Made by a program: the position numbers and the translations under genes. Shown piece after piece: positions 1 through 64,000 of a DNA stretch of 64,000 nt. The stretch's first letter is position 1. Every line of letters begins with the position of its first letter. Under the pieces are notes generated by a model. The model was given only the letters and a program-made list of their open reading frames with translations, was not told the DNA's origin and did no database searches. Source of the DNA: Prevotella sp. (GTDB lineage Bacteria; Bacteroidota; Bacteroidia; Bacteroidales; Bacteroidaceae); the NCBI GenBank assembly GCA_017462915.1, contig JAFTQG010000018.1, positions 31,338 to 95,337 of the forward strand, given 5' to 3'.

Positions 1-2
1 AC

Positions 3-104
3 ACAGAACTGAGGAGGAAGATAGGGACAAGAGCCCATGAGGTATATGAGGCCAAGTATACGGCAAAGGCTCTTGCAGATGTCCGTAGCAAGGTGTATGC
101 ATAG
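3..104 (+). CDS. C-terminal end of a truncated gene, probably a glycosyltransferase
   Basis: An open frame enters from the left edge and ends at TAG 102-104. The 33 visible residues end in ALADVRSKVYA and are charged and helical, with a HEVYEAKYT segment like the C-terminal helix of GT4 glycosyltransferases. The two following genes are glycosyltransferases, so this is probably the end of another one. The visible part is too short to prove family membership. Confidence 0.5.
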   Translation, partial: TELRRKIGTRAHEVYEAKYTAKALADVRSKVYA

Positions 105-153
105 TTGCCGCAGGCAGAGTTTCTGGATTTAAGAAGAAAATAGTGATTGTATC

Positions 154-882
154 ATGATAAGCGTATGTATGACCTCGTATGACGGCGAGAGATATATAAA
201 AGAGCAGATTGACAGCATCCTGATGCAGCTTGGGGAAGATGATGAACTTGTCATCTCTGATGACGGTTCTACAGACAAGACGCTGGATATAATATCTTCT
301 TTCAATGATCCTCGTATCAGAGTGCTCCACCACGATTCAAAGACAGTCAGGACACCATTCCTTCTCGATAAGCCGACGCATAACTTCGAGTATGCCTTGA
401 GACATTCCCAGGGGGATATAATATTTCTCAGTGACCAGGATGATGTATGGGAGCCGGGCAAAGTGACTATGATGCTCAAGGCTCTGGAACATGCTGACCT
501 TGCTGTCCACGACTGCAAGGTAGTGGACAGCACGATGGACACGGTCGTAGAACCGTCATATTTCAGATACATAGGAGTACATCAGGGAGTATGGAACAAT
601 CTCCTCAAGGCTACATATCTGGGTTGCTGCATGGCATTCAGGCGCCGTGTACTAATGGAGGCTCTCCCGTTCCCTGAGACAAAGGTAGGGCATGACCTGT
701 GGCTTGGAATCGTTGCTGACATGAAATACAAGACAGCTCTTGTGGACAGGCCATTGATAAGATACCGCAAGCACAAGGACAGCCGGACAACAAGCGGCAG
801 ACGAAGCAGACACAGTATATGGTTCAAGATGAACTACCGTCTTGCTGTCCTTGCCAATATTATAAAACTGTATATCAGATGA
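154..882 (+). CDS. Family 2 glycosyltransferase
   Basis: A 242-aa cytoplasmic or membrane-associated GT2 enzyme that moves a sugar from a nucleotide donor during surface polysaccharide synthesis. The N-terminus MISVCMTSYDGERYIKEQ and the ISDDGSTDKT segment (about residues 34-43) are the GT-A nucleotide-binding start. FLSDQDDVW (about residues 91-99) carries the metal-binding DxD, and GHDLWLG (about residues 175-181) resembles the acceptor-site region. The protein is short and has no C-terminal membrane segment. The last codons overlap the next start as ATGA at 879-882, so the two genes are translationally coupled. The acceptor and linkage cannot be read from sequence. Confidence 0.9.
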   Translation: MISVCMTSYDGERYIKEQIDSILMQLGEDDELVISDDGSTDKTLDIISSFNDPRIRVLHHDSKTVRTPFLLDKPTHNFEYALRHSQGDIIFLSDQDDVWEPGKVTMMLKALEHADLAVHDCKVVDSTMDTVVEPSYFRYIGVHQGVWNNLLKATYLGCCMAFRRRVLMEALPFPETKVGHDLWLGIVADMKYKTALVDRPLIRYRKHKDSRTTSGRRSRHSIWFKMNYRLAVLANIIKLYIR

Positions 883-2009
883 AGATTTTTTTCTGTGACA
901 ACCGTCTTGGCGGACTTCTCGGATTCCGTACCGATGTCATAAGACATTTTGCTGACCAGGGACATGAAGTGTGTCTGGTAGTTCCTCCTGCTGTTACCGA
1001 TTGGGACAAGATAGGCTTTGGTGAGTCAAGAGGGGTGCGGATTATCTATGTGAAGATGCAACCGTCAGGGATGAATCCTGTCAGTGATGCAAGACTGTTC
1101 TTGCAATATCTGCGCATATACCGCAGGGAGAGACCTGATATCGTCTTCAATTATACAATAAAGCCCAATGTCTACAGCAGTATCGCGGCAAGGATGTGCG
1201 GATGCCGTGTAGTCTGTATGCTCGCAGGGCTCGGCTACATGTTTGACGGAGACAATACACTCAAAAGACTGGGGCGCTGGATATACAAGTGCGGTCTGGA
1301 CAAGGCAGAGCATGTGCTTGTACTGAACAAGATGAACTACAATAAGCTTAGGGAAACGGGTATGGTGTCAGACGACAGGCTGTTGTTGCTTGCAGGAGGC
1401 GAAGGGGTAAATCTCTGCAGATACGCAAGAAGCGAGGCGCGTTTCGACGGTGTCACTTTCCTTATGGTTTCAAGGATATTGTATGACAAGGGCTACATGG
1501 AATTTATCGAAGCGGCCAAGATAGTAAAGACCAAGTATCCGGATGTCAGGTTCCAGTTGCTTGGACCGTTGGCATACGACAGCCCCATGGGAGTGGAGAA
1601 GGAAAAGTTTGAAAAGGACATGGCAGACAATGTTGTGGAATATCTTGGAGTAAGCGATGATGTCCCTTCCATTATGGGCAAGGAAGATGTTGTCGTTGTC
1701 CTGCCGAGCAAGTACAGAGAAGGACTGAACCGTTCACTGATGGAAGCATGTGCCATAGGTCGCCCAATCATCACTACGGATATTCCAGGATGCGCGGAAA
1801 CAGTATGTAACGGGAAAAACGGCTTCGTCATTCCACCGGCTTCTGCCAACGATCTGGCTGAAGCGATGATTCGTTTCATAAGGCTTCCTGAAGCGGAGAA
1901 ACGAGACATGGCAAGCTGTAGCCATGAGATGGCAGAGAAATATTTCAACGTGGATGATGTAGTAGATGTATATGAACATATTATACGGAATACAACAATG
2001 CAGGGGTAA
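879..2009 (+). CDS. Family 4 glycosyltransferase (GT-B fold)
   Basis: A 376-aa glycosyltransferase of the GT4 type (N-acetylgalactosaminyltransferase/PglA-like), acting on lipid-linked sugars at the inner face of the membrane. I place the start at ATG 879 (MKIFFCDNRLGG). The frame is open 20 codons further upstream, but that stretch lies inside the previous gene and reads as a shadow. The N-terminal half carries NYTIKPNVYSSIAARM and MLAGLGYMF, typical of this group. The C-terminal half has VSRILYDKGYMEFIEAA and the donor-site region with PSKYREGLNRSLMEACAIGRPIITTD split across about residues 275-305. It is the last gene of the polysaccharide operon; a PL1 lyase with its own promoter follows. 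Confidence 0.9.
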   Translation: MKIFFCDNRLGGLLGFRTDVIRHFADQGHEVCLVVPPAVTDWDKIGFGESRGVRIIYVKMQPSGMNPVSDARLFLQYLRIYRRERPDIVFNYTIKPNVYSSIAARMCGCRVVCMLAGLGYMFDGDNTLKRLGRWIYKCGLDKAEHVLVLNKMNYNKLRETGMVSDDRLLLLAGGEGVNLCRYARSEARFDGVTFLMVSRILYDKGYMEFIEAAKIVKTKYPDVRFQLLGPLAYDSPMGVEKEKFEKDMADNVVEYLGVSDDVPSIMGKEDVVVVLPSKYREGLNRSLMEACAIGRPIITTDIPGCAETVCNGKNGFVIPPASANDLAEAMIRFIRLPEAEKRDMASCSHEMAEKYFNVDDVVDVYEHIIRNTTMQG

Positions 2010-2065
2010 ATTCGTATCGGAAACAGGGGAAAAATATCTTAATACCTCAATGAAGAATACATGTA

Positions 2066-2097
2066 TTTGCCGTTTTCGCGAAAAATGAATATCTTTG
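2066..2097 (+). promoter_or_regulatory. Promoter with internal palindrome for the PL1 lyase
   Basis: TTTG at 2066-2069 and TATCTTTG at 2090-2097 are separated by 20 bp, matching the Bacteroidetes housekeeping promoter. The spacer contains the perfect 12-bp palindrome TTTTCGCGAAAA at 2073-2084, well placed for a repressor. Confidence 0.75.
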
Positions 2098-2103
2098 CAT
2101 GAC

Positions 2104-2246
2104 GGTTCGGTTTTACGGTCTTACGGTTGGGCGGTTATACGGCTATTGCTTCTATATCGGCTATAAAGGCTATTCCGGCTATTGTAACCCTAACCCTAAC
2201 CCAAAACCACCAAACCACCAAACCACTAAACCACTAAACAACAAAA
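2104..2246. repeat. Composite intergenic repeat (8-mer/9-mer/8-mer)
   Basis: TACGGTT-type 8-mers at 2104-2145 pass into CTATATCGGCTAT-type 9-mers at 2150-2184. A short CCCTAA run at 2185-2203 follows, then CCAAACCA 8-mers that stop just before the start codon at 2255. It forms the 5' leader of the lyase mRNA. Confidence 0.8.
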
Positions 2247-2254
2247 TACCCAAC

Positions 2255-3883
2255 ATGAAACTACTATCAACATTGCTTCTCGCATTCGCGGCGGCACTGC
2301 CGTCCGCGGCACAGCAACCGGCATTCCCGGGTGCAGAAGGCTTCGGCATGTACACCACAGGAGGCCGCGGCGGCACGGTCTACCATGTCACGACCCTTGA
2401 AGACAACTCGCAGAAGGGCACCCTGCGCTACGCCCTCGGCAGGACAGGACCGAAGACCATCGTCTTCGATGTCTCCGGAACGATATGGCTCAACAGCAAG
2501 CTGGATATAAGCAAGGGTGATGTCACCATCGCCGGACAGACAGCACCGGGCGACGGCATCTGCATCGCCGGATATCCGGTGACCATCAAGGCCGACAACG
2601 TCATCATACGCTACCTGCGTTTCCGTCTCGGCAACGAGAATGTCACCGTCGACGGAGCTGACAGCTTTGACGGCCTCGGAGGCTTCGACCATAAGGACAT
2701 CATCGTGGACCACTGCTCCGTGTCGTGGAGCATAGACGAGTGCCTCTCCATCTACGGCAACAAGAACTCTACCGTGCAGTGGTGCATAGTAGACCAGAGC
2801 CTCGTCGAGGCAGGACACTCGAAGGGCGCGCACGGCTACGGCGGCAACTGGGGCGGCTCGGGAGCGTCATACCATCATAATCTCATGGCTCACCACACCT
2901 CGCGCGTGCCTCGTCTCGGCCCTCGCTATACCACACAGCTCGACGAGCGCATGGACATGCGCAACAATGTCTTCTACAACTGGGCTGGCAACGGATGCTA
3001 CGGCGGCGAGGCGATGAACGTGAACATCGTAAACAACTATTACAAGCCGGGTCCTGCCACTGACCAGGCGAGCAACAGGGTGAAGTACCGCATAGCGGGC
3101 ATAGGTATCCGTACAAACGAATATATCACCAAATATCCTGACTTTGCACCTACGCTCCACAAGTGGGGAACATTCTATGTCGCAGGCAACGTCAACCCTG
3201 ACCACAAGGACAAGATCACCGCTAAAGACCAGTGGACATACGGCATCTATGCACAGGTGGAGACCAAGAGTGTTGACGGCACATTCACGGATCAAGTGAA
3301 GAAGGACATGCGCCTCTCCGCACCGATAGCCTGCCCGTCTGTCACCACGCACACTGCAGAGAAAGCCTACGAGAAAGTGCTGGCATACGCCGGAGCATCG
3401 CTCAGCCGCGACTCCCACGACACTTACATCGTAGGTGACGTAAGAGACCGCAAGGCTTCATATACAGGGGCAGGACGCCTTCCTGGACTTGTAAACAGCC
3501 AGGACGAGGCTGGAGGCTTCCCGCAGCTGAAGGAGGAATACTCGGACGGCAAAGACTCGGACGGCGACGGCATTCCTGACGAATGGGAGGATGCCAACGG
3601 ACTGGAGAAGTACAACAAGGCGGACGGCGCGACGGTGACGGCCGACGGATACACCAACCTCGAGCATTATCTCAACTCTCTCGTGGCGCATATCACCGAG
3701 GCGCAGAACGCCGATGCCGCCACGGCGATAGAGGAGATAAAGGGCGCATCGCTCGCCAACACTCCCTCGAACAGCAACGTCTACACCCTCGACGGCCGCT
3801 GTGTGCGCAAGGACGCGGACAACCTCTGCGGACTGGCAAAGGGGATGTACATACACAAGGGCAAGACGGTCGTCATAGACTGA
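2255..3883 (+). CDS. Secreted pectate lyase, polysaccharide lyase family 1
   Basis: A 542-aa exported enzyme that cleaves polygalacturonate by beta-elimination. The start is placed at ATG 2255, where a signal peptide begins (MKLLSTLLLAFAAALPSAAQ); the longer frame to 2099 only translates repeat DNA. AFPGAEGFG and GGRGG open the parallel beta-helix, DVTIAGQTAPG and IIVDHCSVSWSIDECLS are core PL1 motifs, and NNYYKPGP closes it. A DSDGDGIPDEWEDANGL segment (about residues 432-448) is EF-hand/dockerin-like and may bind calcium. The C-terminus carries YTLDGRCV...KGMYIHKGKTVVI, the tail shared by five other secreted proteins here. It is transcribed alone from the promoter at 2066-2097. Substrate range is inferred from the family. 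Confidence 0.9.
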   Translation: MKLLSTLLLAFAAALPSAAQQPAFPGAEGFGMYTTGGRGGTVYHVTTLEDNSQKGTLRYALGRTGPKTIVFDVSGTIWLNSKLDISKGDVTIAGQTAPGDGICIAGYPVTIKADNVIIRYLRFRLGNENVTVDGADSFDGLGGFDHKDIIVDHCSVSWSIDECLSIYGNKNSTVQWCIVDQSLVEAGHSKGAHGYGGNWGGSGASYHHNLMAHHTSRVPRLGPRYTTQLDERMDMRNNVFYNWAGNGCYGGEAMNVNIVNNYYKPGPATDQASNRVKYRIAGIGIRTNEYITKYPDFAPTLHKWGTFYVAGNVNPDHKDKITAKDQWTYGIYAQVETKSVDGTFTDQVKKDMRLSAPIACPSVTTHTAEKAYEKVLAYAGASLSRDSHDTYIVGDVRDRKASYTGAGRLPGLVNSQDEAGGFPQLKEEYSDGKDSDGDGIPDEWEDANGLEKYNKADGATVTADGYTNLEHYLNSLVAHITEAQNADAATAIEEIKGASLANTPSNSNVYTLDGRCVRKDADNLCGLAKGMYIHKGKTVVID

Positions 3884-3916
3884 CACCCTTGCAGCCGCTC
3901 CGCCGCATGACGGCGG

Positions 3917-3997
3917 AGGGTGACGGTAGACAGTGTGAAAGGTCACCTTTCACCATGCAGAAGGTAACGGTCTGCACGGTGAAGGGTGACCTTTCTT
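3917..3997. repeat. 22-bp GGTGACC repeat, four units
   Basis: TGAC, TCAC, TAAC and TGAC cores begin at 3921, 3943, 3965 and 3987, exactly 22 bp apart, each preceded by GNAAGG-like bases. It lies between the lyase and the convergent polyferredoxin gene. Confidence 0.8.
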
Positions 3998-4058
3998 TCG
4001 TTGGGGCTATACGGTCGGGACAGCCACAGCTGGCTGTCAAGCCGTGTCAGGCTCAGGC

Positions 4059-4739
4059 TCACGGCTTCATCTCCGGGACTTTCAGCGGGCAGCCCGAGAC
4101 GCAGCGGCCGCACTTGAGGCAGTCGGGATGCAGGAATCCGTCTCCGTCGTTCCTGCTCTCATAGGGCTTCAGCTGCATGGGGCATACTGCGGAGCAGAGC
4201 TTGCAGCGGGTTGTGCATCTCTCGCCTACATATATGCGCCGGTAGTTTTCGGGAAGACGGCCGCGGCGCGGCGTCACCCACGACGACAGTGTCCCCATGG
4301 GGCAGAACGAACACCATGTGCGTGGCGCGAAGATGAAAGAGAGTGTCACGCCGACGACGGTGGTGACAAGGATGATGGTCCAGAACACACGTCCCATGGC
4401 GTCCCAGTCTCCCCATGCCCGGTACATCTGTATGCCGAACATCGTGAAGATGAACATCACCATGAATGTGCGGAAACCTCTTGTGCGCACAAATGCCGGG
4501 ATGGGTCTGTGGGGCGAGTACCTGCTCAGTACCTTGTCGTAGAGGCTTCCCCTCGGGCAGGCGTTGCCGCACCACCAGCGTCCCTTGCGCACGGCGAACG
4601 CGACAGGGGCTATCATGCAGACCACGGCAAGGAAGCCTATTACGGGGTAGAAGTAGCCGACGACAAGATATGCCAGCAGAATCCAGTACAGAGGGAATCC
4701 CTTTTTGGGGACAGAACGGAAGAATTGTTTGCGTGCCAT
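4059..4739 (-). CDS. 4Fe-4S membrane protein, NapH/polyferredoxin-like
   Basis: A 226-aa integral membrane iron-sulfur protein. The start at ATG 4739 (MARKQFFRS) is preferred because the longer frame runs through the promoter. Four or five hydrophobic segments (about residues 17-35, 38-52, 90-105, 118-135) are interspersed with CGNACPRGS and CSFCPMGT, the CxxxCP pairs seen in NapH/CcoG-type proteins. The C-terminal domain CKLCSAVCP and CLKCGRCVSGCP is a double 4Fe-4S ferredoxin fold. It probably passes electrons between a membrane quinol pool and a cytoplasmic partner, but no partner is adjacent. A promoter (4766-4797) directly precedes it. The exact role is unknown. Confidence 0.8.
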   Translation of the reverse strand: MARKQFFRSVPKKGFPLYWILLAYLVVGYFYPVIGFLAVVCMIAPVAFAVRKGRWWCGNACPRGSLYDKVLSRYSPHRPIPAFVRTRGFRTFMVMFIFTMFGIQMYRAWGDWDAMGRVFWTIILVTTVVGVTLSFIFAPRTWCSFCPMGTLSSWVTPRRGRLPENYRRIYVGERCTTRCKLCSAVCPMQLKPYESRNDGDGFLHPDCLKCGRCVSGCPLKVPEMKP

Positions 4740-4765
4740 ACGTTTTTTCTTTTCTTTATTGGCTG

Positions 4766-4797
4766 CAAAGTTATAAAATTCAGGCCATATATACAAA
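4766..4797 (-). promoter_or_regulatory. Promoter of the polyferredoxin-like gene
   Basis: On the minus strand TTTG (4797-4794) and TAACTTTG (4773-4766) are separated by 20 bp. Both elements match the Bacteroidetes consensus, and the start codon lies 27 bp downstream. Confidence 0.8.
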
Positions 4798-4844
4798 TGA
4801 TGCGGCAGATGGCAACATTGATTTTATCGATTGATGGCGGTTTT

Positions 4845-5026
4845 GTACGGTTGTGCGGTTGATGGCGGTTATACGGTTATGCGGTTATACGGTTGATGGC
4901 GGTTATACGGTTATACGGTTGTGCGGTTAAGGTCAAGGTGGATAGCCGCAATAGCCAGAATAGCCGGAATAGAAGCAATAGGATCTATAGAGGCTATATC
5001 GGCTATTCCGGCTATCCACCAAACCA
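4845..5026. repeat. Composite intergenic repeat
   Basis: About ten TRCGGTTR 8-mers (4845-4932) are followed by 9-mers ATAGCCGCA, ATAGCCAGA, ATAGCCGGA and their complements (4942-5016). Together these form an imperfect palindrome. The 4740-5415 gap has no gene; besides this element it holds a promoter, a hairpin and a heptamer array. Confidence 0.8.
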
Positions 5027-5152
5027 TCGATACAGCATCTGTAGCCTCTATGAAGACAATGGCTGCCATTGTCATAATAGCCGCTTGACAACTGCCGACT
5101 TGACGAAAACATCGGAAATTCAGTGAAAATTGTATTTTGTCGCGGAAAACCC

Positions 5153-5183
5153 TTTGCAGTTTGAATAATAAGTTATAATTTTG
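5153..5183 (+). promoter_or_regulatory. Candidate promoter of the DNA methyltransferase
   Basis: TTTG at 5153-5156 and TAATTTTG at 5176-5183 with a 19-bp spacer. Transcription from here would give a leader of about 225 nt. That leader includes a GGCGGCGTGAGACGCCG hairpin near 5250-5267, a repeat element (5270-5330) and the heptamer array. Confidence 0.55.
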
Positions 5184-5330
5184 TTGAGGAAAACAGGACG
5201 CACGCCGCATCTCGCCGCAAGGGTAGGGACGCACCGCGGCACCTGCTTAGGCGGCGTGAGACGCCGATAGGTTGTTTAGTCGTTTGGTTGTTAGCCTTCT
5301 ATATCGGCTATTCCGGCTATATCGGCTATC

Positions 5331-5407
5331 ACTCATAACTCATAACTCATAACTCACAACTCACAACTCATAACTCACAACTCATAACTCACAACTCATA
5401 ACTCACA
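5331..5407 (+). repeat. Heptamer array ACTCAYA x 11
   Basis: Eleven head-to-tail 7-bp units (ACTCATA or ACTCACA) occupy 77 bp and end 8 bp before the methyltransferase ATG at 5416. There is no other ribosome-binding site, so the array is the translation-initiation region. Confidence 0.9.
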
Positions 5408-5415
5408 ACCCCAAA

Positions 5416-6342
5416 ATGCAAAGGGCGACAAGAAACAAGACTCTGACCGTGTCGGAGCAGGAGATACCTCTGCTGGAGAGCCACATCAGCTCTGCAGAGG
5501 AACTGGCGCATGGCTTCCGTGACGACATGATTGTCAACGGAGACCTGCAAGACTGCCTTGACAGTCTGCCGGACGGACATTTCGACCTCATCATCGTCGA
5601 CCCTCCATACAATCTCGACAAGAACTTCCACGGCCGCCGCTTCGCGGCAATGAAGAGCGGCGACTACGAGGAGTATCTGCGCAGCTGGTTCCGCAGGCTG
5701 TGCGACAAGCTCCGTCCCGACGGCTCCCTGTACATGTGCGGCGACTGGCGATGCTCCTCGTCCATGCAACGGGTCATAGAGGAGCGGCTCACCGTCATGA
5801 ACAGGATAACATGGCAGCGGGAGAAGGGACGCGGCGCAAGGGCCAACTGGAAGAACGGGATGGAGGATATCTGGTTTGCCGTGAAAGACCCCGGAAACTA
5901 CTGCTTCGACATCGAATCAGTCAAGCTCCGCCGCCGTGTGCTCGCCCCTTACAAGGCAGACGGAAAGCCGAAGGACTGGGAGGAGACAGCCTCGGGAAAG
6001 TTCAGGACCACCTGCCCCTCAAATTTCTGGGACGACATAAGCGTCCCCTTCTGGTCCATGCCCGAGAATACCGACCATCCTACACAGAAGCCCGAGAAGC
6101 TATATGCCAAGTTGATACTCGCCTCCTCAAGGCCCGGAGGCAGGATACTCGACCCGTTCATGGGGAGCGGCACCGCCGCTGTCGTGGCGCGGAAGCTCGG
6201 CCGCCGTTTCTGCGGCATAGAGATAAACAGGGAATACTGCCTGTGGGCGGCGAAGCGCCTTGAGGCAGCCGACACCGACAAGACGATACAGGGCTACGCC
6301 GGCGGTGTATTCTGGGAACGCAACTCCACGCGCAGGATGTAG
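5416..6342 (+). CDS. Orphan DNA (N6-adenine or N4-cytosine) methyltransferase
   Basis: A 308-aa S-adenosylmethionine-dependent DNA methyltransferase of the beta class, with the catalytic motif first and the SAM motif last. DPPYNLD (residues 62-68) is the catalytic motif IV; its aspartate favours adenine. HPTQKP (221-226) and DPFMGSGT (246-253) form the SAM-binding site, and GIEINREYC follows as motif II. A target-recognition stretch lies between them (about 75-215). No restriction endonuclease gene is adjacent, so it is probably a solitary modifier affecting gene regulation. Its start sits right behind eleven 7-bp repeats whose copy number could change between cells. The recognition sequence cannot be deduced. 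Confidence 0.9.
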   Translation: MQRATRNKTLTVSEQEIPLLESHISSAEELAHGFRDDMIVNGDLQDCLDSLPDGHFDLIIVDPPYNLDKNFHGRRFAAMKSGDYEEYLRSWFRRLCDKLRPDGSLYMCGDWRCSSSMQRVIEERLTVMNRITWQREKGRGARANWKNGMEDIWFAVKDPGNYCFDIESVKLRRRVLAPYKADGKPKDWEETASGKFRTTCPSNFWDDISVPFWSMPENTDHPTQKPEKLYAKLILASSRPGGRILDPFMGSGTAAVVARKLGRRFCGIEINREYCLWAAKRLEAADTDKTIQGYAGGVFWERNSTRRM

Positions 6343-6424
6343 TGTGCGGTTTGGTGCGGTTATGCGGTTGTTCGGTTTTACGGTGATAGCCTGAATAGCC
6401 GATATAGCTTGAATAGAAAATATA
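6343..6424. repeat. Composite intergenic repeat, short
   Basis: TGCGGTTR 8-mers (6346-6384) followed by ATAGCCTGA, ATAGCCGAT and ATAGCTTGA 9-mers (6387-6415). It lies between the methyltransferase stop and the miaB promoter. Confidence 0.7.
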
Positions 6425-6447
6425 CGGTCATGTTTTTTTTCTGATAT

Positions 6448-6481
6448 TTTTAGGATAATCGGGAAAATATCAGTACTTTTG
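6448..6481 (+). promoter_or_regulatory. Promoter of miaB
   Basis: TACTTTTG at 6474-6481 matches TAnnTTTG. The upstream element is weak (TTTTTAGG around 6447-6454). The start codon is 44 bp downstream. Confidence 0.6.
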
Positions 6482-6524
6482 CAGACGTTTCACGAACTTA
6501 TTTCCAAAACTTATAGAACAAAGT

Positions 6525-7874
6525 ATGAAGAAATTGTTTATCGAGACCTACGGTTGCCAGATGAATGTGGCAGACTCGGAGGTCGTCGCCAGCGTGATGG
6601 GCATGGCTGGCTATGAATTGTGTGAGTCGGCGGAGGACGCCGACGCTGTGTTCCTTAACACCTGCTCTGTCAGGGAGAATGCGGAGAACAAGGTGCTCCA
6701 CCGCCTTGACACCTTATATAATATGTACAGGAACAAGGGGAGGAAGGTCATTCTCGGTGTGCTCGGCTGTATGGCGGAGCGTATGAAGGCGGAGCTGATA
6801 GAGAAGCATCATGCCAGTCTTGTGGCAGGGCCTGACTCTTATCTCAGTCTTCCTGACCTCATAGCGCAGTGTGAACTGGGACACACGGCGATAGACACGG
6901 AGCTCTCCACGACGGAGACGTACAAGGATATCCTGCCGCAGCGCAGCCGCGGACAGCGTCTGTCGGGCTTCGTGAGCATCATGCGCGGCTGCAACAACTT
7001 CTGCCACTACTGCATAGTGCCTTACACGAGGGGCAGGGAGAGGAGCCGCGAGGTGGAGTCGATACTCAACGAGTGTCGTGACCTTCAGGAGCGCGGCTTC
7101 AAGGAGCTGACGCTCCTCGGGCAGAACGTGAACTCCTACTGTGCGGAGCAGGACGGCAGGGTGGTGGCTTTCCCGCAGCTTCTTGCCATGGTGGCCGAGG
7201 CTGTCCCGGGGATGCGTGTGCGCTTCACCACGTCTCACCCTAAGGACATGAGCGACGAGACGCTGGAGGTCGTGGCAAGGTATTCTAATGTCTGCAAGCA
7301 TATCCATCTGCCTGTGCAGTCGGGTTCGGACAAGATACTGAAGCTCATGAACCGCAAGTACACGCGTGAGTGGTATCTCGACAGGGTGAATGCCATCAGG
7401 CGCATAGTGCCGGAGTGTTCCATCACGACGGATATCTTCGTTGGCTATCACGACGAGATGGAGGAGGACCACCGCCAGAGCCTGTCGCTCATGAGGGAGG
7501 TGGGCTATGATTCTGCCTTCATGTTCAAGTATTCGGAGCGTCCGGGGACATACGCGAGCAAGCATCTCCCTGACAATGTCGCGGAGGAGGAGAAGATAAG
7601 GCGTCTTAACGAGATGATACGCTTGCAGACGGAGATTTCCGCCGAGCAGTACCGCAAGGATGTCGGCAAGACCTTCGAGGTGCTTATTGAGGGCTACAGC
7701 AAGCGTTCTCGCGAGCAGCTTTGTGGCCGCACGTCGCAGAACAAGATGGTTGTCTTCGACCGTATATATAAAAACGCCGAAGGCAAGGAGATAACCTTGC
7801 ACTCCGGCGAGTATGTCAATGTGCGTATAACCGACTCTTCAAGCGCTACGCTGAAAGGGGTTTTGGTGGTTTAG
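6525..7874 (+). CDS. miaB: tRNA-2-methylthio-N6-dimethylallyladenosine synthase MiaB
   Basis: A 449-aa radical-SAM methylthiotransferase that adds a methylthio group to i6A37 of tRNAs reading UNN codons. The N-terminal UPF0004 domain holds one cluster (C11, C47, C82). The radical-SAM motif GCNNFCHYC supplies C156, C160 and C163. The TRAM domain that binds tRNA is at the C-terminus (about 380-445, FEVLIEG, GRTSQNKMVVF). RGRERSRE and LLGQNVNSY are MiaB family signatures. Length is normal. It is monocistronic, with its own promoter and a repeat element after the stop. Confidence 0.97.
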   Translation: MKKLFIETYGCQMNVADSEVVASVMGMAGYELCESAEDADAVFLNTCSVRENAENKVLHRLDTLYNMYRNKGRKVILGVLGCMAERMKAELIEKHHASLVAGPDSYLSLPDLIAQCELGHTAIDTELSTTETYKDILPQRSRGQRLSGFVSIMRGCNNFCHYCIVPYTRGRERSREVESILNECRDLQERGFKELTLLGQNVNSYCAEQDGRVVAFPQLLAMVAEAVPGMRVRFTTSHPKDMSDETLEVVARYSNVCKHIHLPVQSGSDKILKLMNRKYTREWYLDRVNAIRRIVPECSITTDIFVGYHDEMEEDHRQSLSLMREVGYDSAFMFKYSERPGTYASKHLPDNVAEEEKIRRLNEMIRLQTEISAEQYRKDVGKTFEVLIEGYSKRSREQLCGRTSQNKMVVFDRIYKNAEGKEITLHSGEYVNVRITDSSSATLKGVLVV

Positions 7875-8048
7875 TGGTTTGGTCGTTTGGTGGTTTAGTC
7901 GTTTAGTGGTTTAGTGGTTTAGTGGTTTGGTGGTTGCAGGTTATAGCCGATATAGCCAGAATAGCCGAAATAGACTAATAACTAAATAACTAAACGACTA
8001 AACCACTAAACGACCAAACGACCAAACGACCAAACAACCAAACAACCA
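7862..8048. repeat. Composite intergenic repeat between convergent genes
   Basis: Nine G/T-rich TNGTTTRG 8-mers (7864-7937) start over the miaB stop codon. ATAGCCGAT, ATAGCCAGA and ATAGCCGAA 9-mers follow (7943-7970), then A/C-rich CYAAACSA 8-mers (7984-8048) up to the next stop. The two arms are mutually complementary, giving a very large imperfect hairpin shared by both transcripts. Confidence 0.85.
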
Positions 8049-8049
8049 A

Positions 8050-8778
8050 CTACTTCTTCGCTTCCTCCTGGCATTTCATCAGTGCCTCGAGGAAGCTTTT
8101 CTTTCCGCACAGGCGGGCGAAGCCTGCTCCTGCGCAGTGTCTTGCCGCCTCTACATCGCTCTGATAGTGGAAGCCGACGATTGTGCGGCTGTCGCCAAGC
8201 TCATGGCCTATGCGCATGATTTCCGTTCCTGCCTCGGGGAATACCGCTGTGAGAAGCATTGCCGCTGCCCAGGCACGGACAGTATGTCCTGAAGGGTAGG
8301 ATGTGTAGTCGGTAGGATACTCGTCTTCAGGGATGGGAGTGCCCTCCTTGAAATGCTGGTATGGACGATGGCGTGCGAAAGTGTTCTTGGCGTGCTGTAT
8401 TCCGCCGCGGACATCCTGCAACACACCTCTCAGTGTCTTTGCGAGGACAGGGTATTTCTCCTCCGTAAGTTCCTTGCCCACAGCCGGTGAGAAGCGTTTG
8501 AAATAGTAAGGTATGGAGGTGTTGACATCCATCACGGCAGTATCTCCGCGTGCTGTGAGGCGCAGCCGTTTGCCGCGCTCGTAGACGAGGCTGTCGTTTA
8601 TGAATGCCTCTGTGCCTGTCTCCGGCGGTGCCGGGAGATAGTAGAGGGCGTCGGGCATGTGGTCGCCTTCTTCCATGAATGTCACGCCGTATCCGTAGGC
8701 TTTCTTTGTATTGTTGTCCTGCGCCAGGCTTGGCATGGCGAGGAGAAGGAGGGATATTATAAGATAAGGTAGTTTCAT
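8050..8778 (-). CDS. Secreted class A acid phosphatase (PAP2 superfamily)
   Basis: A 242-aa periplasmic phosphatase of the PhoN type that hydrolyses phosphomonoesters non-specifically. A signal peptide (MKLPYLIISLLLLAMPSLAQ) ends at about residue 20. All three PAP2 motifs are intact: KNTFARHRP (K131-P139), PSGH (162-165, catalytic histidine), and GDSRTIVGFHYQSD (S197/R198, nucleophile H204, D208). Length is typical of the class. A/C-rich 8-mers directly precede the ATG on the coding strand. It is monocistronic, and it may scavenge phosphate from nucleotides or sugar phosphates. Confidence 0.92.
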   Translation of the reverse strand: MKLPYLIISLLLLAMPSLAQDNNTKKAYGYGVTFMEEGDHMPDALYYLPAPPETGTEAFINDSLVYERGKRLRLTARGDTAVMDVNTSIPYYFKRFSPAVGKELTEEKYPVLAKTLRGVLQDVRGGIQHAKNTFARHRPYQHFKEGTPIPEDEYPTDYTSYPSGHTVRAWAAAMLLTAVFPEAGTEIMRIGHELGDSRTIVGFHYQSDVEAARHCAGAGFARLCGKKSFLEALMKCQEEAKK

Positions 8779-9016
8779 TTTGGTGGTTTGGTTGTTTGGT
8801 GGTTTAGTGGTTTGGTTGTTTGGTTGTTTGGTTGTTTGGTGGTTTGGTTGTTTGGTGGTTTGGTGATTTGAGCTTCGCTCGAAGTCCCTTCCGCTCGGCA
8901 GAGCTCAAGCAAGCTTGGCTCTGCTCTCGCTTAAACGGGACTTTGGTGGTTTGGAGATAGCCGGAATAGCCGATATAGTCGGAATAGATGACTATCAACC
9001 AAACGACCAAACAACT
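8779..9016. repeat. Composite intergenic repeat with an extra hairpin insert
   Basis: G/T-rich 8-mers (8780-8868) and a 75-bp insert (8871-8945) are followed by 9-mers (8957-8984) and A/C-rich 8-mers (8994-9016). The insert starts GAGCTTCGCTCGAAG and contains GCAGAGC and GCTCTGC arms. It is flanked by AGTCCC and GGGACT, so it can fold as a cruciform by itself. No other copy was seen in the window. Confidence 0.75.
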
Positions 9017-10400
9017 ATATGCTGCTCTTTATAAGATTCATGAGTTTCTCCACAGCCTCTTCGGCAGGGATATTCTTCTGCACACATTCCTTCTGCTTGT
9101 AGAGGGAGACGCGTCCAGGACCTGCTCCGACATATCCGAAGTCGGCATCGGCCATTTCGCCCGGACCGTTGACGATGCATCCCATTATACCTATCTTCAG
9201 GGTCTTGAAGCGCACGTCGTGCTCCGCCTCGCTCATGACAGCTGCTTTGATGCGTGCTATTGTCGACTGGAGGTCGTACAGCGTGCGGCCGCAGCCCGGG
9301 CAGGAGATGAACTCCGGTTTTGTGAACCTTACTCTCGCCGCCTGCAATATGCTGTCGGCAAGAGCCTTGAGGTCGGTGTCAAGGGTCTCGGAGATGTTCT
9401 CTATGACAAGGTCTTTCGCCTTGCCGTCTATGAGGAGCGCGCCTGCCGACATTGCCGCTTTAAGCTGAAGGTCTTCGAGAAGATCCTCATGGAATGTCAG
9501 ATGCAGAGTGCCGTCGGAGATGATGGCATTCTCCCTTTTCTCAGCACACTCATTGACAGCGGCAACAAGTTTCATGGCGACAGGAATTTCATATTCAGGT
9601 TCTTCGGAGAGGCTTACGCGGATAGTGTCGCCGATGCCCTCCGTGAGGAGTGCTCCGATGCCCACGGCAGACTTTATCCTGCCGTCCTCGCCCTCGCCGG
9701 CTTCGGTGACGCCGAGATGCAGGGGATAGTGCATGTCTTCCTTGTCCATGGCCTCGACGAGGAGGCGCACGCTCTGTACCATGACGACGGTGTTGGACGC
9801 CTTGATGGAGATGACGACATCATCGAAATGCTCCCGGCGGCATATTCTCAGGAACTCCATGCACGACTCCACGATGCCTGCCGGAGTATCGCCGTAGCGC
9901 GACATGATGCGGTCGGACAGCGAACCGTGGTTTACGCCTATGCGCACGGCGGTATGGTGGTCGCGGCAGATATTGAGAAACGGCACTAACCGCTGCTCTA
10001 TCTTCCTGAGTTCCGCGGCATACTCCTCGTCGGTATACTCCAGTTGCTTGAAGGTTCTTGCCGGGTCAACATAGTTTCCGGGGTTTATGCGCACCTTCTC
10101 GCAGTACAGTGCCGCCGTGTCGGCGACATTGGCATTGAAATGCACGTCGGCGACGAGCGGTGTCGTGATGCCGTCCGCCTTGAGAGCCTTGGAGATATTG
10201 CGCATGTTCTCCGCCTCGCGGACGCCCTGTGTCGTCATGCGCACCAGTTCTCCGCCAGCAGAGATTATCCTTTTCGCCTGTTCCACGCAGGCCGTGGTGT
10301 CATTGGTGTTGACGGTCGTCATCGACTGCACACGGATAGGATTGTCTCCTCCTATGGCAGTGGTGCCGACATGTGTCACGCTGGTCTTTCTTCTTTCCAT
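9015..10400 (-). CDS. ispG: 4-hydroxy-3-methylbut-2-enyl diphosphate synthase IspG
   Basis: An iron-sulfur enzyme of the MEP isoprenoid pathway, converting methylerythritol cyclodiphosphate to HMBPP. I use ATG 10400 (461 aa); a GTG at 10406, three bases after the purE stop, is an alternative. The TIM-barrel half has VQSMT, LVADVHF and GVNHGSLSDR. The 4Fe-4S ligands are in CPGCGR (C367, C370) and GCIVNGPGE (C408). An insertion of about 80 residues separates the barrel from the cluster domain (about 285-360). It is longer than the E. coli arrangement but clearly shorter than the insert in most Bacteroidetes IspG proteins. It lies directly downstream of purE and is probably co-transcribed. Confidence 0.95.
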   Translation of the reverse strand: MERRKTSVTHVGTTAIGGDNPIRVQSMTTVNTNDTTACVEQAKRIISAGGELVRMTTQGVREAENMRNISKALKADGITTPLVADVHFNANVADTAALYCEKVRINPGNYVDPARTFKQLEYTDEEYAAELRKIEQRLVPFLNICRDHHTAVRIGVNHGSLSDRIMSRYGDTPAGIVESCMEFLRICRREHFDDVVISIKASNTVVMVQSVRLLVEAMDKEDMHYPLHLGVTEAGEGEDGRIKSAVGIGALLTEGIGDTIRVSLSEEPEYEIPVAMKLVAAVNECAEKRENAIISDGTLHLTFHEDLLEDLQLKAAMSAGALLIDGKAKDLVIENISETLDTDLKALADSILQAARVRFTKPEFISCPGCGRTLYDLQSTIARIKAAVMSEAEHDVRFKTLKIGIMGCIVNGPGEMADADFGYVGAGPGRVSLYKQKECVQKNIPAEEAVEKLMNLIKSSI

Positions 10401-10409
10401 GCTCACGTG

Positions 10410-10919
10410 TCAGTTTGTCTTGTATGTGTACTTCACTTCCGCGAGGTCGCGGTTTGCCTTCTCTATCTTCTCGCACAGCGAAGCCTTGTATGCCGCGAGC
10501 CTTTCAGCCACGGCGCTGTCTGTGAGGGCTATCATCTCCATGGCAAGGATAGCGGCGTTGAGAGAGGCATTGACGCCTACTGTGGCGACAGGGATGCCCG
10601 GCGGCATCTGGATGATGGAGTAGAGGGCGTCGACACCGTCGAGGACACTGCCCTTGATAGGTACGCCGATGACAGGGAGTGTGGTGGACGCTGCTATGAC
10701 TCCAGGCAGTGCGGCGGCCATTCCGGCGGCGGCGATGATTACTTTTATGCCGCGTGCGGCAGTGTTCTTCGCAAATTCTTCCACTGCATCGGGAGTGCGG
10801 TGTGCTGAAAGTGCATTGACTTCAAATGGTATCTGCTGCTCGTCAAGAAACTTCAGAGCTTTTTCCATTACCGGCAGGTCGCTTGTGCTGCCCATGATGA
10901 TTGATACTGAGGGATTCAT
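10410..10919 (-). CDS. purE: N5-carboxyaminoimidazole ribonucleotide mutase PurE
   Basis: A 169-aa cytosolic enzyme of de novo purine synthesis that rearranges N5-CAIR to CAIR. IIMGSTSDLPVM (residues 7-18) binds the ribonucleotide phosphate, SAHRTP (38-43) carries the catalytic histidine, and AAAGMAAALPG lines the active site. Size and motif order fit class I PurE. It is the first gene of a two-gene unit with ispG (9 bp between purE stop and the ispG ATG). A/C-rich 8-mers read into its start on the coding strand. Confidence 0.95.
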   Translation of the reverse strand: MNPSVSIIMGSTSDLPVMEKALKFLDEQQIPFEVNALSAHRTPDAVEEFAKNTAARGIKVIIAAAGMAAALPGVIAASTTLPVIGVPIKGSVLDGVDALYSIIQMPPGIPVATVGVNASLNAAILAMEMIALTDSAVAERLAAYKASLCEKIEKANRDLAEVKYTYKTN

Positions 10920-11045
10920 GTTGGTGGTTTGGTGGTTTAGTGGTTTGGTTGATTAGTGGTTTGGTTATTTGGTTGATAGCCGGAATAGTCGAAATAGAGG
11001 TCTGGCAACCAAACCACTAAACGACTAAACAACCAAACCACTAAA
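10920..11045. repeat. Composite intergenic repeat
   Basis: G/T 8-mers (10921-10976), ATAGCCGGA and ATAGTCGAA 9-mers (10977-11003), then A/C 8-mers (11008-11043). It lies between two minus-strand genes, so it is both the terminator region of one and the leader of the next. Confidence 0.8.
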
Positions 11046-11658
11046 TGATTATTACTGTGATGAATGTCGTGAAGAATCCTACGATGAAGCCTGTGCATAT
11101 CTCCGAGAGGGTATGCAGGCGCAGCAGCATACGTGCCGTGCCGAGGACTCCGGCGATTATTATCAGTGTCGAGAGCCACCATATGGCGTTGAAGCCGAAT
11201 ATGAACGAGAAGGCCGCGACACCGCCTGTCATTCCTCCTATCGCCGCCATGTGTGTGGAGACCTTCAGCCAGTTGTTGAGCAGGGCGCAGACGATCTGCA
11301 CGAAGAGTGCCGCCACGATGATGGCCGACATGAAATGCGGGAAGTGCAGCCATTTCATCGTATGGTAGCAGGCGAGGTATGACAGTATGGATATGATATA
11401 CGGTATCATGCGCTTCTCGCGCTTGCCGAGATGGTAGAGCGACCATCCGTGGTAACGGCGGTATGCGCGTATGAGTACCGTGGGGAGGAGTATCGTGAAG
11501 AAGTATGTGGAGACGATGACGTGCAGCTTGTACTGCCACGGCAGCAAGCTGAGGTAACTGAACGTGAAGAGGGCTATCATGCCCACGATGGGCAGATAGA
11601 AAGGGGTGAACAGCAGTGACAGCATACGTGCCACGGGTATGAGTTTCTTCTCGGACAT
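11041..11658 (-). CDS. Membrane protein, distant PAP2-like
   Basis: A 205-aa inner-membrane protein with about five or six transmembrane segments (roughly 12-34, 45-66, 85-100, 108-128, 138-160, 165-205). THMAAIGGMTGG (about 135-146) and LHTLSEICTGFIVG (about 179-192) sit where PAP2 lipid phosphatases carry PSGH and the HxxxxD motif. They keep only one histidine each, so activity is uncertain. It could be a degenerate lipid phosphatase or a structural relative. It is flanked by purE and rpoN without obvious functional link. Confidence 0.65.
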   Translation of the reverse strand: MSEKKLIPVARMLSLLFTPFYLPIVGMIALFTFSYLSLLPWQYKLHVIVSTYFFTILLPTVLIRAYRRYHGWSLYHLGKREKRMIPYIISILSYLACYHTMKWLHFPHFMSAIIVAALFVQIVCALLNNWLKVSTHMAAIGGMTGGVAAFSFIFGFNAIWWLSTLIIIAGVLGTARMLLRLHTLSEICTGFIVGFFTTFITVIII

Positions 11659-11847
11659 TTGGTTGTTTGGTTGTTCAGTTGTTTGGTTGTTTAGTGGTTT
11701 GGTTGTTTAGTGATTTGGTGGTTTAGTGATTTGGTGGTTTAGTTGTTTAGTTAATGGTGATAGCCGGAATAGCCGATATAGCAGGAATAGATGGCTGTCA
11801 ACCAAACGACTAAACCACCAAACAACTAAACGACCAAACCACTACCT
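11658..11847. repeat. Composite intergenic repeat
   Basis: Twelve G/T 8-mers (11659-11755), ATAGCCGGA, ATAGCCGAT, ATAGCAGGA 9-mers (11760-11788), A/C 8-mers (11796-11843). One of the longer, most regular copies. Confidence 0.85.
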
Positions 11848-11849
11848 CC

Positions 11850-13304
11850 TCATTTCCTCAGTCTTGCCACAGGGATGCCGAGCTGTTCGCGGTATTTGGC
11901 TATCGTGCGGCGTGCTATAGGGAAGCCCTTCTCCTTCATTATTGCCACGAGTTTCTCGTCAGAGAGCGGGTTTTTCTTGTCTTCATGCTCGATGACCTCC
12001 TTCAGGGCGGTCTTTATGACCTTTGTCGCCATGACCTCGCCCTCCTTTGTCTCGTAGCTTTCGGAGAAGAAGTGTCTGAGCGGAAAAGTGCCCCAAGGTG
12101 TCTGCACGTATTTCTCACGGCTGACGCGTGAGATGGTGGAGATGTCGAGCCCTGTGCGCTCCGCCACGTTTTTCAGCACCATGGGCCTTATGTCGTTCTC
12201 GTCTCCGCTGAGGAAATAAGGCCGTTGCAGCCTTATGATGGCATCCATGGCAGTCACGAGGGTGTTGTTGCGCTGTCTCAGAGCCTCTATGTAGCGCCGT
12301 GCGCTTTCCACATTGGCGCGTGTGAAGTCGAAGGCCTCCTTCTCCTTGCGGCTCATTCCCGTGCCGCTCATCTCGTTCAGAAATTCCTCGTCGTCCTTCA
12401 CGACATGCAGTTGCGGCACACGGCCGTTGTTCAGTTCGAAGGAGATATTGCCGTCATAGTCCACGTGTACGATGAAGTCGGGCGTGATCTGTTGCAGTGA
12501 GCGTCCCTGTGTCTCCCCGAAAGGAGCCCCGGGCTTGGGGTTGAGGCGGTGGCGTATCTCCCGGCGTATGTCTTCCGCCTGCTGTTCAGAGAGGTGCATC
12601 TGCCGGCATATCCGTTCCCAGCGGTTGTTGGAGAAGTCGTCGTAACATTCGTTTATGATGCGGTACATGAGCATCGTCTGCGGCGTTGCCGTCATCCTGC
12701 CCACCTGCACGAGGAGACACTCCTTGAGATTTCTTGTGCCTATGCCGGCAGGGTCAAACTCCTGTAGCTTCAGCAGGACATCCTCGATGTCGTCCGGTTC
12801 GACGAAGAGGTTCTCGTATATGGCAAGTTCGTCGGAGATAGTCTGCAGGTCCTTGCGCAGGAGTCCGTCGTCGTCGAGGGAGCAGATGAGGTATTCCATG
12901 ATCTGGTGTTCCTCTTCGGTGAGCTCCTCGAGGTTCATCTGTTCGTTGAGGGTGTCTATGAACGACACGGTATTCCCGTCCTCGACAGTCCTTTCCTCGC
13001 CGCCTCCCTGCACAGGCAGTCGGTCGTCCTTGCCCATGAGGTCGAGGGCGTCGTTGAGGGCGTCCTCCCTCCTCTCCTCCTCGTCGCTTTTCAGGGCTCT
13101 GTCGGTCTCTGGCTCTGCGGTTGCGGAGTCGTCGTAGTCGGGTTCGAGAGAGGGGTTGGTGTCCAGTTCGCGCAGCACATTATCCTCCAGTTGGGCGAGA
13201 GGCATCTCCAGCATCTTCACCACGAGTATCTGCTGTTCGGACAGATGCTGTTGCTGAAGCTGCCGCTGCTCTTGTCTCTGTATGGCGGAAAGGCTTTGTT
13301 TCAT
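11850..13304 (-). CDS. rpoN: RNA polymerase sigma-54 factor
   Basis: A 484-aa alternative sigma factor that recognises -24/-12 promoters and needs an AAA+ activator. The start at ATG 13304 (MKQSLSAIQRQ) begins the glutamine-rich region I; an extended frame to 13439 only translates repeat DNA. Region I is at 1-60 and an acidic region II at about 70-125. The core-binding domain is at about 130-270 and the HTH domain at about 330-400 (ISTISRVSREKYVQTPWG). The RpoN box is present at the C-terminus as ARRTIAKYREQLGIP. No sigma-54 activator is encoded in this window. An unknown conserved gene lies 125 bp upstream on the same strand. Confidence 0.96.
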   Translation of the reverse strand: MKQSLSAIQRQEQRQLQQQHLSEQQILVVKMLEMPLAQLEDNVLRELDTNPSLEPDYDDSATAEPETDRALKSDEEERREDALNDALDLMGKDDRLPVQGGGEERTVEDGNTVSFIDTLNEQMNLEELTEEEHQIMEYLICSLDDDGLLRKDLQTISDELAIYENLFVEPDDIEDVLLKLQEFDPAGIGTRNLKECLLVQVGRMTATPQTMLMYRIINECYDDFSNNRWERICRQMHLSEQQAEDIRREIRHRLNPKPGAPFGETQGRSLQQITPDFIVHVDYDGNISFELNNGRVPQLHVVKDDEEFLNEMSGTGMSRKEKEAFDFTRANVESARRYIEALRQRNNTLVTAMDAIIRLQRPYFLSGDENDIRPMVLKNVAERTGLDISTISRVSREKYVQTPWGTFPLRHFFSESYETKEGEVMATKVIKTALKEVIEHEDKKNPLSDEKLVAIMKEKGFPIARRTIAKYREQLGIPVARLRK

Positions 13305-13429
13305 TGTTGTATGGGGTTGTGCGGATATTATACGGTTGTGCGGTTGATAGCCGGAATAGCCGATATAGCCGGAATAGGAAGGACTGATGTCCGTATAACC
13401 GTATAACCGTATAAACCGTAACTCAGTCA
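13305..13429. repeat. Composite intergenic repeat (TACGGTT type)
   Basis: TRCGGTTG 8-mers (13318-13347), ATAGCCGGA, ATAGCCGAT, ATAGCCGGA 9-mers (13348-13378), then CCGTATAA 8-mers (13389-13424). The ACTGATGTCCGTATAACCG segment here recurs at 49338-49356, so whole elements appear to be copied. Confidence 0.8.
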
Positions 13430-14086
13430 TTATTTCCAATATACCTCCAACTGTCGTGCGAGATTGGAGAGAATCGTCGGGTCGTCATTTGCGTATCTGT
13501 ACCATATCTTCCTGCACGGCTCGAGCATAGGGTCACTGGACATGTCGGTGCTGTTGACGAACGGGTCGCAGTGGAGGTACAGCTGCAGGACGTAGACGAT
13601 GTCCTTCGCGCTCACGTCTATGAGGCGCGCCGTCTCTTTCACGTCGGGTGTCTCGGGCGTCATTGTCGCAGGGATGAGGCGGAAGTACAGGTCGAGTATC
13701 ATTATGAGCATCACCGGTGTGAACAGCGGACGCCCTGTCATCTGTGCCGTGGGGGCGTTGACGGGGCGGAAGTCGAGCTCGAATGTCTCGTTGACATCGA
13801 CATCGTCATAGAATTCGCTGGCGTTTCCCATGCCGCTGAGAGCCCTTAGCTTACTGCATGTCTGTGCAAGTCTCTTGGGGCTTCTCCCTATGGTGTCCAT
13901 GAGGTGGCTCAGCGATGGTGTCAGCTGTTGGCGGAGCAGGAACATCTTCTGGTAGATGACCTGCGGCGGTATGTGCAGCTCAAGGGCAAGCCTCACGCTG
14001 TCGCGCGAGTACATGGGCTTGATGCCTGCCGGCTTCTTCTGATACAGTTGTATCACGAGGGGCCAAAGTTCGTCTGTCCAAGGCAT
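13430..14086 (-). CDS. Conserved hypothetical protein upstream of rpoN
   Basis: A 218-aa soluble, mainly helical protein with no signal peptide or membrane segment and no motif I recognise. It starts MPWTDELWPLVIQLYQ and has an acidic middle (EFYDDVDVNETFELDF, about 92-107). A segment from about 142 to 170 (VKETARLIDVSAKDIVYVLQLYL) reads like a helix-turn-helix or protein-binding helix pair. Its position just upstream of rpoN, on the same strand, may mean co-transcription. Function is unknown. Confidence 0.75.
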   Translation of the reverse strand: MPWTDELWPLVIQLYQKKPAGIKPMYSRDSVRLALELHIPPQVIYQKMFLLRQQLTPSLSHLMDTIGRSPKRLAQTCSKLRALSGMGNASEFYDDVDVNETFELDFRPVNAPTAQMTGRPLFTPVMLIMILDLYFRLIPATMTPETPDVKETARLIDVSAKDIVYVLQLYLHCDPFVNSTDMSSDPMLEPCRKIWYRYANDDPTILSNLARQLEVYWK

Positions 14087-14095
14087 GGGGATGGG

Positions 14096-14262
14096 TGGTT
14101 TTTTGGTGATTTTGTTGTTTAGTTGTTTAGTCGTTTGGTTATTTGTTTATGGTTGTGGGTTCGGGTTGCGATAGCCTGAATAGCCGATACAGTAGTAATA
14201 GGTGAAAACTATCAACTAAACCACTAAACGACTACACAGCCAAACCACTAAATCCGAGGGCA
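14096..14262. repeat. Composite intergenic repeat
   Basis: G/T 8-mers (14097-14150), 9-mers ATAGCCTGA, ATAGCCGAT (14171-14190), A/C 8-mers (14215-14250). The right end runs over the end of the sufE gene. Confidence 0.7.
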
Positions 14263-14654
14263 TACATCCTTATTTTCCTCACCATGGCGAGGAGGCCGTT
14301 GGAGCGTGTCGGCGAGAGATGGTCTTTCAGTCCTATGCGGTCTATGAAGTAGAGGTCTGTGTCGAGTATCTCCTGCGGTGTATGGTCGTTGAGGACGCGT
14401 ATGAGGAGGGCGATGATGCCCTTTACGATGAGGGCGTCGCTCTCTGCCTGCAGATGCAGCTTCCCGTCACGGAGGTCTGCCTGCAGCCATACGCGGCTCT
14501 GGCATCCGTCTATGAGGTTGTCGTCGGTCTTGTATCTGTCGTCGAGAGGTTCCTGCTCGTTGCCGAGGTCTATGAGCAGCTGGTACTTGTCCATCCAGTC
14601 GTCAAAGTCCTGGAATTCCTCTATCACTTCGTCTTGTATCTCGTTTATTGTCAT
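14232..14654 (-). CDS. sufE: SufE family sulfur acceptor
   Basis: A 140-aa cytosolic protein that accepts persulfide sulfur from the cysteine desulfurase SufS for iron-sulfur cluster assembly. The acceptor cysteine is C51 in DGCQSRVW, the family signature, and ALIVKGIIALLIRVL follows at about 73-87. Length is normal. The other suf genes are not nearby. The last 24 codons overlap a repeat element (LGFSGLAV end), so the C-terminus may have been altered by repeat DNA. Confidence 0.93.
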   Translation of the reverse strand: MTINEIQDEVIEEFQDFDDWMDKYQLLIDLGNEQEPLDDRYKTDDNLIDGCQSRVWLQADLRDGKLHLQAESDALIVKGIIALLIRVLNDHTPQEILDTDLYFIDRIGLKDHLSPTRSNGLLAMVRKIRMYALGFSGLAV

Positions 14655-14745
14655 TTGGTTGTCTGGTGGTTTAGTGATTTTGTTGTTTGGTTGTTGGTTT
14701 TTGTTTTATAGCCGGAATAGCCGATATAGCCGGAATAGGATAACG
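14655..14745. repeat. Composite intergenic repeat
   Basis: G/T 8-mers (14655-14705) and ATAGCCGGA, ATAGCCGAT, ATAGCCGGA 9-mers (14709-14738), without a right A/C arm. A 22-bp repeat follows directly, then a second composite element. Confidence 0.75.
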
Positions 14746-14768
14746 GCTGCTGATTATCAATGCTTTAC

Positions 14769-14845
14769 AGAGGTGACCTTTTGCTTGGCGGAAGGTGACC
14801 TTTTGTCAGGTGAACAGTGACCTTTTATCCTGCTGACCATGACAC
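14769..14845. repeat. 22-bp GGTGACC repeat, four units
   Basis: TGAC cores at 14774, 14796, 14818 and 14840, exactly 22 bp apart. The first two are full GGTGACC followed by TTTTGC or TTTTGT. Confidence 0.8.
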
Positions 14846-14847
14846 TT

Positions 14848-14960
14848 GGGTTGGTTGTTTGGTTGTTTAGTGGTTTAGTGGTTTTGTTGTTTGGTTAATA
14901 GCTGAAATAGAGACTAACAACCAAATAACTAAACGACCAAACCACTAAACCACTAAATCC
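14848..14960. repeat. Composite intergenic repeat
   Basis: G/T 8-mers (14850-14898), a minimal 9-mer core (ATAGCTGAAATAG at 14899-14911), and A/C 8-mers (14918-14957) ending at the U32 stop. Confidence 0.75.
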
Positions 14961-16224
14961 CTTTCCTCAGCACGAACAGCTTGTCGTTCGGGCGCACTTT
15001 CTCAGGCACGGGGATGCTCACGCGCTGGCCTTTCCGCGCTTTCTTGACGGGCTTGAGGTCGTATCTTATCTCGCTGCACTCGAAGCGCAGGGCACCTGTC
15101 GTAGGTCCTGTCACGAGGAGGGTGTCGCCCACCTCTATCTCCTGCGCCTCCACCTGGAACTCCGCCACGCCTATCTTGGAGAAGTGCTTGATGGTCTTCG
15201 CGCTGTATATCTTGCGCTCCGTGGCCTTGGAACCGTACGAGTCGTTCCATTCCCCGAGAGTCTGTCCCTGGTAGTATCCGTCCCAGAAGCCTCTGTTGAA
15301 GACCCGTGAGAGGCGTTCGTCCCATTCGTCTTTCCGCTCTTCGGTGAACATCCGCGGGCTGTCCGTGTCTGCGCGGTCGTGTAGCACGGCATTGATGGCC
15401 TCGTCGTAGCAGCGCACGACATTGTCCACATATTCCGGTCCGCGCGCCCTTCCCTCTATCTTGAACACCCTTACTCCGGCGTCCATCATGCGGTCTATGA
15501 AGCGTATGGTCTTGAGGTCCTTGGGCGACATGATGTATTTGTTGTCAATCTCCAGTTCGGTGCCCGTCTCGATGTCCGTCACGCGGTATCCCCGGCGGCA
15601 TATCTGGACACACTCGCCGCGGTTGGCGGAGCGGTTGGCGTTCTGCAGGGATAGGTAGCATTTGCCCGATATAGCCATGCACAGCGCGCCGTGGCAGAAC
15701 ATCTCTATGCGCAGCAGCTTGCCCGACGGTCCGCAGACGTTCTCCTCCACTATGCGGCGGTGAATCTCCGCCACCTGCTCCATGTTCAGCTCACGTGCCA
15801 GGACGACGACGTCGGCAAACTGTGCGTAGAAGCGTGCCGCCTCGATGTTGGAGATGTTGAGCTGTGTGGAGAGATGCACCTCCTGTCCTATGGAGCGCGC
15901 GTATGTCATCACCGCCACGTCGCTGGCTATGACGGCAGAGATGCGGGCCTCCTTTGCCGCGTCCACGATACGGTGCATGGTCTCTATGTCCTCGCCGTAG
16001 ATGACGGTGTTGACGGTGAGGTACGACTTCAGCCCGTGCTCATGGCATGTGGCGGCTATCTCGCGCAGGTCGTCTATGGAGAAGGCCGATGCGGAGTGTG
16101 CGCGCATGTTCAGCTGTCCTATGCCGAAGTACACCGACTGTGCTCCGGCGTTGATGGCTGCCGCGAGTGACTCTCGCGAGCCTACGGGAGCCATTATCTC
16201 GTATTCCTGTCTGTTTGCGTTCAT
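14953..16224 (-). CDS. U32 family peptidase-like protein (TrhP/YegQ type, RNA hydroxylation)
   Basis: A 423-aa cytoplasmic U32 protein. Family members TrhP and RlhA take part in prephenate-dependent hydroxylation of tRNA U34 or 23S rRNA. MAPVGSRESLAAAINAGAQ (about 11-29) starts the TIM barrel. FCHGALCMAISGKCYLS and NRSANRGECVQICRR give the conserved cysteines that bind an iron-sulfur cluster. FKIEGRARGPEYV is the barrel end, and a C-terminal beta domain follows (about 330-420). The TrhP assignment is favoured by length and by the single U32 domain, but RlhA-type function cannot be excluded. Its -10-like box ends only 5 bp before the ATG. Confidence 0.85.
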   Translation of the reverse strand: MNANRQEYEIMAPVGSRESLAAAINAGAQSVYFGIGQLNMRAHSASAFSIDDLREIAATCHEHGLKSYLTVNTVIYGEDIETMHRIVDAAKEARISAVIASDVAVMTYARSIGQEVHLSTQLNISNIEAARFYAQFADVVVLARELNMEQVAEIHRRIVEENVCGPSGKLLRIEMFCHGALCMAISGKCYLSLQNANRSANRGECVQICRRGYRVTDIETGTELEIDNKYIMSPKDLKTIRFIDRMMDAGVRVFKIEGRARGPEYVDNVVRCYDEAINAVLHDRADTDSPRMFTEERKDEWDERLSRVFNRGFWDGYYQGQTLGEWNDSYGSKATERKIYSAKTIKHFSKIGVAEFQVEAQEIEVGDTLLVTGPTTGALRFECSEIRYDLKPVKKARKGQRVSIPVPEKVRPNDKLFVLRKGI

Positions 16225-16228
16225 AGTG

Positions 16229-16262
16229 CAAAGATAATATTTTTAATCGGAAATGGAAAAGA
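16229..16262 (-). promoter_or_regulatory. Promoter of the U32 gene
   Basis: TATCTTTG on the minus strand at 16236-16229, with TTTTCC-like bases about 20 bp upstream. The box ends 5 bp before the start codon, implying a leaderless or nearly leaderless mRNA. Confidence 0.6.
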
Positions 16263-16292
16263 ATAGTTCTTAAAAAATCCATTACGGCGTGA

Positions 16293-16326
16293 TTTTTTGC
16301 CGAGGGCGGATAATCTCCCGGCAAAT
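16293..16326 (-). terminator. Terminator after fic
   Basis: On the minus strand ATTTGCCGGGA pairs with CCTCGGCAAA, followed by a T/A-rich tail. It lies about 70 bp past the fic stop. Confidence 0.6.
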
Positions 16327-16397
16327 GCCTTCTGTTTCGGTGTGGCAATACCCTTCGCAGGCCTTGATGTCAGATACTTTACCGCCACTTACTTATA

Positions 16398-17285
16398 TCA
16401 GTATTTTATCTTGAAATAGTCCAGAAGGGACTTGTAATGGTCTTGCGCCGTCAGGCAGGTGTCTGTAAGATACTCAGGTATTCTCGTCCATTCGCGCAAG
16501 CCTCTGTAGTAGAACATCTTCAGTTCGTCGGTGATGATGAACGGTACAATGCCGTGACATAGGCATTCCTTGAACATTACAAGACGTCCTACGCGCCCGT
16601 TGCCGTCCTGAAACGGATGGATGGTCTCAAACCGGTGGTGGAAATCCAGTATGTCTTCAAAGGAAACGGAAGTCTTGTCGCGGTACTCCTTCAGCAGTGT
16701 ACGGACGGCAGCTCCTGTCTTTTCGGGAGGGACGGTCTCTATTCCTCCCACCTCATTGGGCAAGCGCTTGTAGTCTCCTACCGCGAACCATGATATGGAA
16801 GCATCAGTAGTGCCGGATTTCAGCATTCCGTGCAGTTGCTTTATCATGCTTTCAGTAAGCGGTTCGGCAGCATGTCCTATGATGAAGTCGATGCAGCGGA
16901 AATGGTTGGCGGTCTCTATGATGTCGTCCACTTTCACCGCCTCGTCCGTTATGCCTATTGTATTTGTCTCGAAGATATATCTTGTCTGCTCTTTTGTCAG
17001 ACGGCTGCCTTCGATATGGTTAGAGCTGTATGTGAGGTCGATTTGCGTGCGGTGGTATATCCCGCCTTTCATCTTCGCTTCCTTCTGCTCCCTCAGAGCC
17101 CTCAGTAGCGGGGAAATCCTTTGTCTGGCATTGGCTCTGGCAGGCAAGACCGCATCGGAAGGTATGCTCCATGTCTTTCCCACAAGTTGTGCACCGGGGA
17201 TTTTCCCTTGGACACAATAGTTGCGCACGGTACGTTCTGCTATACCATGCCCTTTTGCATATTCTTTTACTGAGACGAAATCCAT
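16398..17285 (-). CDS. Fic-domain AMP transferase with N-terminal HTH
   Basis: A 295-aa protein. The start at ATG 17285 (MDFVSVKEYAKGHG) is preferred to a TTG four codons upstream. An excisionase-like helix-turn-helix occupies about 1-45 (SVKEYAKGHGIAERTVRNY), and the Fic domain follows. Its catalytic motif HPFQDGNGRVGR (223-234) is complete, so it can transfer AMP from ATP to a protein hydroxyl. The inhibitory helix motif SNHIEG (88-93) lies before the catalytic domain, which makes it a class II, self-inhibited Fic. The protein target is unknown. A 14-bp inverted repeat overlaps its promoter, suggesting that the HTH represses its own gene. It is monocistronic. Confidence 0.9.
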   Translation of the reverse strand: MDFVSVKEYAKGHGIAERTVRNYCVQGKIPGAQLVGKTWSIPSDAVLPARANARQRISPLLRALREQKEAKMKGGIYHRTQIDLTYSSNHIEGSRLTKEQTRYIFETNTIGITDEAVKVDDIIETANHFRCIDFIIGHAAEPLTESMIKQLHGMLKSGTTDASISWFAVGDYKRLPNEVGGIETVPPEKTGAAVRTLLKEYRDKTSVSFEDILDFHHRFETIHPFQDGNGRVGRLVMFKECLCHGIVPFIITDELKMFYYRGLREWTRIPEYLTDTCLTAQDHYKSLLDYFKIKY

Positions 17286-17288
17286 ATC

Positions 17289-17350
17289 TATCGGCAAGAA
17301 AAATTGAAATTTTCTGCAAAGATAGTCATTTTCTTGCCGATAACGGCAAG
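17289..17350 (-). promoter_or_regulatory. fic promoter and inverted-repeat operator
   Basis: TATCGGCAAGAAAA at 17289-17302 and its exact complement at 17329-17342 flank the box TATCTTTG (minus strand, 17324-17317). A third half-site CGGCAAG is at 17344-17350. The half-sites cover the promoter from about -35 to the start codon. Confidence 0.75.
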
Positions 17351-17401
17351 AAACGACGGTTATTTTTCCTTATTAATATAAAAATCATACTGAAACATGA
17401 C

Positions 17402-17436
17402 TGTGACACAAGGTTGTGTCACACAACTTTGTGTGA
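17402..17436. promoter_or_regulatory. Palindrome cluster of unknown role
   Basis: TGTGACACAA (17402-17411) and TTGTGTCACA (17414-17423) form a perfect 22-bp palindrome with a 2-bp centre. A second, overlapping palindrome CACACAACTTTGTGTG follows to 17436. No gene starts within 380 bp on the plus strand; fic starts 117 bp away on the minus strand. Confidence 0.55.
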
Positions 17437-17526
17437 TAGCTAATTAACTGTTTATGTGCGCTTTGTAATGGATGGCTTGCCGTTTTTTTATAGGTAAAAA
17501 ACATGCAGAGAGTATGGTCGTGGGTT

Positions 17527-17584
17527 GATAGCCGGAATAGCCGATATAGCCTCTATAGCTTCTATATCGGCTATTCCGGCTATC
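17527..17584. repeat. Perfect palindromic form of the 9-mer repeat
   Basis: Two 23-bp arms (17527-17549 and 17562-17584) are exact complements around a 12-nt loop. The left arm is GATAGCCGGAATAGCC followed by GATATAG. It is the cleanest copy of the 9-mer core and has almost no 8-mer arms. The 17286-17832 gap holds only this element, the fic operator, the palindrome cluster and the LytTR leader. Confidence 0.9.
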
Positions 17585-17687
17585 TCCATAAAACCTAAAA
17601 CCCACAACCATGCAGCGTCCTGCCGATTCTTCAGCATGAAAAGCAGAAAATATCTCCCGATAATCAAGATAATTGAAAAAAATATAC

Positions 17688-17832
17688 TACCTTTGTACCC
17701 GTCATCAGTTGGCTTGCAGGCTTGAAGCCGTCCACCTCAAGCATGATGACAGGAGACACTTTTATGTATCCGCGGCGGTAAAGCCGCAAAGTCAGAGTAG
17801 GGGCGACTGTGATTTCATGACAAAACAGGCTT
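17688..17832 (+). promoter_or_regulatory. Promoter box and structured leader of the LytTR operon
   Basis: TACCTTTG at 17688-17695 matches the -7 box; the upstream element is poor. The leader (17702-17832) can fold: GTCATCA (17701-17707) pairs with TGATGAC (17743-17749), and GCGGC pairs with GCCGC in 17772-17787. No known riboswitch family is recognised. Confidence 0.45.
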
Positions 17833-18192
17833 ATGGAAAGACGTCTTGTTTTCACCACTGCAACGGAGATTGTCCGTATCCCTTCCGAGACAGTAGTATA
17901 TGTCTCGGCAGACGGCAACTACTCGGTCATCACGATGGCAGACGGCGAGAGCTTTGTCCTTACCATGCAACTGGGACATGTGGAGAGGCGTATAGCCGAA
18001 CTGCTCGACAGCGACGACAACAGATTCATACGCATAGGCAAGAGCTTGATTGTCAACAGCGACTTCATAGCCTTCATCAATCCGCAGCGGCAGAAGATGG
18101 TACTGTCAGACTGCCGTACATTCCGCCGTGAGCTGACGGCATCGAAGGAGGCGTTGAGGGCATTGAAAGAACTTTTGGATAAGGAGGCATGA
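17833..18192 (+). CDS. LytTR DNA-binding domain protein
   Basis: A 119-aa protein that is essentially one LytTR domain, the DNA-binding module of LytR/AgrA-type regulators. There is no receiver or membrane domain. VRIPSETVVYVSADGNYSVI (about 14-33) and FIRIGKSLIVNSDFIAFI (about 64-81) are the typical beta-strand core with the DNA-contact residues. It probably regulates its own operon or the adjacent envelope gene. The stop overlaps the start of the next gene (ATGA at 18189-18192), so the two are co-translated. How it senses a signal is unclear; its partner may pass the signal on. Confidence 0.85.
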   Translation: MERRLVFTTATEIVRIPSETVVYVSADGNYSVITMADGESFVLTMQLGHVERRIAELLDSDDNRFIRIGKSLIVNSDFIAFINPQRQKMVLSDCRTFRRELTASKEALRALKELLDKEA

Positions 18193-19067
18193 ATATGGGA
18201 ACATGGCTTTCGGAAATAAACGATGATGAAATCCGCATCATCAAATCGAACAACAATAACGGACCGCAGGGCAACGGTGGCAACGGCAACCGGTTGTGGC
18301 TGATTATCGCCGTGGCTCTGATTCTTGCGGCGTCTGTTGCCGGCGTTGTCCGCTCTTGGATAGAGGATTGCGACATGGAGGAGTCTCTCCCCGAGGCGAC
18401 AGCCCCTCAGAAGCCGGCGGGCAAGGCACAGCCGCAGGTGATGTACGGCGGCAAGGCGTTTGCCGTCGCCAGAGATACCGTTGCAGGAGATGTGAAGCTG
18501 AGCATAATAACGCCGGTCAATGCTGTCCCTACACTGGAGATGGGCAACGGAGTGCTCAGTGATACTACTGTCGTGCTGGCGTCCCAGGCTGCCGATGTCA
18601 GAAGTGACAACGGGAAGATTGTCGGAGCGTATATCATCAACGGAGAACTCCTCAGCAAGGGTGAGGCAAAGGGAGGCTTCTGCGCCATCATCAGAGGTGA
18701 GATTACCATAGGCGTCACCACTGCCACTCCGTTGTTCGAGCAGGCTCTTTCTGACGACGGCTGCTTCTTCCGCCAGTATCCTCTCGTCGCTGGCGGCCAG
18801 CTTGTCGAGAACAGGCCCAAGGGGCACTCCATACGTAAGGCCCTCGCCGATATAGGTGGCAAGACGAGCATAATAGTAAGTCATGACCGCCTCACATTCA
18901 ACGAATTCTCGCAGGCTCTCGTCGATATAGGCGTGAACAATGCCGTCTATCTTGTCGGCGGCGGCTCATACACTATCTACAAGGATGAAGACGGCAACGG
19001 GCATCTTTTCAAGCACGACAGAAGCTACCGAGAGGGAAAAAACACCAACTACATAGTATGGAGGTGA
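18189..19067 (+). CDS. Membrane-anchored phosphodiester glycosidase (NAGPA) family protein
   Basis: A 292-aa protein with a short cytoplasmic N-terminus, a glycine/asparagine-rich linker (21-34), one transmembrane segment (about 36-55) and a large external domain. The domain is NAGPA/DUF2233-like: FAVARDTVAGDVKLSII, GKIVGAYIINGELLSKGEAKGG (about 139-160), FFRQYPLV, and VGGGSYTIY near the end. Family members remove GlcNAc-1-phosphate caps or act on cell-wall phosphodiesters. It is coupled to the LytTR gene, an arrangement suggesting signal-dependent expression of an envelope enzyme. Substrate is unknown. Confidence 0.75.
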   Translation: MNMGTWLSEINDDEIRIIKSNNNNGPQGNGGNGNRLWLIIAVALILAASVAGVVRSWIEDCDMEESLPEATAPQKPAGKAQPQVMYGGKAFAVARDTVAGDVKLSIITPVNAVPTLEMGNGVLSDTTVVLASQAADVRSDNGKIVGAYIINGELLSKGEAKGGFCAIIRGEITIGVTTATPLFEQALSDDGCFFRQYPLVAGGQLVENRPKGHSIRKALADIGGKTSIIVSHDRLTFNEFSQALVDIGVNNAVYLVGGGSYTIYKDEDGNGHLFKHDRSYREGKNTNYIVWR

Positions 19068-19277
19068 CGGCATAATCAAGTAAGTAAAAGAATGTAAGTA
19101 AGTCTGCAAAATAAACATTATATTGCGTTTTCGTTTGTCTGTTCCATAATTCCTTATATTTAGTGTTACAATTTATTAAAGAAAAGCCACGTTTAAGATA
19201 TTTTTTTATACCTTTGTGGCCGAAATGCTGGTGAAAGGGCGCGGAATGAATACTACTTCAGACCGCACCCCAGTGGC

Positions 19278-19370
19278 TTACTTAATTCGCTTAATCATAA
19301 TCACTTTTCCAAGGTCAATGACAAGCAAAATAAACCACACCGAAATGACTAATTTCTTTTTCATCAGCAT
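19278..19370 (-). CDS. Small hydrophobic peptide, possible type I toxin
   Basis: A 30-codon frame (MLMKKKLVISVWFILLVIDL and then GKVIMIKRIK; start at 19370, or the third codon at 19364). It is a single hydrophobic helix with a lysine-rich start and a basic end, the build of small membrane toxins. A good box TATCTTTG lies on the minus strand at 19438-19431, giving a leader of about 55 nt. The opposite strand has its own box and terminator. Homology is unknown to me. Confidence 0.4.
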   Translation of the reverse strand: MLMKKKLVISVWFILLVIDLGKVIMIKRIK

Positions 19371-19521
19371 TTCAATTTTAGTTAACGGTTCGTCTTTGCC
19401 GTCCTTGTCACTACTTCTGTAATGACAATGCAAAGATAATATAATTATCAGTATGGTATAAAGCGCAGCTGTTTTCTTACTTGTCGTGATATTTCATACA
19501 CGGAAACGGGCATTTCATACA

Positions 19522-19558
19522 GCGTCAGGCATTTTCATAATGTCTGACGCTTTTTTTT
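19522..19558 (+). terminator. Rho-independent terminator
   Basis: GCGTCAG pairs with CTGACGC around a 15-nt loop, followed by eight T residues (19551-19558). It ends about 28 bp before the next start codon, so it closes an upstream plus-strand transcript. Confidence 0.8.
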
Positions 19559-19586
19559 GCTAATTTTGCAGAAAACAAAACATGAC

Positions 19587-20660
19587 ATGAAAAGCCTTAC
19601 TATCCTTGCGGCAACAATCATGCTGATGCTCGCCGCCTCATGTGCAGCTCCCGACAAGCCTGCGGCTCAGGTTCATGAAGAGATGAACTCCGTGTACTAC
19701 TGGAAGACCGTCTTCCGCCTCGACAAGGCAGACCGTGCGTTTATCATGCGCCACAGGATAAGACGGATATACCTGCGCATGTTTGATGTCTCGGAGGATG
19801 TCTGCGCACAGGTTGCGGAAGAGAGAGCCGTGCCCAATGCCTCGGTAAGGATAGGCGACGAGGAGTACCGCCTGCTGAAGGATACGCTGAAGGCTATGGA
19901 GTTCGTCCCCGTGGTCTATATCACTCTCGACGCCCTGAAGACCATGGAGGGACAGGAGGCTGTCATCGCATCGCATATCGTGGAAAGGACGGACAACATG
20001 TGCCGGTACAACGGATTGCCCAATGTCCGGGAGCTCCAGCTCGACTGCGATTGGACGGCCTCTACGGAGACGCTGTTCTTCCGTCTCTGCAAGGCGGTGA
20101 AAGGAGACATCGCAAGGCGGAAACTGCCATGGAAAGTCAGTTCGACGATACGTCTTCACCAGCTTTCGCGCAAAGCTCCTCCTGTAGACCGCGGAGTGCT
20201 GATGGCATACAATACAGGCAACTTCAAAGACCCTGATGCCGCAAACTCCATCATCGATGCCGCGGATGTGGAGCCTTATCTCAAGCATCTGCCGTCATAT
20301 CCGCTCCATCTCGATGTGGCTTATCCTGCATACTCCTGGATGCTGCTCTTCCGCAACCGTCAGTTCATCGGACTGCTTGACGGCCTTGACCTTACAGACA
20401 CCGAGCAGTTCTCCTCCGCAGGAAGGAAAGTCTTCATCGCCAAGAAGGATATCCCGTACCGCAACATGATAATACGCCAGGGAGACATGATACGCGCGGA
20501 GACCTCCTCCTACCGCGACATATCAGCAGTGAAAGCCTTGATTGAGCCGCGTCTCGCGGGACACAGGCACTCCAGCATAATCTATCATCTCGACTCGCAG
20601 AATCTCTCAAAATACTCTTCACATGAAATCCACCACATCCTTTCTGCTGCAGACCGTTAG
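19587..20660 (+). CDS. Lipoprotein of unknown function
   Basis: A 357-aa exported lipoprotein. The start at ATG 19587 gives a signal peptide ending in the lipobox LAASC (lipidated cysteine about residue 19). The body has no motif I recognise. It contains RHRIRRIYLRMFDVSED (about 45-61), LDCDWTASTETLF (about 149-161), and LHLDVAYPAYSWMLLFRNRQFIG (about 243-265), which resemble a TIM-barrel glycan-binding protein. TAATTTTG at 19561-19568 is a likely promoter box. The end overlaps the next gene by 38 bp, so both are one operon. Confidence 0.75.
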   Translation: MKSLTILAATIMLMLAASCAAPDKPAAQVHEEMNSVYYWKTVFRLDKADRAFIMRHRIRRIYLRMFDVSEDVCAQVAEERAVPNASVRIGDEEYRLLKDTLKAMEFVPVVYITLDALKTMEGQEAVIASHIVERTDNMCRYNGLPNVRELQLDCDWTASTETLFFRLCKAVKGDIARRKLPWKVSSTIRLHQLSRKAPPVDRGVLMAYNTGNFKDPDAANSIIDAADVEPYLKHLPSYPLHLDVAYPAYSWMLLFRNRQFIGLLDGLDLTDTEQFSSAGRKVFIAKKDIPYRNMIIRQGDMIRAETSSYRDISAVKALIEPRLAGHRHSSIIYHLDSQNLSKYSSHEIHHILSAADR

Positions 20661-22752
20661 TGCCGTGCTCCTCGTTTGTGCCGCAATGCCTGTACAGGCC
20701 TGCGGACCTTATCCGCCTATTATCCCTACTCCCGCCTTCTTCTCCCTGTCTGCGCCTCGCGACCACTCAGGTTTTGAGAGGACGGAGAATCTGAAGCTGT
20801 GGCAGTCGCTCACCTCCCGTGACATTCCGCTCGAGGATATAAAGGAGGCTGTCTATCGGGACTCCAAGGGGCAGTTCCGCAGACGTGTCGCCTGCAGTGG
20901 CGCGGAGAAAGGAAATCTGTTCTACACCTTCCTGAGAAACTCAGGTGACGGCGAGCTAATAGACTTCCTGCTGACAGCCAAGGAACTTGAAGAGAGGCGT
21001 GACAAGATGCTCTCCCCGTGGTATTACCCTCGGGACAGGGAGCGCACAGAGGAGACAGGCGACTTCGACCATATAATAAATGTGTGCCGTGCTTACAGAG
21101 GCAAGCGGCTGGCAGACCGCTATGCGCTCCAGGTCGTCAGGGCATTGTTCGCCTCCCGAAGGTATGCCGCCTGCGTAGAGTATGCCGATTCGGCGTTCGC
21201 CCATGTTGCAGACGACAATCTCATGAAACGCATGGCGCGGAGATACGTGGCAGGATGCTGGAGCCGCCTCGGCGATACGGAGCGTGCCGATGCTTTCTTC
21301 GCGGAGGCCGGCGACATCTGGTCTGTCTCGGGAAGCGACCCTGCCGGATACATGGCAGCCCGTAATCCTGCCGCTCCACAGCTGATGGAGTACATCCGGT
21401 GCAACGCCTCTGACACGGTGTTCATGCGAAGGATGGCGTCTGTGGCAAAGGGACTTCTGAAAGACCGCAGGGTAAAGAGCAAGGGCGACTGGCACTTCCT
21501 GCTCGCCTATGTCAGCAACGAGTATGAGCGCAAGCCGGCACAGGCACGGACACATATACTCCGCGCCATGCGGCAGGCGTTCTCCTCCACAGAGTTCCGC
21601 GACCTGGCAAGGGCATACAAGATGAAGCTGGATGCCCGTACTGGCAACTCGCAGACTCTTCTCGCAGACCTGAAATGGATGGAAGGCAAGGCCGGTCTCC
21701 TCAATCCTGATGCTTATGAATGGACAAGACGGTGCCGCAATGTCATCTATGCCGACTGGGTGCCGCAGCTGTGGAGTCGCCATGACTATGCCAAGGCCAT
21801 CCTGCTGTGTGCCTACGCCGACAATCTCGAACCGCAAAGGTATGATGAGTGGGGATACGGCCACAGACGCGGCAGGCACTCTCTCTCCGTGACAATCGAC
21901 GACAGGCGTGAGGGAAGCGGACGCACGAAAGGCATAGACTACGGCAGTCTCTCGTTCCAGATGATGGGCAGCCTCTCGTCGTCACAGCTTGCGGCGGCAT
22001 ACAGGAAGATAAAGGGCCACAGCCCGCTCTTCGCCTTCCTGCGCAGGAAAGCCTGTACAGACAGCGACTATTACAACGAACTGATAGGGACTCTCGCCTT
22101 GCGCGAGGAAAACTACAGACGGGCAGAGAGGTATCTCGCGCGCGTCAGCAAGGATTATCTGCTCGAGATGAATGTCAACAGGTGCGGATACTTGTCGCGC
22201 GACGCCTTCACTGCTTACCCTACACGCTGGTATACAGACTCTTATAACGGCGAGACATGGAGATATGAGTGTGCCGTCGCAAACCATAGCAGCACTTCCG
22301 CTCCTTATGCCAAACTGGAGTTCGCCCGCAAGATGCGTGCCTACGGCTACGCCATGAGACATGGCCGCACATCCGACGAGCGCGGCATAGCCAGGCTGGC
22401 GTATGCCATAGGAAGGAGAAACTCCTTCGAGGAGTGCTGGGCTCTGACACAATACTGGCGCGGAGAGTATATCGGGCTCTTCTCTCCTATTCTCGAATAC
22501 TGGGACGAGGATTTCGCCGAGGCAGAATATTCTTTCCTCTATGACTACAGGAAGAGCGGCAGGCCGGAAGCCACGGAGGCTCTCTACAAGAGGGAGTGTG
22601 ACGCCGCGCTTGCCATGCTTGTGGGCGACGAGGCCCGGGCGAAGGCGCAGTATATGCTGGGAAACATGAAGACGGTCGTCAAACGCTACGGCAACACGGC
22701 TGTTGCACGGAAGATAAAGACCTCGTGCGACAACTGGAGGTCATGGCTTTGA
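20623..22752 (+). CDS. Large exported repeat-containing protein of unknown function
   Basis: A 709-aa exported protein. The signal peptide ends near VQACGPYPP, and a cysteine at about residue 27 may be lipidated. The mature start CGPYPPIIPTPAFF is followed by helical repeats through most of the protein (for example ADRYALQVVRALFASRRYAACVEYA, about 167-191, and ENYRRAERYLARV). These are TPR-like and suit protein binding. The gene overlaps the end of the lipoprotein gene by 38 bp, indicating strong coupling and a shared envelope role. No enzyme motif is visible. Confidence 0.75.
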   Translation: MKSTTSFLLQTVSAVLLVCAAMPVQACGPYPPIIPTPAFFSLSAPRDHSGFERTENLKLWQSLTSRDIPLEDIKEAVYRDSKGQFRRRVACSGAEKGNLFYTFLRNSGDGELIDFLLTAKELEERRDKMLSPWYYPRDRERTEETGDFDHIINVCRAYRGKRLADRYALQVVRALFASRRYAACVEYADSAFAHVADDNLMKRMARRYVAGCWSRLGDTERADAFFAEAGDIWSVSGSDPAGYMAARNPAAPQLMEYIRCNASDTVFMRRMASVAKGLLKDRRVKSKGDWHFLLAYVSNEYERKPAQARTHILRAMRQAFSSTEFRDLARAYKMKLDARTGNSQTLLADLKWMEGKAGLLNPDAYEWTRRCRNVIYADWVPQLWSRHDYAKAILLCAYADNLEPQRYDEWGYGHRRGRHSLSVTIDDRREGSGRTKGIDYGSLSFQMMGSLSSSQLAAAYRKIKGHSPLFAFLRRKACTDSDYYNELIGTLALREENYRRAERYLARVSKDYLLEMNVNRCGYLSRDAFTAYPTRWYTDSYNGETWRYECAVANHSSTSAPYAKLEFARKMRAYGYAMRHGRTSDERGIARLAYAIGRRNSFEECWALTQYWRGEYIGLFSPILEYWDEDFAEAEYSFLYDYRKSGRPEATEALYKRECDAALAMLVGDEARAKAQYMLGNMKTVVKRYGNTAVARKIKTSCDNWRSWL

Positions 22753-22805
22753 CGATGGTGTCGCGACCTTATTATAAATAAGTAATAATGAAATAAAGAA
22801 AAGAA

Positions 22806-23483
22806 ATGGAATGGTCAGTGTATTTAGTGATAGCATTAGGTGTCTTCTGTATGCACATAATATTTGGCTGGGGAAGCAGTGACAAGAAACAAGAGGAACA
22901 TACGGAGCCTCCTCAGCTGGACCTGTCGCAAGTGGAGGAAGAAATATCACAAGCAGAGGAAGAAATGTCGCAAGAGCAGGAGTTATTGCAAGTGGAGCAG
23001 GAGACACGTGACACGATGCTCCAGATACTCCGCGACATAGGATGTCAGCCTGTCGTGGACGAGGATGGGGACGTCGCTGTATATTACCAGGGAGCGTACT
23101 TTGACATAATCTTTTATGGAAGATATGCAAATGTATGGCAGGTTGCTTGGGATGTAATTGAGACTGATGGGTTTAAGTGTGCGTGGCTGTACGAGGCTGT
23201 CAATGCGGCTAACCACGACTATGGCCCGACAGTAGTGGTCGATGTCCGCGATGACGGCAAGGCACTTGTCAGTTCACTCTGTCCTGTCATGCTTCATCCT
23301 GCCAATCCGGAGAATGCAGTTTATGTACGGACTGTCTTTGAGATGTTCTTCAAGAAGAAGGAGGGCGTACGTGCGCACTTTGCGAAGATATACATGAGAG
23401 AGAATGGGGAGGGAACGTCCGGCAGTAAGGGCTGCCCTCCCTTTATCTTAATGCCAAAGAGTCAGAAGGAAATACCGTCGTGA
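22806..23483 (+). CDS. Membrane-anchored YbjN-like protein with heptad repeat
   Basis: A 225-aa protein with an N-terminal membrane helix (about 3-20), an acidic linker with three 7-residue repeats (SQVEEEI, SQAEEEM, SQEQELL; about 41-61), and a YbjN-type domain (about 70-195). That domain has MLQILRDIGCQPVVDEDGDV and ends near FFKKKEGV. The repeats are encoded by 21-bp tandem units and form a coiled coil, probably for self-association. YbjN proteins are linked to type III chaperone-like folds and stress phenotypes, but no function is certain. It stands 53 bp after the previous gene. Confidence 0.7.
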   Translation: MEWSVYLVIALGVFCMHIIFGWGSSDKKQEEHTEPPQLDLSQVEEEISQAEEEMSQEQELLQVEQETRDTMLQILRDIGCQPVVDEDGDVAVYYQGAYFDIIFYGRYANVWQVAWDVIETDGFKCAWLYEAVNAANHDYGPTVVVDVRDDGKALVSSLCPVMLHPANPENAVYVRTVFEMFFKKKEGVRAHFAKIYMRENGEGTSGSKGCPPFILMPKSQKEIPS

Positions 23484-23523
23484 CGGCTGCCACCTCATAA
23501 CCTCATAACCTCACAACCGCCCG

Positions 23524-24300
23524 TCACATCCTTGCCGTGACGGGATTGCGGATGCCCTTCATGCTTTTCAGGAACGCCTTGGCGGTGCCGAAATTGAGGT
23601 TCATGTCAAGGCGTATGGGGATATGGTTCTTGTCGTCGGTGACGAAGAAGCGCACGATTTCCTTCTCCTTCTTCCCCTCCGGCTCTATGTATGCCAGCTG
23701 TAGACATCTGTATTTCCTGCCGTCCTCCGCCTTTATGGTCTTCTTGCCGTAATATTTCAGTTTGCTGTTCTTCACGCCGCTGCCGTCGGCGATGGGGAAG
23801 ACGATGGTGTAGCCCTTAGTCCAGCCCTCGGTGTTGTAGCTGCGCGCCTTGAGGAAGATGGAGAGCATGTCGTAGACAGGCTTCTTGAAGCTGTGCTGCT
23901 GTTGCAGGCGTTCGCCGTGGGAGGTCAGTTCGCGCATGGTGACATGCACGCCGTTGTCGTAGCTGTAGAGGAGTTCGTCGACATAGTATCTCTTCCCTTC
24001 GCTCGCCCCTTTGCGGTAATAGAGAGGCAGACACTCGGGCGTGGTGTAGCAGAGGAGCGTGTCTCTCATGCGGAAGTAGCGGTCTATCTTCTGACTGCTG
24101 CGTGTCGTCAGTGCGCAGCGGAAGGCTTTCCGTCCCTGATATTCGCGCTCATGGATAGTCATTGTCGCCGTTCCGGCGTTGAGCCAGATGAACTGCCAGT
24201 TGAAATACATCTTGTATTCCAGCGTCTCTCCTCCCTGGAAGGCCTGTGCGCGGCCGAGGAGGGTGGTGAGGAGCAGCAGGAGTGTGAGTGTGATTCGCAT
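23524..24300 (-). CDS. DUF3108 domain exported protein
   Basis: A 258-aa periplasmic or outer-membrane-associated protein with a signal peptide (MRITLTLLLLLTTLLGRAQA). DUF3108 begins at GGETLEYKMYFNWQFIWLNAG (about 23-43) and runs to the end. TTRSSQKIDRYFRMRD and VYDMLSIFLKAR are family landmarks. Proteins of this group are common in Bacteroidetes and Proteobacteria and resemble beta-rich lipid-binding folds. The biochemical role is unknown. It converges on the YbjN-like gene, with 40 bp between the stops. Confidence 0.85.
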   Translation of the reverse strand: MRITLTLLLLLTTLLGRAQAFQGGETLEYKMYFNWQFIWLNAGTATMTIHEREYQGRKAFRCALTTRSSQKIDRYFRMRDTLLCYTTPECLPLYYRKGASEGKRYYVDELLYSYDNGVHVTMRELTSHGERLQQQHSFKKPVYDMLSIFLKARSYNTEGWTKGYTIVFPIADGSGVKNSKLKYYGKKTIKAEDGRKYRCLQLAYIEPEGKKEKEIVRFFVTDDKNHIPIRLDMNLNFGTAKAFLKSMKGIRNPVTARM

Positions 24301-24416
24301 TGTGGTGGTTGTATACGGTTATGCGGTTGGGCGGTGATAGCCTGAATAGCCGATATAGCCGGAATAGAAGCTATAGAGGCTATAATATTTATAGAGGCTA
24401 ATTCCGTCTGTCACGG
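24301..24416. repeat. Composite intergenic repeat
   Basis: Short 8-mer arm TATACGGTTATGCGG (24310-24328), then ATAGCCTGA, ATAGCCGAT, ATAGCCGGA, ATAGAAGCT, ATAGAGGCT 9-mers (24336-24381). The right side is degenerate and reaches the next stop. Confidence 0.75.
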
Positions 24417-25454
24417 CTATCTCTTGCGCACCATAATCATTATCGTGGAGAGCGCGAACTGGCGCTCGGAGATATAGACATATCCGCCGTGTCCGTTGTC
24501 CTTGCCCCACGAGTTCTTCATGATGAAATACCGCCGTCCTTTGTGGTCGTGGCCTGTACCGATGATTGCCATGCAGTGGTCGTCGGTGAGCCTGTGGCTC
24601 TCGAACAGCCGCTGGCGCTGGCGTTGCAAGGCAGCGGTAGCATTGGATTCAGGAAACTCTCCTGCCTCCTTTCCCTCACGGAGGAAAGCCATGGAGCCCT
24701 CCCACGCTACGGGATGCCCGTCGCGGAGGCTCTTGACGGTCATCGACAGCAGTTCGCCCAAAGGGATGTTCATAGCCTCGTGGCGCTGTCTGTTGTCGGG
24801 AATCTCTACGGCAAAAGGCTTACGGAAAGGATGGTGTGTGAAGGAAGTGTATGCCTTCCAGTCGCCCGGCAGGCAGAGGCTGTGGGCGAACTCCTGCGGA
24901 GTGTATTCCATGCCGAACATGAAGACGTTGCGCGGAGCCGGCCCGAGGGTGCTGTCGAGGGCGTCGTCCATGGCGCGGCGGAGCTGTTCCAGTCCTTTGC
25001 GGTGTCGGGAGAAGGTGTAAGACAGTGCCTCAGCCCTTCTCGCTGCGGAGCGCGACGGCGATGGTTCTGCAGGGCGGTAGGCGTCCCACGCCACTATGCC
25101 GTATCGCTCGAGGAGGCGCATGGCCTCGGGCAGTGTGCCGCGGAGCGACACTCTCCGTCCCGAGAGGTATCTGTCTGTGGCCTGTTCCTCGAGGGAGCGG
25201 CGTGCCAGCCACAGCGGCGAGAGCGTCACGGAGTCGCCCTCGGCGAGGCGGTCGGTCTCTATCGTGGCGAGCATGGCGTATATCCAGCACAGTTCGCTGT
25301 CCCCCTGATTGCGTACTGGTGTCGTGGGCAGGAGGATGTCTGCGGTGACGGTGAGGGAGTCCCTGCTGTCACCGTTGCCGGAAAACGGACACTCGCGCCT
25401 GCCGCAGGCGGCAAGCACGAGTGTAGCCAGTATGTAGAGGGTGATGGGTTTCAT
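24417..25454 (-). CDS. Lipoprotein cysteine peptidase, C1 (papain/bleomycin hydrolase-like)
   Basis: A 345-aa lipoprotein peptidase anchored by C17 in LVLAAC. The papain-fold triad is intact: VRNQGDSELCWIYAM with C56 and its oxyanion glutamine Q50, H293 in DDHCMAIIG, and N314 in KNSWG. The spacing fits C1B peptidases (bleomycin hydrolase/PepC), but those are cytosolic, whereas this one is exported. It may degrade peptides at the cell surface or periplasm. It is transcribed separately from the DUF3108 gene, with a repeat element between them. Confidence 0.88.
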   Translation of the reverse strand: MKPITLYILATLVLAACGRRECPFSGNGDSRDSLTVTADILLPTTPVRNQGDSELCWIYAMLATIETDRLAEGDSVTLSPLWLARRSLEEQATDRYLSGRRVSLRGTLPEAMRLLERYGIVAWDAYRPAEPSPSRSAARRAEALSYTFSRHRKGLEQLRRAMDDALDSTLGPAPRNVFMFGMEYTPQEFAHSLCLPGDWKAYTSFTHHPFRKPFAVEIPDNRQRHEAMNIPLGELLSMTVKSLRDGHPVAWEGSMAFLREGKEAGEFPESNATAALQRQRQRLFESHRLTDDHCMAIIGTGHDHKGRRYFIMKNSWGKDNGHGGYVYISERQFALSTIMIMVRKR

Positions 25455-25566
25455 TGTTGTTTAGTGGTTTGGTCGTTTAGTGGTTTGGTTATGTGTTTTT
25501 GTGGTTTTGCCGCGCTGCATATAGCCAAACGACCAAACCACTAAACGACCAAACCACCAACCTCCT
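25455..25566. repeat. 8-mer repeat without 9-mer core
   Basis: G/T 8-mers (25455-25500) and A/C 8-mers (25528-25563) flank an unrelated 27-bp centre, where other copies carry ATAGCC units. Confidence 0.7.
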
Positions 25567-27070
25567 ACTTCACATACTCCGAGAAGTCCGTGAGATGCAT
25601 GTCGCCCTTGCGCTGGAGCGTGTCGTGCATGGCGAAAGCCGCCGGCAGGCAGTGGTGTGTCTGTCCGCCCTGAGCTATCTTGAGATACTCGCGGAGCAGC
25701 GGACGGTAGTCAGGATGCGCACAGTTCTCGATTATCTCGTGTGCACGCTGCATTGGCGACTTTCCGCGGAGATCTGCCACGCCCTGCTCGGTGACGATGA
25801 CATTGACGTCATGTTCCGTATGGTCGAGGTGAGAGCAGAACGGCACGATGGCAGAAATCACGCCGCCTTTCGCCGTCGAGGCGCAGGTGAAGATGGAGAT
25901 GTAGGCGTTGCGCTCGAAATCGCCCGAGCCGCCTATGCCGTTCATCATCCTTGTGCCGGATATGTGTGTGGAGTTGGCGTTGCCGAAGATGTCCACCTCT
26001 ATGGCGGTGTTTATGGCGATCACTCCCAAGCGGCGGATGACCTCTGGCGAGTTGCTTATCTCTGAAGGGCGTAGCACGAGATGCTGCTTGAAGAAGTCAA
26101 GGTTGTCGTACACCTGCTTCAGACAGTCGTTGGTGACAGTCAGCGAGCATGTGGAGGCGTCCTTCACGCGACCTTCGAGGAGCATAGGGACGATGGCGTC
26201 CTGCAACACCTCGGTGTAGATGTTGAAGTCCGGGACGTTAGGGTCCTGTCCGAGAGCGGCGAGTATGGCGTTTGCCGTTGTGCCCACGCCCGACTGCAGC
26301 GGGAGAAACTCCGGCGGGATGATGCCGCGCTTCATGTCCTTCACGAGGAATTCCGCCACGTTGTGGCCTATCTGTGTCGTCACAGGGTCCTCGCCCTTGA
26401 AGCCGCGCGCCTCGTCAGGGATATTGCACTCCACCACGCCGACAATCTTCTTGGCGTCGATCTCTATGTAAGTCTTGCCTATGCGGTCCTTGACGGACGC
26501 TATCATGATAGGCTTGCGGTAAGGCGGGTCGAGAGGTTCGTAGACATCGTGGAGGAGTCCTGCCTCAGGATGGTGGAAGCTGTTGAGCTCCAGGATGACC
26601 TTGTCGGCGAGGCGTGCCACGGTAGGCGCGATGCCTCCTGCCGATGTGAGATAGGCCTTGCATGTGGTCTCGCCCTCCTCGATGGCGCTGACCTCGAGTA
26701 TCGCCACATCGACATTGCCCATGAATCCGTATCTCACCTCCTGAGCCATGTGGCTGAGGTGCAGGTCGTTGTAGCGTATCTCGCCGCAGTTGACACACTT
26801 GCGGAAGTCGCTGTTCGTGGTATACGGCGCACGGTAGCCGATAGCCTTGGCGAGAGAGAGGACACCGTCGGTGCTCTGTCCTGTCGATGCGCCGGTGAAG
26901 AGGTTCACCTTGAACTCGCGCCCTGCGGCATGTTCAGCCTCGGCAATGGCGGCAAGCTCCTTGGTGACAGCCTTCGGAGCCCCTGCCGGAGTGAAGCCGG
27001 AGAGCCCCAGTGTGTCACCGTTCTTGATAATCTGCGCTGCCTCTGCGGCAGTCAATCTTGTATAAGCCAT
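25565..27070 (-). CDS. Acetyl-CoA hydrolase / acetate:succinyl-CoA transferase
   Basis: A 501-aa cytosolic family I CoA-transferase. In anaerobic Bacteroidetes this type swaps CoA between succinyl-CoA or propionyl-CoA and acetate during succinate/propionate fermentation. The start at ATG 27070 (MAYTRLTAAEAAQII) follows a perfect promoter; a longer open frame to 27805 is an artefact. GNVDVAILEVSAIEEG, LQSGVGTTANAIL and VTEQGVADLRGKSP (glutamate loop) are family motifs. NSTHISGTRMMNGIGGSGDF forms the CoA site. It could hydrolyse acetyl-CoA, but the transferase role is more usual for this group. Confidence 0.93.
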   Translation of the reverse strand: MAYTRLTAAEAAQIIKNGDTLGLSGFTPAGAPKAVTKELAAIAEAEHAAGREFKVNLFTGASTGQSTDGVLSLAKAIGYRAPYTTNSDFRKCVNCGEIRYNDLHLSHMAQEVRYGFMGNVDVAILEVSAIEEGETTCKAYLTSAGGIAPTVARLADKVILELNSFHHPEAGLLHDVYEPLDPPYRKPIMIASVKDRIGKTYIEIDAKKIVGVVECNIPDEARGFKGEDPVTTQIGHNVAEFLVKDMKRGIIPPEFLPLQSGVGTTANAILAALGQDPNVPDFNIYTEVLQDAIVPMLLEGRVKDASTCSLTVTNDCLKQVYDNLDFFKQHLVLRPSEISNSPEVIRRLGVIAINTAIEVDIFGNANSTHISGTRMMNGIGGSGDFERNAYISIFTCASTAKGGVISAIVPFCSHLDHTEHDVNVIVTEQGVADLRGKSPMQRAHEIIENCAHPDYRPLLREYLKIAQGGQTHHCLPAAFAMHDTLQRKGDMHLTDFSEYVK

Positions 27071-27100
27071 GTCTTTATATGATGCGTTTTGTTTGAATTT

Positions 27101-27176
27101 TTGTGCAAAGTTACACAATTTTTTCCCAAACAATGAAATTTTCATATAGAAAATGTGTAACTTTGCACATAATAGA
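27101..27176. promoter_or_regulatory. Symmetrical divergent promoter
   Basis: TGTGCAAAGTTACACA at 27102-27117 and its exact complement TGTGTAACTTTGCACA at 27162-27177 are 44 bp apart. Each contains an outward-facing TAACTTTG box, for the CoA-transferase (minus) and the TPR gene (plus). Confidence 0.8.
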
Positions 27177-27193
27177 ATATAAAACATCTGTTT

Positions 27194-28018
27194 ATGAAAC
27201 GTATCTACACACTCTTGCTGTCGCTCCTCGCCCTCTGTGCAGTGTATGCCCAGACCGACGGGGAGGAGGGCAGGAAAGGTGAGGTGAAGGGTACGCCTTT
27301 CATGGGACTGATAAAGGATGAGGCGGCGTATCTCGGTGTGCACGTGAGAGTTATGAACCGCATTGGTGCCCTTATGAGCAGCCGCATGTATGCGCAGGCA
27401 GTGGAGGCGATAGACTCTTTCCGCAAGGAGTCGAGGGATGTCTGGGGAAGAGAGATGCCGGAGTATATGCTTATCTGCAGGGGAGACGCCCTGGCGCATA
27501 TGGACAGGTGGGCCGAGACGGTAGAGACCTTGGACGAATGCCTGCGCCTCGGCAATCCGAAGAGCGACGCCGACCTGTTCTTCATCTATGACCTGAAAGG
27601 CTTTGCGCAGGTGGAGATGAAAGAGTACCGGCAGGCGGCGAAGTCGTACAAGAGTGCCATGACGCATTCCATGAAGATGGACGTCATGGGAGACGTGGCG
27701 GATGCCTGCTGCAACATGGCCTATTGCTACATGCTTATGGACAGGACGTTGATGGCGCAGACCTTCTACGAGCGAGGGCTGGACACGTTCATGGACTATT
27801 TCCATACATCATACGCCTATCTGCTGAAGCATGAGCTGCAAGTGTCCGACAGATACAGGCGACGGCATAAGTCCAAATTCGCCGACCATCTTTACGGAAT
27901 GGCTTTGCTTGAAGAGAAAAACGGGAACAGGAAAGCTATGAGGAAATATCTCAGGATGTCCGCAAACTGCGGAAGCGAGCTGGCGCAGAGAGAATACAGA
28001 CGACTGTACGGAGACTGA
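27194..28018 (+). CDS. Exported TPR-repeat protein
   Basis: A 274-aa periplasmic protein with a signal peptide (MKRIYTLLLSLLALCAVYAQ). Helical TPR-type repeats occupy about 55-230: YAQAVEAIDSFRKE, WAETVETLDECLRLG, EYRQAAKSYKSAM, and MLMDRTLMAQTFYERGL. The C-terminus (GMALLEEKNGNRKAMRKYLRMS, about 237-258) is another helical pair that resembles Sel1-like ends. It likely serves as a scaffold; no catalytic motif is seen. It is divergent from the CoA-transferase with a shared symmetrical promoter. Confidence 0.8.
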   Translation: MKRIYTLLLSLLALCAVYAQTDGEEGRKGEVKGTPFMGLIKDEAAYLGVHVRVMNRIGALMSSRMYAQAVEAIDSFRKESRDVWGREMPEYMLICRGDALAHMDRWAETVETLDECLRLGNPKSDADLFFIYDLKGFAQVEMKEYRQAAKSYKSAMTHSMKMDVMGDVADACCNMAYCYMLMDRTLMAQTFYERGLDTFMDYFHTSYAYLLKHELQVSDRYRRRHKSKFADHLYGMALLEEKNGNRKAMRKYLRMSANCGSELAQREYRRLYGD

Positions 28019-28059
28019 GACCCGGTGTCTTCCCGCAATGTTTTTTTGCGTGAGGCGAC

Positions 28060-28118
28060 ACATTTTTTCCCGAACAATGAGCTTTTTACAGAGAAATTAT
28101 GTAACTTTGCACTTAATA
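28060..28118 (+). promoter_or_regulatory. Orphan copy of the divergent promoter region
   Basis: This stretch repeats much of 27116-27176, including TTTTTTCCC, ACAATGA and TGTAACTTTGCAC (at about 28097-28109). The minus-strand box has decayed (GAGGCGAC in place of AAAGTTAC). The plus box would transcribe toward cysS, 280 bp away. Confidence 0.55.
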
Positions 28119-28172
28119 TATAATGTAGGCATCCGTCTGCACAGGCTGTGCCGCATGACGCCTGCCGTCCCG

Positions 28173-28256
28173 ACCGTGACCCTTCACCCGGCAGACCGTC
28201 ACCCTTTACCATCTGAAAGGTGACCCTCCGCCACATGAAAGGTGACCCTCCGCGAG
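28173..28256. repeat. 22-bp GGTGACC repeat, four units
   Basis: Cores at 28177, 28199, 28221 and 28243, exactly 22 bp apart. The third and fourth units are almost identical (GAAAGGTGACCCTCCGC). It lies in the 28019-28395 gap between the orphan promoter and the composite repeat. Confidence 0.85.
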
Positions 28257-28280
28257 GAGACGGAAAGCCCCTTGCGGTCT

Positions 28281-28395
28281 CAGTCTATATAGTCATAATA
28301 GCCGTTATAGCCGGAATAGAAGCTATAGAGGCTATATCGGCTATTCCGGCTATCAACTCTAAACCACCAAACCACTAAACCACCAAACAACCACC
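28281..28395. repeat. Composite intergenic repeat before cysS
   Basis: 9-mers ATAGTCATA, ATAGCCGTT, ATAGCCGGA, ATAGAAGCT, ATAGAGGCT, ATATCGGCT, ATTCCGGCT (28290-28352) form a palindrome. A/C 8-mers (28359-28393) then lead directly into the cysS start. Confidence 0.85.
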
Positions 28396-29883
28396 ATGAC
28401 CCAGACACTTCTCATCTACAATACCCTCCACAGACAGAAGGAACGTTTCGAACCGCTCCACGCCCCTAACGTGGGCATGTATGTCTGCGGACCGACAGTC
28501 TACGGCGACGCACATCTCGGACATGCGCGCCCGGCGATCACGTTCGACATCCTCTTCCGCTATCTCCGCCACCTCGGCTACAAGGTGCGCTATGTCCGCA
28601 ACATCACCGATGTCGGACACCTCGAGCACGATGCCGACGAGGGCGAGGACAAGATAGCCAAGAAGGCACGGTTGGAACAGCTCGAGCCGATGGAGATAGC
28701 ACAGTATTACACACGCCGGTTCAACGCGGCGATGGAGAAGCTCAATGTCCTGCCGCCGTCGATAGAGCCGCACGCCACAGGACACATCATAGAGCAGCAG
28801 CAACTCGTGCAGCAGATTCTCGACAACGGATACGCATACGTCAGCAACGGTTCCGTATACTTCGACATAGAGCGTTACAACAACGACTTCAAGTACGGCA
28901 TACTCTCGGGACGCTCGCTCGAGAACGTCAAGGACGCCAGCCGCGACACCCTCGCCGGCGTGGGAGAGAAGAAAAACCAGGCAGACTTCGCCCTTTGGAA
29001 AAAGGCTCAGCCCGAACACATCATGCGCTGGCCGTCGCCATGGTCCGACGGCTTCCCCGGCTGGCACTGCGAGTGCACCGCCATGGGCAGGAAATACCTC
29101 GGCGACGAGTTTGACATCCACGGCGGAGGCATGGACCTCGTCTTCCCTCACCACGAATGTGAGATAGCACAGGCACAGGCTTCCATGGGACACCCTGCCG
29201 TGAAATACTGGATGCACAACAACATGATAACCATCAACGGTAAGAAGATGGGCAAGTCGTACAACAATTTCATCACCCTCGACCAGTTCTTCAAGGGCGA
29301 CCACGAGCTCCTCACACAGCCTTTCGCACCGCTGACGATACGCTTCTTCATCCTCTCCGCACACTACCGCGGCACCGTCGACTTCTCCAACGACGCCCTC
29401 ATCGCGGCAGAGAAGGGACTGGAACGCCTGCAGACAGGCCTCAAAGACCTCATGCGCATACAACCGGCAAAGGGCTCGCAGCCTGAGATACAGCAGTTTG
29501 TGGAGAGCCTCCCGCAGAAGCTCTATGACGCAATGAACGACGACCTCCAGACTCCGGAGATCATAGCGATGCTCTTCGAGGCATGCCGACAGGTGAATAT
29601 CCTCGTCGACCGCAAGGCGAAGATTTCCGCCGCCGACCTCCAGAAACTCTCAGAGACCATGCACCTGTGGATGGAGGACATCCTCGGACTGAAGCCTGCC
29701 GAGGGCAGCGCCGACCCTGCAAAGGAGAAGGCCTTCGGAAAGGCCGTGGACATGGTGCTCGAGATGCGCGCCAAGGCCAAGGCAGAGAAAGACTGGGCGA
29801 CATCCGACCGCCTGCGCGACGAGCTCCAGGAAGCCGGCTTCGTCATCAAGGACACTGCCGACGGCGCAGTATGGTCGATCTGA
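28396..29883 (+). CDS. cysS: Cysteinyl-tRNA synthetase
   Basis: A 495-aa class I aminoacyl-tRNA synthetase that charges tRNA-Cys in the cytosol. C31 in [13 protein letters not shown] begins the zinc site and includes the HIGH-like motif HLGH (40-43). WHCECTAM and PHHECEIAQ supply further zinc ligands (C225, H252, E254). KMGKS (284-288) replaces the usual KMSKS but stays within family variation. The anticodon-binding helical domain is C-terminal (about 350-490). Length is normal. A/C 8-mers precede the start without a Shine-Dalgarno sequence. Confidence 0.97.
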
Positions 29884-29885
29884 TA

Positions 29886-30069
29886 AGGCAGAAACGGTAG
29901 CCGTAATAGCCATTATAGTCTTGATAATCTCTATAGTCTTGATAATATCTATAGTCTTTATAGCCTCTATAATTCCTATAGTTTCTATTCCGGCTATATC
30001 GGCTATTCCGGCTATCTCCATAAAACCCCACAACCCACAACCTACAACCCAAAACCCAAAAACCACCAA
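29886..30069. repeat. Long 9-mer repeat tract before the SDR gene
   Basis: About 13 consecutive 9-mers drift from ATAGCCGTA through ATAGTCTTG and ATATCTATA types to ATTCCGGCT (29898-30015), followed by ACAACCC/AAAACCC units (30025-30066). It is the longest uninterrupted 9-mer array in the window. Confidence 0.8.
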
Positions 30070-30882
30070 ATGGCTAACCTATTCAACATCAAGGACTACG
30101 TCGTAGTCATCACCGGCGGCACAGGCATCCTCGGCCGCTGCATCGCAAAGTATCTGGCACTCGAAGGTGCCAAAGTAATCATCGGCGGACGCAAGGCCGA
30201 CGTCGGCGCGGAGATTGTCTCCGACATACAGGCAGCAGGAGGCGTCTGCGAATTTGTCAAGATGGACGTCATGAGCGAAGAAACCATGCAGGCCGCCTGC
30301 GACTATATCGTGGAGAAATACGGCAAGGTAGACACGCTCCTCAACGCCGCCGGAGGCAATATGGCAGGTGCCGTGGTAGGCCCTGACCAGACCTTCTTCG
30401 ACCTCCAGCCCGACCAGTTCCAGGCAGTGCTCAACCTCAACCTCACCGGCACCGTGATACCTACACGCATATTCCTCAAGCCGATGGTGGCACAGGGCAA
30501 GGGAAGCATCATCAACTTCTCCTCGATGTCCGCCTTCCGCCCTCTCACACGCGTCTGCGGATACTCCGCGGCAAAGAGCGGCATCAACAGCTTCACAGCC
30601 TGGCTGGCACAGGAGGCGGCACGCAAGTTCGGCGAAGGCATCCGCGTCAACGCCATAGCACCGGGATTTTTCCTCACGGAGCAGAACCGCTCTCTCCTCA
30701 CCAACCCTGACGGCTCATACACACAGCGCGGCAGTGACGTCATCCGACAGACACCGTTCTCACGCATGGGAGAGCCTGAAGAGCTCTGCGGCACGATACA
30801 CTATCTGATGTCCGACGCCGCAAAGTTCGTCACCGGCACCGTCGCCGTAGTAGACGGAGGATTCAATGTAACGGCAATGTAA
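30070..30882 (+). CDS. SDR oxidoreductase, probable D-mannonate (fructuronate) reductase
   Basis: A 270-aa short-chain dehydrogenase. The Rossmann site is TGGTGIL (15-21), the catalytic serines are S151/S152, and Y165 and K169 lie in YSAAK. NAAGGNMAG (about 92-100) replaces the usual NNAG. In Bacteroidetes an SDR of this kind sits next to mannonate dehydratase and interconverts D-fructuronate and D-mannonate, taking the place of classical UxuB. uxuA follows about 260 bp downstream, after a long repeat array, supporting that role. The cofactor cannot be fixed from sequence alone. Confidence 0.88.
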   Translation: MANLFNIKDYVVVITGGTGILGRCIAKYLALEGAKVIIGGRKADVGAEIVSDIQAAGGVCEFVKMDVMSEETMQAACDYIVEKYGKVDTLLNAAGGNMAGAVVGPDQTFFDLQPDQFQAVLNLNLTGTVIPTRIFLKPMVAQGKGSIINFSSMSAFRPLTRVCGYSAAKSGINSFTAWLAQEAARKFGEGIRVNAIAPGFFLTEQNRSLLTNPDGSYTQRGSDVIRQTPFSRMGEPEELCGTIHYLMSDAAKFVTGTVAVVDGGFNVTAM

Positions 30883-30886
30883 ATGA

Positions 30887-31143
30887 TTGGTGGTTTGGTG
30901 GTTTAGTTATTAGTCTATTCTGGCTATATCGGCTATTCCGGCTATCCTCTCAAATAACCAAATAACCAAATAACCAAACCACCAAATAACCAAACCACCA
31001 AATAACCAAACCACCAAATAACCAAACCACCAAATAACCAAACCACCAAATAACCAAACCACTAAACCACCAAACCACCAAACCACCAAACCACCAAACC
31101 ACCAAACCACCAAACCACCAAACCACTAAACAACTAAACCACT
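30887..31143. repeat. Composite intergenic repeat with a long A/C array
   Basis: A short G/T arm (30887-30908) and a 9-mer core (30913-30946) are followed by about 24 consecutive A/C 8-mers (30951-31143), alternating AAATAACC and AAACCACC before AAACCACT. It ends exactly at the uxuA start codon. It is the largest 8-mer array here, over 190 bp. Confidence 0.9.
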
Positions 31144-32424
31144 ATGGAAAGAACATGGCGTTGGTTTGGCAAGAACGACAAGATCACTCTTGCCATGCTG
31201 AAACAAATAGGCGTGGAAGGCATAGTCACCGCACTCCACGATGTGCCGCTCGGCGAAGTATGGACACGCGAGAAGATACGCGACCTCAAGGAGTATATCG
31301 AAAGCTACGGCATGCGCTGGAGCGTAGTAGAGTCGCTCCCCGTGACAGAGACAATAAAATACGGCGGACCTGACCGCGACCAGCAGATAGAGGTCTACAA
31401 GGAGTCGCTCGCAAACCTCGGCAAGGAGGGCATACACTGCGTATGCTACAACTTCATGCCGGTGCTCGACTGGGCACGCACAGACCTCCTCCACGATAAC
31501 CCTAACGGTGCCTCAAATCTCTACTTCAACTGGGCAGAGTTCGCATACTTCGACATACATATCCTCAAGCGCGAAGGCGCAGAGGAGGAGTGGAAAGCTA
31601 TCGTCGAGGGCAACGGCTCCAATGCCTCCAAAGCCCTTCAGGGACGCGACCTCATGGCAGAGGTGGAGGCCATCCGCGCTAAGGCGGACGCGAAATACGA
31701 CCGCGACCTTGTGGAGAATATCGTCATAAAGACCCAGGGCTTCGTCTCCGGCAACTTCAAGGAGGGCGACGAGAAGCCTGTAGAGCTCTTCCGCGAACTC
31801 CTCGCGCTCTATGACGGCGTGACAAAGGACGACCTGCGCAACAACATGAAGACATGGCTCGAGGCCATCATGCCTATCTGCGACGAGTACGACATCGACA
31901 TGTGCGTGCATCCTGACGACCCGCCGTATCCTATCCTCGGACTTCCGCGCATCGTCAACTGCGAGGACGACATACAGTGGTTCCTCGATGCTGTCCCTAA
32001 CGAGCACAACGGCCTGACATTCTGCGCCGGTTCCCTCTCGGCAGGAGGACATAACGACCTCACGCCGCTGGCGGAGAAATTCCATGAGCGCACACATTTC
32101 GTGCACCTGCGCTCCTGCTATATCTTCCCTAATGGCGACTTCACGGAGGCAAGCCATCTCGGCGGACGCGCAAACCTCGTGGAACTGGCACGCATCTTCG
32201 AGAAGGAGGAGCAGCGCCGCATGGAGACACGCAAGCCGTCGACACAGAAGCTCCCTATGCGCGTAGACCACGGCATGACAATGCTCGGCGACGAGGACAA
32301 GGGCTACAACGCCGGATACTCGTTCCTCGGCCGCATGTTCGGTCTTGCACAGGTGCAGGGTATCATCGCTACCGTAGACGATGAGCTTGGCATAAAGTAC
32401 ACACAGCCGGGATTCTTCGGGTAA
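31144..32424 (+). CDS. uxuA: Mannonate dehydratase UxuA
   Basis: A 426-aa TIM-barrel enzyme that dehydrates D-mannonate to 2-keto-3-deoxygluconate, in the glucuronate branch of uronate breakdown. MERTWRWFGKNDKITL opens the family, and CYNFMPVLDWARTDL (about 100-114) is diagnostic. Metal-binding residues fall in MCVHPDDPP (H259 region), CAGSLSAGG and VHLRS. RVDHGMTMLGDE is near the C-terminus. It works with the upstream SDR gene. The leader is a run of A/C 8-mers that end at the ATG. A bidirectional terminator follows at 32577-32620. Confidence 0.95.
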   Translation: MERTWRWFGKNDKITLAMLKQIGVEGIVTALHDVPLGEVWTREKIRDLKEYIESYGMRWSVVESLPVTETIKYGGPDRDQQIEVYKESLANLGKEGIHCVCYNFMPVLDWARTDLLHDNPNGASNLYFNWAEFAYFDIHILKREGAEEEWKAIVEGNGSNASKALQGRDLMAEVEAIRAKADAKYDRDLVENIVIKTQGFVSGNFKEGDEKPVELFRELLALYDGVTKDDLRNNMKTWLEAIMPICDEYDIDMCVHPDDPPYPILGLPRIVNCEDDIQWFLDAVPNEHNGLTFCAGSLSAGGHNDLTPLAEKFHERTHFVHLRSCYIFPNGDFTEASHLGGRANLVELARIFEKEEQRRMETRKPSTQKLPMRVDHGMTMLGDEDKGYNAGYSFLGRMFGLAQVQGIIATVDDELGIKYTQPGFFG

Positions 32425-32575
32425 GGTGCGGTTTTACGGTTTTACGGTTAGGCGGTTGTGCGGTTTTACGGAAATCAGTCCTGCATATTCCGGCTATATC
32501 GGCTATTCCGGCTATAACCTACAACCTACAACCTACAACCTACAACCCCAAAACCTCAAAACCGTACACAACAAA
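32425..32575. repeat. Composite intergenic repeat with ACCTACA heptamers
   Basis: TACGGTT 8-mers (32428-32472), a 9-mer core (32487-32516), then four ACCTACA heptamers (32518-32546) instead of the usual CCAAACCA units. Confidence 0.8.
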
Positions 32576-32576
32576 C

Positions 32577-32620
32577 AGCGCAGCTCTGAGATATCATCGT
32601 CTCGAAGCTGCGCTTCTTCT
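32577..32620. terminator. Bidirectional terminator between uxuA and peptide gene 1
   Basis: AGCGCAGCTC pairs with GAAGCTGCGCT, with a T-rich tail on the plus strand. The minus-strand tail is GTTTGTTG, so it may also serve the convergent peptide cassette. Confidence 0.6.
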
Positions 32621-32712
32621 CTCTCTTGTCCACACACTTATTATTATGTCTTCCCTGGTAATCTGCTTTTCCTCAGCCGTTTGCAGGGCGTTGACAGTAT
32701 CCTTTCCCGATG

Positions 32713-32910
32713 TCACAGTTCCCATTCTCCCGAGAACGGGCTTGTCTCCTTTGCATCGTCAGGCATACCTTCTATTATGTCCCCTCGGTCGATTATATCT
32801 CCATTCCTGTCACGTATTATATATGAGCTTGGATGATCCATTATGTTCTCGCGCTCCATCTCCACCATTATGATGTCAGGAGCAATGTATGATGTCTTCT
32901 TCTTTTTCAT
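32713..32910 (-). CDS. Small acidic peptide, cassette 1 (paralogue of 37427-37642)
   Basis: A 65-aa protein starting MKKKKTSYIAPDIIMVEME and ending PFSGEWEL. It matches the 71-aa product of 37427-37642 at both ends, MKKKKxYxAPDIxxxExExExIMD and FSGxWEL (given here as patterns), while the middle differs. There is no signal peptide. The start lies 44 bp after the stop of the large secreted protein, and the gap is 40 bp in the other cassette, so the two genes are one unit. The length and conserved ends resemble a substrate or precursor peptide, but no function is known to me. Confidence 0.75.
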   Translation of the reverse strand: MKKKKTSYIAPDIIMVEMERENIMDHPSSYIIRDRNGDIIDRGDIIEGMPDDAKETSPFSGEWEL

Positions 32911-32954
32911 GACGTTGTTCCTTTCTTTGTTCTCTGTTATCCTTATCCGTTTGC

Positions 32955-35252
32955 TTATTCCCTTACAGCCACTTTCTTTCCGTTCACGATATACATGCCG
33001 CGTGCGAGTCCTTCGAGAGACGTCGTGCCTCGGCGCACGGCCTGTCCCTGGAGGTTGTATACCGCCTGCGGCAGGTCACGTTCCGTGACGTCGGCAGTGA
33101 AGTCCTCTATGGCGGTGGTGTTGTCGCTTATGCCGCCGATGTATGTAGTGAAATTCAGTGTATGGCTTTGTGTCTCAGGATTTGCCACCTGATGTTCATC
33201 CTCTATCCAGCAACTGAATCCCTTCTGGGCATAAGCCCCTGTGAGGTGGTACAGTTTTCCGTTGACGAATGTATAGGATGTCTTAGGCACGAGCGGATTG
33301 ACAGCTTTGTCGTCTGCCCCGAGTTTCTCGAATGTCCCGTAGACCCTCAGCTTGCAGTCGCTGTCCTTTATAGGATAATAATCGGCAGCACGCACTGTGC
33401 CTGACAAGTCCTTCCTGTCTATGAACTTGTGGACATTGTCTTCAGAAGAGAAGCCCAGATCCGTTTCCACGTCTTTCTTCGTCAGCGTCACACGGTCGAT
33501 GGTATAATAAGGTGCCGTTATCTTGGTATTGTTTGCATTGCCTATATCTATCACGCCCTCATCCGTGCGTCCTGCATATCCCGGCTTTATAAGGTAACAT
33601 TCACCTTTGCGCAGGGCTACCTGCTCGTTTCTCAGGGAGCTGAGGTCTACCATCTGGAAGGCTATCGTCTCAGGAGTGTCAGACTCCACCAGCTTCGCCA
33701 GCTTCGGGTTAGGGAAGAATGCCGTGTTGAGTTGCTCCTTCGTAAGGTCTACAGGCAGGCAGATGCTGTTCCATGTATCATTCTTGTACGTGCGCTTGAA
33801 TATCATGACACGGTTCTTGTACTCGGACTTGTTGTCTCCTTCTCCCATGCCGTTATGAAAATCCGTCATGCCTTCATCCAGGGCGAAGCTCTCGCCAAGA
33901 TACCTCAGCTGGAAGTCGTCGAAGTAGACATAATCGTCAGCAGCCATATCTCCTGTCAACTCTATGCCAAGTTCGATTTTAGTGCTTGCAGTGCTTGCTT
34001 CATTAAAATTGACATAGACAAGGAGGTGGTTGGGATAGAGCTGCTCGTAGAATGTTATACCTGCTTCAACCTTATTGCTGACAATGCCGTCCGGTATGAT
34101 GAATGCCTTGTTTGTGTCGTCTATGACAAGTTCTTCACCTGCGTATGGTTCACCATACGACTTCGGCAACAGATCCATATATGCATTGCTTGCAGAATTT
34201 GGAGAAGCGCCTTCTTTCATCGCATAGAGACGGGCGATGCTCTTGTCCGGGTCAGATGAATTATAGAAAAAGCCCTCACAGTCTACACGATACCATCCGC
34301 TTTTGGTTATTTCAACCGTCTGGTAGAGCTTCTCTCCTGTCTTGCCTTTGGTTATGCCTCCACAGAAAAACATGCCATAGCGGTTGTCGCCGCTATAGTT
34401 CTTGACATCATCAAACGTGCAGCTGTAGCTGAACGAGGCATCTTTGCTTTTATGCCATCCGAGAGTCTCTGCCGATTTAGGGTCTTCGCCGTTATACATG
34501 TTCATGCGGTTGAAGTTCTGGGCTCTCAGCAGGAATGTGGCGTCAGACGGATTCTTGCGGTTGTATGTAGTAGGGAAGTCCGTTGTCATCTGCTTGGTCG
34601 TGACAATCTTCCATAAAGAGTAATTCTCGTTATCCTCGGTAACGGATTCTTCCGGGAGAGCTCTGACAAGGTTGTCGTTCTTGCTCTTGAACACGGTGAC
34701 GGTCATGAAGTTCTTCGCGACAAGCATGTAGTCTGATTTCATGCCTGCACCGCTGTTGTCTCCTCGCTTTACCCACACCTTATATATATAGTCTGTCTCG
34801 CCGTTGGCATTCTCCTTGCTGCTGTGGAGCTCGAATGTCCAGTTCACGCCGTTCGATGTTCCTCTGTCGTAATATACGCCACGGTCTCCTCCACCGGCAT
34901 TTTCCACCAGTCCTAACATATTGCCTGTGCCTGCGTTGTTAAACGGACCTCTTATGCGGTAAGTGCCATTACTGTTCTTTATCAGCATCAAGGGCAGACC
35001 TACGGTAAATGTTGTGATGCGCGTTCCCCAGAATCCTCCGGCATTGAGGAACATGTCCTTGCCTACATTGTAGAGCAGTACACGCTCTACGGTCTCCCCA
35101 TTGCTGTTGAATGTCAGAGAGGTTATGTCCGTTCCCGTTCCACTATATTCAGCAGGGTCCACATTTACCTGCGCGTGTATCCTCTCCATTCCCGATAACA
35201 GGAACAGACAAATGAAAAACATCTTCATCACAGTGAATAAAAATCTTTTCAT
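32955..35252 (-). CDS. Large secreted protein, cassette 1, with C-terminal sorting-type tail
   Basis: A 765-aa exported protein, paralogous to the 37683-40133 product. The signal peptide is MKRFLFTVMKMFFICLFLLSG and ends near AQ. Both paralogues share VLLYNVGKDMFLNAGGFWGTR near the start (MLYNLGKDMFLNAAGYWGTR in the other), GWYRVDCEGFF (about 325), DDYVYFDDFQLRYLG (about 450), a WNSICLPVDLT segment, and GECYLIKPG. The tail AVYNLQGQAVRRG...LARGMYIVNGKKVAV is the tail of the pectinases here. No enzyme motif is recognised; it looks like a surface protein with beta-sandwich domains. A G8 tract lies near its promoter. Confidence 0.75.
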   Translation of the reverse strand: MKRFLFTVMKMFFICLFLLSGMERIHAQVNVDPAEYSGTGTDITSLTFNSNGETVERVLLYNVGKDMFLNAGGFWGTRITTFTVGLPLMLIKNSNGTYRIRGPFNNAGTGNMLGLVENAGGGDRGVYYDRGTSNGVNWTFELHSSKENANGETDYIYKVWVKRGDNSGAGMKSDYMLVAKNFMTVTVFKSKNDNLVRALPEESVTEDNENYSLWKIVTTKQMTTDFPTTYNRKNPSDATFLLRAQNFNRMNMYNGEDPKSAETLGWHKSKDASFSYSCTFDDVKNYSGDNRYGMFFCGGITKGKTGEKLYQTVEITKSGWYRVDCEGFFYNSSDPDKSIARLYAMKEGASPNSASNAYMDLLPKSYGEPYAGEELVIDDTNKAFIIPDGIVSNKVEAGITFYEQLYPNHLLVYVNFNEASTASTKIELGIELTGDMAADDYVYFDDFQLRYLGESFALDEGMTDFHNGMGEGDNKSEYKNRVMIFKRTYKNDTWNSICLPVDLTKEQLNTAFFPNPKLAKLVESDTPETIAFQMVDLSSLRNEQVALRKGECYLIKPGYAGRTDEGVIDIGNANNTKITAPYYTIDRVTLTKKDVETDLGFSSEDNVHKFIDRKDLSGTVRAADYYPIKDSDCKLRVYGTFEKLGADDKAVNPLVPKTSYTFVNGKLYHLTGAYAQKGFSCWIEDEHQVANPETQSHTLNFTTYIGGISDNTTAIEDFTADVTERDLPQAVYNLQGQAVRRGTTSLEGLARGMYIVNGKKVAVRE

Positions 35253-35504
35253 AACTCGAATCCTTTTAATGAAGTAGCTTTACTTAGTTTGATATGTTCG
35301 TTTATAGTGCGATTGCTGTATTTCGTTTGTATTACAGTGTGCTTGCCATCATTCCTGTCCTGCACTCAGTGTATGGGTATATTCTTTGGTGTCAGTCCGT
35401 TACCGCTCTCTTATGTTCATGGTTGGCTGACACCGTCTGTTCTCTCCATGGCGGTATGCTATCCTTTATATTGCAAGACGCATAAGTCTCTGCAATTCAG
35501 AGCG

Positions 35505-35546
35505 CAAAGATACGTATTTTTTCATTAATTATTTTTTCGGGGGGGG
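35505..35546 (-). promoter_or_regulatory. Promoter of cassette 1 with adjoining G8 tract
   Basis: On the minus strand TATCTTTG (35512-35505) is about 20 bp from an A-rich -33 region. A run of eight C (35546-35539) lies just upstream. The leader is about 245 nt. In the 35253-35818 gap there is also a composite repeat (35632-35700) and the ATPase promoter, but no gene. Confidence 0.6.
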
Positions 35547-35631
35547 TAGGAAACGATATTTAACTCTTTTAGTATCTGTTTTTATATTTATTAATATAAG
35601 TGTCAGCGTTTTTCTTGTAATCTGTCTTTGT

Positions 35632-35700
35632 GATAGCCGGAATAGCCGGAATAGAATCTATAGAGACTATATCGGCTATTCCGGCTATCACCTAAAACCA
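35632..35700. repeat. 9-mer palindromic repeat
   Basis: ATAGCCGGA, ATAGCCGGA, ATAGAATCT, ATAGAGACT, ATATCGGCT, ATTCCGGCT (35634-35687) form a near-perfect palindrome with almost no 8-mer arms. It sits between divergent genes, away from either start. Confidence 0.85.
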
Positions 35701-35751
35701 ACTTGATTTTGGATAAAATGAAAGAAAAACATTAAAATCATACTTGTTTCT

Positions 35752-35783
35752 CTTGTTTTATTAAATTTAATTTTATAACTTTG
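35752..35783 (+). promoter_or_regulatory. Promoter of the AAA ATPase gene
   Basis: CTTG (35752-35755) and TAACTTTG (35776-35783) are 20 bp apart. The start codon is 35 bp downstream. Confidence 0.75.
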
Positions 35784-35818
35784 TAGCGTTTTGTAAAATC
35801 TCACATAATAAAAACAAT

Positions 35819-37090
35819 ATGGCAATAGCAAGAAATATATTGCGTCAAGTGTTGCTTGACAATCAGAGGGACATCGAGCAATATGACATATTCCGGCGAG
35901 ATTATGACCTCAGTTCCTTTCCCCTGCAGGTGTTTGTCGGCGTGAGACGTTCCGGGAAGTCCTTCCTGCTGTTCCAGAAGATACGCCAGATGCTTGCTGA
36001 AGGACATGGCTGGGAAGACATGCTCTATCTTGATTTTGAAGACCAGAGGCTTGAAGGCTTCACGGCAGACGACTTCAACCTTATCCTGGAGTGTCATCAG
36101 GAGATGTACGGCAAGCGTCCTATGCTGTTTCTTGATGAGATACAGAACATTGACGGCTGGCAGAAGTTCGCACGTAATCTGGCAGACAGGAAATACAGCG
36201 TCTTCATTACAGGAAGCAATGCCAGTATGCTTTCCAAGGACATCATGTCTGCCCTTGGCGGACGGTATATCCCTGTTGAGGTGTATCCCTTCAGCTTCAC
36301 AGAATATCTCGACTTCCTTGCCATCCCGCATGACGACATGGCTCTTGATGCCACCGAGTCAAGGGCGCGGTTCATGAAGGCATACAACGACTATCTCGCA
36401 TGGGGCGGACTGCCCGAATCCATCAGTCTGCCCGTCAGGCGTCCATATCTCTCCAGTGTGTTCCAGAAGATATATCTCGGCGATATAGCACAGCGTAACG
36501 GTGTCTCAAACCCCAGACTGCTGCAGCTGCTGAGCAAGAAGATAGCCGAGAGCATCATGCAACCCATATCGTACAACCGTATGGCAAAGGTCCTTTCCAC
36601 GATAGCAGGAAAGGTGAGTGTACCGACAGTCTCAAACTATGTCGGCTATTCAGAGGATGCGTGGCTGTTGCTGCGTGTGAGAAACATTGTCTCGGCTTTT
36701 GCCGAGAAAGAGAGCGTATGCAAGTATTACTACATAGACAACGGTCTGCTGTCGATACAGCTGCTGGACATAGACACACTCCTTCTGGAGAATGCCGTCG
36801 CCCTTTCCCTTTTCCGCAGATACGGGCATGATACGGACAACGAGCGCGTCTACTTCTATAATGCCAATGTAGAGGTAGATTTCTATGTGCCGGAAGATGA
36901 ACTTGCTGTACAGGTTTCTTACTCCTTGGCGGACGAGAAGACAAGGAAGCGCGAAGTGGAAGCTCTTGGCAAGTTTCCTAAGATCTATCCGTGCAAGCAT
37001 CGTGTTATAGTCACATACGATGAGGAAGGCACGATAACAGACAAATATGGTGTCATAGAAATTGTGCCATGCTGGAGATGGATGGTTTAG
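35819..37090 (+). CDS. AAA family ATPase with DUF4143 domain
   Basis: A 423-aa cytosolic ATPase of the AAA_14/DUF4143 family. Walker A is GVRRSGKS (about 41-48), Walker B is MLFLDEIQN (about 101-109), and a sensor threonine/serine segment is FITGSNA. The winged-helix region and DUF4143 nuclease-like domain follow from about 200 (VYFYNANVEVDFYVP, about 342-356, has the D-x-D/E type residues). Such proteins are widespread in Bacteroidetes, often horizontally moved, with no established role. It is transcribed opposite to the flanking cassettes. Confidence 0.88.
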   Translation: MAIARNILRQVLLDNQRDIEQYDIFRRDYDLSSFPLQVFVGVRRSGKSFLLFQKIRQMLAEGHGWEDMLYLDFEDQRLEGFTADDFNLILECHQEMYGKRPMLFLDEIQNIDGWQKFARNLADRKYSVFITGSNASMLSKDIMSALGGRYIPVEVYPFSFTEYLDFLAIPHDDMALDATESRARFMKAYNDYLAWGGLPESISLPVRRPYLSSVFQKIYLGDIAQRNGVSNPRLLQLLSKKIAESIMQPISYNRMAKVLSTIAGKVSVPTVSNYVGYSEDAWLLLRVRNIVSAFAEKESVCKYYYIDNGLLSIQLLDIDTLLLENAVALSLFRRYGHDTDNERVYFYNANVEVDFYVPEDELAVQVSYSLADEKTRKREVEALGKFPKIYPCKHRVIVTYDEEGTITDKYGVIEIVPCWRWMV

Positions 37091-37235
37091 TGTTTTGGTT
37101 GTTTGGTTGTTTAGTTGTTTAGTCGTTTAGTGTTTTGGTCGTTTAGTTGTTTAGTGTTTTGGTTGTTTGGTTGTTTAGTTTCTATTCCGGCTATATCGGC
37201 TATTCCGGCTATCACCTATCACCTACAACCCCACA
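37087..37235. repeat. Composite intergenic repeat
   Basis: About ten G/T 8-mers (37087-37178) start over the ATPase stop, followed by a half 9-mer core (37182-37213) and CACCTAT units. Confidence 0.8.
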
Positions 37236-37284
37236 AAAAAAGCAACGCCGCCCGTAACCTCACGGCCACGGACGGCGTTTTCTT
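37235..37284. terminator. Bidirectional terminator between ATPase and peptide gene 2
   Basis: AACGCCGCCCGT pairs with ACGGACGGCGTT; it is flanked by an A run on the left (37235-37241) and TTTTCTTCT on the right. It therefore works for both convergent transcripts. The TTCTTCTCTCT/CCACACACT sequences after it match those after the other peptide cassette. Confidence 0.75.
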
Positions 37285-37426
37285 CTCTCTCTTTCCACAC
37301 ACTATAAACTTCTGCCTTGCGGCAGCCGAAATTTCCCTTCATGGGCGGAGACATGGCCGAGGAGAGCGGCCATGCCCCGTGCAATCCATGTCTTCACGGT
37401 ACTAAAACAATATATATGTTACTTTA

Positions 37427-37642
37427 TCACAATTCCCAGTCTCCCGAGAACGGGTTGCCGCCCTTTGACGGATTCTGATCGGGATCGGTTTTTGTCCCTG
37501 GCAGGTCGCCCTCTATCACGTGTCCACTGTCGTCGAGGTTGCCATCGTTGTCATAGACTCTCCATGACTGGTCCATGATGCTTTCCTGTTCTATCTCTAT
37601 CACCTTTATATCAGGCGCTACGTATTGTTTCTTCTTTTTCAT
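37427..37642 (-). CDS. Small acidic peptide, cassette 2
   Basis: A 71-aa protein starting MKKKKQYVAPDIKVIEIEQE and ending NPFSGDWEL. Compared with cassette 1 it keeps the basic start, the APDI and IMD segments and the FSG(D/E)WEL end, and varies in the middle (DNDGNLDDSGHVIEGDLPG). DNA over the C-terminal codons is nearly identical between the two genes. It starts 40 bp after the large gene stop. It has no signal peptide and no known domain. A precursor, immunity or secretion-partner role is possible but unproven. Confidence 0.75.
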   Translation of the reverse strand: MKKKKQYVAPDIKVIEIEQESIMDQSWRVYDNDGNLDDSGHVIEGDLPGTKTDPDQNPSKGGNPFSGDWEL

Positions 37643-37682
37643 TGTTCCCTCCGTTTTTATGTTCTTTTCCTTTCCTTTTCCA

Positions 37683-40133
37683 TTATCTTACAAGGACTTT
37701 CTTTCCGTTCACGATATACAGACCGGCAGGCAGCCCAGCGAGAGATGTCGTGCCGCGACGGACAGCCTGTCCGCAGACGTTGTACATAGCAGTCTGAGGC
37801 GTGACGGCGTGGCAGTCCATGTCCATGGCTATGCCCTCGATGGCTGTCGTGGTGTTGTCGCTGATGCCGTCCATGGAGGCGCGGAAGGACAGCGTATGGG
37901 CGGCAGGGGCGGTCTCTCCGGCATGGATGTCCTCTATCCACCAGTTGTATCCCTTCAGACGGTTGCGGTCGCTCTTGAAGTGGTACAGGTCGCCCTCGTA
38001 GAAGTTGTATGCGCCGGCAGGTGTCGGCGTGTCGTTCTCGAATGTGGCGTAGACCTTGAGCTGGCATTCCGTGCCGTTGACGCTGTATGTCCTTCCCTGC
38101 TCGTGTGTCCCGTCCGCGTTATATGATAAAGCCTCGAATCCCTTGAACTTCTCGTCTGTGATATTCAGCATGTTTTCCGCGAATGTGTTCTTTGTGAGAG
38201 ATACGCGCGGTATGACATAGTATGGAGCTTTAACTGCTTCGTTGGCTTCGTCGCCTATCTTGATTTCGCCGTTCTTTATGTAGTTGCCCTCACCTGGCTT
38301 GATGATGTAACACTCTCCTGCCCTGAGCACGATGTCTTTCTCCTGAGCCGTGTTGAGATTCACGAGGCGGAACTCTATGCAGTTCTGTGTGTCCGAGATA
38401 GGGTCTGACAGCTTGGCGAGCTTCACTGTCGAGGAGAAGGTCTCTCTCAGCTGCTGTGCCGTGAGGTCGACAGGGAGGCAGATGCTGTTCCACTTGTCCT
38501 TGGCGAGTTTGCGCTTGAGGATGAGCACATTGTTCTGGTATTTCTGTGTATAGTCGGGGACATTAGCGTTGCTGCCGCGCTTGAAGTCTGTCCAGTCATC
38601 GTTGAGGACGAAGCTCGCGCCGAGGTATTTCAGTCGGAAGTCGTCGATATAGACATATTCGTCGGCAGCCATGTTCTTGGTGAGCTGTATGCCGAGCTCC
38701 ATGGTCTTGAAATCGCCTGTTGCCTCGTCAAGGTTTACATATATCATCACTGAGTTGGGATATATGAGTTTGTAGAAGGCGACGGCAGCCTCTATCTTGT
38801 TGGAAATCTTACTGTCGTTGATGTCGTCAGCAAGGAATGTGTATGTAGGGTGTTGATCTCCATAATCATCCTGGAATGACTTGAATGTTTCTGTCTTATA
38901 TCCTATGCTGTTGAGGCGGGACTCCACTTCGCCGTACGATTTCGGCAGCAGATAGCAGGAAGCCCATTCCGGGGAATTCTCTGTCGTTGCATCGGTAAAC
39001 TTGGCGTAGAGCTTGGCATAAGGCTCTGTGGTGCCGTCCTTGTCGTTGAAAAGTCCCTGACACTCTATCTTGTACCATCCGCTTCGGGTTATCTTCACGG
39101 TCTGGTAGAGACGATCTCCTGTATTGCCGCCGGTGATGCCTGCGCAATAGAACATGCCGAAAATAGGGTCGACTTGATAGGCTTCTACCAGATGTTTTCC
39201 AATGTTAAGGCCATCAAAGCCGATACGGTAAGTAAAGTTCCCGTCTTTCTCCCATCCGCGACCGTACTTCTTATTGTTATAAATGTTTTCACGGTTGAAG
39301 CCCTGTGCACGGAGCAGGAAGGAGGCGTCAGCAGGACCGTCTTCTGTATAGGTGTTCTCAAACTGTGCAACCATCTGCGTATCGGAGACCACTCTCCAGT
39401 AGGTATGCTCCACAGTCATCACGCCTTTCTGGATGCTGTCGTTTATCTGATTCAGCGTCAGTGCCTTCACGAGATTGTCGTTGCCTTTCTGAAAGACATT
39501 TACTATCATCGGTTGCTTGGCGCAAAGGTAGAAGTCATCTTCAGTGGTACCTTGCTCGGGATCTATGTCTATAGCATGAACCTTAATCCTGTAGACATTC
39601 TTGTCGGCATATTCGCTTTCTGTCACCTTCTCGAACTCCCAATTACTATAGTCATCGATATGGAATTTACCGTTTCCGTAGTCAACATCAGCTCCACCTC
39701 CATTTCTGTCAAAGAACACTCCGTACTTGGTGCCGTTTCCAGAATGGTCAGCTAGAAATGATACAAAGTTGTTTTCACCGAACGGACCATATATCTTGAA
39801 AACATGGTTGGTCGCGCTGGAACCTACGGTACCGCTCATTCTCTGAAACACCAAAGGCAGTCCCACGGTGAATGTCGCGGTACGTGTGCCCCAGTATCCG
39901 GCGGCGTTGAGGAACATGTCCTTGCCCAGATTGTAGAGCATCACGCGTGTCGCGCCTACCGATGAGGGGCCTGAGCCACATTTCAGGGAGTCTACCCTCA
40001 GACCTATTCCTGTATAGTTTGCCTCCATGGCGTCATCCTGTGCCGCTGCCTGTTGCGGCAAGACGGTAAGCAACATTGTCAGCACTGACATGCCGACAAT
40101 CCTTACCTTAGATGTAAACATTCTCATGATCAT
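37683..40133 (-). CDS. Large secreted protein, cassette 2
   Basis: An 816-aa exported protein if started at ATG 40133; ATGs at 40127 and 40121 are equally near the signal peptide (VGMSVLTMLLTVLPQQAAAQ). It is paralogous to 32955-35252 along its whole length, sharing the VGLPL, SGWYKIECQG, DEYVYIDDFRLKYLG and GECYIIKPG segments. The tail is AMYNVCGQAVRRG...LPAGLYIVNGKKVLV. The sigma-like gene ends 136 bp upstream on the same strand and no clear promoter lies between, so the gene may be read from the sigma operon. The function is unknown; a surface-exposed role is inferred from the tail. Confidence 0.75.
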   Translation of the reverse strand: MIMRMFTSKVRIVGMSVLTMLLTVLPQQAAAQDDAMEANYTGIGLRVDSLKCGSGPSSVGATRVMLYNLGKDMFLNAAGYWGTRTATFTVGLPLVFQRMSGTVGSSATNHVFKIYGPFGENNFVSFLADHSGNGTKYGVFFDRNGGGADVDYGNGKFHIDDYSNWEFEKVTESEYADKNVYRIKVHAIDIDPEQGTTEDDFYLCAKQPMIVNVFQKGNDNLVKALTLNQINDSIQKGVMTVEHTYWRVVSDTQMVAQFENTYTEDGPADASFLLRAQGFNRENIYNNKKYGRGWEKDGNFTYRIGFDGLNIGKHLVEAYQVDPIFGMFYCAGITGGNTGDRLYQTVKITRSGWYKIECQGLFNDKDGTTEPYAKLYAKFTDATTENSPEWASCYLLPKSYGEVESRLNSIGYKTETFKSFQDDYGDQHPTYTFLADDINDSKISNKIEAAVAFYKLIYPNSVMIYVNLDEATGDFKTMELGIQLTKNMAADEYVYIDDFRLKYLGASFVLNDDWTDFKRGSNANVPDYTQKYQNNVLILKRKLAKDKWNSICLPVDLTAQQLRETFSSTVKLAKLSDPISDTQNCIEFRLVNLNTAQEKDIVLRAGECYIIKPGEGNYIKNGEIKIGDEANEAVKAPYYVIPRVSLTKNTFAENMLNITDEKFKGFEALSYNADGTHEQGRTYSVNGTECQLKVYATFENDTPTPAGAYNFYEGDLYHFKSDRNRLKGYNWWIEDIHAGETAPAAHTLSFRASMDGISDNTTTAIEGIAMDMDCHAVTPQTAMYNVCGQAVRRGTTSLAGLPAGLYIVNGKKVLVR

Positions 40134-40269
40134 GATAATTTGTTTTAGTTTGATTGCTGTTATTATATATATATATGTCAAGACAGGCATGTCTCCGTCC
40201 CTGTCCTGATACATGTATGTCCAACAGGCGTATTGTCTCGCTTGCTTGCTTGTCCCTGCTGTCTTGTCG

Positions 40270-41283
40270 TTATTCCGAATTGTTTTTCCACCATGTCTTT
40301 ATGGCACGGTTGAATCTCCTGTTGAGGCGGGAGTAGCGGTTGTCTATCCATGAGCGCGGCCTGCCGAATCTCTCTGCTATATCCATGGGCGCGGCGCCTT
40401 CGATGAAGCGCATCTGCCACAGTATCTTGTCCTCTTCGCTCCACGGCAGCCGCTCGGAGAAGTCGTAGAGGAACTCCGGCACCTTGTCTTCCAGTTCGCC
40501 GTGTTCGAGGTTCACTCCCAGCATGTCTGCCAGCGGGCTCATGTCGCAGTGGTCTTCCTGCCATTTTGTGAAGTCATTGAGGAAAGTGTCCGAGACATCT
40601 TTGTTATGTCCGTTCTTGTCGCGGAGCACGAGTTCCTCGTAGTATCCTCCGTGGCTGATGAGCCTTTCCTTGAGACATGTCTCTGCCTTTGCCAGGGTTT
40701 CACGGAGGCTTTCTGTGTCCATGCCGTGTTCCTGTGCCATGGCGGTCTCGTCCTTATGCTCCACGAAGCAGGCTGCAAGGAGGTCGCGTGAGAGTCCCGG
40801 CGGCATGATGTCGGTGATGATGAGTCTCCATACCTCGTCGGGCACAGACACGCCGAGGAGGCGTGTGTTGCCCGGTGTGCGTTTGCGGCGTACGGTGATT
40901 ACCTTCATCTCCTCCAGAGTCCTCATCACCTCGTGTCGCGCCACTTTCTCCAGCCAGCAGAAGAAGTCGCTTTTCCCGGCGTAGGAGTCGAGCACGCCCC
41001 ATGTGCCGTTGTCCCAGAGGTGTGCGTAGACGATATTCCCGAATTCCTCCACGCTGATGTCCGTCTGGTATTGCTGTCTTATGTATGCTGCCGTCCGTGA
41101 GCGCAGCTTGCTGATGTTGCATCCGTGGCGTGCAGTGCTGTAGAAGAATTCCTGTGTGAAGAGGCGGTCTCCTGCCTTCAGGCGCTCTATGATGCGGTAG
41201 CCCTCCGGTGTCTCCTCTGTGCAGGTTTCTCCGTCGGTTCCGTCTGTGTCTGTCGTGCAAGTCAAGATTTCTTTCTGTCTCAT
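40270..41283 (-). CDS. Sigma-70/ECF-like regulator
   Basis: A 337-aa soluble protein starting at ATG 41283 (MRQKEILTCTTDTDG); the frame is open to 41463 but crosses the promoter. About 28-135 resembles sigma region 2 (EFGNIVYAHLWDNGTWGVLDSYAG and FFCWLEKVARHEVMRTLEEM, split over about 80-125). The C-terminal helix-turn-helix (ILWQMRFIEGAAPMDIAERF, about 284-303) resembles region 4. A middle region of about 120 residues has no match. Similar fold and spacing occur in the 62930-63484 protein. It probably directs transcription of the downstream secreted protein and peptide genes. Confidence 0.65.
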   Translation of the reverse strand: MRQKEILTCTTDTDGTDGETCTEETPEGYRIIERLKAGDRLFTQEFFYSTARHGCNISKLRSRTAAYIRQQYQTDISVEEFGNIVYAHLWDNGTWGVLDSYAGKSDFFCWLEKVARHEVMRTLEEMKVITVRRKRTPGNTRLLGVSVPDEVWRLIITDIMPPGLSRDLLAACFVEHKDETAMAQEHGMDTESLRETLAKAETCLKERLISHGGYYEELVLRDKNGHNKDVSDTFLNDFTKWQEDHCDMSPLADMLGVNLEHGELEDKVPEFLYDFSERLPWSEEDKILWQMRFIEGAAPMDIAERFGRPRSWIDNRYSRLNRRFNRAIKTWWKNNSE

Positions 41284-41356
41284 CCTATCACTTCTGCTTG
41301 CGTGGGTACATCTTTCCTCTCTGGGTCTGGTGACAGATCCAGATTTGGAGTTCCGG

Positions 41357-41392
41357 TGCAAAGTTCGCAAAAATCCGGCAGAAAGGCGTTGC
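41357..41392 (-). promoter_or_regulatory. Promoter of the sigma-like gene
   Basis: GAACTTTG on the minus strand (41366-41359), one base from TAnnTTTG, with TTTTTGC just upstream. It gives a leader of about 70 nt and supports the start at 41283. Confidence 0.5.
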
Positions 41393-41456
41393 TTTGCCAT
41401 GTGTTTGTTGGTGTGAAGTTGTAAGGCTCGGTTTTTCAGATGGTTGTAAAATAGGT

Positions 41457-42770
41457 TTAACACGTGTTAACATCGGGAAGCTCCATTATCTCCTGTGGCA
41501 GGATGATGCGTTCGGGCAGGATGGCGAGGTGTGAGGAGGTGCTGTGGAGGACGAAAGGCTCTGCCGGCTCGCCCATTCTCTCGCATGTGATGCCTATGTC
41601 GGTGCGTATGCTCTTGAGCACGGTGTATAGCCCTCTCTGCTGCATCTCGTTGTCGCTGTCATGGTTTTTCATCATATTGTCGAAGCTCTCCTCTCCGCTC
41701 AGGCCGTAGGTCATGTAGTAGAGGCGGCAGAATGTCTCGCGGTATCCGTCAGGATGCAGCGTGTCTGCGGTGTCTCCGTTTCTCTTTCTGTCCATGAGGT
41801 AGATGAGATAGAGGACGAATCCGTTCTTGCGGCTGAAGTGTACCATGAGCGTCTCCTGTCCCTTGCGGAGGAAGAGGCGGTAGTATCCGTCGTTTTTCCT
41901 GTTGCGGTCTATGGACTTCATGCGGCAGACCTCGAGGGTTATCTCCGACTCTTCCGCCATGCGCATGGGATTGACGAAGTCGCAGAGCTTCTCCTGAATC
42001 CTCGGCGACTGTCCGAGGAAGAATCGTTTCCAGGTATCGGGGTCTATGGAGTTGAAGACGAGGTCGAGCTCTGCCTCTATCTTGGGGTCGTGTGTGCGCC
42101 GGTACTCCTTGAGATTGGCGAGCAGGCGGCTGTAGCTCTTCAGCCTGTCGGCGTGTGTGATGCAGCCCTTCACGCCCAGTCTCTCCTTGATGGATGTCAT
42201 GGATACGGAGGGCATGATGCCGAGGGCCGCGCCGTGGAGGCCTGTCATGACGGACACGAGCCATTCGCTCATGAATCTCTTCCGCGAGGCGGCCTTCACG
42301 GCGAGGCGGCAGAATTCGTGTGGCTCTTCCGTGGCGAAGGCCTTCAGCGTGGCCGCCGTCTGCTGTCTTGCCGTGTGCTCTGCTGTCTGCACTGCCAGCC
42401 AGAGGTCCTTGTTGAGATTTTCCGCCGTGACCCTTGCCGTAAGGAAGAGCTTGCGGCGGCTGGCGGGAGTGTGCATCTGCAGGATGAGATTGTCGCCGTG
42501 GAGCTCCACGCGCCGTCTCAGCAAGGGATGGCTGTCGAGGGCTATGGAGGGTGTCGTCTCTATGGTGTAGTCGTAGAAGCGGTATCTCATGGGTGTCATC
42601 CACCGTCGGCTGTCGCTCTGGAGGCGCAGGGCTTCCTGTGTCAGAGAAGCCTCCGAGGGGGTGATGATGTAGAGGCAATTGTCGGAGAGCTGTCCTACGG
42701 AGCATCTCTCTTCTGTGAACGTGCCGATATAGGGCTCGTCCACAGGGATGGTTTCGTCGTTTTTCGTCAT
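41457..42770 (-). CDS. Unknown cytosolic protein in the secreted-protein operon
   Basis: A 437-aa protein without signal peptide, membrane helices or a motif I recognise. The N-terminal part has CLYIITPSEASLTQEALRLQ, the middle is helical and basic (HADRLKSYSRLLANLKEYRR, about 206-225), and the C-terminal third carries GYYRLFLRKGQETLMVHFSR. The start overlaps the stop of the metallopeptidase-like gene (42767-42770, ATGA), so the two are translationally coupled. The sigma-like gene follows about 170 bp downstream with its own promoter. Function unknown. Confidence 0.7.
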   Translation of the reverse strand: MTKNDETIPVDEPYIGTFTEERCSVGQLSDNCLYIITPSEASLTQEALRLQSDSRRWMTPMRYRFYDYTIETTPSIALDSHPLLRRRVELHGDNLILQMHTPASRRKLFLTARVTAENLNKDLWLAVQTAEHTARQQTAATLKAFATEEPHEFCRLAVKAASRKRFMSEWLVSVMTGLHGAALGIMPSVSMTSIKERLGVKGCITHADRLKSYSRLLANLKEYRRTHDPKIEAELDLVFNSIDPDTWKRFFLGQSPRIQEKLCDFVNPMRMAEESEITLEVCRMKSIDRNRKNDGYYRLFLRKGQETLMVHFSRKNGFVLYLIYLMDRKRNGDTADTLHPDGYRETFCRLYYMTYGLSGEESFDNMMKNHDSDNEMQQRGLYTVLKSIRTDIGITCERMGEPAEPFVLHSTSSHLAILPERIILPQEIMELPDVNTC

Positions 42771-43666
42771 TCTTCTTCTCTTTGTGCTTGTTGGTTAGTG
42801 TCGGGCTCTCTTTTCAGCAGACGGCTGTCATACGGCTCTCCTGAGCGATTTTCTCGGGAGGGGGGGGAGGCGAGTAATCCTATCTCTCTCAGGAGGTTGT
42901 GCCAGTCGTGGCGGAGGGTGTCGCGGTAGATGTATGCGAAGGACGGCATGATGGCTGTGACGGTCTTCACGAGAGTCTTCCCGTCCATGTCTCCGTGGTG
43001 CAGGCATTGCTGTCCGTAGTCGACGGCTGTCTCTCTCAGTCTGCCGTCAGGGTGTGTGACGCTGATGCTCCTTCCTGCCACGGCGCGCTTGTATCCCTCT
43101 GTCTGGAGGCGGTGTCTCGCGGCATAGAGTCCCACGGCGATGTCTGCCGCCAGTTCGTGCATCCATCTCTCGCTGCTGAAGAGCATGAAGCGGTGTCTGT
43201 GGAGTGCCTGGTGGGCGAGCTCGTGTACGAAGCAGAGGGTGAGGGTCTCCCTGCCGTAGAGTCCTGTGGAGCGCAGCCTTTCGATGCTGTAGGACAGTCT
43301 GCAGGCTGTGCCGTCATCTCCTGGTGTCAGCTCTGCCGGGCTGTCGTCGCTGTTGCTTGTCCTCGGTTTCGGGAAGGAAAAGAAGGCGGAGACATCGGCT
43401 ATGATGCTCTGGATGTCAGCCTCGGAGACTTCTCTCTCGTGGAGGAAAATGATGCCTCCGGCATTTATGAGCCGACGGCAAAGCCGTTTTACCCCCCCCC
43501 ATAAAGTGCTGAGTATATGATTGTTAGCATAGTTGCGGCTCTCTCTTTGGTGGAGTTCTTCCCTCTTTTTCCTTGTCTGTGGAGAGAGGAGGTGGAGTGT
43601 GGCCCCGGTGTTTCCCGTCTCTCTGTGGGGAGTGTGATGGCATTGTGTGGATTCATGTCGTTTCAT
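42767..43666 (-). CDS. HExxH metallopeptidase-like protein, possibly phase-variable
   Basis: The frame gives 299 aa, but the first 58 residues are weakly supported. The convincing part starts after a G9 tract (43492-43500; minus strand reads GGGGGGGGG). The zinc motif is FVHELAHQALHRH (about 140-152; HELAH), followed by WMHELAADIAVGLYAA (about 160-175), which supplies a third acidic ligand as in small gluzincins. No signal peptide is seen. An ATG at 43530 would be in frame only if the tract had ten G (or seven). A C8 tract lies near the C-terminal end (42860-42867). It is the first gene of an operon leading to the sigma-like regulator. Confidence 0.65.
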   Translation of the reverse strand: MKRHESTQCHHTPHRETGNTGATLHLLSPQTRKKREELHQRESRNYANNHILSTLWGGVKRLCRRLINAGGIIFLHEREVSEADIQSIIADVSAFFSFPKPRTSNSDDSPAELTPGDDGTACRLSYSIERLRSTGLYGRETLTLCFVHELAHQALHRHRFMLFSSERWMHELAADIAVGLYAARHRLQTEGYKRAVAGRSISVTHPDGRLRETAVDYGQQCLHHGDMDGKTLVKTVTAIMPSFAYIYRDTLRHDWHNLLREIGLLASPPSRENRSGEPYDSRLLKREPDTNQQAQREEE

Positions 43667-43675
43667 GGTATTTAT

Positions 43676-43768
43676 TGTAGGTTGTGCGGTTGTACGGTTA
43701 TTATTTTAGGTTTTTATAGCCGGAATAGCCAAAATAGCCGGAATGGCCGAAATGGCAGATATGGAGGT
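43676..43768. repeat. 9-mer repeat with short 8-mer arm
   Basis: GTACGGTT-like units (43680-43701), then ATAGCCGGA, ATAGCCAAA, ATAGCCGGA, ATGGCCGAA, ATGGCAGAT (43717-43761). The 43667-44757 gap holds this element, a 22-bp repeat, other degenerate 9-mers (43971-44005, 44238-44275) and a MITE; I see no gene there. Confidence 0.75.
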
Positions 43769-43807
43769 GTATGATGTTGTCATGTCTCTGGTTTACAGAG
43801 ACTTGGG

Positions 43808-43890
43808 AGAGGGTGACGTTTCGCAGTGCGGAAGGTGACGTTTTGTCGTGCAAAGTGTCACGCTTTGCTGTGGGATGTGTCACCCTTTTC
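43808..43890. repeat. 22-bp GGTGACG repeat, four units
   Basis: Cores at 43814, 43836, 43858 and 43880, exactly 22 bp apart; the first two are GGTGACG, the last two GTCAC. Units have GCGGAAGG-type ends as in the other four loci. Confidence 0.85.
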
Positions 43891-44349
43891 CCGATGTCTC
43901 CTCACTCTCTTGCTTTTCCTGAGGCTGTGTTTTTATATGTTCGGCATGTGTGGTCATGCAGTTATGTGGTTAGCCGTAATAGCTGTGATAGCCGTAATGG
44001 GGAATATACGGTTATGTTTTTTGGGGGCACCTTACCGTCAAGGTCATGGTTAGGGGCGGTTTGTTTCATGTGGTTTTTGGGGTGATGATTGTCGTTTTTA
44101 CGCTTGTGATTGACAGTCATGTCCCATACCGTCCCTATAAATATAGAGTGGGAAATGAGGCGGTTTCTATCAAGCTGGTGTAGTTTTTTTCGGTTATGTG
44201 GTTGTACGGTTGTAGTTTTTTTTTGTTGTGACAGCACTGATAGCCGTTATGGCCGGAGTGGCCTTGATGGGCTCTATGGTGCATCTTCCTGCTATTGCTG
44301 CTGCCGCTTTTGTCACCGCTGAGTCTGTCACTGTTTTTATGTTGCCGTT

Positions 44350-44551
44350 TATCCCAAATCGATCATTAGATTTCACTTCGTTTTGTTTTTATCTCCGTTG
44401 TATTGTTAACCATTTCATCGAAGGCATAGCGGGCTATGTCGAGACGGAACGGGCAGCAAGACAGCGAAGAGAAATGTGAAACAAACGAAAAGACCGTATA
44501 ACAATAACAGAACCTTACCTTGTGTTGTTCTAATGACCGATTTGGGTTTAT
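44350..44551. mobile_element. MITE, complete copy with target duplication
   Basis: A 192-bp element (44355-44546) with terminal inverted repeats CCCAAATCGATCATTAGA and TCTAATGACCGATTTGGG (17 of 18 complementary). It is bordered by 5-bp TTTAT duplications (44350-44354 and 44547-44551). It encodes no transposase. The interior has a palindrome GGCATAGCGGGCTATGTC. The second copy is at 63818-64000. Confidence 0.92.
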
Positions 44552-44757
44552 CCTTAATACCGGAATATCGGGAGATGTAACCATCTTATGCAAAAAAAAT
44601 GCCGGAAGACCTCGAAAAAGAGTCTGCACCGGGTCATCATGAAGTGACTCGGTGCAGACTTTATGTATGGCTCTGCTTTATGTATGGCGATGGCGGATGC
44701 TGCCAATGGCGCTTCTGCCGGTGTGGATACTGTGACAGCCGGGTTTCATCTTGTGGC

Positions 44758-45405
44758 TCATTGGTTCAGGATTTTTGCCTTTTCTCTGTCAAACTCTTCT
44801 TGGGTCAGGATGCCGGAGTCGAGCAGTCCTTTCAGCTGTGTGAGTTTCTCGACTTTGTCTGAGAGGGAGAGGGGCTTCTTCGCGTTCTCTGGCTTTTCTG
44901 TCTGCGGCTCATCGCTGCCTGTCACCGCTTTCTGTCCGCCGGTCTCTGCATCATGCCGCGCGTACCTGTCTTGGGCACTCTGAAACGCTTTGCGGAACTC
45001 GTGAGGGTCGTCGATGTTGCTTATGCAGGCATACGTGCTGCCTGTGCCGCGGCATACGATGGTGCCGCAGCCACATGCGCGGTCAATGATGCCTTGGCTG
45101 ACGTATACGGCTTCTATCTTGCTGAGGCTTATCTCCGTGGTGTTTCGGCTTATCACTCCGGTCTTTATGAACAGACGCTGGGATGTGATGGAGAATTCGT
45201 CGGTATGCACTTTCAGGTATGTGCGTATGAGGAGTATAAGGCCTATGGGCAGTGTGATGAGGAGGAAGGGTGATGATGCGAGGAGTGTCGGCAGTGTGAT
45301 GAAGACATTGAATACAACAGGCCATAGCCATATTATCTTGTTGTAATGGGCCTCATGCAGTAGTGTCTCGCCTTCTACGAGGGAGGAGTTGATGTATTTT
45401 CCCAT
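44758..45405 (-). CDS. Membrane PH-domain protein with SHOCT tail
   Basis: A 215-aa inner-membrane protein. Two hydrophobic segments (about 24-45 and 46-64) precede a bacterial PH (DUF304) domain (about 65-140; LKVHTDEFSITSQRLFIKTG and EISLSKIEAVYVSQG). A charged linker leads to a SHOCT motif at the end (VEKLTQLKGLLDSGILTQEE, about 189-208, then FDREKAKIL). PH/SHOCT proteins are found widely in bacteria with no defined biochemical role, perhaps in membrane stress. The promoter at 45483-45514 precedes it. Confidence 0.88.
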   Translation of the reverse strand: MGKYINSSLVEGETLLHEAHYNKIIWLWPVVFNVFITLPTLLASSPFLLITLPIGLILLIRTYLKVHTDEFSITSQRLFIKTGVISRNTTEISLSKIEAVYVSQGIIDRACGCGTIVCRGTGSTYACISNIDDPHEFRKAFQSAQDRYARHDAETGGQKAVTGSDEPQTEKPENAKKPLSLSDKVEKLTQLKGLLDSGILTQEEFDREKAKILNQ

Positions 45406-45482
45406 AGTATTGTCGTGGTGGTTAGGTGTGGGTATCGGTCTCTTGTCGTACGGCAGATGGTGTGTGTCTCCGTATCTGATAG

Positions 45483-45514
45483 CAAAGTTAATGATTTTTT
45501 CTTTTATAAATGGA
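45483..45514 (-). promoter_or_regulatory. Promoter of the PH/SHOCT gene
   Basis: TAACTTTG on the minus strand (45490-45483), with TTTAT-like bases about 20 bp upstream. The leader is about 75 nt. Confidence 0.6.
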
Positions 45515-45554
45515 GACTTTAACAGAATTTATGATATGAGGGCTTGTGGTGGAT

Positions 45555-45600
45555 ATAATGAAAGGCTGGTTTCAACAACGCGAAACCAGCCTTTCATTAT
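45555..45600 (-). terminator. Terminator after rhaD
   Basis: Two 19-bp arms (45555-45573, 45582-45600) are exact complements around an 8-nt loop, about 30 bp after the rhaD stop. The tail is A/T-rich but lacks a pure T run. Confidence 0.7.
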
Positions 45601-45627
45601 ATATTATAATATGTGTTCTTCCATCAA

Positions 45628-46449
45628 TCAGCAAGGGCGCGATGTAGGGAGGTTGAAGGTCTTCTGTATGTCAGTCATCTCCTGGTCTGTCATGCCGTCA
45701 GGCTCTGAGCCCATGGACTTGGCGCACATGTAGATGTTTGCTGCCTTGCAGAGTACGTCGGTCTGGTCGAAGGCGTCCATGATGTCGGTGCCTACGGCTA
45801 CTGTGCCGTGCTTCTCCCACATTACCACGTCATGCTTCTTTATCTGCTCGAGGGTGGCGTCAGCAAGCTCTATGGAGCCTGGCATGGCGTAAGGCACGAT
45901 GCCTATGCCCAGGGGAGCGAAGGCGAGGGTCTCCGGAATCATTGACCACAGCACCTTTGTCATCTCATTGCCTTTGAGGAAGCGCTTGATGTGTGACATT
46001 GCCACGAGCTCGATAGGGTGGGTGTGGAGTGTTGCCTTGTAGCAGCTGCCTGTGGAGAGGAGGTAGTCCTGCAGGGCGAGGTGTGAAGGGAGCTCGGATG
46101 TAGGCATTACCGGCTCGTCGGCGATGATTTCGTATGACGCGCAGTCTTCGCAGATGCGTATGATGGAGCCGTTCTCCATAGGGAAGCGTGCGAGGTCGCG
46201 CATGCGCTTTCCTGTGCCTTTGGCGTAGAAATACTTGCCTTTGAGGTTAGGGAGCACCTTGCCTATCTGCTTTACAGGGGCGATGGCAGGCATTGCCTTT
46301 ATCTCGTCGTCGACGAATTCGGTGATGTTTACCGTGATGTTTCCGCCGTTGCGCTCTGCCCAGCCTTTCTGCCAGAGGTAGCCTGTGACCTCAGCCACCT
46401 GGTCGATGACGGCCTTGAGACCTGGACGGTTGTCTAATATGCTTTTCAT
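45628..46449 (-). CDS. rhaD: Rhamnulose-1-phosphate aldolase
   Basis: A 273-aa class II aldolase that splits L-rhamnulose 1-phosphate into dihydroxyacetone phosphate and L-lactaldehyde. GNITVNITE near the start (about 36-44) and KATLHTHPIELVAMSH (about 138-153) are the phosphate-binding and zinc-binding motifs. WEKHGTVAVG (about 211-220) gives a further histidine ligand. Length is as expected. It is the last gene of the minus-strand rhamnose cluster, separated from the transporter gene by a composite repeat. Confidence 0.96.
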   Translation of the reverse strand: MKSILDNRPGLKAVIDQVAEVTGYLWQKGWAERNGGNITVNITEFVDDEIKAMPAIAPVKQIGKVLPNLKGKYFYAKGTGKRMRDLARFPMENGSIIRICEDCASYEIIADEPVMPTSELPSHLALQDYLLSTGSCYKATLHTHPIELVAMSHIKRFLKGNEMTKVLWSMIPETLAFAPLGIGIVPYAMPGSIELADATLEQIKKHDVVMWEKHGTVAVGTDIMDAFDQTDVLCKAANIYMCAKSMGSEPDGMTDQEMTDIQKTFNLPTSRPC

Positions 46450-46600
46450 TGTTGTTTTGTTGTTTAGTTTTTTTTGTTGTTTAGTTGAGCTGAGGATAGC
46501 CGGAATAGCCGATATAGCCGGAATAGGATAACGGCAATAGCCGATATAGCCATTATAGCCGTAATAGAGGCAATAGCCATTATGGCCGGGATAGTGGCTG
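46450..46600. repeat. Composite intergenic repeat inside the rha cluster
   Basis: G/T 8-mers (46452-46485), then ATAGCCGGA, ATAGCCGAT, ATAGCCGGA, ATAGGATAA, then CGGCAATAGCC-type 9-mers to 46591. It separates rhaD from the transporter within one transcript direction. Confidence 0.75.
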
Positions 46601-46611
46601 GGCTACCTTAT

Positions 46612-47961
46612 TTAATAGTTGTCGCCGTAGCGTTCCTTTGTGATTTCCTCAAGCGACTTTCCGCGGGTGTCAGGGCATCCGGCAACGCCTACCACGAGAG
46701 AGATGGCGAGGAGTGCTATCATGCAGTAGGCTGCTATCTCGAAGCCCTCGCCGTGCTCGCCGTAGATGTATGTGAACACGAGTCCCCATACAGCCGACAG
46801 GCCGCGTACGATGAAGAACATCAGACCCTGTGCTCCTGCGCGGTACTTGGCAGGGAAGAGCTCTGTGCCCCACAGGGCGTAGAATATCTGTACGGAGATA
46901 CCGCCCTGTATGCCCCAGAGGATGGCGAACGACCACAGTCCGACAGGGCCGCTCACGCCTACTGAGACGATGATGAGCCATGCGCTGAGGGCGAAGAGGA
47001 GACCTAAGGTGTAGAGGGTCTTATGGCTCTTGGTGTCGATGATCTTGGAGGTGATGAAGGTCACGCCGACGATGATAGCCCACTGTATGCAGTTCATCCA
47101 GTTGGCCTGTGCGTTGGTGACGCCTCCTGCCGACTCGTAGATATGCGGCTGGAAGAAGCCCATGACGCTCGCCACGAGGTTCCATGTGAGATATATGCCT
47201 GCAAGGAAGCATACTGTCTTCACGGCGATGTTGTTCTGGAAGAGCACCTTGATGTTGTCTATCAGTCCCGTCTCGCGGCCTTCTGCCTTTGCGGCGGCCT
47301 TCTGCGCCTCATACTCTGCGCTCTCCTGGAGCTTGCGCTGGAGGTTCCAGGCGATGAATGCGACGATGAAGAGTGTGAAGAACACCACACGTGAGCTGAA
47401 TACCTGTACGGCGGAGGTGGCAGCCATGTCCACGCCACACATGGCGGCGATGGACTCTACCCATCCGAAGAGTTCTCCTTCCGGCGCGAACCACATGCCG
47501 AAGAGCAGTATGAACATAGGGCCGATGCCCCATGACATCTGTGAGATGCAGATGTTTCGTCCGCGGTTATTCACCTCGGAGCTCTCGGAGATGTATGTCC
47601 ATGATGCCGGCACGCCGACGCCTACGGAGATGCCGGTGAAGAGGAAGCCGAGCAGGAGCATAGGGAAATTGACGGAAAGCATCACCAGCAGCACTCCGAG
47701 CATATAGACAAGGAGGTTGTATGTGAAGATGAACTTTCGTCCGTACTTGTCGGCGAGGAAGCCTCCGATGATTGCGCCCACTGCCGCACCGAGACAGTTG
47801 GCGCTGATGAAGTTGAGCCATCCGAGGTCTACCTCAGAGAGTCCGAGATAGTTCTTCCACAGAGACAGACCGCTGGCGCCGGCGACTATTGCGCCGGCGT
47901 CAAGGTAGTTGTTGAGTGAAACAGCGATAGTGCTTTTCAGACTGTTATCTTTTGCTGCCAT
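46612..47961 (-). CDS. MFS sugar transporter, probable L-rhamnose permease
   Basis: A 449-aa inner-membrane protein with about 12 transmembrane helices. GGFLADKYGRKF (about 66-77) is the sugar-porter loop motif, and GVPASWTYISESSEVNNRGR (about 114-133) matches the PESPR region. It lies between rhaA (5 bp gap on the upstream side) and rhaD, so rhamnose is the likely substrate; it is not of the RhaT family. The ion coupling is presumably proton symport. Confidence 0.88.
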   Translation of the reverse strand: MAAKDNSLKSTIAVSLNNYLDAGAIVAGASGLSLWKNYLGLSEVDLGWLNFISANCLGAAVGAIIGGFLADKYGRKFIFTYNLLVYMLGVLLVMLSVNFPMLLLGFLFTGISVGVGVPASWTYISESSEVNNRGRNICISQMSWGIGPMFILLFGMWFAPEGELFGWVESIAAMCGVDMAATSAVQVFSSRVVFFTLFIVAFIAWNLQRKLQESAEYEAQKAAAKAEGRETGLIDNIKVLFQNNIAVKTVCFLAGIYLTWNLVASVMGFFQPHIYESAGGVTNAQANWMNCIQWAIIVGVTFITSKIIDTKSHKTLYTLGLLFALSAWLIIVSVGVSGPVGLWSFAILWGIQGGISVQIFYALWGTELFPAKYRAGAQGLMFFIVRGLSAVWGLVFTYIYGEHGEGFEIAAYCMIALLAISLVVGVAGCPDTRGKSLEEITKERYGDNY

Positions 47962-47966
47962 GACCG

Positions 47967-49223
47967 TTATCTTTTGCTTGTCACGTCAGCGACATACTTG
48001 TCTATGTCCAGCATGAAGTCCTGTCCTACAGGGACATCGTTGCGCACGCAGAACTCGTCGTATACTGCCTGCCATGGCATGGCCTTCTGCTCTTCCATGA
48101 GGGCGAGCACCTTGTAGCCTTCGCCTGCCAGCTCGTAGTTTCTGATGGTCTCTGTCGGCTCGAGGAGTGCGCGGAGCATACACTTCTGTGCTGCGCGTGA
48201 ACCGATGACGTATGCTCCGATGCGGTTGATGGAGCCGTCGAAGAAGTCCAGTCCGTAGTGTACACGGTCAAGGGCTCCTGCGCGTACTATCTCGGAGAAG
48301 AGTTCCATGGTCGTGTCGTCCATGATTGTCACATGGTCAGAGTCCCAGCGTACAGGGCGGGAGACGTGGAGCATGAGCTCAGGCAGGTAAGGGAGCACGG
48401 CAGAGACCTTGTCGGCAGGAGATTCTGTCGGGTGGTAGTGGCCGGTGTCTATGGTGAGGAGCTTGCCCTTCTGTGCGGCGTATGCTGTATAGAAGTCGTG
48501 TGAGCCTACTGTGAACGACTCGAGACCCATGCCGAAGACCTTTCCCTCGATGCAGTCCTTCATCATCGGCTGCTCCTTCTCGAAGATAGTGTCGAGCGAC
48601 TGCTTGAGGAGGTTGCGGTAGAGGGCGTGGTTCACGGAGACATCCTTGCATCCGTCGTGTACCCAGAGGTTCATGATACATGGGTCGCCCTGTGCCTCGC
48701 CCATGGCGTTGGCTATGTCGCGGCAGCGCTTTGTATGCTCTATCCAGAAGTTGCGTGTGTCCTCGTCAGGGTTGGCGAGTGTCAGCGAGCCGGATCTTGG
48801 GTGTCCGAAGGAAGAGGAGTTGAAGTCGAGGAGAGTGTCGTTCTCCTTTGTCCAGTCTATCCATGACTGGAAATGCTCTACAGTAACCTCGTCGCGGTCT
48901 ACAGCCTTGCCTTTGAAGTCGCCGTATATCTCATGGAGATTGAGGCGGTGATTGCCAGGGATGAGTGACTTTGCCTTGAGGATATCCTGACGCACCTCGT
49001 CGATGTTGCGTGCCGCTCCCGGGCAGTTGCCTGTCACGGCGAGTCCAGAGCCGAGCTCTGTCTCCTCCTTTACCTCGAAGCCCTTCACGTCGTCTGCCTG
49101 CCAGCAGTGGAGTGAGAGGTGGAAGTCCTGAAGCTGCTTGAGCACTTTCTCTGTGTCGATGCCAATCTCTGCATAACGCTCTTTGGCTATCTCGTAAGCC
49201 TTAGAAATAAGTTCTGCTTTCAT
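47967..49223 (-). CDS. rhaA: L-rhamnose isomerase
   Basis: A 418-aa TIM-barrel enzyme that isomerises L-rhamnose to L-rhamnulose using Mn2+/Zn2+. HLSLHCWQADDVKGFE (about 34-49) is diagnostic. NLHEIYGDF, LDFNSSSFGHP, NLWVHDGCKD and TIDTGHYHP (about 269-277) carry the active-site metal ligands. Length fits the family. The next gene downstream starts 5 bp after the stop, so they are co-transcribed. Confidence 0.97.
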   Translation of the reverse strand: MKAELISKAYEIAKERYAEIGIDTEKVLKQLQDFHLSLHCWQADDVKGFEVKEETELGSGLAVTGNCPGAARNIDEVRQDILKAKSLIPGNHRLNLHEIYGDFKGKAVDRDEVTVEHFQSWIDWTKENDTLLDFNSSSFGHPRSGSLTLANPDEDTRNFWIEHTKRCRDIANAMGEAQGDPCIMNLWVHDGCKDVSVNHALYRNLLKQSLDTIFEKEQPMMKDCIEGKVFGMGLESFTVGSHDFYTAYAAQKGKLLTIDTGHYHPTESPADKVSAVLPYLPELMLHVSRPVRWDSDHVTIMDDTTMELFSEIVRAGALDRVHYGLDFFDGSINRIGAYVIGSRAAQKCMLRALLEPTETIRNYELAGEGYKVLALMEEQKAMPWQAVYDEFCVRNDVPVGQDFMLDIDKYVADVTSKR

Positions 49224-49261
49224 TTTGTCAGTAGTTTTTTTTAGTTAATGTTATTTAGTTT

Positions 49262-49378
49262 TTGTTTGTTTCTGTAGTTTTTTTATAGGGGATAGCCGGA
49301 ATAGCCGATATAGCCGGAATAGCCGGAATAGGCAGAACTGATGTCCGTATAACCGCCTAACCGTAAAAACCGCCCGTC
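49262..49378. repeat. Composite intergenic repeat inside the rha cluster
   Basis: A degenerate T-rich left arm, ATAGCCGGA, ATAGCCGAT, ATAGCCGGA, ATAGCCGGA 9-mers (49292-49330), then CCGTATAA/CCGCCTAA 8-mers (49348-49374). Confidence 0.8.
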
Positions 49379-50861
49379 ACGCCTTCTTGTTGCAGATGCC
49401 GAGGAACTTGTTGTAGTTCTCCTCCCACAGCTCTTCGTCCTTCGGATGATACTCTATGAGTTCGAGAGAGTTGGCGATTATCTTCCTCATCTCCCAGATA
49501 TCCTTCACAAGGCCGACAGCCTTTGCCTGCACCATGATATTGCCGAGCGCCGTTCCCTCCTGCGGTCCAGCGAGGACGGTGACACCCGTGGCGTTGGCAG
49601 TGAACTGGTTGAGGTAGTCGTTCTTCGAGCCTCCGCCGATGATGTGGAGCGTCTTGATGTCGAAGGAAGCGAACTCCTTGAGCCATGAGAACACCTGACG
49701 GTATCTCAGCGCGAGGGAGTCGAAGATGCAGCGTATCACCTCGGCGTAGCCTTCAGGGACATGCTGGCCTGTCTCGCGGCAGTATTCCTTTATCGCCTCC
49801 TCCATGTTTACAGGGTTGGCGAACATCTTGTCGTCAGGGTTTATTATGCTCTGGAAGCCCGTTGCCTTCATGGCGTCGCCGAAGAGTGTGGCGTAGTCGT
49901 TAGGTACGGTGTCGCCCCATTCCTTGCGGCAGCGTTCGAGGAGCCACATGCCGCAGATGTTCTTGAGGAAGCGCGTAGTGCCTTCTATGCCGCCCTCGTT
50001 GGTGAAGTTGAGTTCATACGACTTCTCGTTGATGATGCAGTCCTTTGTCTCTATGCCCATGAGCGACCATGTGCCCGAGGAGAGGTATGCGAACTCCTCG
50101 TCCTTGGCAGGGACGGCAGCCACGGCAGAGCCTGTATCGTGGCCTGCCACGGCATATACAGGGACGGCGCCGAGGCCTGTAATCTCCTGCACCTCTGCGG
50201 TAAGTGTGCCGATGAGTGTGCCTGGCTGTACCATCTTGCCGAACCTCGAGCGTGAGAGTCCGAGCGTGGCGAGGAGTTCCTCGTCGAGCTGTCCTGTCCT
50301 CGGGTCGAGGAGTTCGGCTGTCGATGCTATGGTATACTCGCAGACATCGTTGCCTGTGAGCATCCACGAGAGGGCGTCGGGCACGAAGAGTATCTTCGCG
50401 GCGTTCTCGAGAGCCGAGTTTCCGGCGCGGCGCATGGCGTAGAGCTGGAAGATAGAGTTGAAGTTCATGAGCTGTATGCCTGTGACGTCATACAGTTCCT
50501 CCTTCGACTTGACGTTCTTCAGATAGTCTTCCATTGCCGAGAACGTGTGCGGGTCGCGGTATGCCCTCGGGTTGCGGAGTATCTGTCCGTCGTCGCCTAT
50601 GAAGACGAAGTCCACGCCCCAGGTGTCGATGCCGATGCTCGTGATTTCCAGTCCTCTGCGTGCCACCTCTTTCAGTCCTCGTATCACCTCGTTGTAGAGG
50701 GCGTAGATGTCCCAGTAGAACTGGCCGTGTGTCTGTATGAGATTGTTAGGGAATCGTGTTATTTCCTCAAGGCTGACCTTGCCATCCTTGACCTTGCCGA
50801 TAATGGTGCGTCCGCTGGTGGCGCCGAGGTCTACGGCGAAGAAGTTCTTGTCATTTTCCAT
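49377..50861 (-). CDS. rhaB: Rhamnulokinase
   Basis: A 494-aa FGGY-family kinase that phosphorylates L-rhamnulose to the 1-phosphate. AVDLGATSGRTIIGKV (about 9-24) is the phosphate-1 loop. TWGVDFVFIGDDG (about 78-90) and LMNFNSIFQLYAMRR (about 131-145) fit RhaB, and AGHDTGSAVAAVP (about 239-251) holds the catalytic aspartate. IIGGGSKNDYLNQFTANATG near the end is the adenosine site. It is the first gene of the cluster; the promoter lies at 51023-51054. Confidence 0.96.
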   Translation of the reverse strand: MENDKNFFAVDLGATSGRTIIGKVKDGKVSLEEITRFPNNLIQTHGQFYWDIYALYNEVIRGLKEVARRGLEITSIGIDTWGVDFVFIGDDGQILRNPRAYRDPHTFSAMEDYLKNVKSKEELYDVTGIQLMNFNSIFQLYAMRRAGNSALENAAKILFVPDALSWMLTGNDVCEYTIASTAELLDPRTGQLDEELLATLGLSRSRFGKMVQPGTLIGTLTAEVQEITGLGAVPVYAVAGHDTGSAVAAVPAKDEEFAYLSSGTWSLMGIETKDCIINEKSYELNFTNEGGIEGTTRFLKNICGMWLLERCRKEWGDTVPNDYATLFGDAMKATGFQSIINPDDKMFANPVNMEEAIKEYCRETGQHVPEGYAEVIRCIFDSLALRYRQVFSWLKEFASFDIKTLHIIGGGSKNDYLNQFTANATGVTVLAGPQEGTALGNIMVQAKAVGLVKDIWEMRKIIANSLELIEYHPKDEELWEENYNKFLGICNKKA

Positions 50862-50868
50862 GGTTGTC

Positions 50869-50990
50869 TGGTTAGTTGTTTGGTCGTTTGGTCGTTTAGG
50901 GGTTAGGGGTGTCAGGTTTTAGGTTGATAGCCGTTACAGGCCGGAATAGCCATTATAGCAGGAATAGCCGTAATAGCTGTTATAGGCCGC
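50869..50990. repeat. Composite intergenic repeat
   Basis: G/T 8-mers (50870-50925), then degenerate 9-mers ATAGCCGTT, ATAGCCATT, ATAGCAGGA, ATAGCCGTA, ATAGCTGTT (50928-50985). It sits in the leader of rhaB. Confidence 0.75.
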
Positions 50991-51022
50991 AAACAGCCCG
51001 AAACCGTCTGCTTTCCATTTTG

Positions 51023-51054
51023 CAAAGATACCTAATTTATGTCAATTACGAAAG
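51023..51054 (-). promoter_or_regulatory. Promoter of the rha cluster
   Basis: TATCTTTG on the minus strand (51030-51023); CTTTCG-like -33 bases about 20 bp upstream. It gives a leader of about 155 nt. No clear operator for a rhamnose regulator was seen, and no AraC-type gene is in the window. Confidence 0.65.
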
Positions 51055-51075
51055 TTTTTTCAAGTTTTTTTTCTT

Positions 51076-51111
51076 TTTGTGTACAAAAATGAATTTATTT
51101 GATTAATTTTG
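51076..51111 (+). promoter_or_regulatory. Promoter of nhaD
   Basis: TTTG (51076-51079) and TAATTTTG (51104-51111), with a long 24-bp spacer. It diverges from the rha promoter. Confidence 0.55.
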
Positions 51112-51159
51112 CATCGGAATATACTAACACATCAAAAACAAATCTAAAAAAATCAACAA

Positions 51160-52476
51160 ATGTCAACAATCACAATCATCGTGACTGCGTTCTGCATAGG
51201 CTATCTGTTCATAGCCATAGAGGCTGTCACGAAAATCAACAAGGCGGCCATAGCCGTCCTCATGTGCGTTGTCTGCTGGACACTCCTTGCCCTTGGCCAC
51301 GGCGGACTGAATCTTCCTGATTTTGAGCTCGGTGAGGCTATAGAGCGGAATCTCGGCGAGGCAGGAACGACCCTCTTCTTCCTCATGGGTGCAATGACTA
51401 TCGTGGAGATTGTCGACCAGCACGGAGGCTTCAACTGGGTGCGCGGTGCCCTCGCTTCAAAGACAAAGCGCTCGCTCCTGTGGAAGATTGCCTTCATGAC
51501 AGCCATCCTCTCTGCAGTGCTTGACAACCTCACAACGTCCATCGTGATGATTATGATTCTGCGCAAGCTCGTGGCAGACAAGAAGGACCGCATGTGGTAT
51601 GCAGTCTGCGTCATCATCGCGGCAAACGCCGGCGGCGCGTTCTCTCCTATCGGCGACGTGACGACCATCATGCTCTGGAACGGCAAGATGATTACCGCCC
51701 TCGGCGTCATCTCAGAGATCATCGTGCCTTCGTTCATAGCCTTCATCGTGCCTACGGCAGTGATGCAGATGCACCTGAAGGGCGATCTCCCTGCCGTCGT
51801 TGCCGACGAGCGTGAGAAGAGCATATCCCTGGTGACAAAGAAGCAGCGCATGACTATCTTCATCCTCGGTGTAGGCGGTCTCTGCTGCGTGCCTGTCTTC
51901 CATACGCTGACAGAGCTTCCTGCGTTCATGGGTATCCTCGGTGTGCTTGGTATCCTGTGGTGCGTGACAGAGGTCATCTACCGCAAGAACGACGAGCACG
52001 ACCCTATGGCAAAGCGCGTGACACAGATGCTCACACGCATCGACATGGGCACGATACTCTTCTTCCTCGGCATCCTCATGGCCGTGGCTACACTCTCTGA
52101 GATAGGCGTGCTGACAGCTCTCGGCAAGTGGCTTGACGAGAGCATCGGCAACCACTATCTCGTGACAGGCTCCATCGGTGTCCTCTCGTCCATCGTGGAC
52201 AATGTGCCTCTCGTGGCAGGTGCCATGAAGATGTACGTCATCGACCCTGCCGGCGGCGACTTCGGCGTGGACGGTGTCTTCTGGCAGCTCCTCGCATACT
52301 GTGCCGGCGTGGGCGGCTCAATGCTCATCATCGGTTCTGCCGCAGGCGTTGTTGTCATGGGTCTCGAGCGCATCAGCTTCGGCTGGTACATGAAGAATGT
52401 CACATGGATAGCTTTCGTAGGCTACCTCGCAGGTATCGTGTTCTACTGGCTTGAGAGGACATACATCCTCGGATAA
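51160..52476 (+). CDS. nhaD: Na+/H+ antiporter NhaD
   Basis: A 438-aa inner-membrane antiporter of the ion-transporter superfamily, with about 12 helices. It exports Na+ in exchange for protons. LSAVLDNLTTSIVMIMIL (about 126-143) and the later LSSIVDNVPLVAGAM (about 341-355) are the paired D-N helix breaks of the family. NAGGAFSPIGDVTTIMLW (about 158-175) is the NhaD signature. Length is typical. It is monocistronic with a terminator at 52591-52622 and no functional tie to its neighbours. Confidence 0.95.
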   Translation: MSTITIIVTAFCIGYLFIAIEAVTKINKAAIAVLMCVVCWTLLALGHGGLNLPDFELGEAIERNLGEAGTTLFFLMGAMTIVEIVDQHGGFNWVRGALASKTKRSLLWKIAFMTAILSAVLDNLTTSIVMIMILRKLVADKKDRMWYAVCVIIAANAGGAFSPIGDVTTIMLWNGKMITALGVISEIIVPSFIAFIVPTAVMQMHLKGDLPAVVADEREKSISLVTKKQRMTIFILGVGGLCCVPVFHTLTELPAFMGILGVLGILWCVTEVIYRKNDEHDPMAKRVTQMLTRIDMGTILFFLGILMAVATLSEIGVLTALGKWLDESIGNHYLVTGSIGVLSSIVDNVPLVAGAMKMYVIDPAGGDFGVDGVFWQLLAYCAGVGGSMLIIGSAAGVVVMGLERISFGWYMKNVTWIAFVGYLAGIVFYWLERTYILG

Positions 52477-52480
52477 GACA

Positions 52481-52570
52481 TAAGTAAGTCACAAAAATTA
52501 ATGTATACATACAAGATGTAAGTGCTTGCTTTATCATGGATTGTATCGTTTAATTTTTGTGACTTACTTA
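52481..52570. repeat. Long perfect inverted repeat after nhaD
   Basis: Two 21-bp arms (52481-52501 and 52550-52570) are exact complements, starting TAAGTAAGTCACAAAAATT, with a 48-nt spacer. The length and A/T content suit a tiny MITE remnant or a transcript-protecting hairpin. A related but imperfect TAAGTAAGTC is at 19090-19104. Confidence 0.8.
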
Positions 52571-52590
52571 AGAGAATAAATACGACAGAA

Positions 52591-52622
52591 GGTCCGTCTG
52601 CGGAAGCAGGCGGGCCTTTTTT
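52591..52622 (+). terminator. Terminator of nhaD
   Basis: GGTCCGTCTGC pairs with GCAGGCGGGCC around GGAA, followed by six T. It is a strong rho-independent type. Confidence 0.88.
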
Positions 52623-52628
52623 GCTTTT

Positions 52629-52745
52629 TCAGAGGATAGCCGGGATAGCCGATATAGCCGTGATAGAAGCTATAGAGACTATCCTGGCTATTTTGGCTAT
52701 ATCGGCTATTCCGGCTATCAACCTAAAACCTAAAACCTAACACCC
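52629..52745. repeat. 9-mer palindromic repeat with heptamer tail
   Basis: ATAGCCGGG, ATAGCCGAT, ATAGCCGTG, ATAGAAGCT, ATAGAGACT, then the complementary units to 52717; ACCTAAA heptamers follow (52724-52744). Confidence 0.85.
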
Positions 52746-52764
52746 CAAACCCTTCTCCAAAAAA

Positions 52765-52846
52765 AACGTCACCCTTCACCCTGCGGAAGGTGACCCTTTG
52801 CCCGACAGAAGGTGACCTTTCGCAAATCAAAAGGTCACCCTCCGCC
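52765..52846. repeat. 22-bp GGTGACC repeat, four units
   Basis: Cores at 52769, 52791, 52813 and 52835, exactly 22 bp apart. It sits upstream of the promoter of the pectinase cluster. Confidence 0.85.
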
Positions 52847-52976
52847 GAGCCCTCCGTCACGGTCGCCACCGCCATGCATATCCGTCTATGAGACAGATGC
52901 TTATATACAAATCGGAAGAAGACTGCGGCGCGGATTTTCACTTTTTACGGTTTTTCGTGCTTTTTGTACACTTTTT

Positions 52977-53008
52977 CTTGCATATTTTCTTTTTTCTTGC
53001 TATCTTTG
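52977..53008 (+). promoter_or_regulatory. Promoter of the pectinase cluster
   Basis: CTTG (52977-52980) and TATCTTTG (53001-53008) are 20 bp apart. The leader is about 145 nt and contains a repeated CGGACATTCA (53017-53026 and 53056-53065). Confidence 0.75.
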
Positions 53009-53158
53009 TACCGTCAACGGACATTCAAGGCGTCACGGCATAAAGGGAAGACACGGACATTCAGGAATCCGCCGCCACGCCCGCCGTCAGGCTTCCGCCC
53101 CGTGTCCGTCGGCAAAATGCCCCGAAATGATACAGAAAACTAACAAAAACTACTATCA

Positions 53159-56100
53159 ATGAAGAGAATCATCATTTGCTTGCTTGTGGCGCTCGCCACA
53201 ATCGCTGTCGGCAATACATACGCTCTTGCCGACGGACTGAAGGCGTTCCCCGGTGCCGAAGGCTACGGCGCATACGCCACCGGAGGACGCGGCGGAGAGG
53301 TGTGCTATGTCACACGCCTCGACGACTGTTCCAACGAAAATCTCGTGAAAGGCACTCTCCGCTGGGCCTTGCGACACGATAACGGCGGCCGCCCGAGGAC
53401 TATCCTGTTCAATGTGTCGGGCACGATATACCTGACATCGAAGCTGACCTTCCAGTATGGCGACGTCTCCATCCTCGGCCAGTCGGCTCCGGGCGGAGGC
53501 ATCTGTCTCGCAGGCTACAACATGTACATCAGCAAGGACAATGTCATAGTGCGCCATATACGCTTCCGCGCCGGCGATATCCCGTCGAAGTCGATGACAG
53601 GCCTTGACCTGGAGAACGCCAAGCGCGTGATCGTTGACCACTGCTCCATGACCTGGTCCATGGAGGAGTGTCTCACGGCATACGATACAGACTATACCAC
53701 CATCCAGTGGTGCATCATCGGCGAGGGACTCTACAGTTCCAAGAATGCCAAGGGAGCGCGTGCCTACGCCACACAGTGGGGCGGCGAGCACTCTACCATG
53801 CACCATACCCTCATCACCAATTCCCACTCACGCTCACCGCGATTCAACGGCGTGCGCTCGCCGAGCAACACACGCGGCGAGCACGACTATAAGGTAGACT
53901 CGGAGTTTGCCAACAATGTCGTCTTCAACTGGAGCGGCTCAGGCGCACAGTACGGCGGCGAATACGACAAGGATGTCGTGGAGGCTCCGGCATGGGCAAA
54001 GGCCGATCCGGGATACAACCGCGTCTATCTCATGAACAACTACTACCGTCCTGGACCGTCTACACAGAAGGGCACGACCTCGGGACGCTACTGGTGTGCC
54101 CCTTCTTCGCCTTACGGCGAGTGGTATCTCTCGGGCAACAAGTTCGAGGTGGACGGCACATTCTCCACAAAGACAGGAGTATGGGCAAAGGCAGAGATTG
54201 ACAAGGTCAACGCCGACAACCTCTACGGCACGGAGACAGCCTCTATGGGACGCGGCATAAATCTCACCGGCGCGAACGCCAGAAACTATATCATGAAGGA
54301 AATGCCGTATGCCCTGAGCGGCATGACATACGAGACAGCCGAGGAGGCTTTCACCAAAGTGACCTCCATGGCAGGAGCATCCCTGCCGCGATACGACGAG
54401 GTGGACCGCCGTCTGCTCGACGAGGCGGCAGGCAAGCGCGCACCGATGTTCGTCGGAGCGACGCTCCCTGGCGAGTACGGCATCATCGACTCGCCGGACG
54501 ATATACGTCTCGACAATCCCGGTACATACATGGCTGAGGGCAAGGCATACAGCAATTACCCGAACCTCGGCATGACCGTCAATGACCGTTACGCCATAGA
54601 TACCGACGGCGATGGTATGCCTGACGCTTACGAGACGGCAAAGGGGCTCAACCCTAATGACGCCGCCGACGGCAACGCCGTTGCCGGAAACGGATATACA
54701 AACCTTGAAAACTACCTCAACGGCATAGCCGACGGCATCATCAACAAGGCAGACTACGAGACAAGCACTCTGCCTGTAGAACCGGGAACGACGGCGCCTG
54801 CCACAGTGACCGTGACCTACGCCTCCACACCTGCCCAGACAGTGACCGTGGATTTCGGTGCACCGGTTCTGCTCCCTGCATCTCTCGGCACTGCCACATA
54901 TACCGCGTGGACGGGCAACGGCAACTACTACGAGACAGGAAAGGAGTATATCTTCAACAGCGACATCACGCTGACACCTGTCATTACGATAACATACGAC
55001 TTCCCGGGCGTGGAGCCTGTCTCGGTAGTGGCACGCACCTCCGTCGAGCTTCCTGTGCTCAGCCGTGAGGGATATTCGTTCAAAGGTTGGACAGACGGCA
55101 CAAAGACATATACGGGAACAGTATCTTTCACCACCTGTATGACGCTCACCCCTGTATTTGAAAAAGGTGCAGGAGTGTCTGGAAACGGCAGTATCATCGT
55201 CCGTTGGCCTTGCAGCGGAGAGCTGGATGCGTCTGGAATACAGCTCGATGGCATAACGATGACACAGCTGACAGATATGGTTTTCTCTGCCACAACACTC
55301 TCGGCAGGTTCCGCACTGTCAGTTGTCTCAAAGAAGGTAGGCTCAAACACGTATGCCGGCATACAGCCTAAGACGCAGATTTCCACACTCGATCGCGACA
55401 ACGCTGTGACCGCCGTGCTCACTGTCCCTAAAGGCATGACGGCAAAGGCGACAAAATTCACATTGCGTGGCACGAAGATCGGCACAGACGGAGGTCTGAT
55501 TGCTGTCGGTGTACAGTATGGCGACGGTGAGGAGACCATCGTTAAGAAAGATGTAGTAGTAGCTCGTGACAATGCCGCCGGGACATCTGTGGCAGTGGAA
55601 GAATTCCCTGATCAGACCATCACTTCCGACAATCCGCTCTATATCCGTGTATATGTCTATGGGCTTGGCAATACCAAGCAGCTCGGATTACGTAATTTCC
55701 TCCTTTACGGAACATGGGAAGGAACTTCCGGAGGCGTGGAGACCTGCATGTTCAAGGCAGAGGCCTCGCCTGCTCATGGCGGAACCATCACGCAGACACC
55801 TGTCGGCACCGAGTTCGAGGCTGGCAAGACAATCACCGTCACGGCGAAACCTTCCGAAGGATTCTTCTTTGAAAACTGGACAGACCATAACGGCAATATC
55901 CTCGGTTCTTCCGAGACCTTGGCGTATACAGTCAAGGAGAATACCCTCGTGACAGCCAACTTCAAGTCGGAGAGCGAGTATGCCGATGTCTTCGACAACT
56001 GCGCCCCTTACGACGCTGCCGTAAAGACCGTGGGCGAGCTCAAGGTAGCTCTCGACAAGGCTTCGCGCCGCAGCGATGCCAGTGAACGTTACCGCATATT

Positions 56101-57283
56101 CCTCCATAACGGAGTCTACGACTTCGGTACAAAGGCTCTCACGAGCGTCCCTGCCAACACCTCGCTGGTGGGAGAGAGCTGCGAGGGCGTGGTAATCATG
56201 AACAATCCCGGCTCTGTCTCCAACTATCAGACAGAGACTCCTGTGCTCTTCATCGACCAGAACCAGAACAACGTCTACATGCAGGACATCACCGTCCGCC
56301 AGAACCGTGACTGGAGCGACAAGACATCAAGAGGACAGGCGATAGCATTGCGCCAGCGTGGCAAGCAGGCCATATACAAGCAGGTGGCTCTGCAGGGCGT
56401 GCAGGACACATATTACCTCAACAAGGCCGACGCTTCAGCCTATTTCGAGGACTGCAACATAGCTGGAGAGGTGGACTTCATCTACGGCGACGGCACGGCA
56501 TATTTCAACCGTTGCCGCCTGCAGCCGGTATCCTCAAATGCGTATGTCACAGCTCCTAACACACAGGCCGGATACACGGGACTTGTCTTCGACGGATGTA
56601 CCATAGAGCGCATCGACGATGCCAAGGACGCCGTCACAGGCTACCGTCTCGGCCGTCCGTGGGGAGACTCTCCGGCGTCTACCTTCATAAATACCACGAT
56701 GAATGTCCTTCCTGCCGCCGCAGGATGGGGAGGCATGACAAGCGGCCTCGTGGTGCGCTTCCACGAATATGGCTCAAAGGATGCCGACGGCACACCGCTC
56801 GACCTCTCCAAGCGCTCGATTTCAGCCTGCAGCCCTGCCACAGGGTCCGACAGTCCTGTACTCTCCGAGGCACAGCTTGCCGATTATTCTCTCGCCAATG
56901 TCTTCGCCAAGGTGGCGCAGGGATGGCAGCCAGAGCAGGCTACGGTTCAACTCTCTGCCACGGCTCCTCGCCTTAACGGCACCACACTTTACTGGGACGC
57001 CGTGCCGGAGGCACTGGGCTATGCCGTGGTGAAGGACGGTGAGGTGATAGGATTCTCTACCATGACATCGTTTGTCGTGCCAGACGCCGTAAGCCTCTAC
57101 ACCATCCGCGTGGCAAACGCCATGGGCGGACTCGGTCTCCCGTCGGCTTCCGCCACGACAGGCATCACGGACATCATGACAGACGACACCCACGACGCTC
57201 CGATGTATAACACCGCAGGCCAGCGCGTGACACGCTCCGCACGGGGCATCATCATCTCCCGTGGCAGGAAAATCGTCAGATAA
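53159..57283 (+). CDS. Secreted pectate lyase-pectin methylesterase fusion (PL1-CE8)
   Basis: A 1374-aa exported multidomain enzyme. After the signal peptide (ending near ALA, about residue 24) a PL1 beta-helix covers about 28-440 (AFPGAEGYG, GGRGG, VIVDHCSMTWSMEECL, NNYYRPGPS). DTDGDGMPDAYETAKGLNP (about 481-499) is an EF-hand-like element. Beta-rich domains follow, with InlB/Flg_new-type repeats (GYSFKGWTDGTKTYTG, about 640; FFFENWTDHNGN, about 903). A CE8 pectinesterase occupies about 955-1250: GVQDTYYL, GEVDFIYGDGTAYFNRC and YRLGRPWGDSPA hold the catalytic aspartates and arginine. The tail PMYNTAGQRV...RGIIISRGRKIV matches the other secreted proteins. De-esterification and cleavage by one polypeptide would attack methylated pectin directly. 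Confidence 0.92.
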   Translation: MKRIIICLLVALATIAVGNTYALADGLKAFPGAEGYGAYATGGRGGEVCYVTRLDDCSNENLVKGTLRWALRHDNGGRPRTILFNVSGTIYLTSKLTFQYGDVSILGQSAPGGGICLAGYNMYISKDNVIVRHIRFRAGDIPSKSMTGLDLENAKRVIVDHCSMTWSMEECLTAYDTDYTTIQWCIIGEGLYSSKNAKGARAYATQWGGEHSTMHHTLITNSHSRSPRFNGVRSPSNTRGEHDYKVDSEFANNVVFNWSGSGAQYGGEYDKDVVEAPAWAKADPGYNRVYLMNNYYRPGPSTQKGTTSGRYWCAPSSPYGEWYLSGNKFEVDGTFSTKTGVWAKAEIDKVNADNLYGTETASMGRGINLTGANARNYIMKEMPYALSGMTYETAEEAFTKVTSMAGASLPRYDEVDRRLLDEAAGKRAPMFVGATLPGEYGIIDSPDDIRLDNPGTYMAEGKAYSNYPNLGMTVNDRYAIDTDGDGMPDAYETAKGLNPNDAADGNAVAGNGYTNLENYLNGIADGIINKADYETSTLPVEPGTTAPATVTVTYASTPAQTVTVDFGAPVLLPASLGTATYTAWTGNGNYYETGKEYIFNSDITLTPVITITYDFPGVEPVSVVARTSVELPVLSREGYSFKGWTDGTKTYTGTVSFTTCMTLTPVFEKGAGVSGNGSIIVRWPCSGELDASGIQLDGITMTQLTDMVFSATTLSAGSALSVVSKKVGSNTYAGIQPKTQISTLDRDNAVTAVLTVPKGMTAKATKFTLRGTKIGTDGGLIAVGVQYGDGEETIVKKDVVVARDNAAGTSVAVEEFPDQTITSDNPLYIRVYVYGLGNTKQLGLRNFLLYGTWEGTSGGVETCMFKAEASPAHGGTITQTPVGTEFEAGKTITVTAKPSEGFFFENWTDHNGNILGSSETLAYTVKENTLVTANFKSESEYADVFDNCAPYDAAVKTVGELKVALDKASRRSDASERYRIFLHNGVYDFGTKALTSVPANTSLVGESCEGVVIMNNPGSVSNYQTETPVLFIDQNQNNVYMQDITVRQNRDWSDKTSRGQAIALRQRGKQAIYKQVALQGVQDTYYLNKADASAYFEDCNIAGEVDFIYGDGTAYFNRCRLQPVSSNAYVTAPNTQAGYTGLVFDGCTIERIDDAKDAVTGYRLGRPWGDSPASTFINTTMNVLPAAAGWGGMTSGLVVRFHEYGSKDADGTPLDLSKRSISACSPATGSDSPVLSEAQLADYSLANVFAKVAQGWQPEQATVQLSATAPRLNGTTLYWDAVPEALGYAVVKDGEVIGFSTMTSFVVPDAVSLYTIRVANAMGGLGLPSASATTGITDIMTDDTHDAPMYNTAGQRVTRSARGIIISRGRKIVR

Positions 57284-57574
57284 GACATCCGTCTGACATC
57301 CTTTTCTGCGGGACTGCCGTAGTACGGCGCACTCGTCCCATACGCTTTGTGACGGGAGTGCCATAAGACGACACCATTATTATATAAGCATTGCGGCAGG
57401 CGTGCCGTACATGGACAAAGACTAATAACATGTAACATTATATAGCTGATCCTTTCCTGACAGACGGCAGAATATCATCCGCCGCCTGCCGGGAAAGGTC
57501 TTGAAGCAAGGAAAATGATGACAGACGCCCGATAGGGTGATTTTATCCTAATCTATCAAACATCAAACTAAACA

Positions 57575-60259
57575 ATGAAAGTATCTCTTATCTCAGGTCT
57601 TTTGCTCTGTTCAGCAAGCGTTATGGCACAGAGGATAGACTTTAACATCTCCAATCAGTCCAAGACAACCACGGAGGAGAACTTCCAGCCATGGGAGGTG
57701 GGACGCGTGGAAAGCGACATCCAGACGTTCACTGCCGACGATGGCAGTGCCGTGACCATAAAGGTCGAGGCGGTGACAGCCACAGGCTATGCCGGAAACG
57801 CCGTCTACTGCAACTGGTGGAAAGACGGTGCGAAGACCAAGAACCAGCTCCTCGGCGACGCTATCTACCCGATAATCCTTGAAGACGGCAACTTCTCCGC
57901 CTCCACAGACTCGCCGATGGGTCTGCGGTTCACCATCAGCGGCCTCGCCGAAGGCGTGCACTCGCTCTGCGCATACCATAACAACACCGACGGAAAGACC
58001 GCTCCCGGATACCCTAAGGTGAAGGTTCTTGTAGACGGAGTGACGGTGACGGAGGGCGTGGAGCAGACCATACGCCAGGAGAGCAACTCCCTTTCAGGCA
58101 TGTCGTATATACAGTTCAATGCCGTGAAAGACAGGGATGTCGTCGTGGAGTATGTCTCCACACCGAAGGCAGGCACAGAGTATATCAACAATTATGTCGC
58201 TGTCAACGCCCTTATATTTGACCGTCCCAATCCCAAGACCACAGCCTCTGACCCTTATCCTGCCAATACCGACATGCACGCCTGTGCCGTCGACGCTCCC
58301 GACGATGAGGCAGGAGACATCGTGCTGACATGGAAACCGGCGTCAACGGCCGTAAAACATCATGTCATGCTCGGCACTTCGCCCGACAATCTCTCCGAGA
58401 TGGCGGCGACAACGGCGACGAGTTACGCCACGCAGGGTCTCACAAACCATAATATATATTACTGGCGCATAGACGAGGAGGACGCCGCAGGCAACAGATA
58501 TGAGGGCGATACATGGTCGTTCCGCCCGAGACATCTCGCCTTCCCCGGTGCTGAAGGCTACGGCCGTTTTGCCATAGGAGGACGCGGAGGCATGGTATAT
58601 CATGTCACATCTCTTGAAGACGATGTAGACAATCCGCAGCCGGGCACATTCCGATACGGCATCCGCAACCTTACAGGTCCACGCACAATAGTGTTCGATG
58701 TGTCAGGATATATCACCCTGAAAGGCCGCCTCACCTGCTCCGACAAGTATGTCACCATCGCCGGACAGACAGCTCCAGGCGAAGGCATCACGTTCCGCGG
58801 CGCACCGCTCGGTGTCAATTCCGACGGCATAACGCGCTTTATACGCAGCTACCGCGGCTATGCCGGCGACACCAGCGGTCCTATAGAGTCTGAGCAGAAC
58901 AAGGGTCTCGACGGCCTCGGCCTTGCCGGCGGCGACCATGCCATAGTGGATCATTGCTCCGTATCGTGGACGACAGACGAGGCCTTCTCCTCACGCGGCG
59001 CCAAGAGCATCACTCTTCAGCGCACCATGCTGTCAGAGTCGCTCAACTGTGCCGACCATCCTAACTACGGCAGCGGTGCACGCCACGGTTATGCCGCGAC
59101 AATAGGCGGCGGACAAGGGTCGGGCGTCGGTTCGTTCCACCATAACCTCCTTGCACACAACGAGGGACGCAACTGGAGTATCTCCGGCGGACTTACCGGC
59201 GGCGGTGAATACGACGGAGCGCACGATGTGTTCAACAACGTCGTCTATAACTGGGGCGGAAGGGCCACAGACGGCGGCACTCATGAGATGAATTTCGTGA
59301 ACAACTATTATAAGAAAGGTCCTGCCACATCGCAGAACTATCTCCTCCGCCTCCAGCTCGAAGGCACGGGAAAGGGCACACAGTCGGCCTATGTCAGCGG
59401 CAATATACGCGAGGAGCTCAACGGTTCGAAGACTTCCGATGCTCTGGGCAAGACATACCGCTACGAGCTCTCCGGCGGACAGACGCTCGACTGGGAACCG
59501 TTCGTCTCCTCACCGTTCTTCCCTTCCTTTGCAAAGGTGGAGAGCGCGGAGCAGGCTTACCGCAATGTCCTCTCCGATGTAGGATGCAACCTGCCGTTCT
59601 TCAATGCCCATGACGCACGCATGGTGCAAGAGACCCTCACTGGAACGACAAGCAAGACGGGCAGCAAGACTGGCAAGAAGGGACTCATAGACCGCGAATG
59701 GGACTCCGAAGGGTATGTCGACATCCCTGAAACGCGCCGTCCTGACGACTATGACACCGACCAGGACGGTATGCCCGACTGGTGGGAGCGCATCAACGGC
59801 CTTTCCGTCATCTCGCCGGACAACAACTCCGACCACGACAATGACGGCTATACCGCCCTCGAGGAGTATCTCAACTGGATGGCACAGCCTCACTATGAGG
59901 CCGTCGGCGGCAAGTCTCTTGACATCCCTCTCTCACCTCTCTTCGCCGGATACTCATCCGCGGCGATGTTTACCGTCACCGGTGCCGGTGCTTCTGTCCA
60001 CGGCAATGTGCTCACGGTGACAGCTCCGTCAGAGGAGACTGTCATGAGCTTCGAGGTCAAGTGTGAGGAGGGAGAATATTCCTTCACACGTACAGTCAAT
60101 GTCCGCGTCCTCGGCACATCGACAGGCATCAGCGATATAGCCCTTGACGGCGGTGTCCCGGCAGAAGGAAAGTCTGCCGCATACAACCTCAACGGCCAGC
60201 GTGTGACATCCTCCGCCCGTGGCATAATAATTACAAACGGTAGGAAAACCGTGAAATAA
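57575..60259 (+). CDS. Secreted multidomain pectate lyase (PL1-like)
   Basis: An 894-aa exported protein. Signal peptide MKVSLISGLLLCSASVMAQ. A beta-sandwich of about 200 residues (20-215) looks like a carbohydrate-binding module, then a fibronectin-type III domain (about 228-312, TWKPASTAVKHHVMLGTSPD). The lyase core runs from AFPGAEGYGRFAIGGRGG (about 323) to NNYYKKGPATSQNY (about 577), with AIVDHCSVSWTTDEAF as the PL1 centre. DTDQDGMPDWWERINGL (about 727-743) is EF-hand-like. The tail AAYNLNGQRV...RGIIITNGRKTV is at the end. It lies 291 bp after the fusion enzyme in the same direction. Confidence 0.88.
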   Translation: MKVSLISGLLLCSASVMAQRIDFNISNQSKTTTEENFQPWEVGRVESDIQTFTADDGSAVTIKVEAVTATGYAGNAVYCNWWKDGAKTKNQLLGDAIYPIILEDGNFSASTDSPMGLRFTISGLAEGVHSLCAYHNNTDGKTAPGYPKVKVLVDGVTVTEGVEQTIRQESNSLSGMSYIQFNAVKDRDVVVEYVSTPKAGTEYINNYVAVNALIFDRPNPKTTASDPYPANTDMHACAVDAPDDEAGDIVLTWKPASTAVKHHVMLGTSPDNLSEMAATTATSYATQGLTNHNIYYWRIDEEDAAGNRYEGDTWSFRPRHLAFPGAEGYGRFAIGGRGGMVYHVTSLEDDVDNPQPGTFRYGIRNLTGPRTIVFDVSGYITLKGRLTCSDKYVTIAGQTAPGEGITFRGAPLGVNSDGITRFIRSYRGYAGDTSGPIESEQNKGLDGLGLAGGDHAIVDHCSVSWTTDEAFSSRGAKSITLQRTMLSESLNCADHPNYGSGARHGYAATIGGGQGSGVGSFHHNLLAHNEGRNWSISGGLTGGGEYDGAHDVFNNVVYNWGGRATDGGTHEMNFVNNYYKKGPATSQNYLLRLQLEGTGKGTQSAYVSGNIREELNGSKTSDALGKTYRYELSGGQTLDWEPFVSSPFFPSFAKVESAEQAYRNVLSDVGCNLPFFNAHDARMVQETLTGTTSKTGSKTGKKGLIDREWDSEGYVDIPETRRPDDYDTDQDGMPDWWERINGLSVISPDNNSDHDNDGYTALEEYLNWMAQPHYEAVGGKSLDIPLSPLFAGYSSAAMFTVTGAGASVHGNVLTVTAPSEETVMSFEVKCEEGEYSFTRTVNVRVLGTSTGISDIALDGGVPAEGKSAAYNLNGQRVTSSARGIIITNGRKTVK

Positions 60260-60267
60260 CCTTCAGG

Positions 60268-60365
60268 ATAATGATAGCCGGAATAGCTGAAATAGCCGCA
60301 ATAGATACTATAGCCTCTATAGCTTCTATTATGGCTATCCCGGCTATCTTGGCTATTCCTACTAT
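60268..60365. repeat. 9-mer palindromic repeat within the pectinase cluster
   Basis: ATAGCCGGA, ATAGCTGAA, ATAGCCGCA, ATAGATACT, ATAGCCTCT, ATAGCTTCT, then complementary units to 60356. It separates the second and third enzymes. Confidence 0.8.
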
Positions 60366-60401
60366 AATATCTATCAAATCAAACTAAATCAACTGACCGA
60401 A

Positions 60402-62543
60402 ATGAAAAGTATCCAGACCGTTCTCCTCTCCGCACTGATAAGTGTGGGAGCCATGGCACAGACGGCGCAGACCGTCTCCGCTGACGGCACGTCAGCCTCC
60501 AGGTACGGCAAAGGCCTCGTGGGCTTCGCCAATTACAGTGACCTTGGTCTCCAAGGCACCACAGGAGGTGCAGGCGGCGCAATCGTACATGTCACGACAC
60601 GTGAGGATTTCGCCAAGTATGCCGCTGCCACGGAGCCCTACATCATCATCCTTGACGCCGACCTCAAAGGCCATTACGACTACAGTACCAATCCCAAGCA
60701 GAAGCATGACGTCATCTCCGTCGGCAGCAACAAGACCATCATCGGCGGCGGAAAGGGCGCACATCTCGACAGCCTCGGCCTTGACATCAAGAACCAGCAG
60801 AACATCATCATACGCAACCTCCGCATCACAAAGGCCGACCCTGACGCCATCGCCTTCCGCAATACACACCATGTATGGGTAGACCACTGCGACCTGTCGA
60901 GCCAGAAACAGGAGAACGATGCCAATGACGGACTGCTCGACTTCACTTACGGCTCCAGCTATCTCACCGTCTCCTGGTGCAGGTTCCATGACCATGACAA
61001 GACCTCCATCTGCTCCTCCGGCACACGAAACATAGCCGACTACGGCCGCCAGCGTGTCACATACCATCACAATGCCTTCATAAACTGCACCCAGCGCAAT
61101 CCGCGCATAGGCTACGGCCTGGGACATATCTTCAACGACTATAACGAGCGCAACACGTCATACGCCGTGGGAATGTTCGCACGTGCCGTGGTAAACGTCG
61201 AGAATTGCCATTTCAAGAACGTCAAGGAGGCGTTCAATCAGATGTATTCTGCCGACTACGGCGAGGAAGATGCCTACTGGGGCTTTGTCAAGAGCACGGG
61301 AAACATCTTCGAGAGCACATCGAACGGCACCTCCGGCAATAGCGAAGGCTTCGACGTGAGCCGTTACTACCATTATGACTTCGCCATGAATCCAGCCTCG
61401 GAAGTCAGCGCACTGACAGCCATGATGGGTTGCATGGAAGGCATTGAAGGCGACATCATCCCTTTCCCTGGCGACGGCGCGATAGGTCTGCTCTCTGGCA
61501 CGACGCTCCGCTGCAGCGACATCGACGGCGCGACAGGCTACAGCTACCGCATAGGAGTGTCGCCGGACGCCATGCACGACTGCGACCCTCAGGCTCTCGC
61601 CCTCCAGCCTCTCACCACCTACTACTGGCAGGTGACGGTCCGCGGAGGCAAGTATGACGGCACGGTGTCTGACATCTTCCGCTTCACGACGGCAGACGCC
61701 AAGGCCCATTTCCCGACCCCTGTAGACGGCGAGGCCAAGGCTCAGCTGCGCGAGATAAAGGGCGAGACATCGCCGTGCGCACCGCTTACGCTGCGCTGGC
61801 GTGACGGTTTCTCTGCCAAGGGGTATAACGTGGTCTTCGCGGATAACGAGAATCTTGACAATGCCGTTACCGCCACCGTCACGGCTCCTGCCTTCCAGCC
61901 CGAGGGACTGCGCCACGGCAAGCAGTATTTCTGGCGCGTGGATGCCGTCAACGGTGACGGACAGACAGTGACGGGCGACCTGTGGACATTCAAGTCGCCT
62001 GTGAGCCACGCCCGTACGGGACGCAACGAGGTGGAACACGCCGTGAGAGGCGCGCTCTGCTTCCCTGAAAGAGACACCACAAAGGGCTGGATCGTCGCCT
62101 CCAACGACTCCTGCAACGTCGGCGACCAAGGCCCTGGCTACATGAGTTTCGTATGGGCAGGCGAGCGCGGAGTGTACAGCCTTACCACGGCATACTTCGA
62201 CGAGTCATCGGGACAGGGAGTCTTCTCCATCTATGTCAACGAGACCCGCAAGGACCAGTGGACTGCCTCGAAGAACAAGAACACAATGGAGCTCCGCCAT
62301 ACCGACGGCGTCTCTCTCGAGCCCGGCGACGAGCTGCGCCTGGAGTTCTATACACAGAAGAACATGCGCTGCCGCACTGACTATATAGACATCGTGCAGA
62401 CATCGACCGGAATACAGGAAATCCCTGCCTCTGACACCGCCTCTGACGATGCCGACGCCCCTGTCTACAACATGACAGGGCAGCGCGTTTCCCCGTCTGC
62501 ACGAGGCATAGTCATCATCGACGGTAAGAAGACTGTGCGCTGA
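60402..62543 (+). CDS. Secreted pectate lyase PL1 with two FN3 domains
   Basis: A 713-aa exported lyase. Signal peptide MKSIQTVLLSALISVGAMAQ. The PL1 core (about 35-345) is of the Pel/Amb type: IIGGGKGAHLDSLGLDIKN, VWVDHCDLSSQ (about 162-172, calcium and substrate site) and YHHNAFINCTQRNPRIG (about 222-238, catalytic arginine). FN3 domains follow at about 355-430 and 460-530, then a C-terminal beta domain (545-670). The tail PVYNMTGQRV...RGIVIIDGKKTV ends it. A strong terminator follows, so this is probably the last gene of the cluster. Confidence 0.92.
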   Translation: MKSIQTVLLSALISVGAMAQTAQTVSADGTSASRYGKGLVGFANYSDLGLQGTTGGAGGAIVHVTTREDFAKYAAATEPYIIILDADLKGHYDYSTNPKQKHDVISVGSNKTIIGGGKGAHLDSLGLDIKNQQNIIIRNLRITKADPDAIAFRNTHHVWVDHCDLSSQKQENDANDGLLDFTYGSSYLTVSWCRFHDHDKTSICSSGTRNIADYGRQRVTYHHNAFINCTQRNPRIGYGLGHIFNDYNERNTSYAVGMFARAVVNVENCHFKNVKEAFNQMYSADYGEEDAYWGFVKSTGNIFESTSNGTSGNSEGFDVSRYYHYDFAMNPASEVSALTAMMGCMEGIEGDIIPFPGDGAIGLLSGTTLRCSDIDGATGYSYRIGVSPDAMHDCDPQALALQPLTTYYWQVTVRGGKYDGTVSDIFRFTTADAKAHFPTPVDGEAKAQLREIKGETSPCAPLTLRWRDGFSAKGYNVVFADNENLDNAVTATVTAPAFQPEGLRHGKQYFWRVDAVNGDGQTVTGDLWTFKSPVSHARTGRNEVEHAVRGALCFPERDTTKGWIVASNDSCNVGDQGPGYMSFVWAGERGVYSLTTAYFDESSGQGVFSIYVNETRKDQWTASKNKNTMELRHTDGVSLEPGDELRLEFYTQKNMRCRTDYIDIVQTSTGIQEIPASDTASDDADAPVYNMTGQRVSPSARGIVIIDGKKTVR

Positions 62544-62591
62544 TGCACACTGCGGAGCCTCTGCTCCATAACCATACAGGATAACAACCTT

Positions 62592-62654
62592 CCCGACAGC
62601 CAAGGCCGTCCGCCTCCATAAGGCATACCGACGGCTTCGGTTGTCGGGATTTTT
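62592..62654 (+). terminator. Terminator of the pectinase cluster
   Basis: CCCGACAGCC and GGCCGTC pair with GACGGC and GGTTGTCGGG, followed by ATTTTTG. A large rho-independent hairpin. Confidence 0.85.
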
Positions 62655-62728
62655 GTTGTGCCTTTGTGAAATATTTGTTGTGCCTTTGTAATAAGTTTGC
62701 TGAGCTTTGATAATGTTTTTGTTGTATC

Positions 62729-62776
62729 TTTTTTTATTGCTGTCCGCTAAAAAAATCAGCGGATAGCAATAAAAAG
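62729..62776. terminator. Second hairpin, bidirectional terminator
   Basis: ATTGCTGTCCGCT pairs with AGCGGATAGCAAT around an A-rich loop, flanked by a T run (62729-62735) and an A run (62771-62775). It isolates the sigma gene from readthrough in either direction. Confidence 0.75.
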
Positions 62777-62844
62777 AAATCGAAGACAGAGGGGAAAAAC
62801 TGAATTTCTGCACACCTGATGAGGCTTTTTTAAAACATTATTTG

Positions 62845-62852
62845 TAAATTTG
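62845..62852 (+). promoter_or_regulatory. Promoter box of the ECF sigma gene
   Basis: TAAATTTG matches TAnnTTTG; the upstream element is poor. A six-codon upstream frame (62917-62937) overlaps the sigma start codon. Confidence 0.45.
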
Positions 62853-62929
62853 CACACAATTACACTTGCTGGTTGTCTCTATACTTCAAGCATTTAAGCA
62901 CAACAGTAAACAAAATATGAATACAACCG

Positions 62930-63484
62930 ATGACTGACAAAGAAATCATACAAGGACTGATAGACAGGAACAACCGCGTGACGGAGGAGTTCTTCTTCGT
63001 ACGATGCCGGCCGCTGTTCCTGAAAATCATCAGCTATGTATTCCCATACAAGGTAGACTATGACGAGTTCGTGAACGAACTGTACCAGTACCTTATGGAG
63101 AACGATGCCGCCAAGCTGCGCGGATTCCAGTACCGATGTTCCGTATACCACTGGCTGAAGGTTCTGGCTATACGCTACTTCATCAAGAAGCGCGACGGAC
63201 TGATAGAAGATTCCTCCCACGAACCTCTTTATGAAGACCACGACAGTGTGGCCGACACGGAACGGAACAGTTCTGCCGGAACGGATCTGGAGCGTCTTTT
63301 TGAACACATGCCGAACAAGCGCTATGTCTATGTCATCCGCAAGCTCGTCCTCGAAGACATGAAGCCCGAGCAGCTGGCACAGGAGATAGGCGTGACGGCG
63401 GCAAACCTTTACAATATCAAGAAACGTGCGATGGCGGCACTCACACGCCTCGCCCTTGAAGAGAAAAACGGCAAACGGTCTTAG
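62930..63484 (+). CDS. ECF-like sigma factor
   Basis: A 184-aa regulator. Region 2 is recognisable at about 8-85 (FVNELYQYLMEND and VYHWLKVLAIRYFIKKRDG), and region 4 helix-turn-helix at about 125-175 (YVIRKLVLEDMKPEQLAQEI and GVTAANLYNIKKRAMAALTR). Length and layout fit an extracytoplasmic-function sigma. The next gene starts 23 bp downstream and resembles a partner (anti-sigma-like), but is broken. Targets are unknown. Confidence 0.75.
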   Translation: MTDKEIIQGLIDRNNRVTEEFFFVRCRPLFLKIISYVFPYKVDYDEFVNELYQYLMENDAAKLRGFQYRCSVYHWLKVLAIRYFIKKRDGLIEDSSHEPLYEDHDSVADTERNSSAGTDLERLFEHMPNKRYVYVIRKLVLEDMKPEQLAQEIGVTAANLYNIKKRAMAALTRLALEEKNGKRS

Positions 63485-63507
63485 CAGACCACAAAAAAGA
63501 AACGATT

Positions 63508-63729
63508 ATGGCAAACATTGACAATATATCCGATGAACTGTTGGCTGCATATCTGGAAGGCAACGCCAGTGCAGACGAGACCATGCAGGTGCTGGACGCC
63601 TTGCAGACAGACGATATCCTGCGGGAGACGCTGGATACGGCATTGAGCATCGATTCAGAAGAAGACACCCACGAAGTGCTGCCCATGATGCCTGAGCATC
63701 GTAAAGGCAAAAGGACAAATGGGCGCTGA
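63508..63729 (+). pseudogene. Broken partner of the ECF sigma gene
   Basis: The frame gives 73 aa starting MANIDNISDELLAAYLEGNA, an N-terminal segment like those of anti-sigma or sensor proteins paired with ECF sigmas. It stops early at 63729. An open frame continues in another register from about 63705 to 63893 (DKWALTAEKLTAERRIRRKL and beyond) with the same charged helical character. This points to a 1-bp indel near 63700-63720. From 63818 the continuation runs into MITE DNA, so the original C-terminus is lost. Confidence 0.55.
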
Positions 63730-63817
63730 CGGCAGAAAAGCTGACTGCCGAGCGTAGGATACGCCGGAAATTGCAGAAGACATATCTTGGATTGGTAAAC
63801 GACCAACCCACAATTAT

Positions 63818-64000
63818 CCCAAATCGGTCATTAGATTTCACTTCGTTTTGTTTTCATCTCCGTTGTATTGCAACCATTTCGTCGAAGGCATAGCGGGCTA
63901 TGTCGAGACGGAACGGGAAGCAAGACAGCGAAGAGAAAGGCGAAACGAACGAAAAGACCATATAACAATAACAGAATATTACTGTATGTCGGTCTAATGA
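63818..64000. mobile_element. MITE, second copy, cut by the window end
   Basis: Begins with the same terminal repeat CCCAAATCGGTCATTAGA (63818-63835) and follows the 44355 copy at high identity through GGCATAGCGGGCTATGTC. The window ends inside the right terminal repeat (TCTAATGA). The 5 bp before it are ATTAT; the expected matching duplication lies outside the window. Confidence 0.9.

What the first reader, a model, noticed from the sequence alone, without database searches (positions are those of the whole stretch)
7862..8048. Intergenic DNA built from exact-period 8- and 9-mer repeats
In at least 25 gaps I read the same composite: G/T-rich 8-mers (TNGTTTRG, or TRCGGTTR), then 9-mers (ATAGCCGNN) that often fold on themselves, then A/C-rich 8-mers. 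On the plus strand the order is always G/T, core, A/C, so the whole unit is one large imperfect palindrome whichever way the flanking genes point. As a result A/C-rich unstructured DNA precedes most start codons and G/T-rich DNA follows most stops. This gap is a clear copy; others are at 11658, 14848, 28281, 30887, 37087 and 46450. I know of no described element of this design. It could act as a bidirectional terminator, as an mRNA-end protector or as a translation leader.
Basis: seen in the sequence. Interest (0 to 1): 0.8.

Follow-up and report, generated by a model that had tools for sequence, protein, structure and literature searches.

The report
Fast-changing repeat hairpins between genes
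In a gut bacterium related to Prevotella, most spacers between genes are hairpins made of short tandem repeats that sit against stop and start codons, and a sister species often has the same kind of hairpin at the same place built from different repeats, so the shape and position appear to be kept while the sequence is replaced.

Summary
25 gaps of the window carry G/T-rich 8-mers (GTTTRGTN, TRCGGTTN), 9-mers (ATAGCCGNN) and A/C-rich 6- to 8-mers; shuffles give none. In 464 kb of this genome 126 of 221 gaps carry an element, and 0 of 341 class I matches lie inside genes. Corrections: the G/T-left, A/C-right order holds in 49 of 55 gaps with class I, not always. The 9-mer core is oriented with transcription (59 co-directional gaps with it, 5 against, 9 both). 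The arms share one theme: GGTT-N2-4 after stops, AACC-N2-4 before starts. The decisive result is comparative. In the closest sister (CysS 99% identical) repeat-free gaps are conserved (median identity 0.93); repeat gaps mostly keep an element but lose the sequence (0.50). Of 10 fully typed gaps 7 changed repeat class, five on both arms; in the sister, arm classes match in 18 of 20 gaps. I read them as RNA hairpins in leaders, between cistrons and at gene ends, where the A/C leader and coarse pairing are kept and the letters turn over. No function was measured. Neutral turnover is nearly as likely. A terminator is unlikely. I found no published description of this composite.

The parts
7862..7935 (+). 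left arm, class I 8-mers GTTTRGTN (G/T-rich after the stop of miaB; first 13 nt inside the ORF)
   Evidence: TRF; pattern
7942..7973 (+). 9-mer core ATAGCCGNN, 3.6 copies
   Evidence: TRF
7977..8049 (-). right arm, class I 8-mers read as NACYAAAC on + (G/T-rich after the stop of the - strand gene)
   Evidence: pattern
6525..7874 (+). miaB; its stop TAG (7872-7874) is part of the first repeat units
   Evidence: TIGR01574, 470.9 bits
8050..8778 (-). acid phosphatase PhoC-like gene
   Evidence: NF045654, 143.3 bits, below the curated cut-off of 430
2108..2246 (+). 5'UTR copy: class II G/T arm, core, A/C arm directly downstream of a TATCTTTG promoter-like site
   Evidence: promoter-like site seen in the sequence
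4846..5015 (.). class II G/T arm plus double core
5270..5415 (+). probable 5'UTR copy: G/T arm, core, 7-mer A/C arm, about 90 nt after a promoter-like site
6343..6424 (+). class II arm and core after a stop
8779..9014 (-). class I/I element interrupted by another palindromic insert
10896..11040 (-). class I/I element between a gene and purE
11659..11849 (-). class I/I element downstream of rpoN; class II/II in sister G084
13224..13429 (-). class II element upstream of rpoN
14087..14231 (-). class I/I element after the sufE-like gene; class I/I also in G084
14655..14952 (-). two elements flanking a 22-mer repeat
17528..17583 (.). double core
24301..24416 (-). class II arm and core
25455..25564 (-). 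class I/I element; class II in G084
28281..28395 (+). double core and A/C leader of cysS
29884..30069 (+). core and 7-mer A/C leader of uxuB-like gene; class I/I in G084
30883..31143 (+). class I/I element between uxuB-like gene and uxuA; 7-mers on both arms in G084
32425..32563 (.). class II arm, core, 7-mer arm, convergent gap
35633..35688 (.). double core, divergent gap
37085..37225 (.). class I arm (starts in the ORF end), core, 7-mers, convergent gap
43675..43764 (-). class II arm and core
46450..46611 (-). element between MFS transporter and rhamnulose-1-phosphate aldolase genes
49224..49376 (-). element between rhamnulokinase and L-rhamnose isomerase genes
50862..50985 (-). 5'UTR copy of the rhamnulokinase gene, downstream of a promoter-like site conserved in G424
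52634..52751 (+). double core and 7-mer A/C arm
60260..60401 (+). double core before a + gene, weak A/C leader

Best explanation
Each gap element is a transcribed hairpin module. After a stop codon comes an array of GGTT-N2-4 units (class I GTTTRGTN, class II TRCGGTTN, 7-mers such as GGGTTNT). Then comes a chain of 9-mers in which neighbouring CCGG boxes can pair. Then comes an array of AACC-N2-4 units ending a few bases before the next start codon. In the mRNA the two arrays pair coarsely, so the stem begins at the stop codon and closes about 15 nt before the start codon. I propose that selection acts on the A/C-rich, AACC-bearing leader and on coarse pairing, not on any unit sequence: the leader keeps the start codon clear of other starts and structure, and the stem separates and protects neighbouring cistrons, perhaps letting a terminating ribosome reach the next start. 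The repeat sequence itself is replaced quickly by slippage and by copying between gaps. Shown by computation: anatomy, place, polarity, orientation of the core, class matching of the arms, slots that mostly keep an element while its sequence is replaced. Inferred: transcription through the element, the RNA fold, any effect on translation or stability, and the copying mechanism.
For: Arms abut genes: median 10 nt from stops (22 and 40 arms) and 16-17 nt from starts (41 and 26 arms). Stops before class I trailers are TAG in 29 of 47 cases against 39 of 225 genes with neither a class I nor a class II trailer (p 3e-9). Core orientation follows transcription: 59 gaps with it, 5 against, 9 both in G000; 23 with and 4 against in sister G084. 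Arm classes match: G000 41 of 52 gaps (shuffled 29.1), G084 18 of 20 (7.3), G381 7 of 8 (2.9). RNA z-scores: mean -7.1 for the first 30 two-arm gaps under 260 nt, -2.2 for the first 30 without arms. In 21 of 49 two-arm gaps the stem closes within 15 nt of both stop and start, against 6 of 50 gaps without arms. AACC per 60-nt leader: 2.49 in G000, 1.63 in G084, 2.47 in G424, which has few arrays; GGTT in these leaders 0.03-0.06. Two full copies (2108-2246, 5270-5415) lie downstream of a promoter-like site, one directly and one about 90 nt after, where no upstream gene explains the G/T arm. Slots and turnover.
Against: Within class I pairs, true partners pair no better than swapped ones (-34.0 against -34.2 kcal/mol, 30 gaps), so there is no unit-by-unit covariation. 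A murE-ftsZ-type cluster (L021) has an element in 1 of 9 gaps and a stretch with rplM-rpsI-rpsB-tsf-like genes (L028) in 0 of 7, so operons do not need them. If the stem forms, the A/C leader is paired, which sits badly with an open leader. Elements also occur in convergent gaps (12 of 23), where there is no start codon. The excess of leader-only over trailer-only gaps depends on the arm caller: 28 to 10 but 24 to 14 (p 0.14; 22 to 12 in G084, p 0.12). The sister sample is small (10 gaps typed on both arms in both species). Own-versus-swapped arm pairing was not significant in five small samples. No RNA or protein data.
Confidence: 0.4

Rival explanations
1. Mostly neutral, self-propagating repeats. 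Slippage and ectopic copying fill any gap that carries no promoter or other constrained sequence; inverted copying inside a hairpin gives the second arm; polarity follows from the palindromic layout alone.
For: Repeat gaps turn over wholesale (median identity 0.50, 2 of 39 with the same length) while repeat-free gaps stay fixed (0.93, 20 of 23). Elements are rare in a murE-ftsZ-type cluster (1 of 9 gaps) and absent beside rplM-rpsI-rpsB-tsf-like genes (0 of 7). No fine covariation between arms. Class I units are patchy in the genus (66 of 398 genomes).
Against: Core orientation follows transcription (59 gaps against 5), which symmetric neutral insertion does not predict. AACC leaders persist in G424 with few arrays. 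Slots are mostly kept: 28 of 39 repeat gaps have typed arms in both species.
Confidence: 0.35
2. A/C arms are Rho-loading (rut-like) sites: C-rich, G-poor RNA at the entrance of genes from either side, ending transcripts that are not translated at once, including antisense read-through.
For: Largest (C-G)/60 excess reading into genes: median 0.30 in sense and 0.17 in antisense for gaps with arms, 0.10 and 0.07 without. [quoted passage not shown] It explains why only composition and position, not sequence, would be kept.
Against: Where both arms exist the G/T arm is made first and would mask the A/C arm. No Rho was found in this genome, though the gene is cut by a contig end in G084 and may be lost in an assembly gap. 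The YC spacing of 9-13 nt used in PMC9160355 is wider than 6-8.
Confidence: 0.1
3. Bidirectional intrinsic terminator (one of the first reader's options).
For: At the convergent gap 7875-8049 the relative G424 has an ordinary stem-loop with T-tail where G000 and G084 have repeat hairpins. Two of 11 terminator-like sites in 7700-16500 lie in element gaps.
Against: Elements lie between cistrons of probable operons. T6 runs are no commoner in element gaps (13 of 101 against 12 of 77). In 7700-16500 the 11 terminator-like sites compare with 8.8 expected.
Confidence: 0.07
4. A mobile palindromic element of the REP/BIME or MITE kind moved by a transposase.
For: Dispersed near-identical core (101 exact, partly overlapping copies of ATAGCCGGAATAGCCG in the genome).
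Against: Arm number and class vary from place to place; many arrays run directly up to stop and start codons; the sister often carries another class at the same slot. No transposase was looked for.
Confidence: 0.08

Closest known systems
TAACTGA heptamer repeats of Beggiatoaceae, cyanobacteria and some Bacteroidetes (MacGregor 2015, PMC4679880; abstract and passages read)
   Same: Intergenic tandem short units, mostly just upstream of starts in one orientation; one set in Flexibacter litoralis lies reversed right after a stop; the unit can be read AACT-N3, like the AACY-N2-4 leaders here.
GGGAATC/GGGGAYT heptamers of Xanthomonas and Nostoc (Rehm 2015, PMC4692102; abstract and passages read)
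   Same: Intergenic; the majority lie between the same genes in two related species with extensive length and sequence variation; some inverted repeats.
   Different: G-rich heptamer of G-quadruplex type; no composite with leader and trailer arms in the passages read.
Long simple sequence repeats of 5-11 nt (Mrazek 2007; as cited in PMC4679880, not read)
   Same: General kind: tandem units of this length in prokaryote genomes.
   Different: No composite architecture mentioned in the citing text.
REP elements (PMC3733652, start of abstract in the listing)
   Same: High-copy intergenic palindromes proposed for termination, mRNA stability and supercoiling.
   Different: 20-40 bp single palindromes with a conserved tag; here about 100-260 nt built of tandem arrays.
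Minisatellite within a MITE of Porphyromonas gingivalis (PMC4596501, start of abstract in the listing, not read)
   Same: A Bacteroidales element that combines tandem repeats with inverted repeats.
   Different: Described as a transposable element; no comparison of sequence was made here.

Membership tests
intergenic short tandem repeats (LSSR, heptamer repeats) | tandem units of 5-11 nt, mainly between genes | tested here: met
   units of 7, 8 and 9 nt; 0 of 341 class I and 0 of 167 core matches in genes, 8 of 142 class II
TAACTGA repeats | unit TAACTGA | tested here: not met
   units found are GTTTRGTN, TRCGGTTN, ATAGCCGNN and 7-mers such as AACCCAC and AACTCAT; TAACTGA is not among the TRF units
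TAACTGA repeats | one orientation upstream of starts | tested here: met
   AACC per 60-nt leader 2.49 against GGTT 0.03 in G000
REP/BIME | 20-40 bp palindrome with conserved tag sequence | tested here: not met
   elements are arrays of roughly 100-260 nt with varying copy number
REP/BIME | associated REP-linked transposase (RAYT) | not tested
   no search made
intrinsic terminator | GC-rich stem followed by a T-tract | tested here: not met
   13 of 101 against 12 of 77 gene ends with T6; 11 sites against 8.8 expected in 7700-16500, two of them in element gaps
described RNA family (Rfam 15) | match above gathering score | tested here: not met
   0 matches in the window
Rho utilisation site | C-rich, G-poor RNA stretch | tested here: met
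Rho utilisation site | Rho present and acting there | tested here: inconclusive
   no rho found in G000, present in G084, G424, G422, G423; assembly gap possible

The most novel reading that the evidence does not exclude
A genome-wide, sequence-independent punctuation system: hairpins whose base joins the stop codon of one cistron to the start codon of the next, so that post-termination ribosomes or subunits are handed across the spacer. Only pairing, polarity and A/C leader composition are selected, while the units (6-, 7-, 8-mers; 9-mer core) are exchanged gap by gap, usually on both arms together, between sister species, and related species use another core (TGTCA/TGACA 9-mers in Palleniella) for the same slot.
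Probability: 0.15. Interest if true: 0.85.

Novelty: new variant of a known kind. Interest (0 to 1): 0.66.

Why it matters
Intergenic spacers of bacteria are usually read as either conserved regulatory DNA or unconstrained filler. Here place, layout and pairing class seem to be kept while the letters are replaced within the time that proteins diverge by a few percent. If the hairpins act on translation or mRNA half-life, expression of hundreds of genes is tuned by DNA that mutates by slippage, and alignments of intergenic DNA would miss it. If they do not, they are an unusually clean case of neutral repeat turnover confined to permissive gaps. Either answer is testable with two strains and RNA data.

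Tried and rejected
The exact 16-mer core was found in none of 59 relatives (G084 was not among them); a looser core was found in G084 (20 matches) and once in G159, among 11 other genomes. Unit-by-unit covariation inside class I: none. Promoter content as the factor that separates element gaps from others: no association in co-directional gaps of 90-900 nt (13 of 102 element gaps and 9 of 52 others have a promoter-like site, p 0.47). A link between loss of Rho and the repeats: rejected as a general rule, since G084, G328 and G381 carry both. Rfam: nothing. Paper searches for a described element gave no match in the listings; subscription journals are mostly not held, and papers such as PMC8040213 and PMC4596501 were seen only as listings. 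Own-versus-swapped arm pairing was not significant in the G381, G328, G424, Palleniella and G425 samples of 8-25 gaps. I did not test for a transposase or for target-site duplications, and did not search class I in the whole G424 genome.

Arm classes come from regular-expression callers that disagree on some weak arms, e.g. the G084 side of 25455-25564 (II/II, II/none). Match counts overlap within arrays, so per-gap counts were added. L033 and G381 are probably the same genome (identical counts 93/89), so they are not independent.

On checking the draft against the calls I mended: the statement that the murE-ftsZ-type cluster lacks elements (it has one), the wording on the second 5'UTR copy, the right-arm start, the stop-codon comparison group, and the list of loci with the MITE-like insert.

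Full report
What is there. The window lies in an unnamed 2.93 Mb genome. Of the genome-contig hits to one window protein, the nearest are Palleniella muris and P. intestinalis (83%) and a MAG, isolate NALB_7861_17 (85%), handled here as G422, G423 and G424; I infer Prevotellaceae from these and the further hits. The focal gap 7875-8049 lies between miaB (+) and a PhoC-like phosphatase gene (-). It holds 9.2 copies of an 8-mer GTTTRGTN, 3.6 copies of ATAGCCGNN and about seven full copies of NACYAAAC. Both strands fold into one long stem (z -13 and -14). The pattern counts of 59 and 31 in the window have shuffled expectations of 0. In the window 23 of 33 gaps of 60-900 nt carry an element by my criterion, plus two gaps outside that size or at the window start; in the whole 464 kb sample 126 of 221.

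Position and polarity. In the window plus 400 kb of stretches, 0 of 341 class I (4 at gene edges), 0 of 167 core and 8 of 142 class II matches fall inside called genes (genes by my own hexamer caller, without an outside annotation). By gap, class I reads G/T on the left and A/C on the right in 49 gaps, the opposite in 3, mixed in 3. This rule is the same as 'G/T after stops, A/C before starts', because all four gene arrangements give it. The core breaks the symmetry: of 169 co-directional gaps, 59 have it only with CTATNCCGG on the coding strand, 5 only the other way and 9 both ways (96 none); in the sister G084, with a looser pattern, 23 and 4 of 144. By match the figures are 104 of 119, and with the looser pattern 209 of 255 and 32 of 36. 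The arrays abut genes: median distance to stops 10 nt, to starts 16-17 nt. Before class I trailers the stop is TAG in 29 of 47 cases, in register with the repeat in many, against 39 of 225 genes with neither class I nor class II trailer.

One theme under several units. Leaders consist of AAC(C/T) followed by 2-4 other bases: 6-mers AACCCT/AACCTT, 7-mers AACCCAC/AACCTAA/AACTCAT, 8-mers AACCGTAT and AACNACYA. Trailers are the complement, GGTT-N2-4. AACC per 60-nt leader is 2.49 in G000, 1.63 in G084, 1.72 in G381, 2.47 in G424 and 0.81 in the two Palleniella species together, with GGTT in the same leaders at 0.03-0.06; the small G425 and G328 samples (8 and 13 gaps; AACC 0.12 and 0.38) do not show it. 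G424 has 11 class II matches in the whole genome and no array in the 23 kb locus L031 except one inside a gene; class I was not searched in its whole genome. The leader composition therefore looks more general than the arrays.

Sister comparison. CysS identity ranks G084 first of the 29 other genomes compared (99%), then G424 and the two Palleniella genomes (95%), then G425 (89%) and G021, G328, G381 (83%). I compared 62 orthologous gaps between the own sample and 472 kb of G084. 23 repeat-free gaps have median identity 0.93 and 20 keep their length within 3 nt. 39 repeat gaps have median identity 0.50 and 2 keep their length. Typed arms are present in both species in 28 of these 39, only in G000 in 8, only in G084 in 2, in neither in 1. 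Ten gaps have both arms typed in both species; seven changed class, in five both arms changed, for example 7875-8049 (I/I to 7-mer/7-mer), 11659-11849 (I/I to II/II) and 30883-31143 (I/I to 7-mer/7-mer). Three stayed I/I. Two changed on one arm. Some start-proximal bases are kept while the distal array differs (L018 6206, L023 6953, L020 12335). Divergent promoter gaps such as 27071-27193 are nearly identical by eye, and five repeat-free divergent gaps have identities of 0.93-1.00.

Other species fill the slot otherwise. At four window gaps (14655, 25455, 29884, 30883) both Palleniella genomes have 9-mers of another sequence, TGTCA or TGACA about every 9 nt; at 29884 and 30883 these lead into an A/C-rich leader. 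A pattern for three such units has 100 matches in G422 and 178 in G423, counting both strands (the pattern is nearly its own complement, so many places count twice), and 0 in G000, G084, G424, G425, G381 and G328. G381 gaps have G/T and A/C arms without a 9-mer core. At the convergent focal gap G424 has an ordinary stem-loop with T-tail. Class I 17-mers occur in 66 of 398 genus genomes, most in G000 (816), G328 (574) and G381 (519).

Pairing. The two arms of a gap share a class more often than chance: 41 of 53 in G000 by one arm caller (shuffled 29.3), 41 of 52 by another (29.1), 18 of 20 in G084 (7.3) and 7 of 8 in G381 (2.9). Stop-proximal and start-proximal 40-mers pair better with each other than with those of other gaps in G000 (137 gaps, p 9e-5) and G084 (115 gaps, p 5e-3), but not detectably in five smaller samples. 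Inside class I there is no finer matching. Gaps with both arms fold far below shuffles (mean z -7.1 for the first 30 gaps under 260 nt, -2.2 for 30 without arms). In predicted structures the outermost cross-gap pair starts at the stop (median -1) and ends 15 nt before the start (45 of 49 two-arm gaps have such a pair; it is within 15 nt of both codons in 21 of 49, against 2 of 23 leader-only, 2 of 9 trailer-only and 6 of 50 armless gaps).

Operons. Rhamnulokinase, L-rhamnose isomerase, an MFS transporter and rhamnulose-1-phosphate aldolase genes follow each other on the - strand with a promoter-like site conserved in G424 upstream of the first. Elements lie in its 5'UTR and in two of the three spacers; the third is 5 nt. 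That these genes form an operon in Bacteroides is recalled, not from a call. The D-mannonate oxidoreductase gene and uxuA have a long A/C arm between them. A chain of eight genes from the U32 peptidase gene to phoC has an element in every spacer but the 9-nt one. A murE-ftsZ-type cluster has an element in 1 of 9 gaps, absent in G084, and a stretch with rplM-rpsI-rpsB-tsf-like genes in 0 of 7; those names are my reading of the translations, not from a family search.

Reading. A device that must terminate would not sit inside these transcription units, and T-runs are not enriched. What is kept is mostly the slot, the polarity, the A/C leader, the orientation of the core and coarse pairing; what is not kept is sequence. 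I therefore prefer an RNA-level leader and intercistronic hairpin with rapid turnover (0.4), with neutral turnover in permissive gaps close behind (0.35). The review PMC12548453 (abstract and passages) describes unfolding and scanning models of translational coupling and says coupling is most efficient at small intergenic distance; in one screen that it cites, structure right after the upstream stop correlated negatively with coupling, which speaks against the hand-over idea.

Known kinds. Intergenic short tandem repeats are known (PMC4679880, PMC4692102; abstract and passages), including arrays before starts and turnover between related species. The composite with matched arms, an oriented 9-mer core and joint class switching was not found in the listings of the paper searches. 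I file it as a new variant of a known kind.

Noticed in passing
own genome G000: No transcription terminator Rho was found in this 99.97% complete genome by a family model or a relative's protein, although 362 of 398 genus genomes match. In sister G084 the gene is cut by a contig end, so an assembly gap is possible.
   Followed up: partly
window 3884-4058, 14760-14830, 28150-28260, 43838-43888, 52771-52821: A second repeat family of about 22-nt period around AAAGGTNACCTTT; similar repeats were seen by eye in G084 (L141), G424 (L031) and both Palleniella loci (L029, L030).
   Followed up: no
G084 gaps in L143, L203, L204, L215, L216, L218, L219; a related piece in window 5200-5270: A palindromic insert of about 200 bp (TAGGGACGTACC ... 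GGCGTTTCACGCC) sits in repeat gaps of G084, MITE-like.
   Followed up: no
window 8870-8950; L023 5933-6172: Another palindromic insert (GAGCTTCGCTCGAAGT...) sits inside class I elements; in L023 it is shared between G000 and G084.
   Followed up: no
relatives L041, L052, L054, L056, L074 and others: Many Prevotella-group loci carry intergenic tandem repeats of 7-11 nt with their own units, in several gaps as inverted pairs.
   Followed up: partly
G000 leaders, e.g. L018 4106-4269; window 2185-2202: Telomere-like 6-mers TAACCC occur inside leaders.
   Followed up: no
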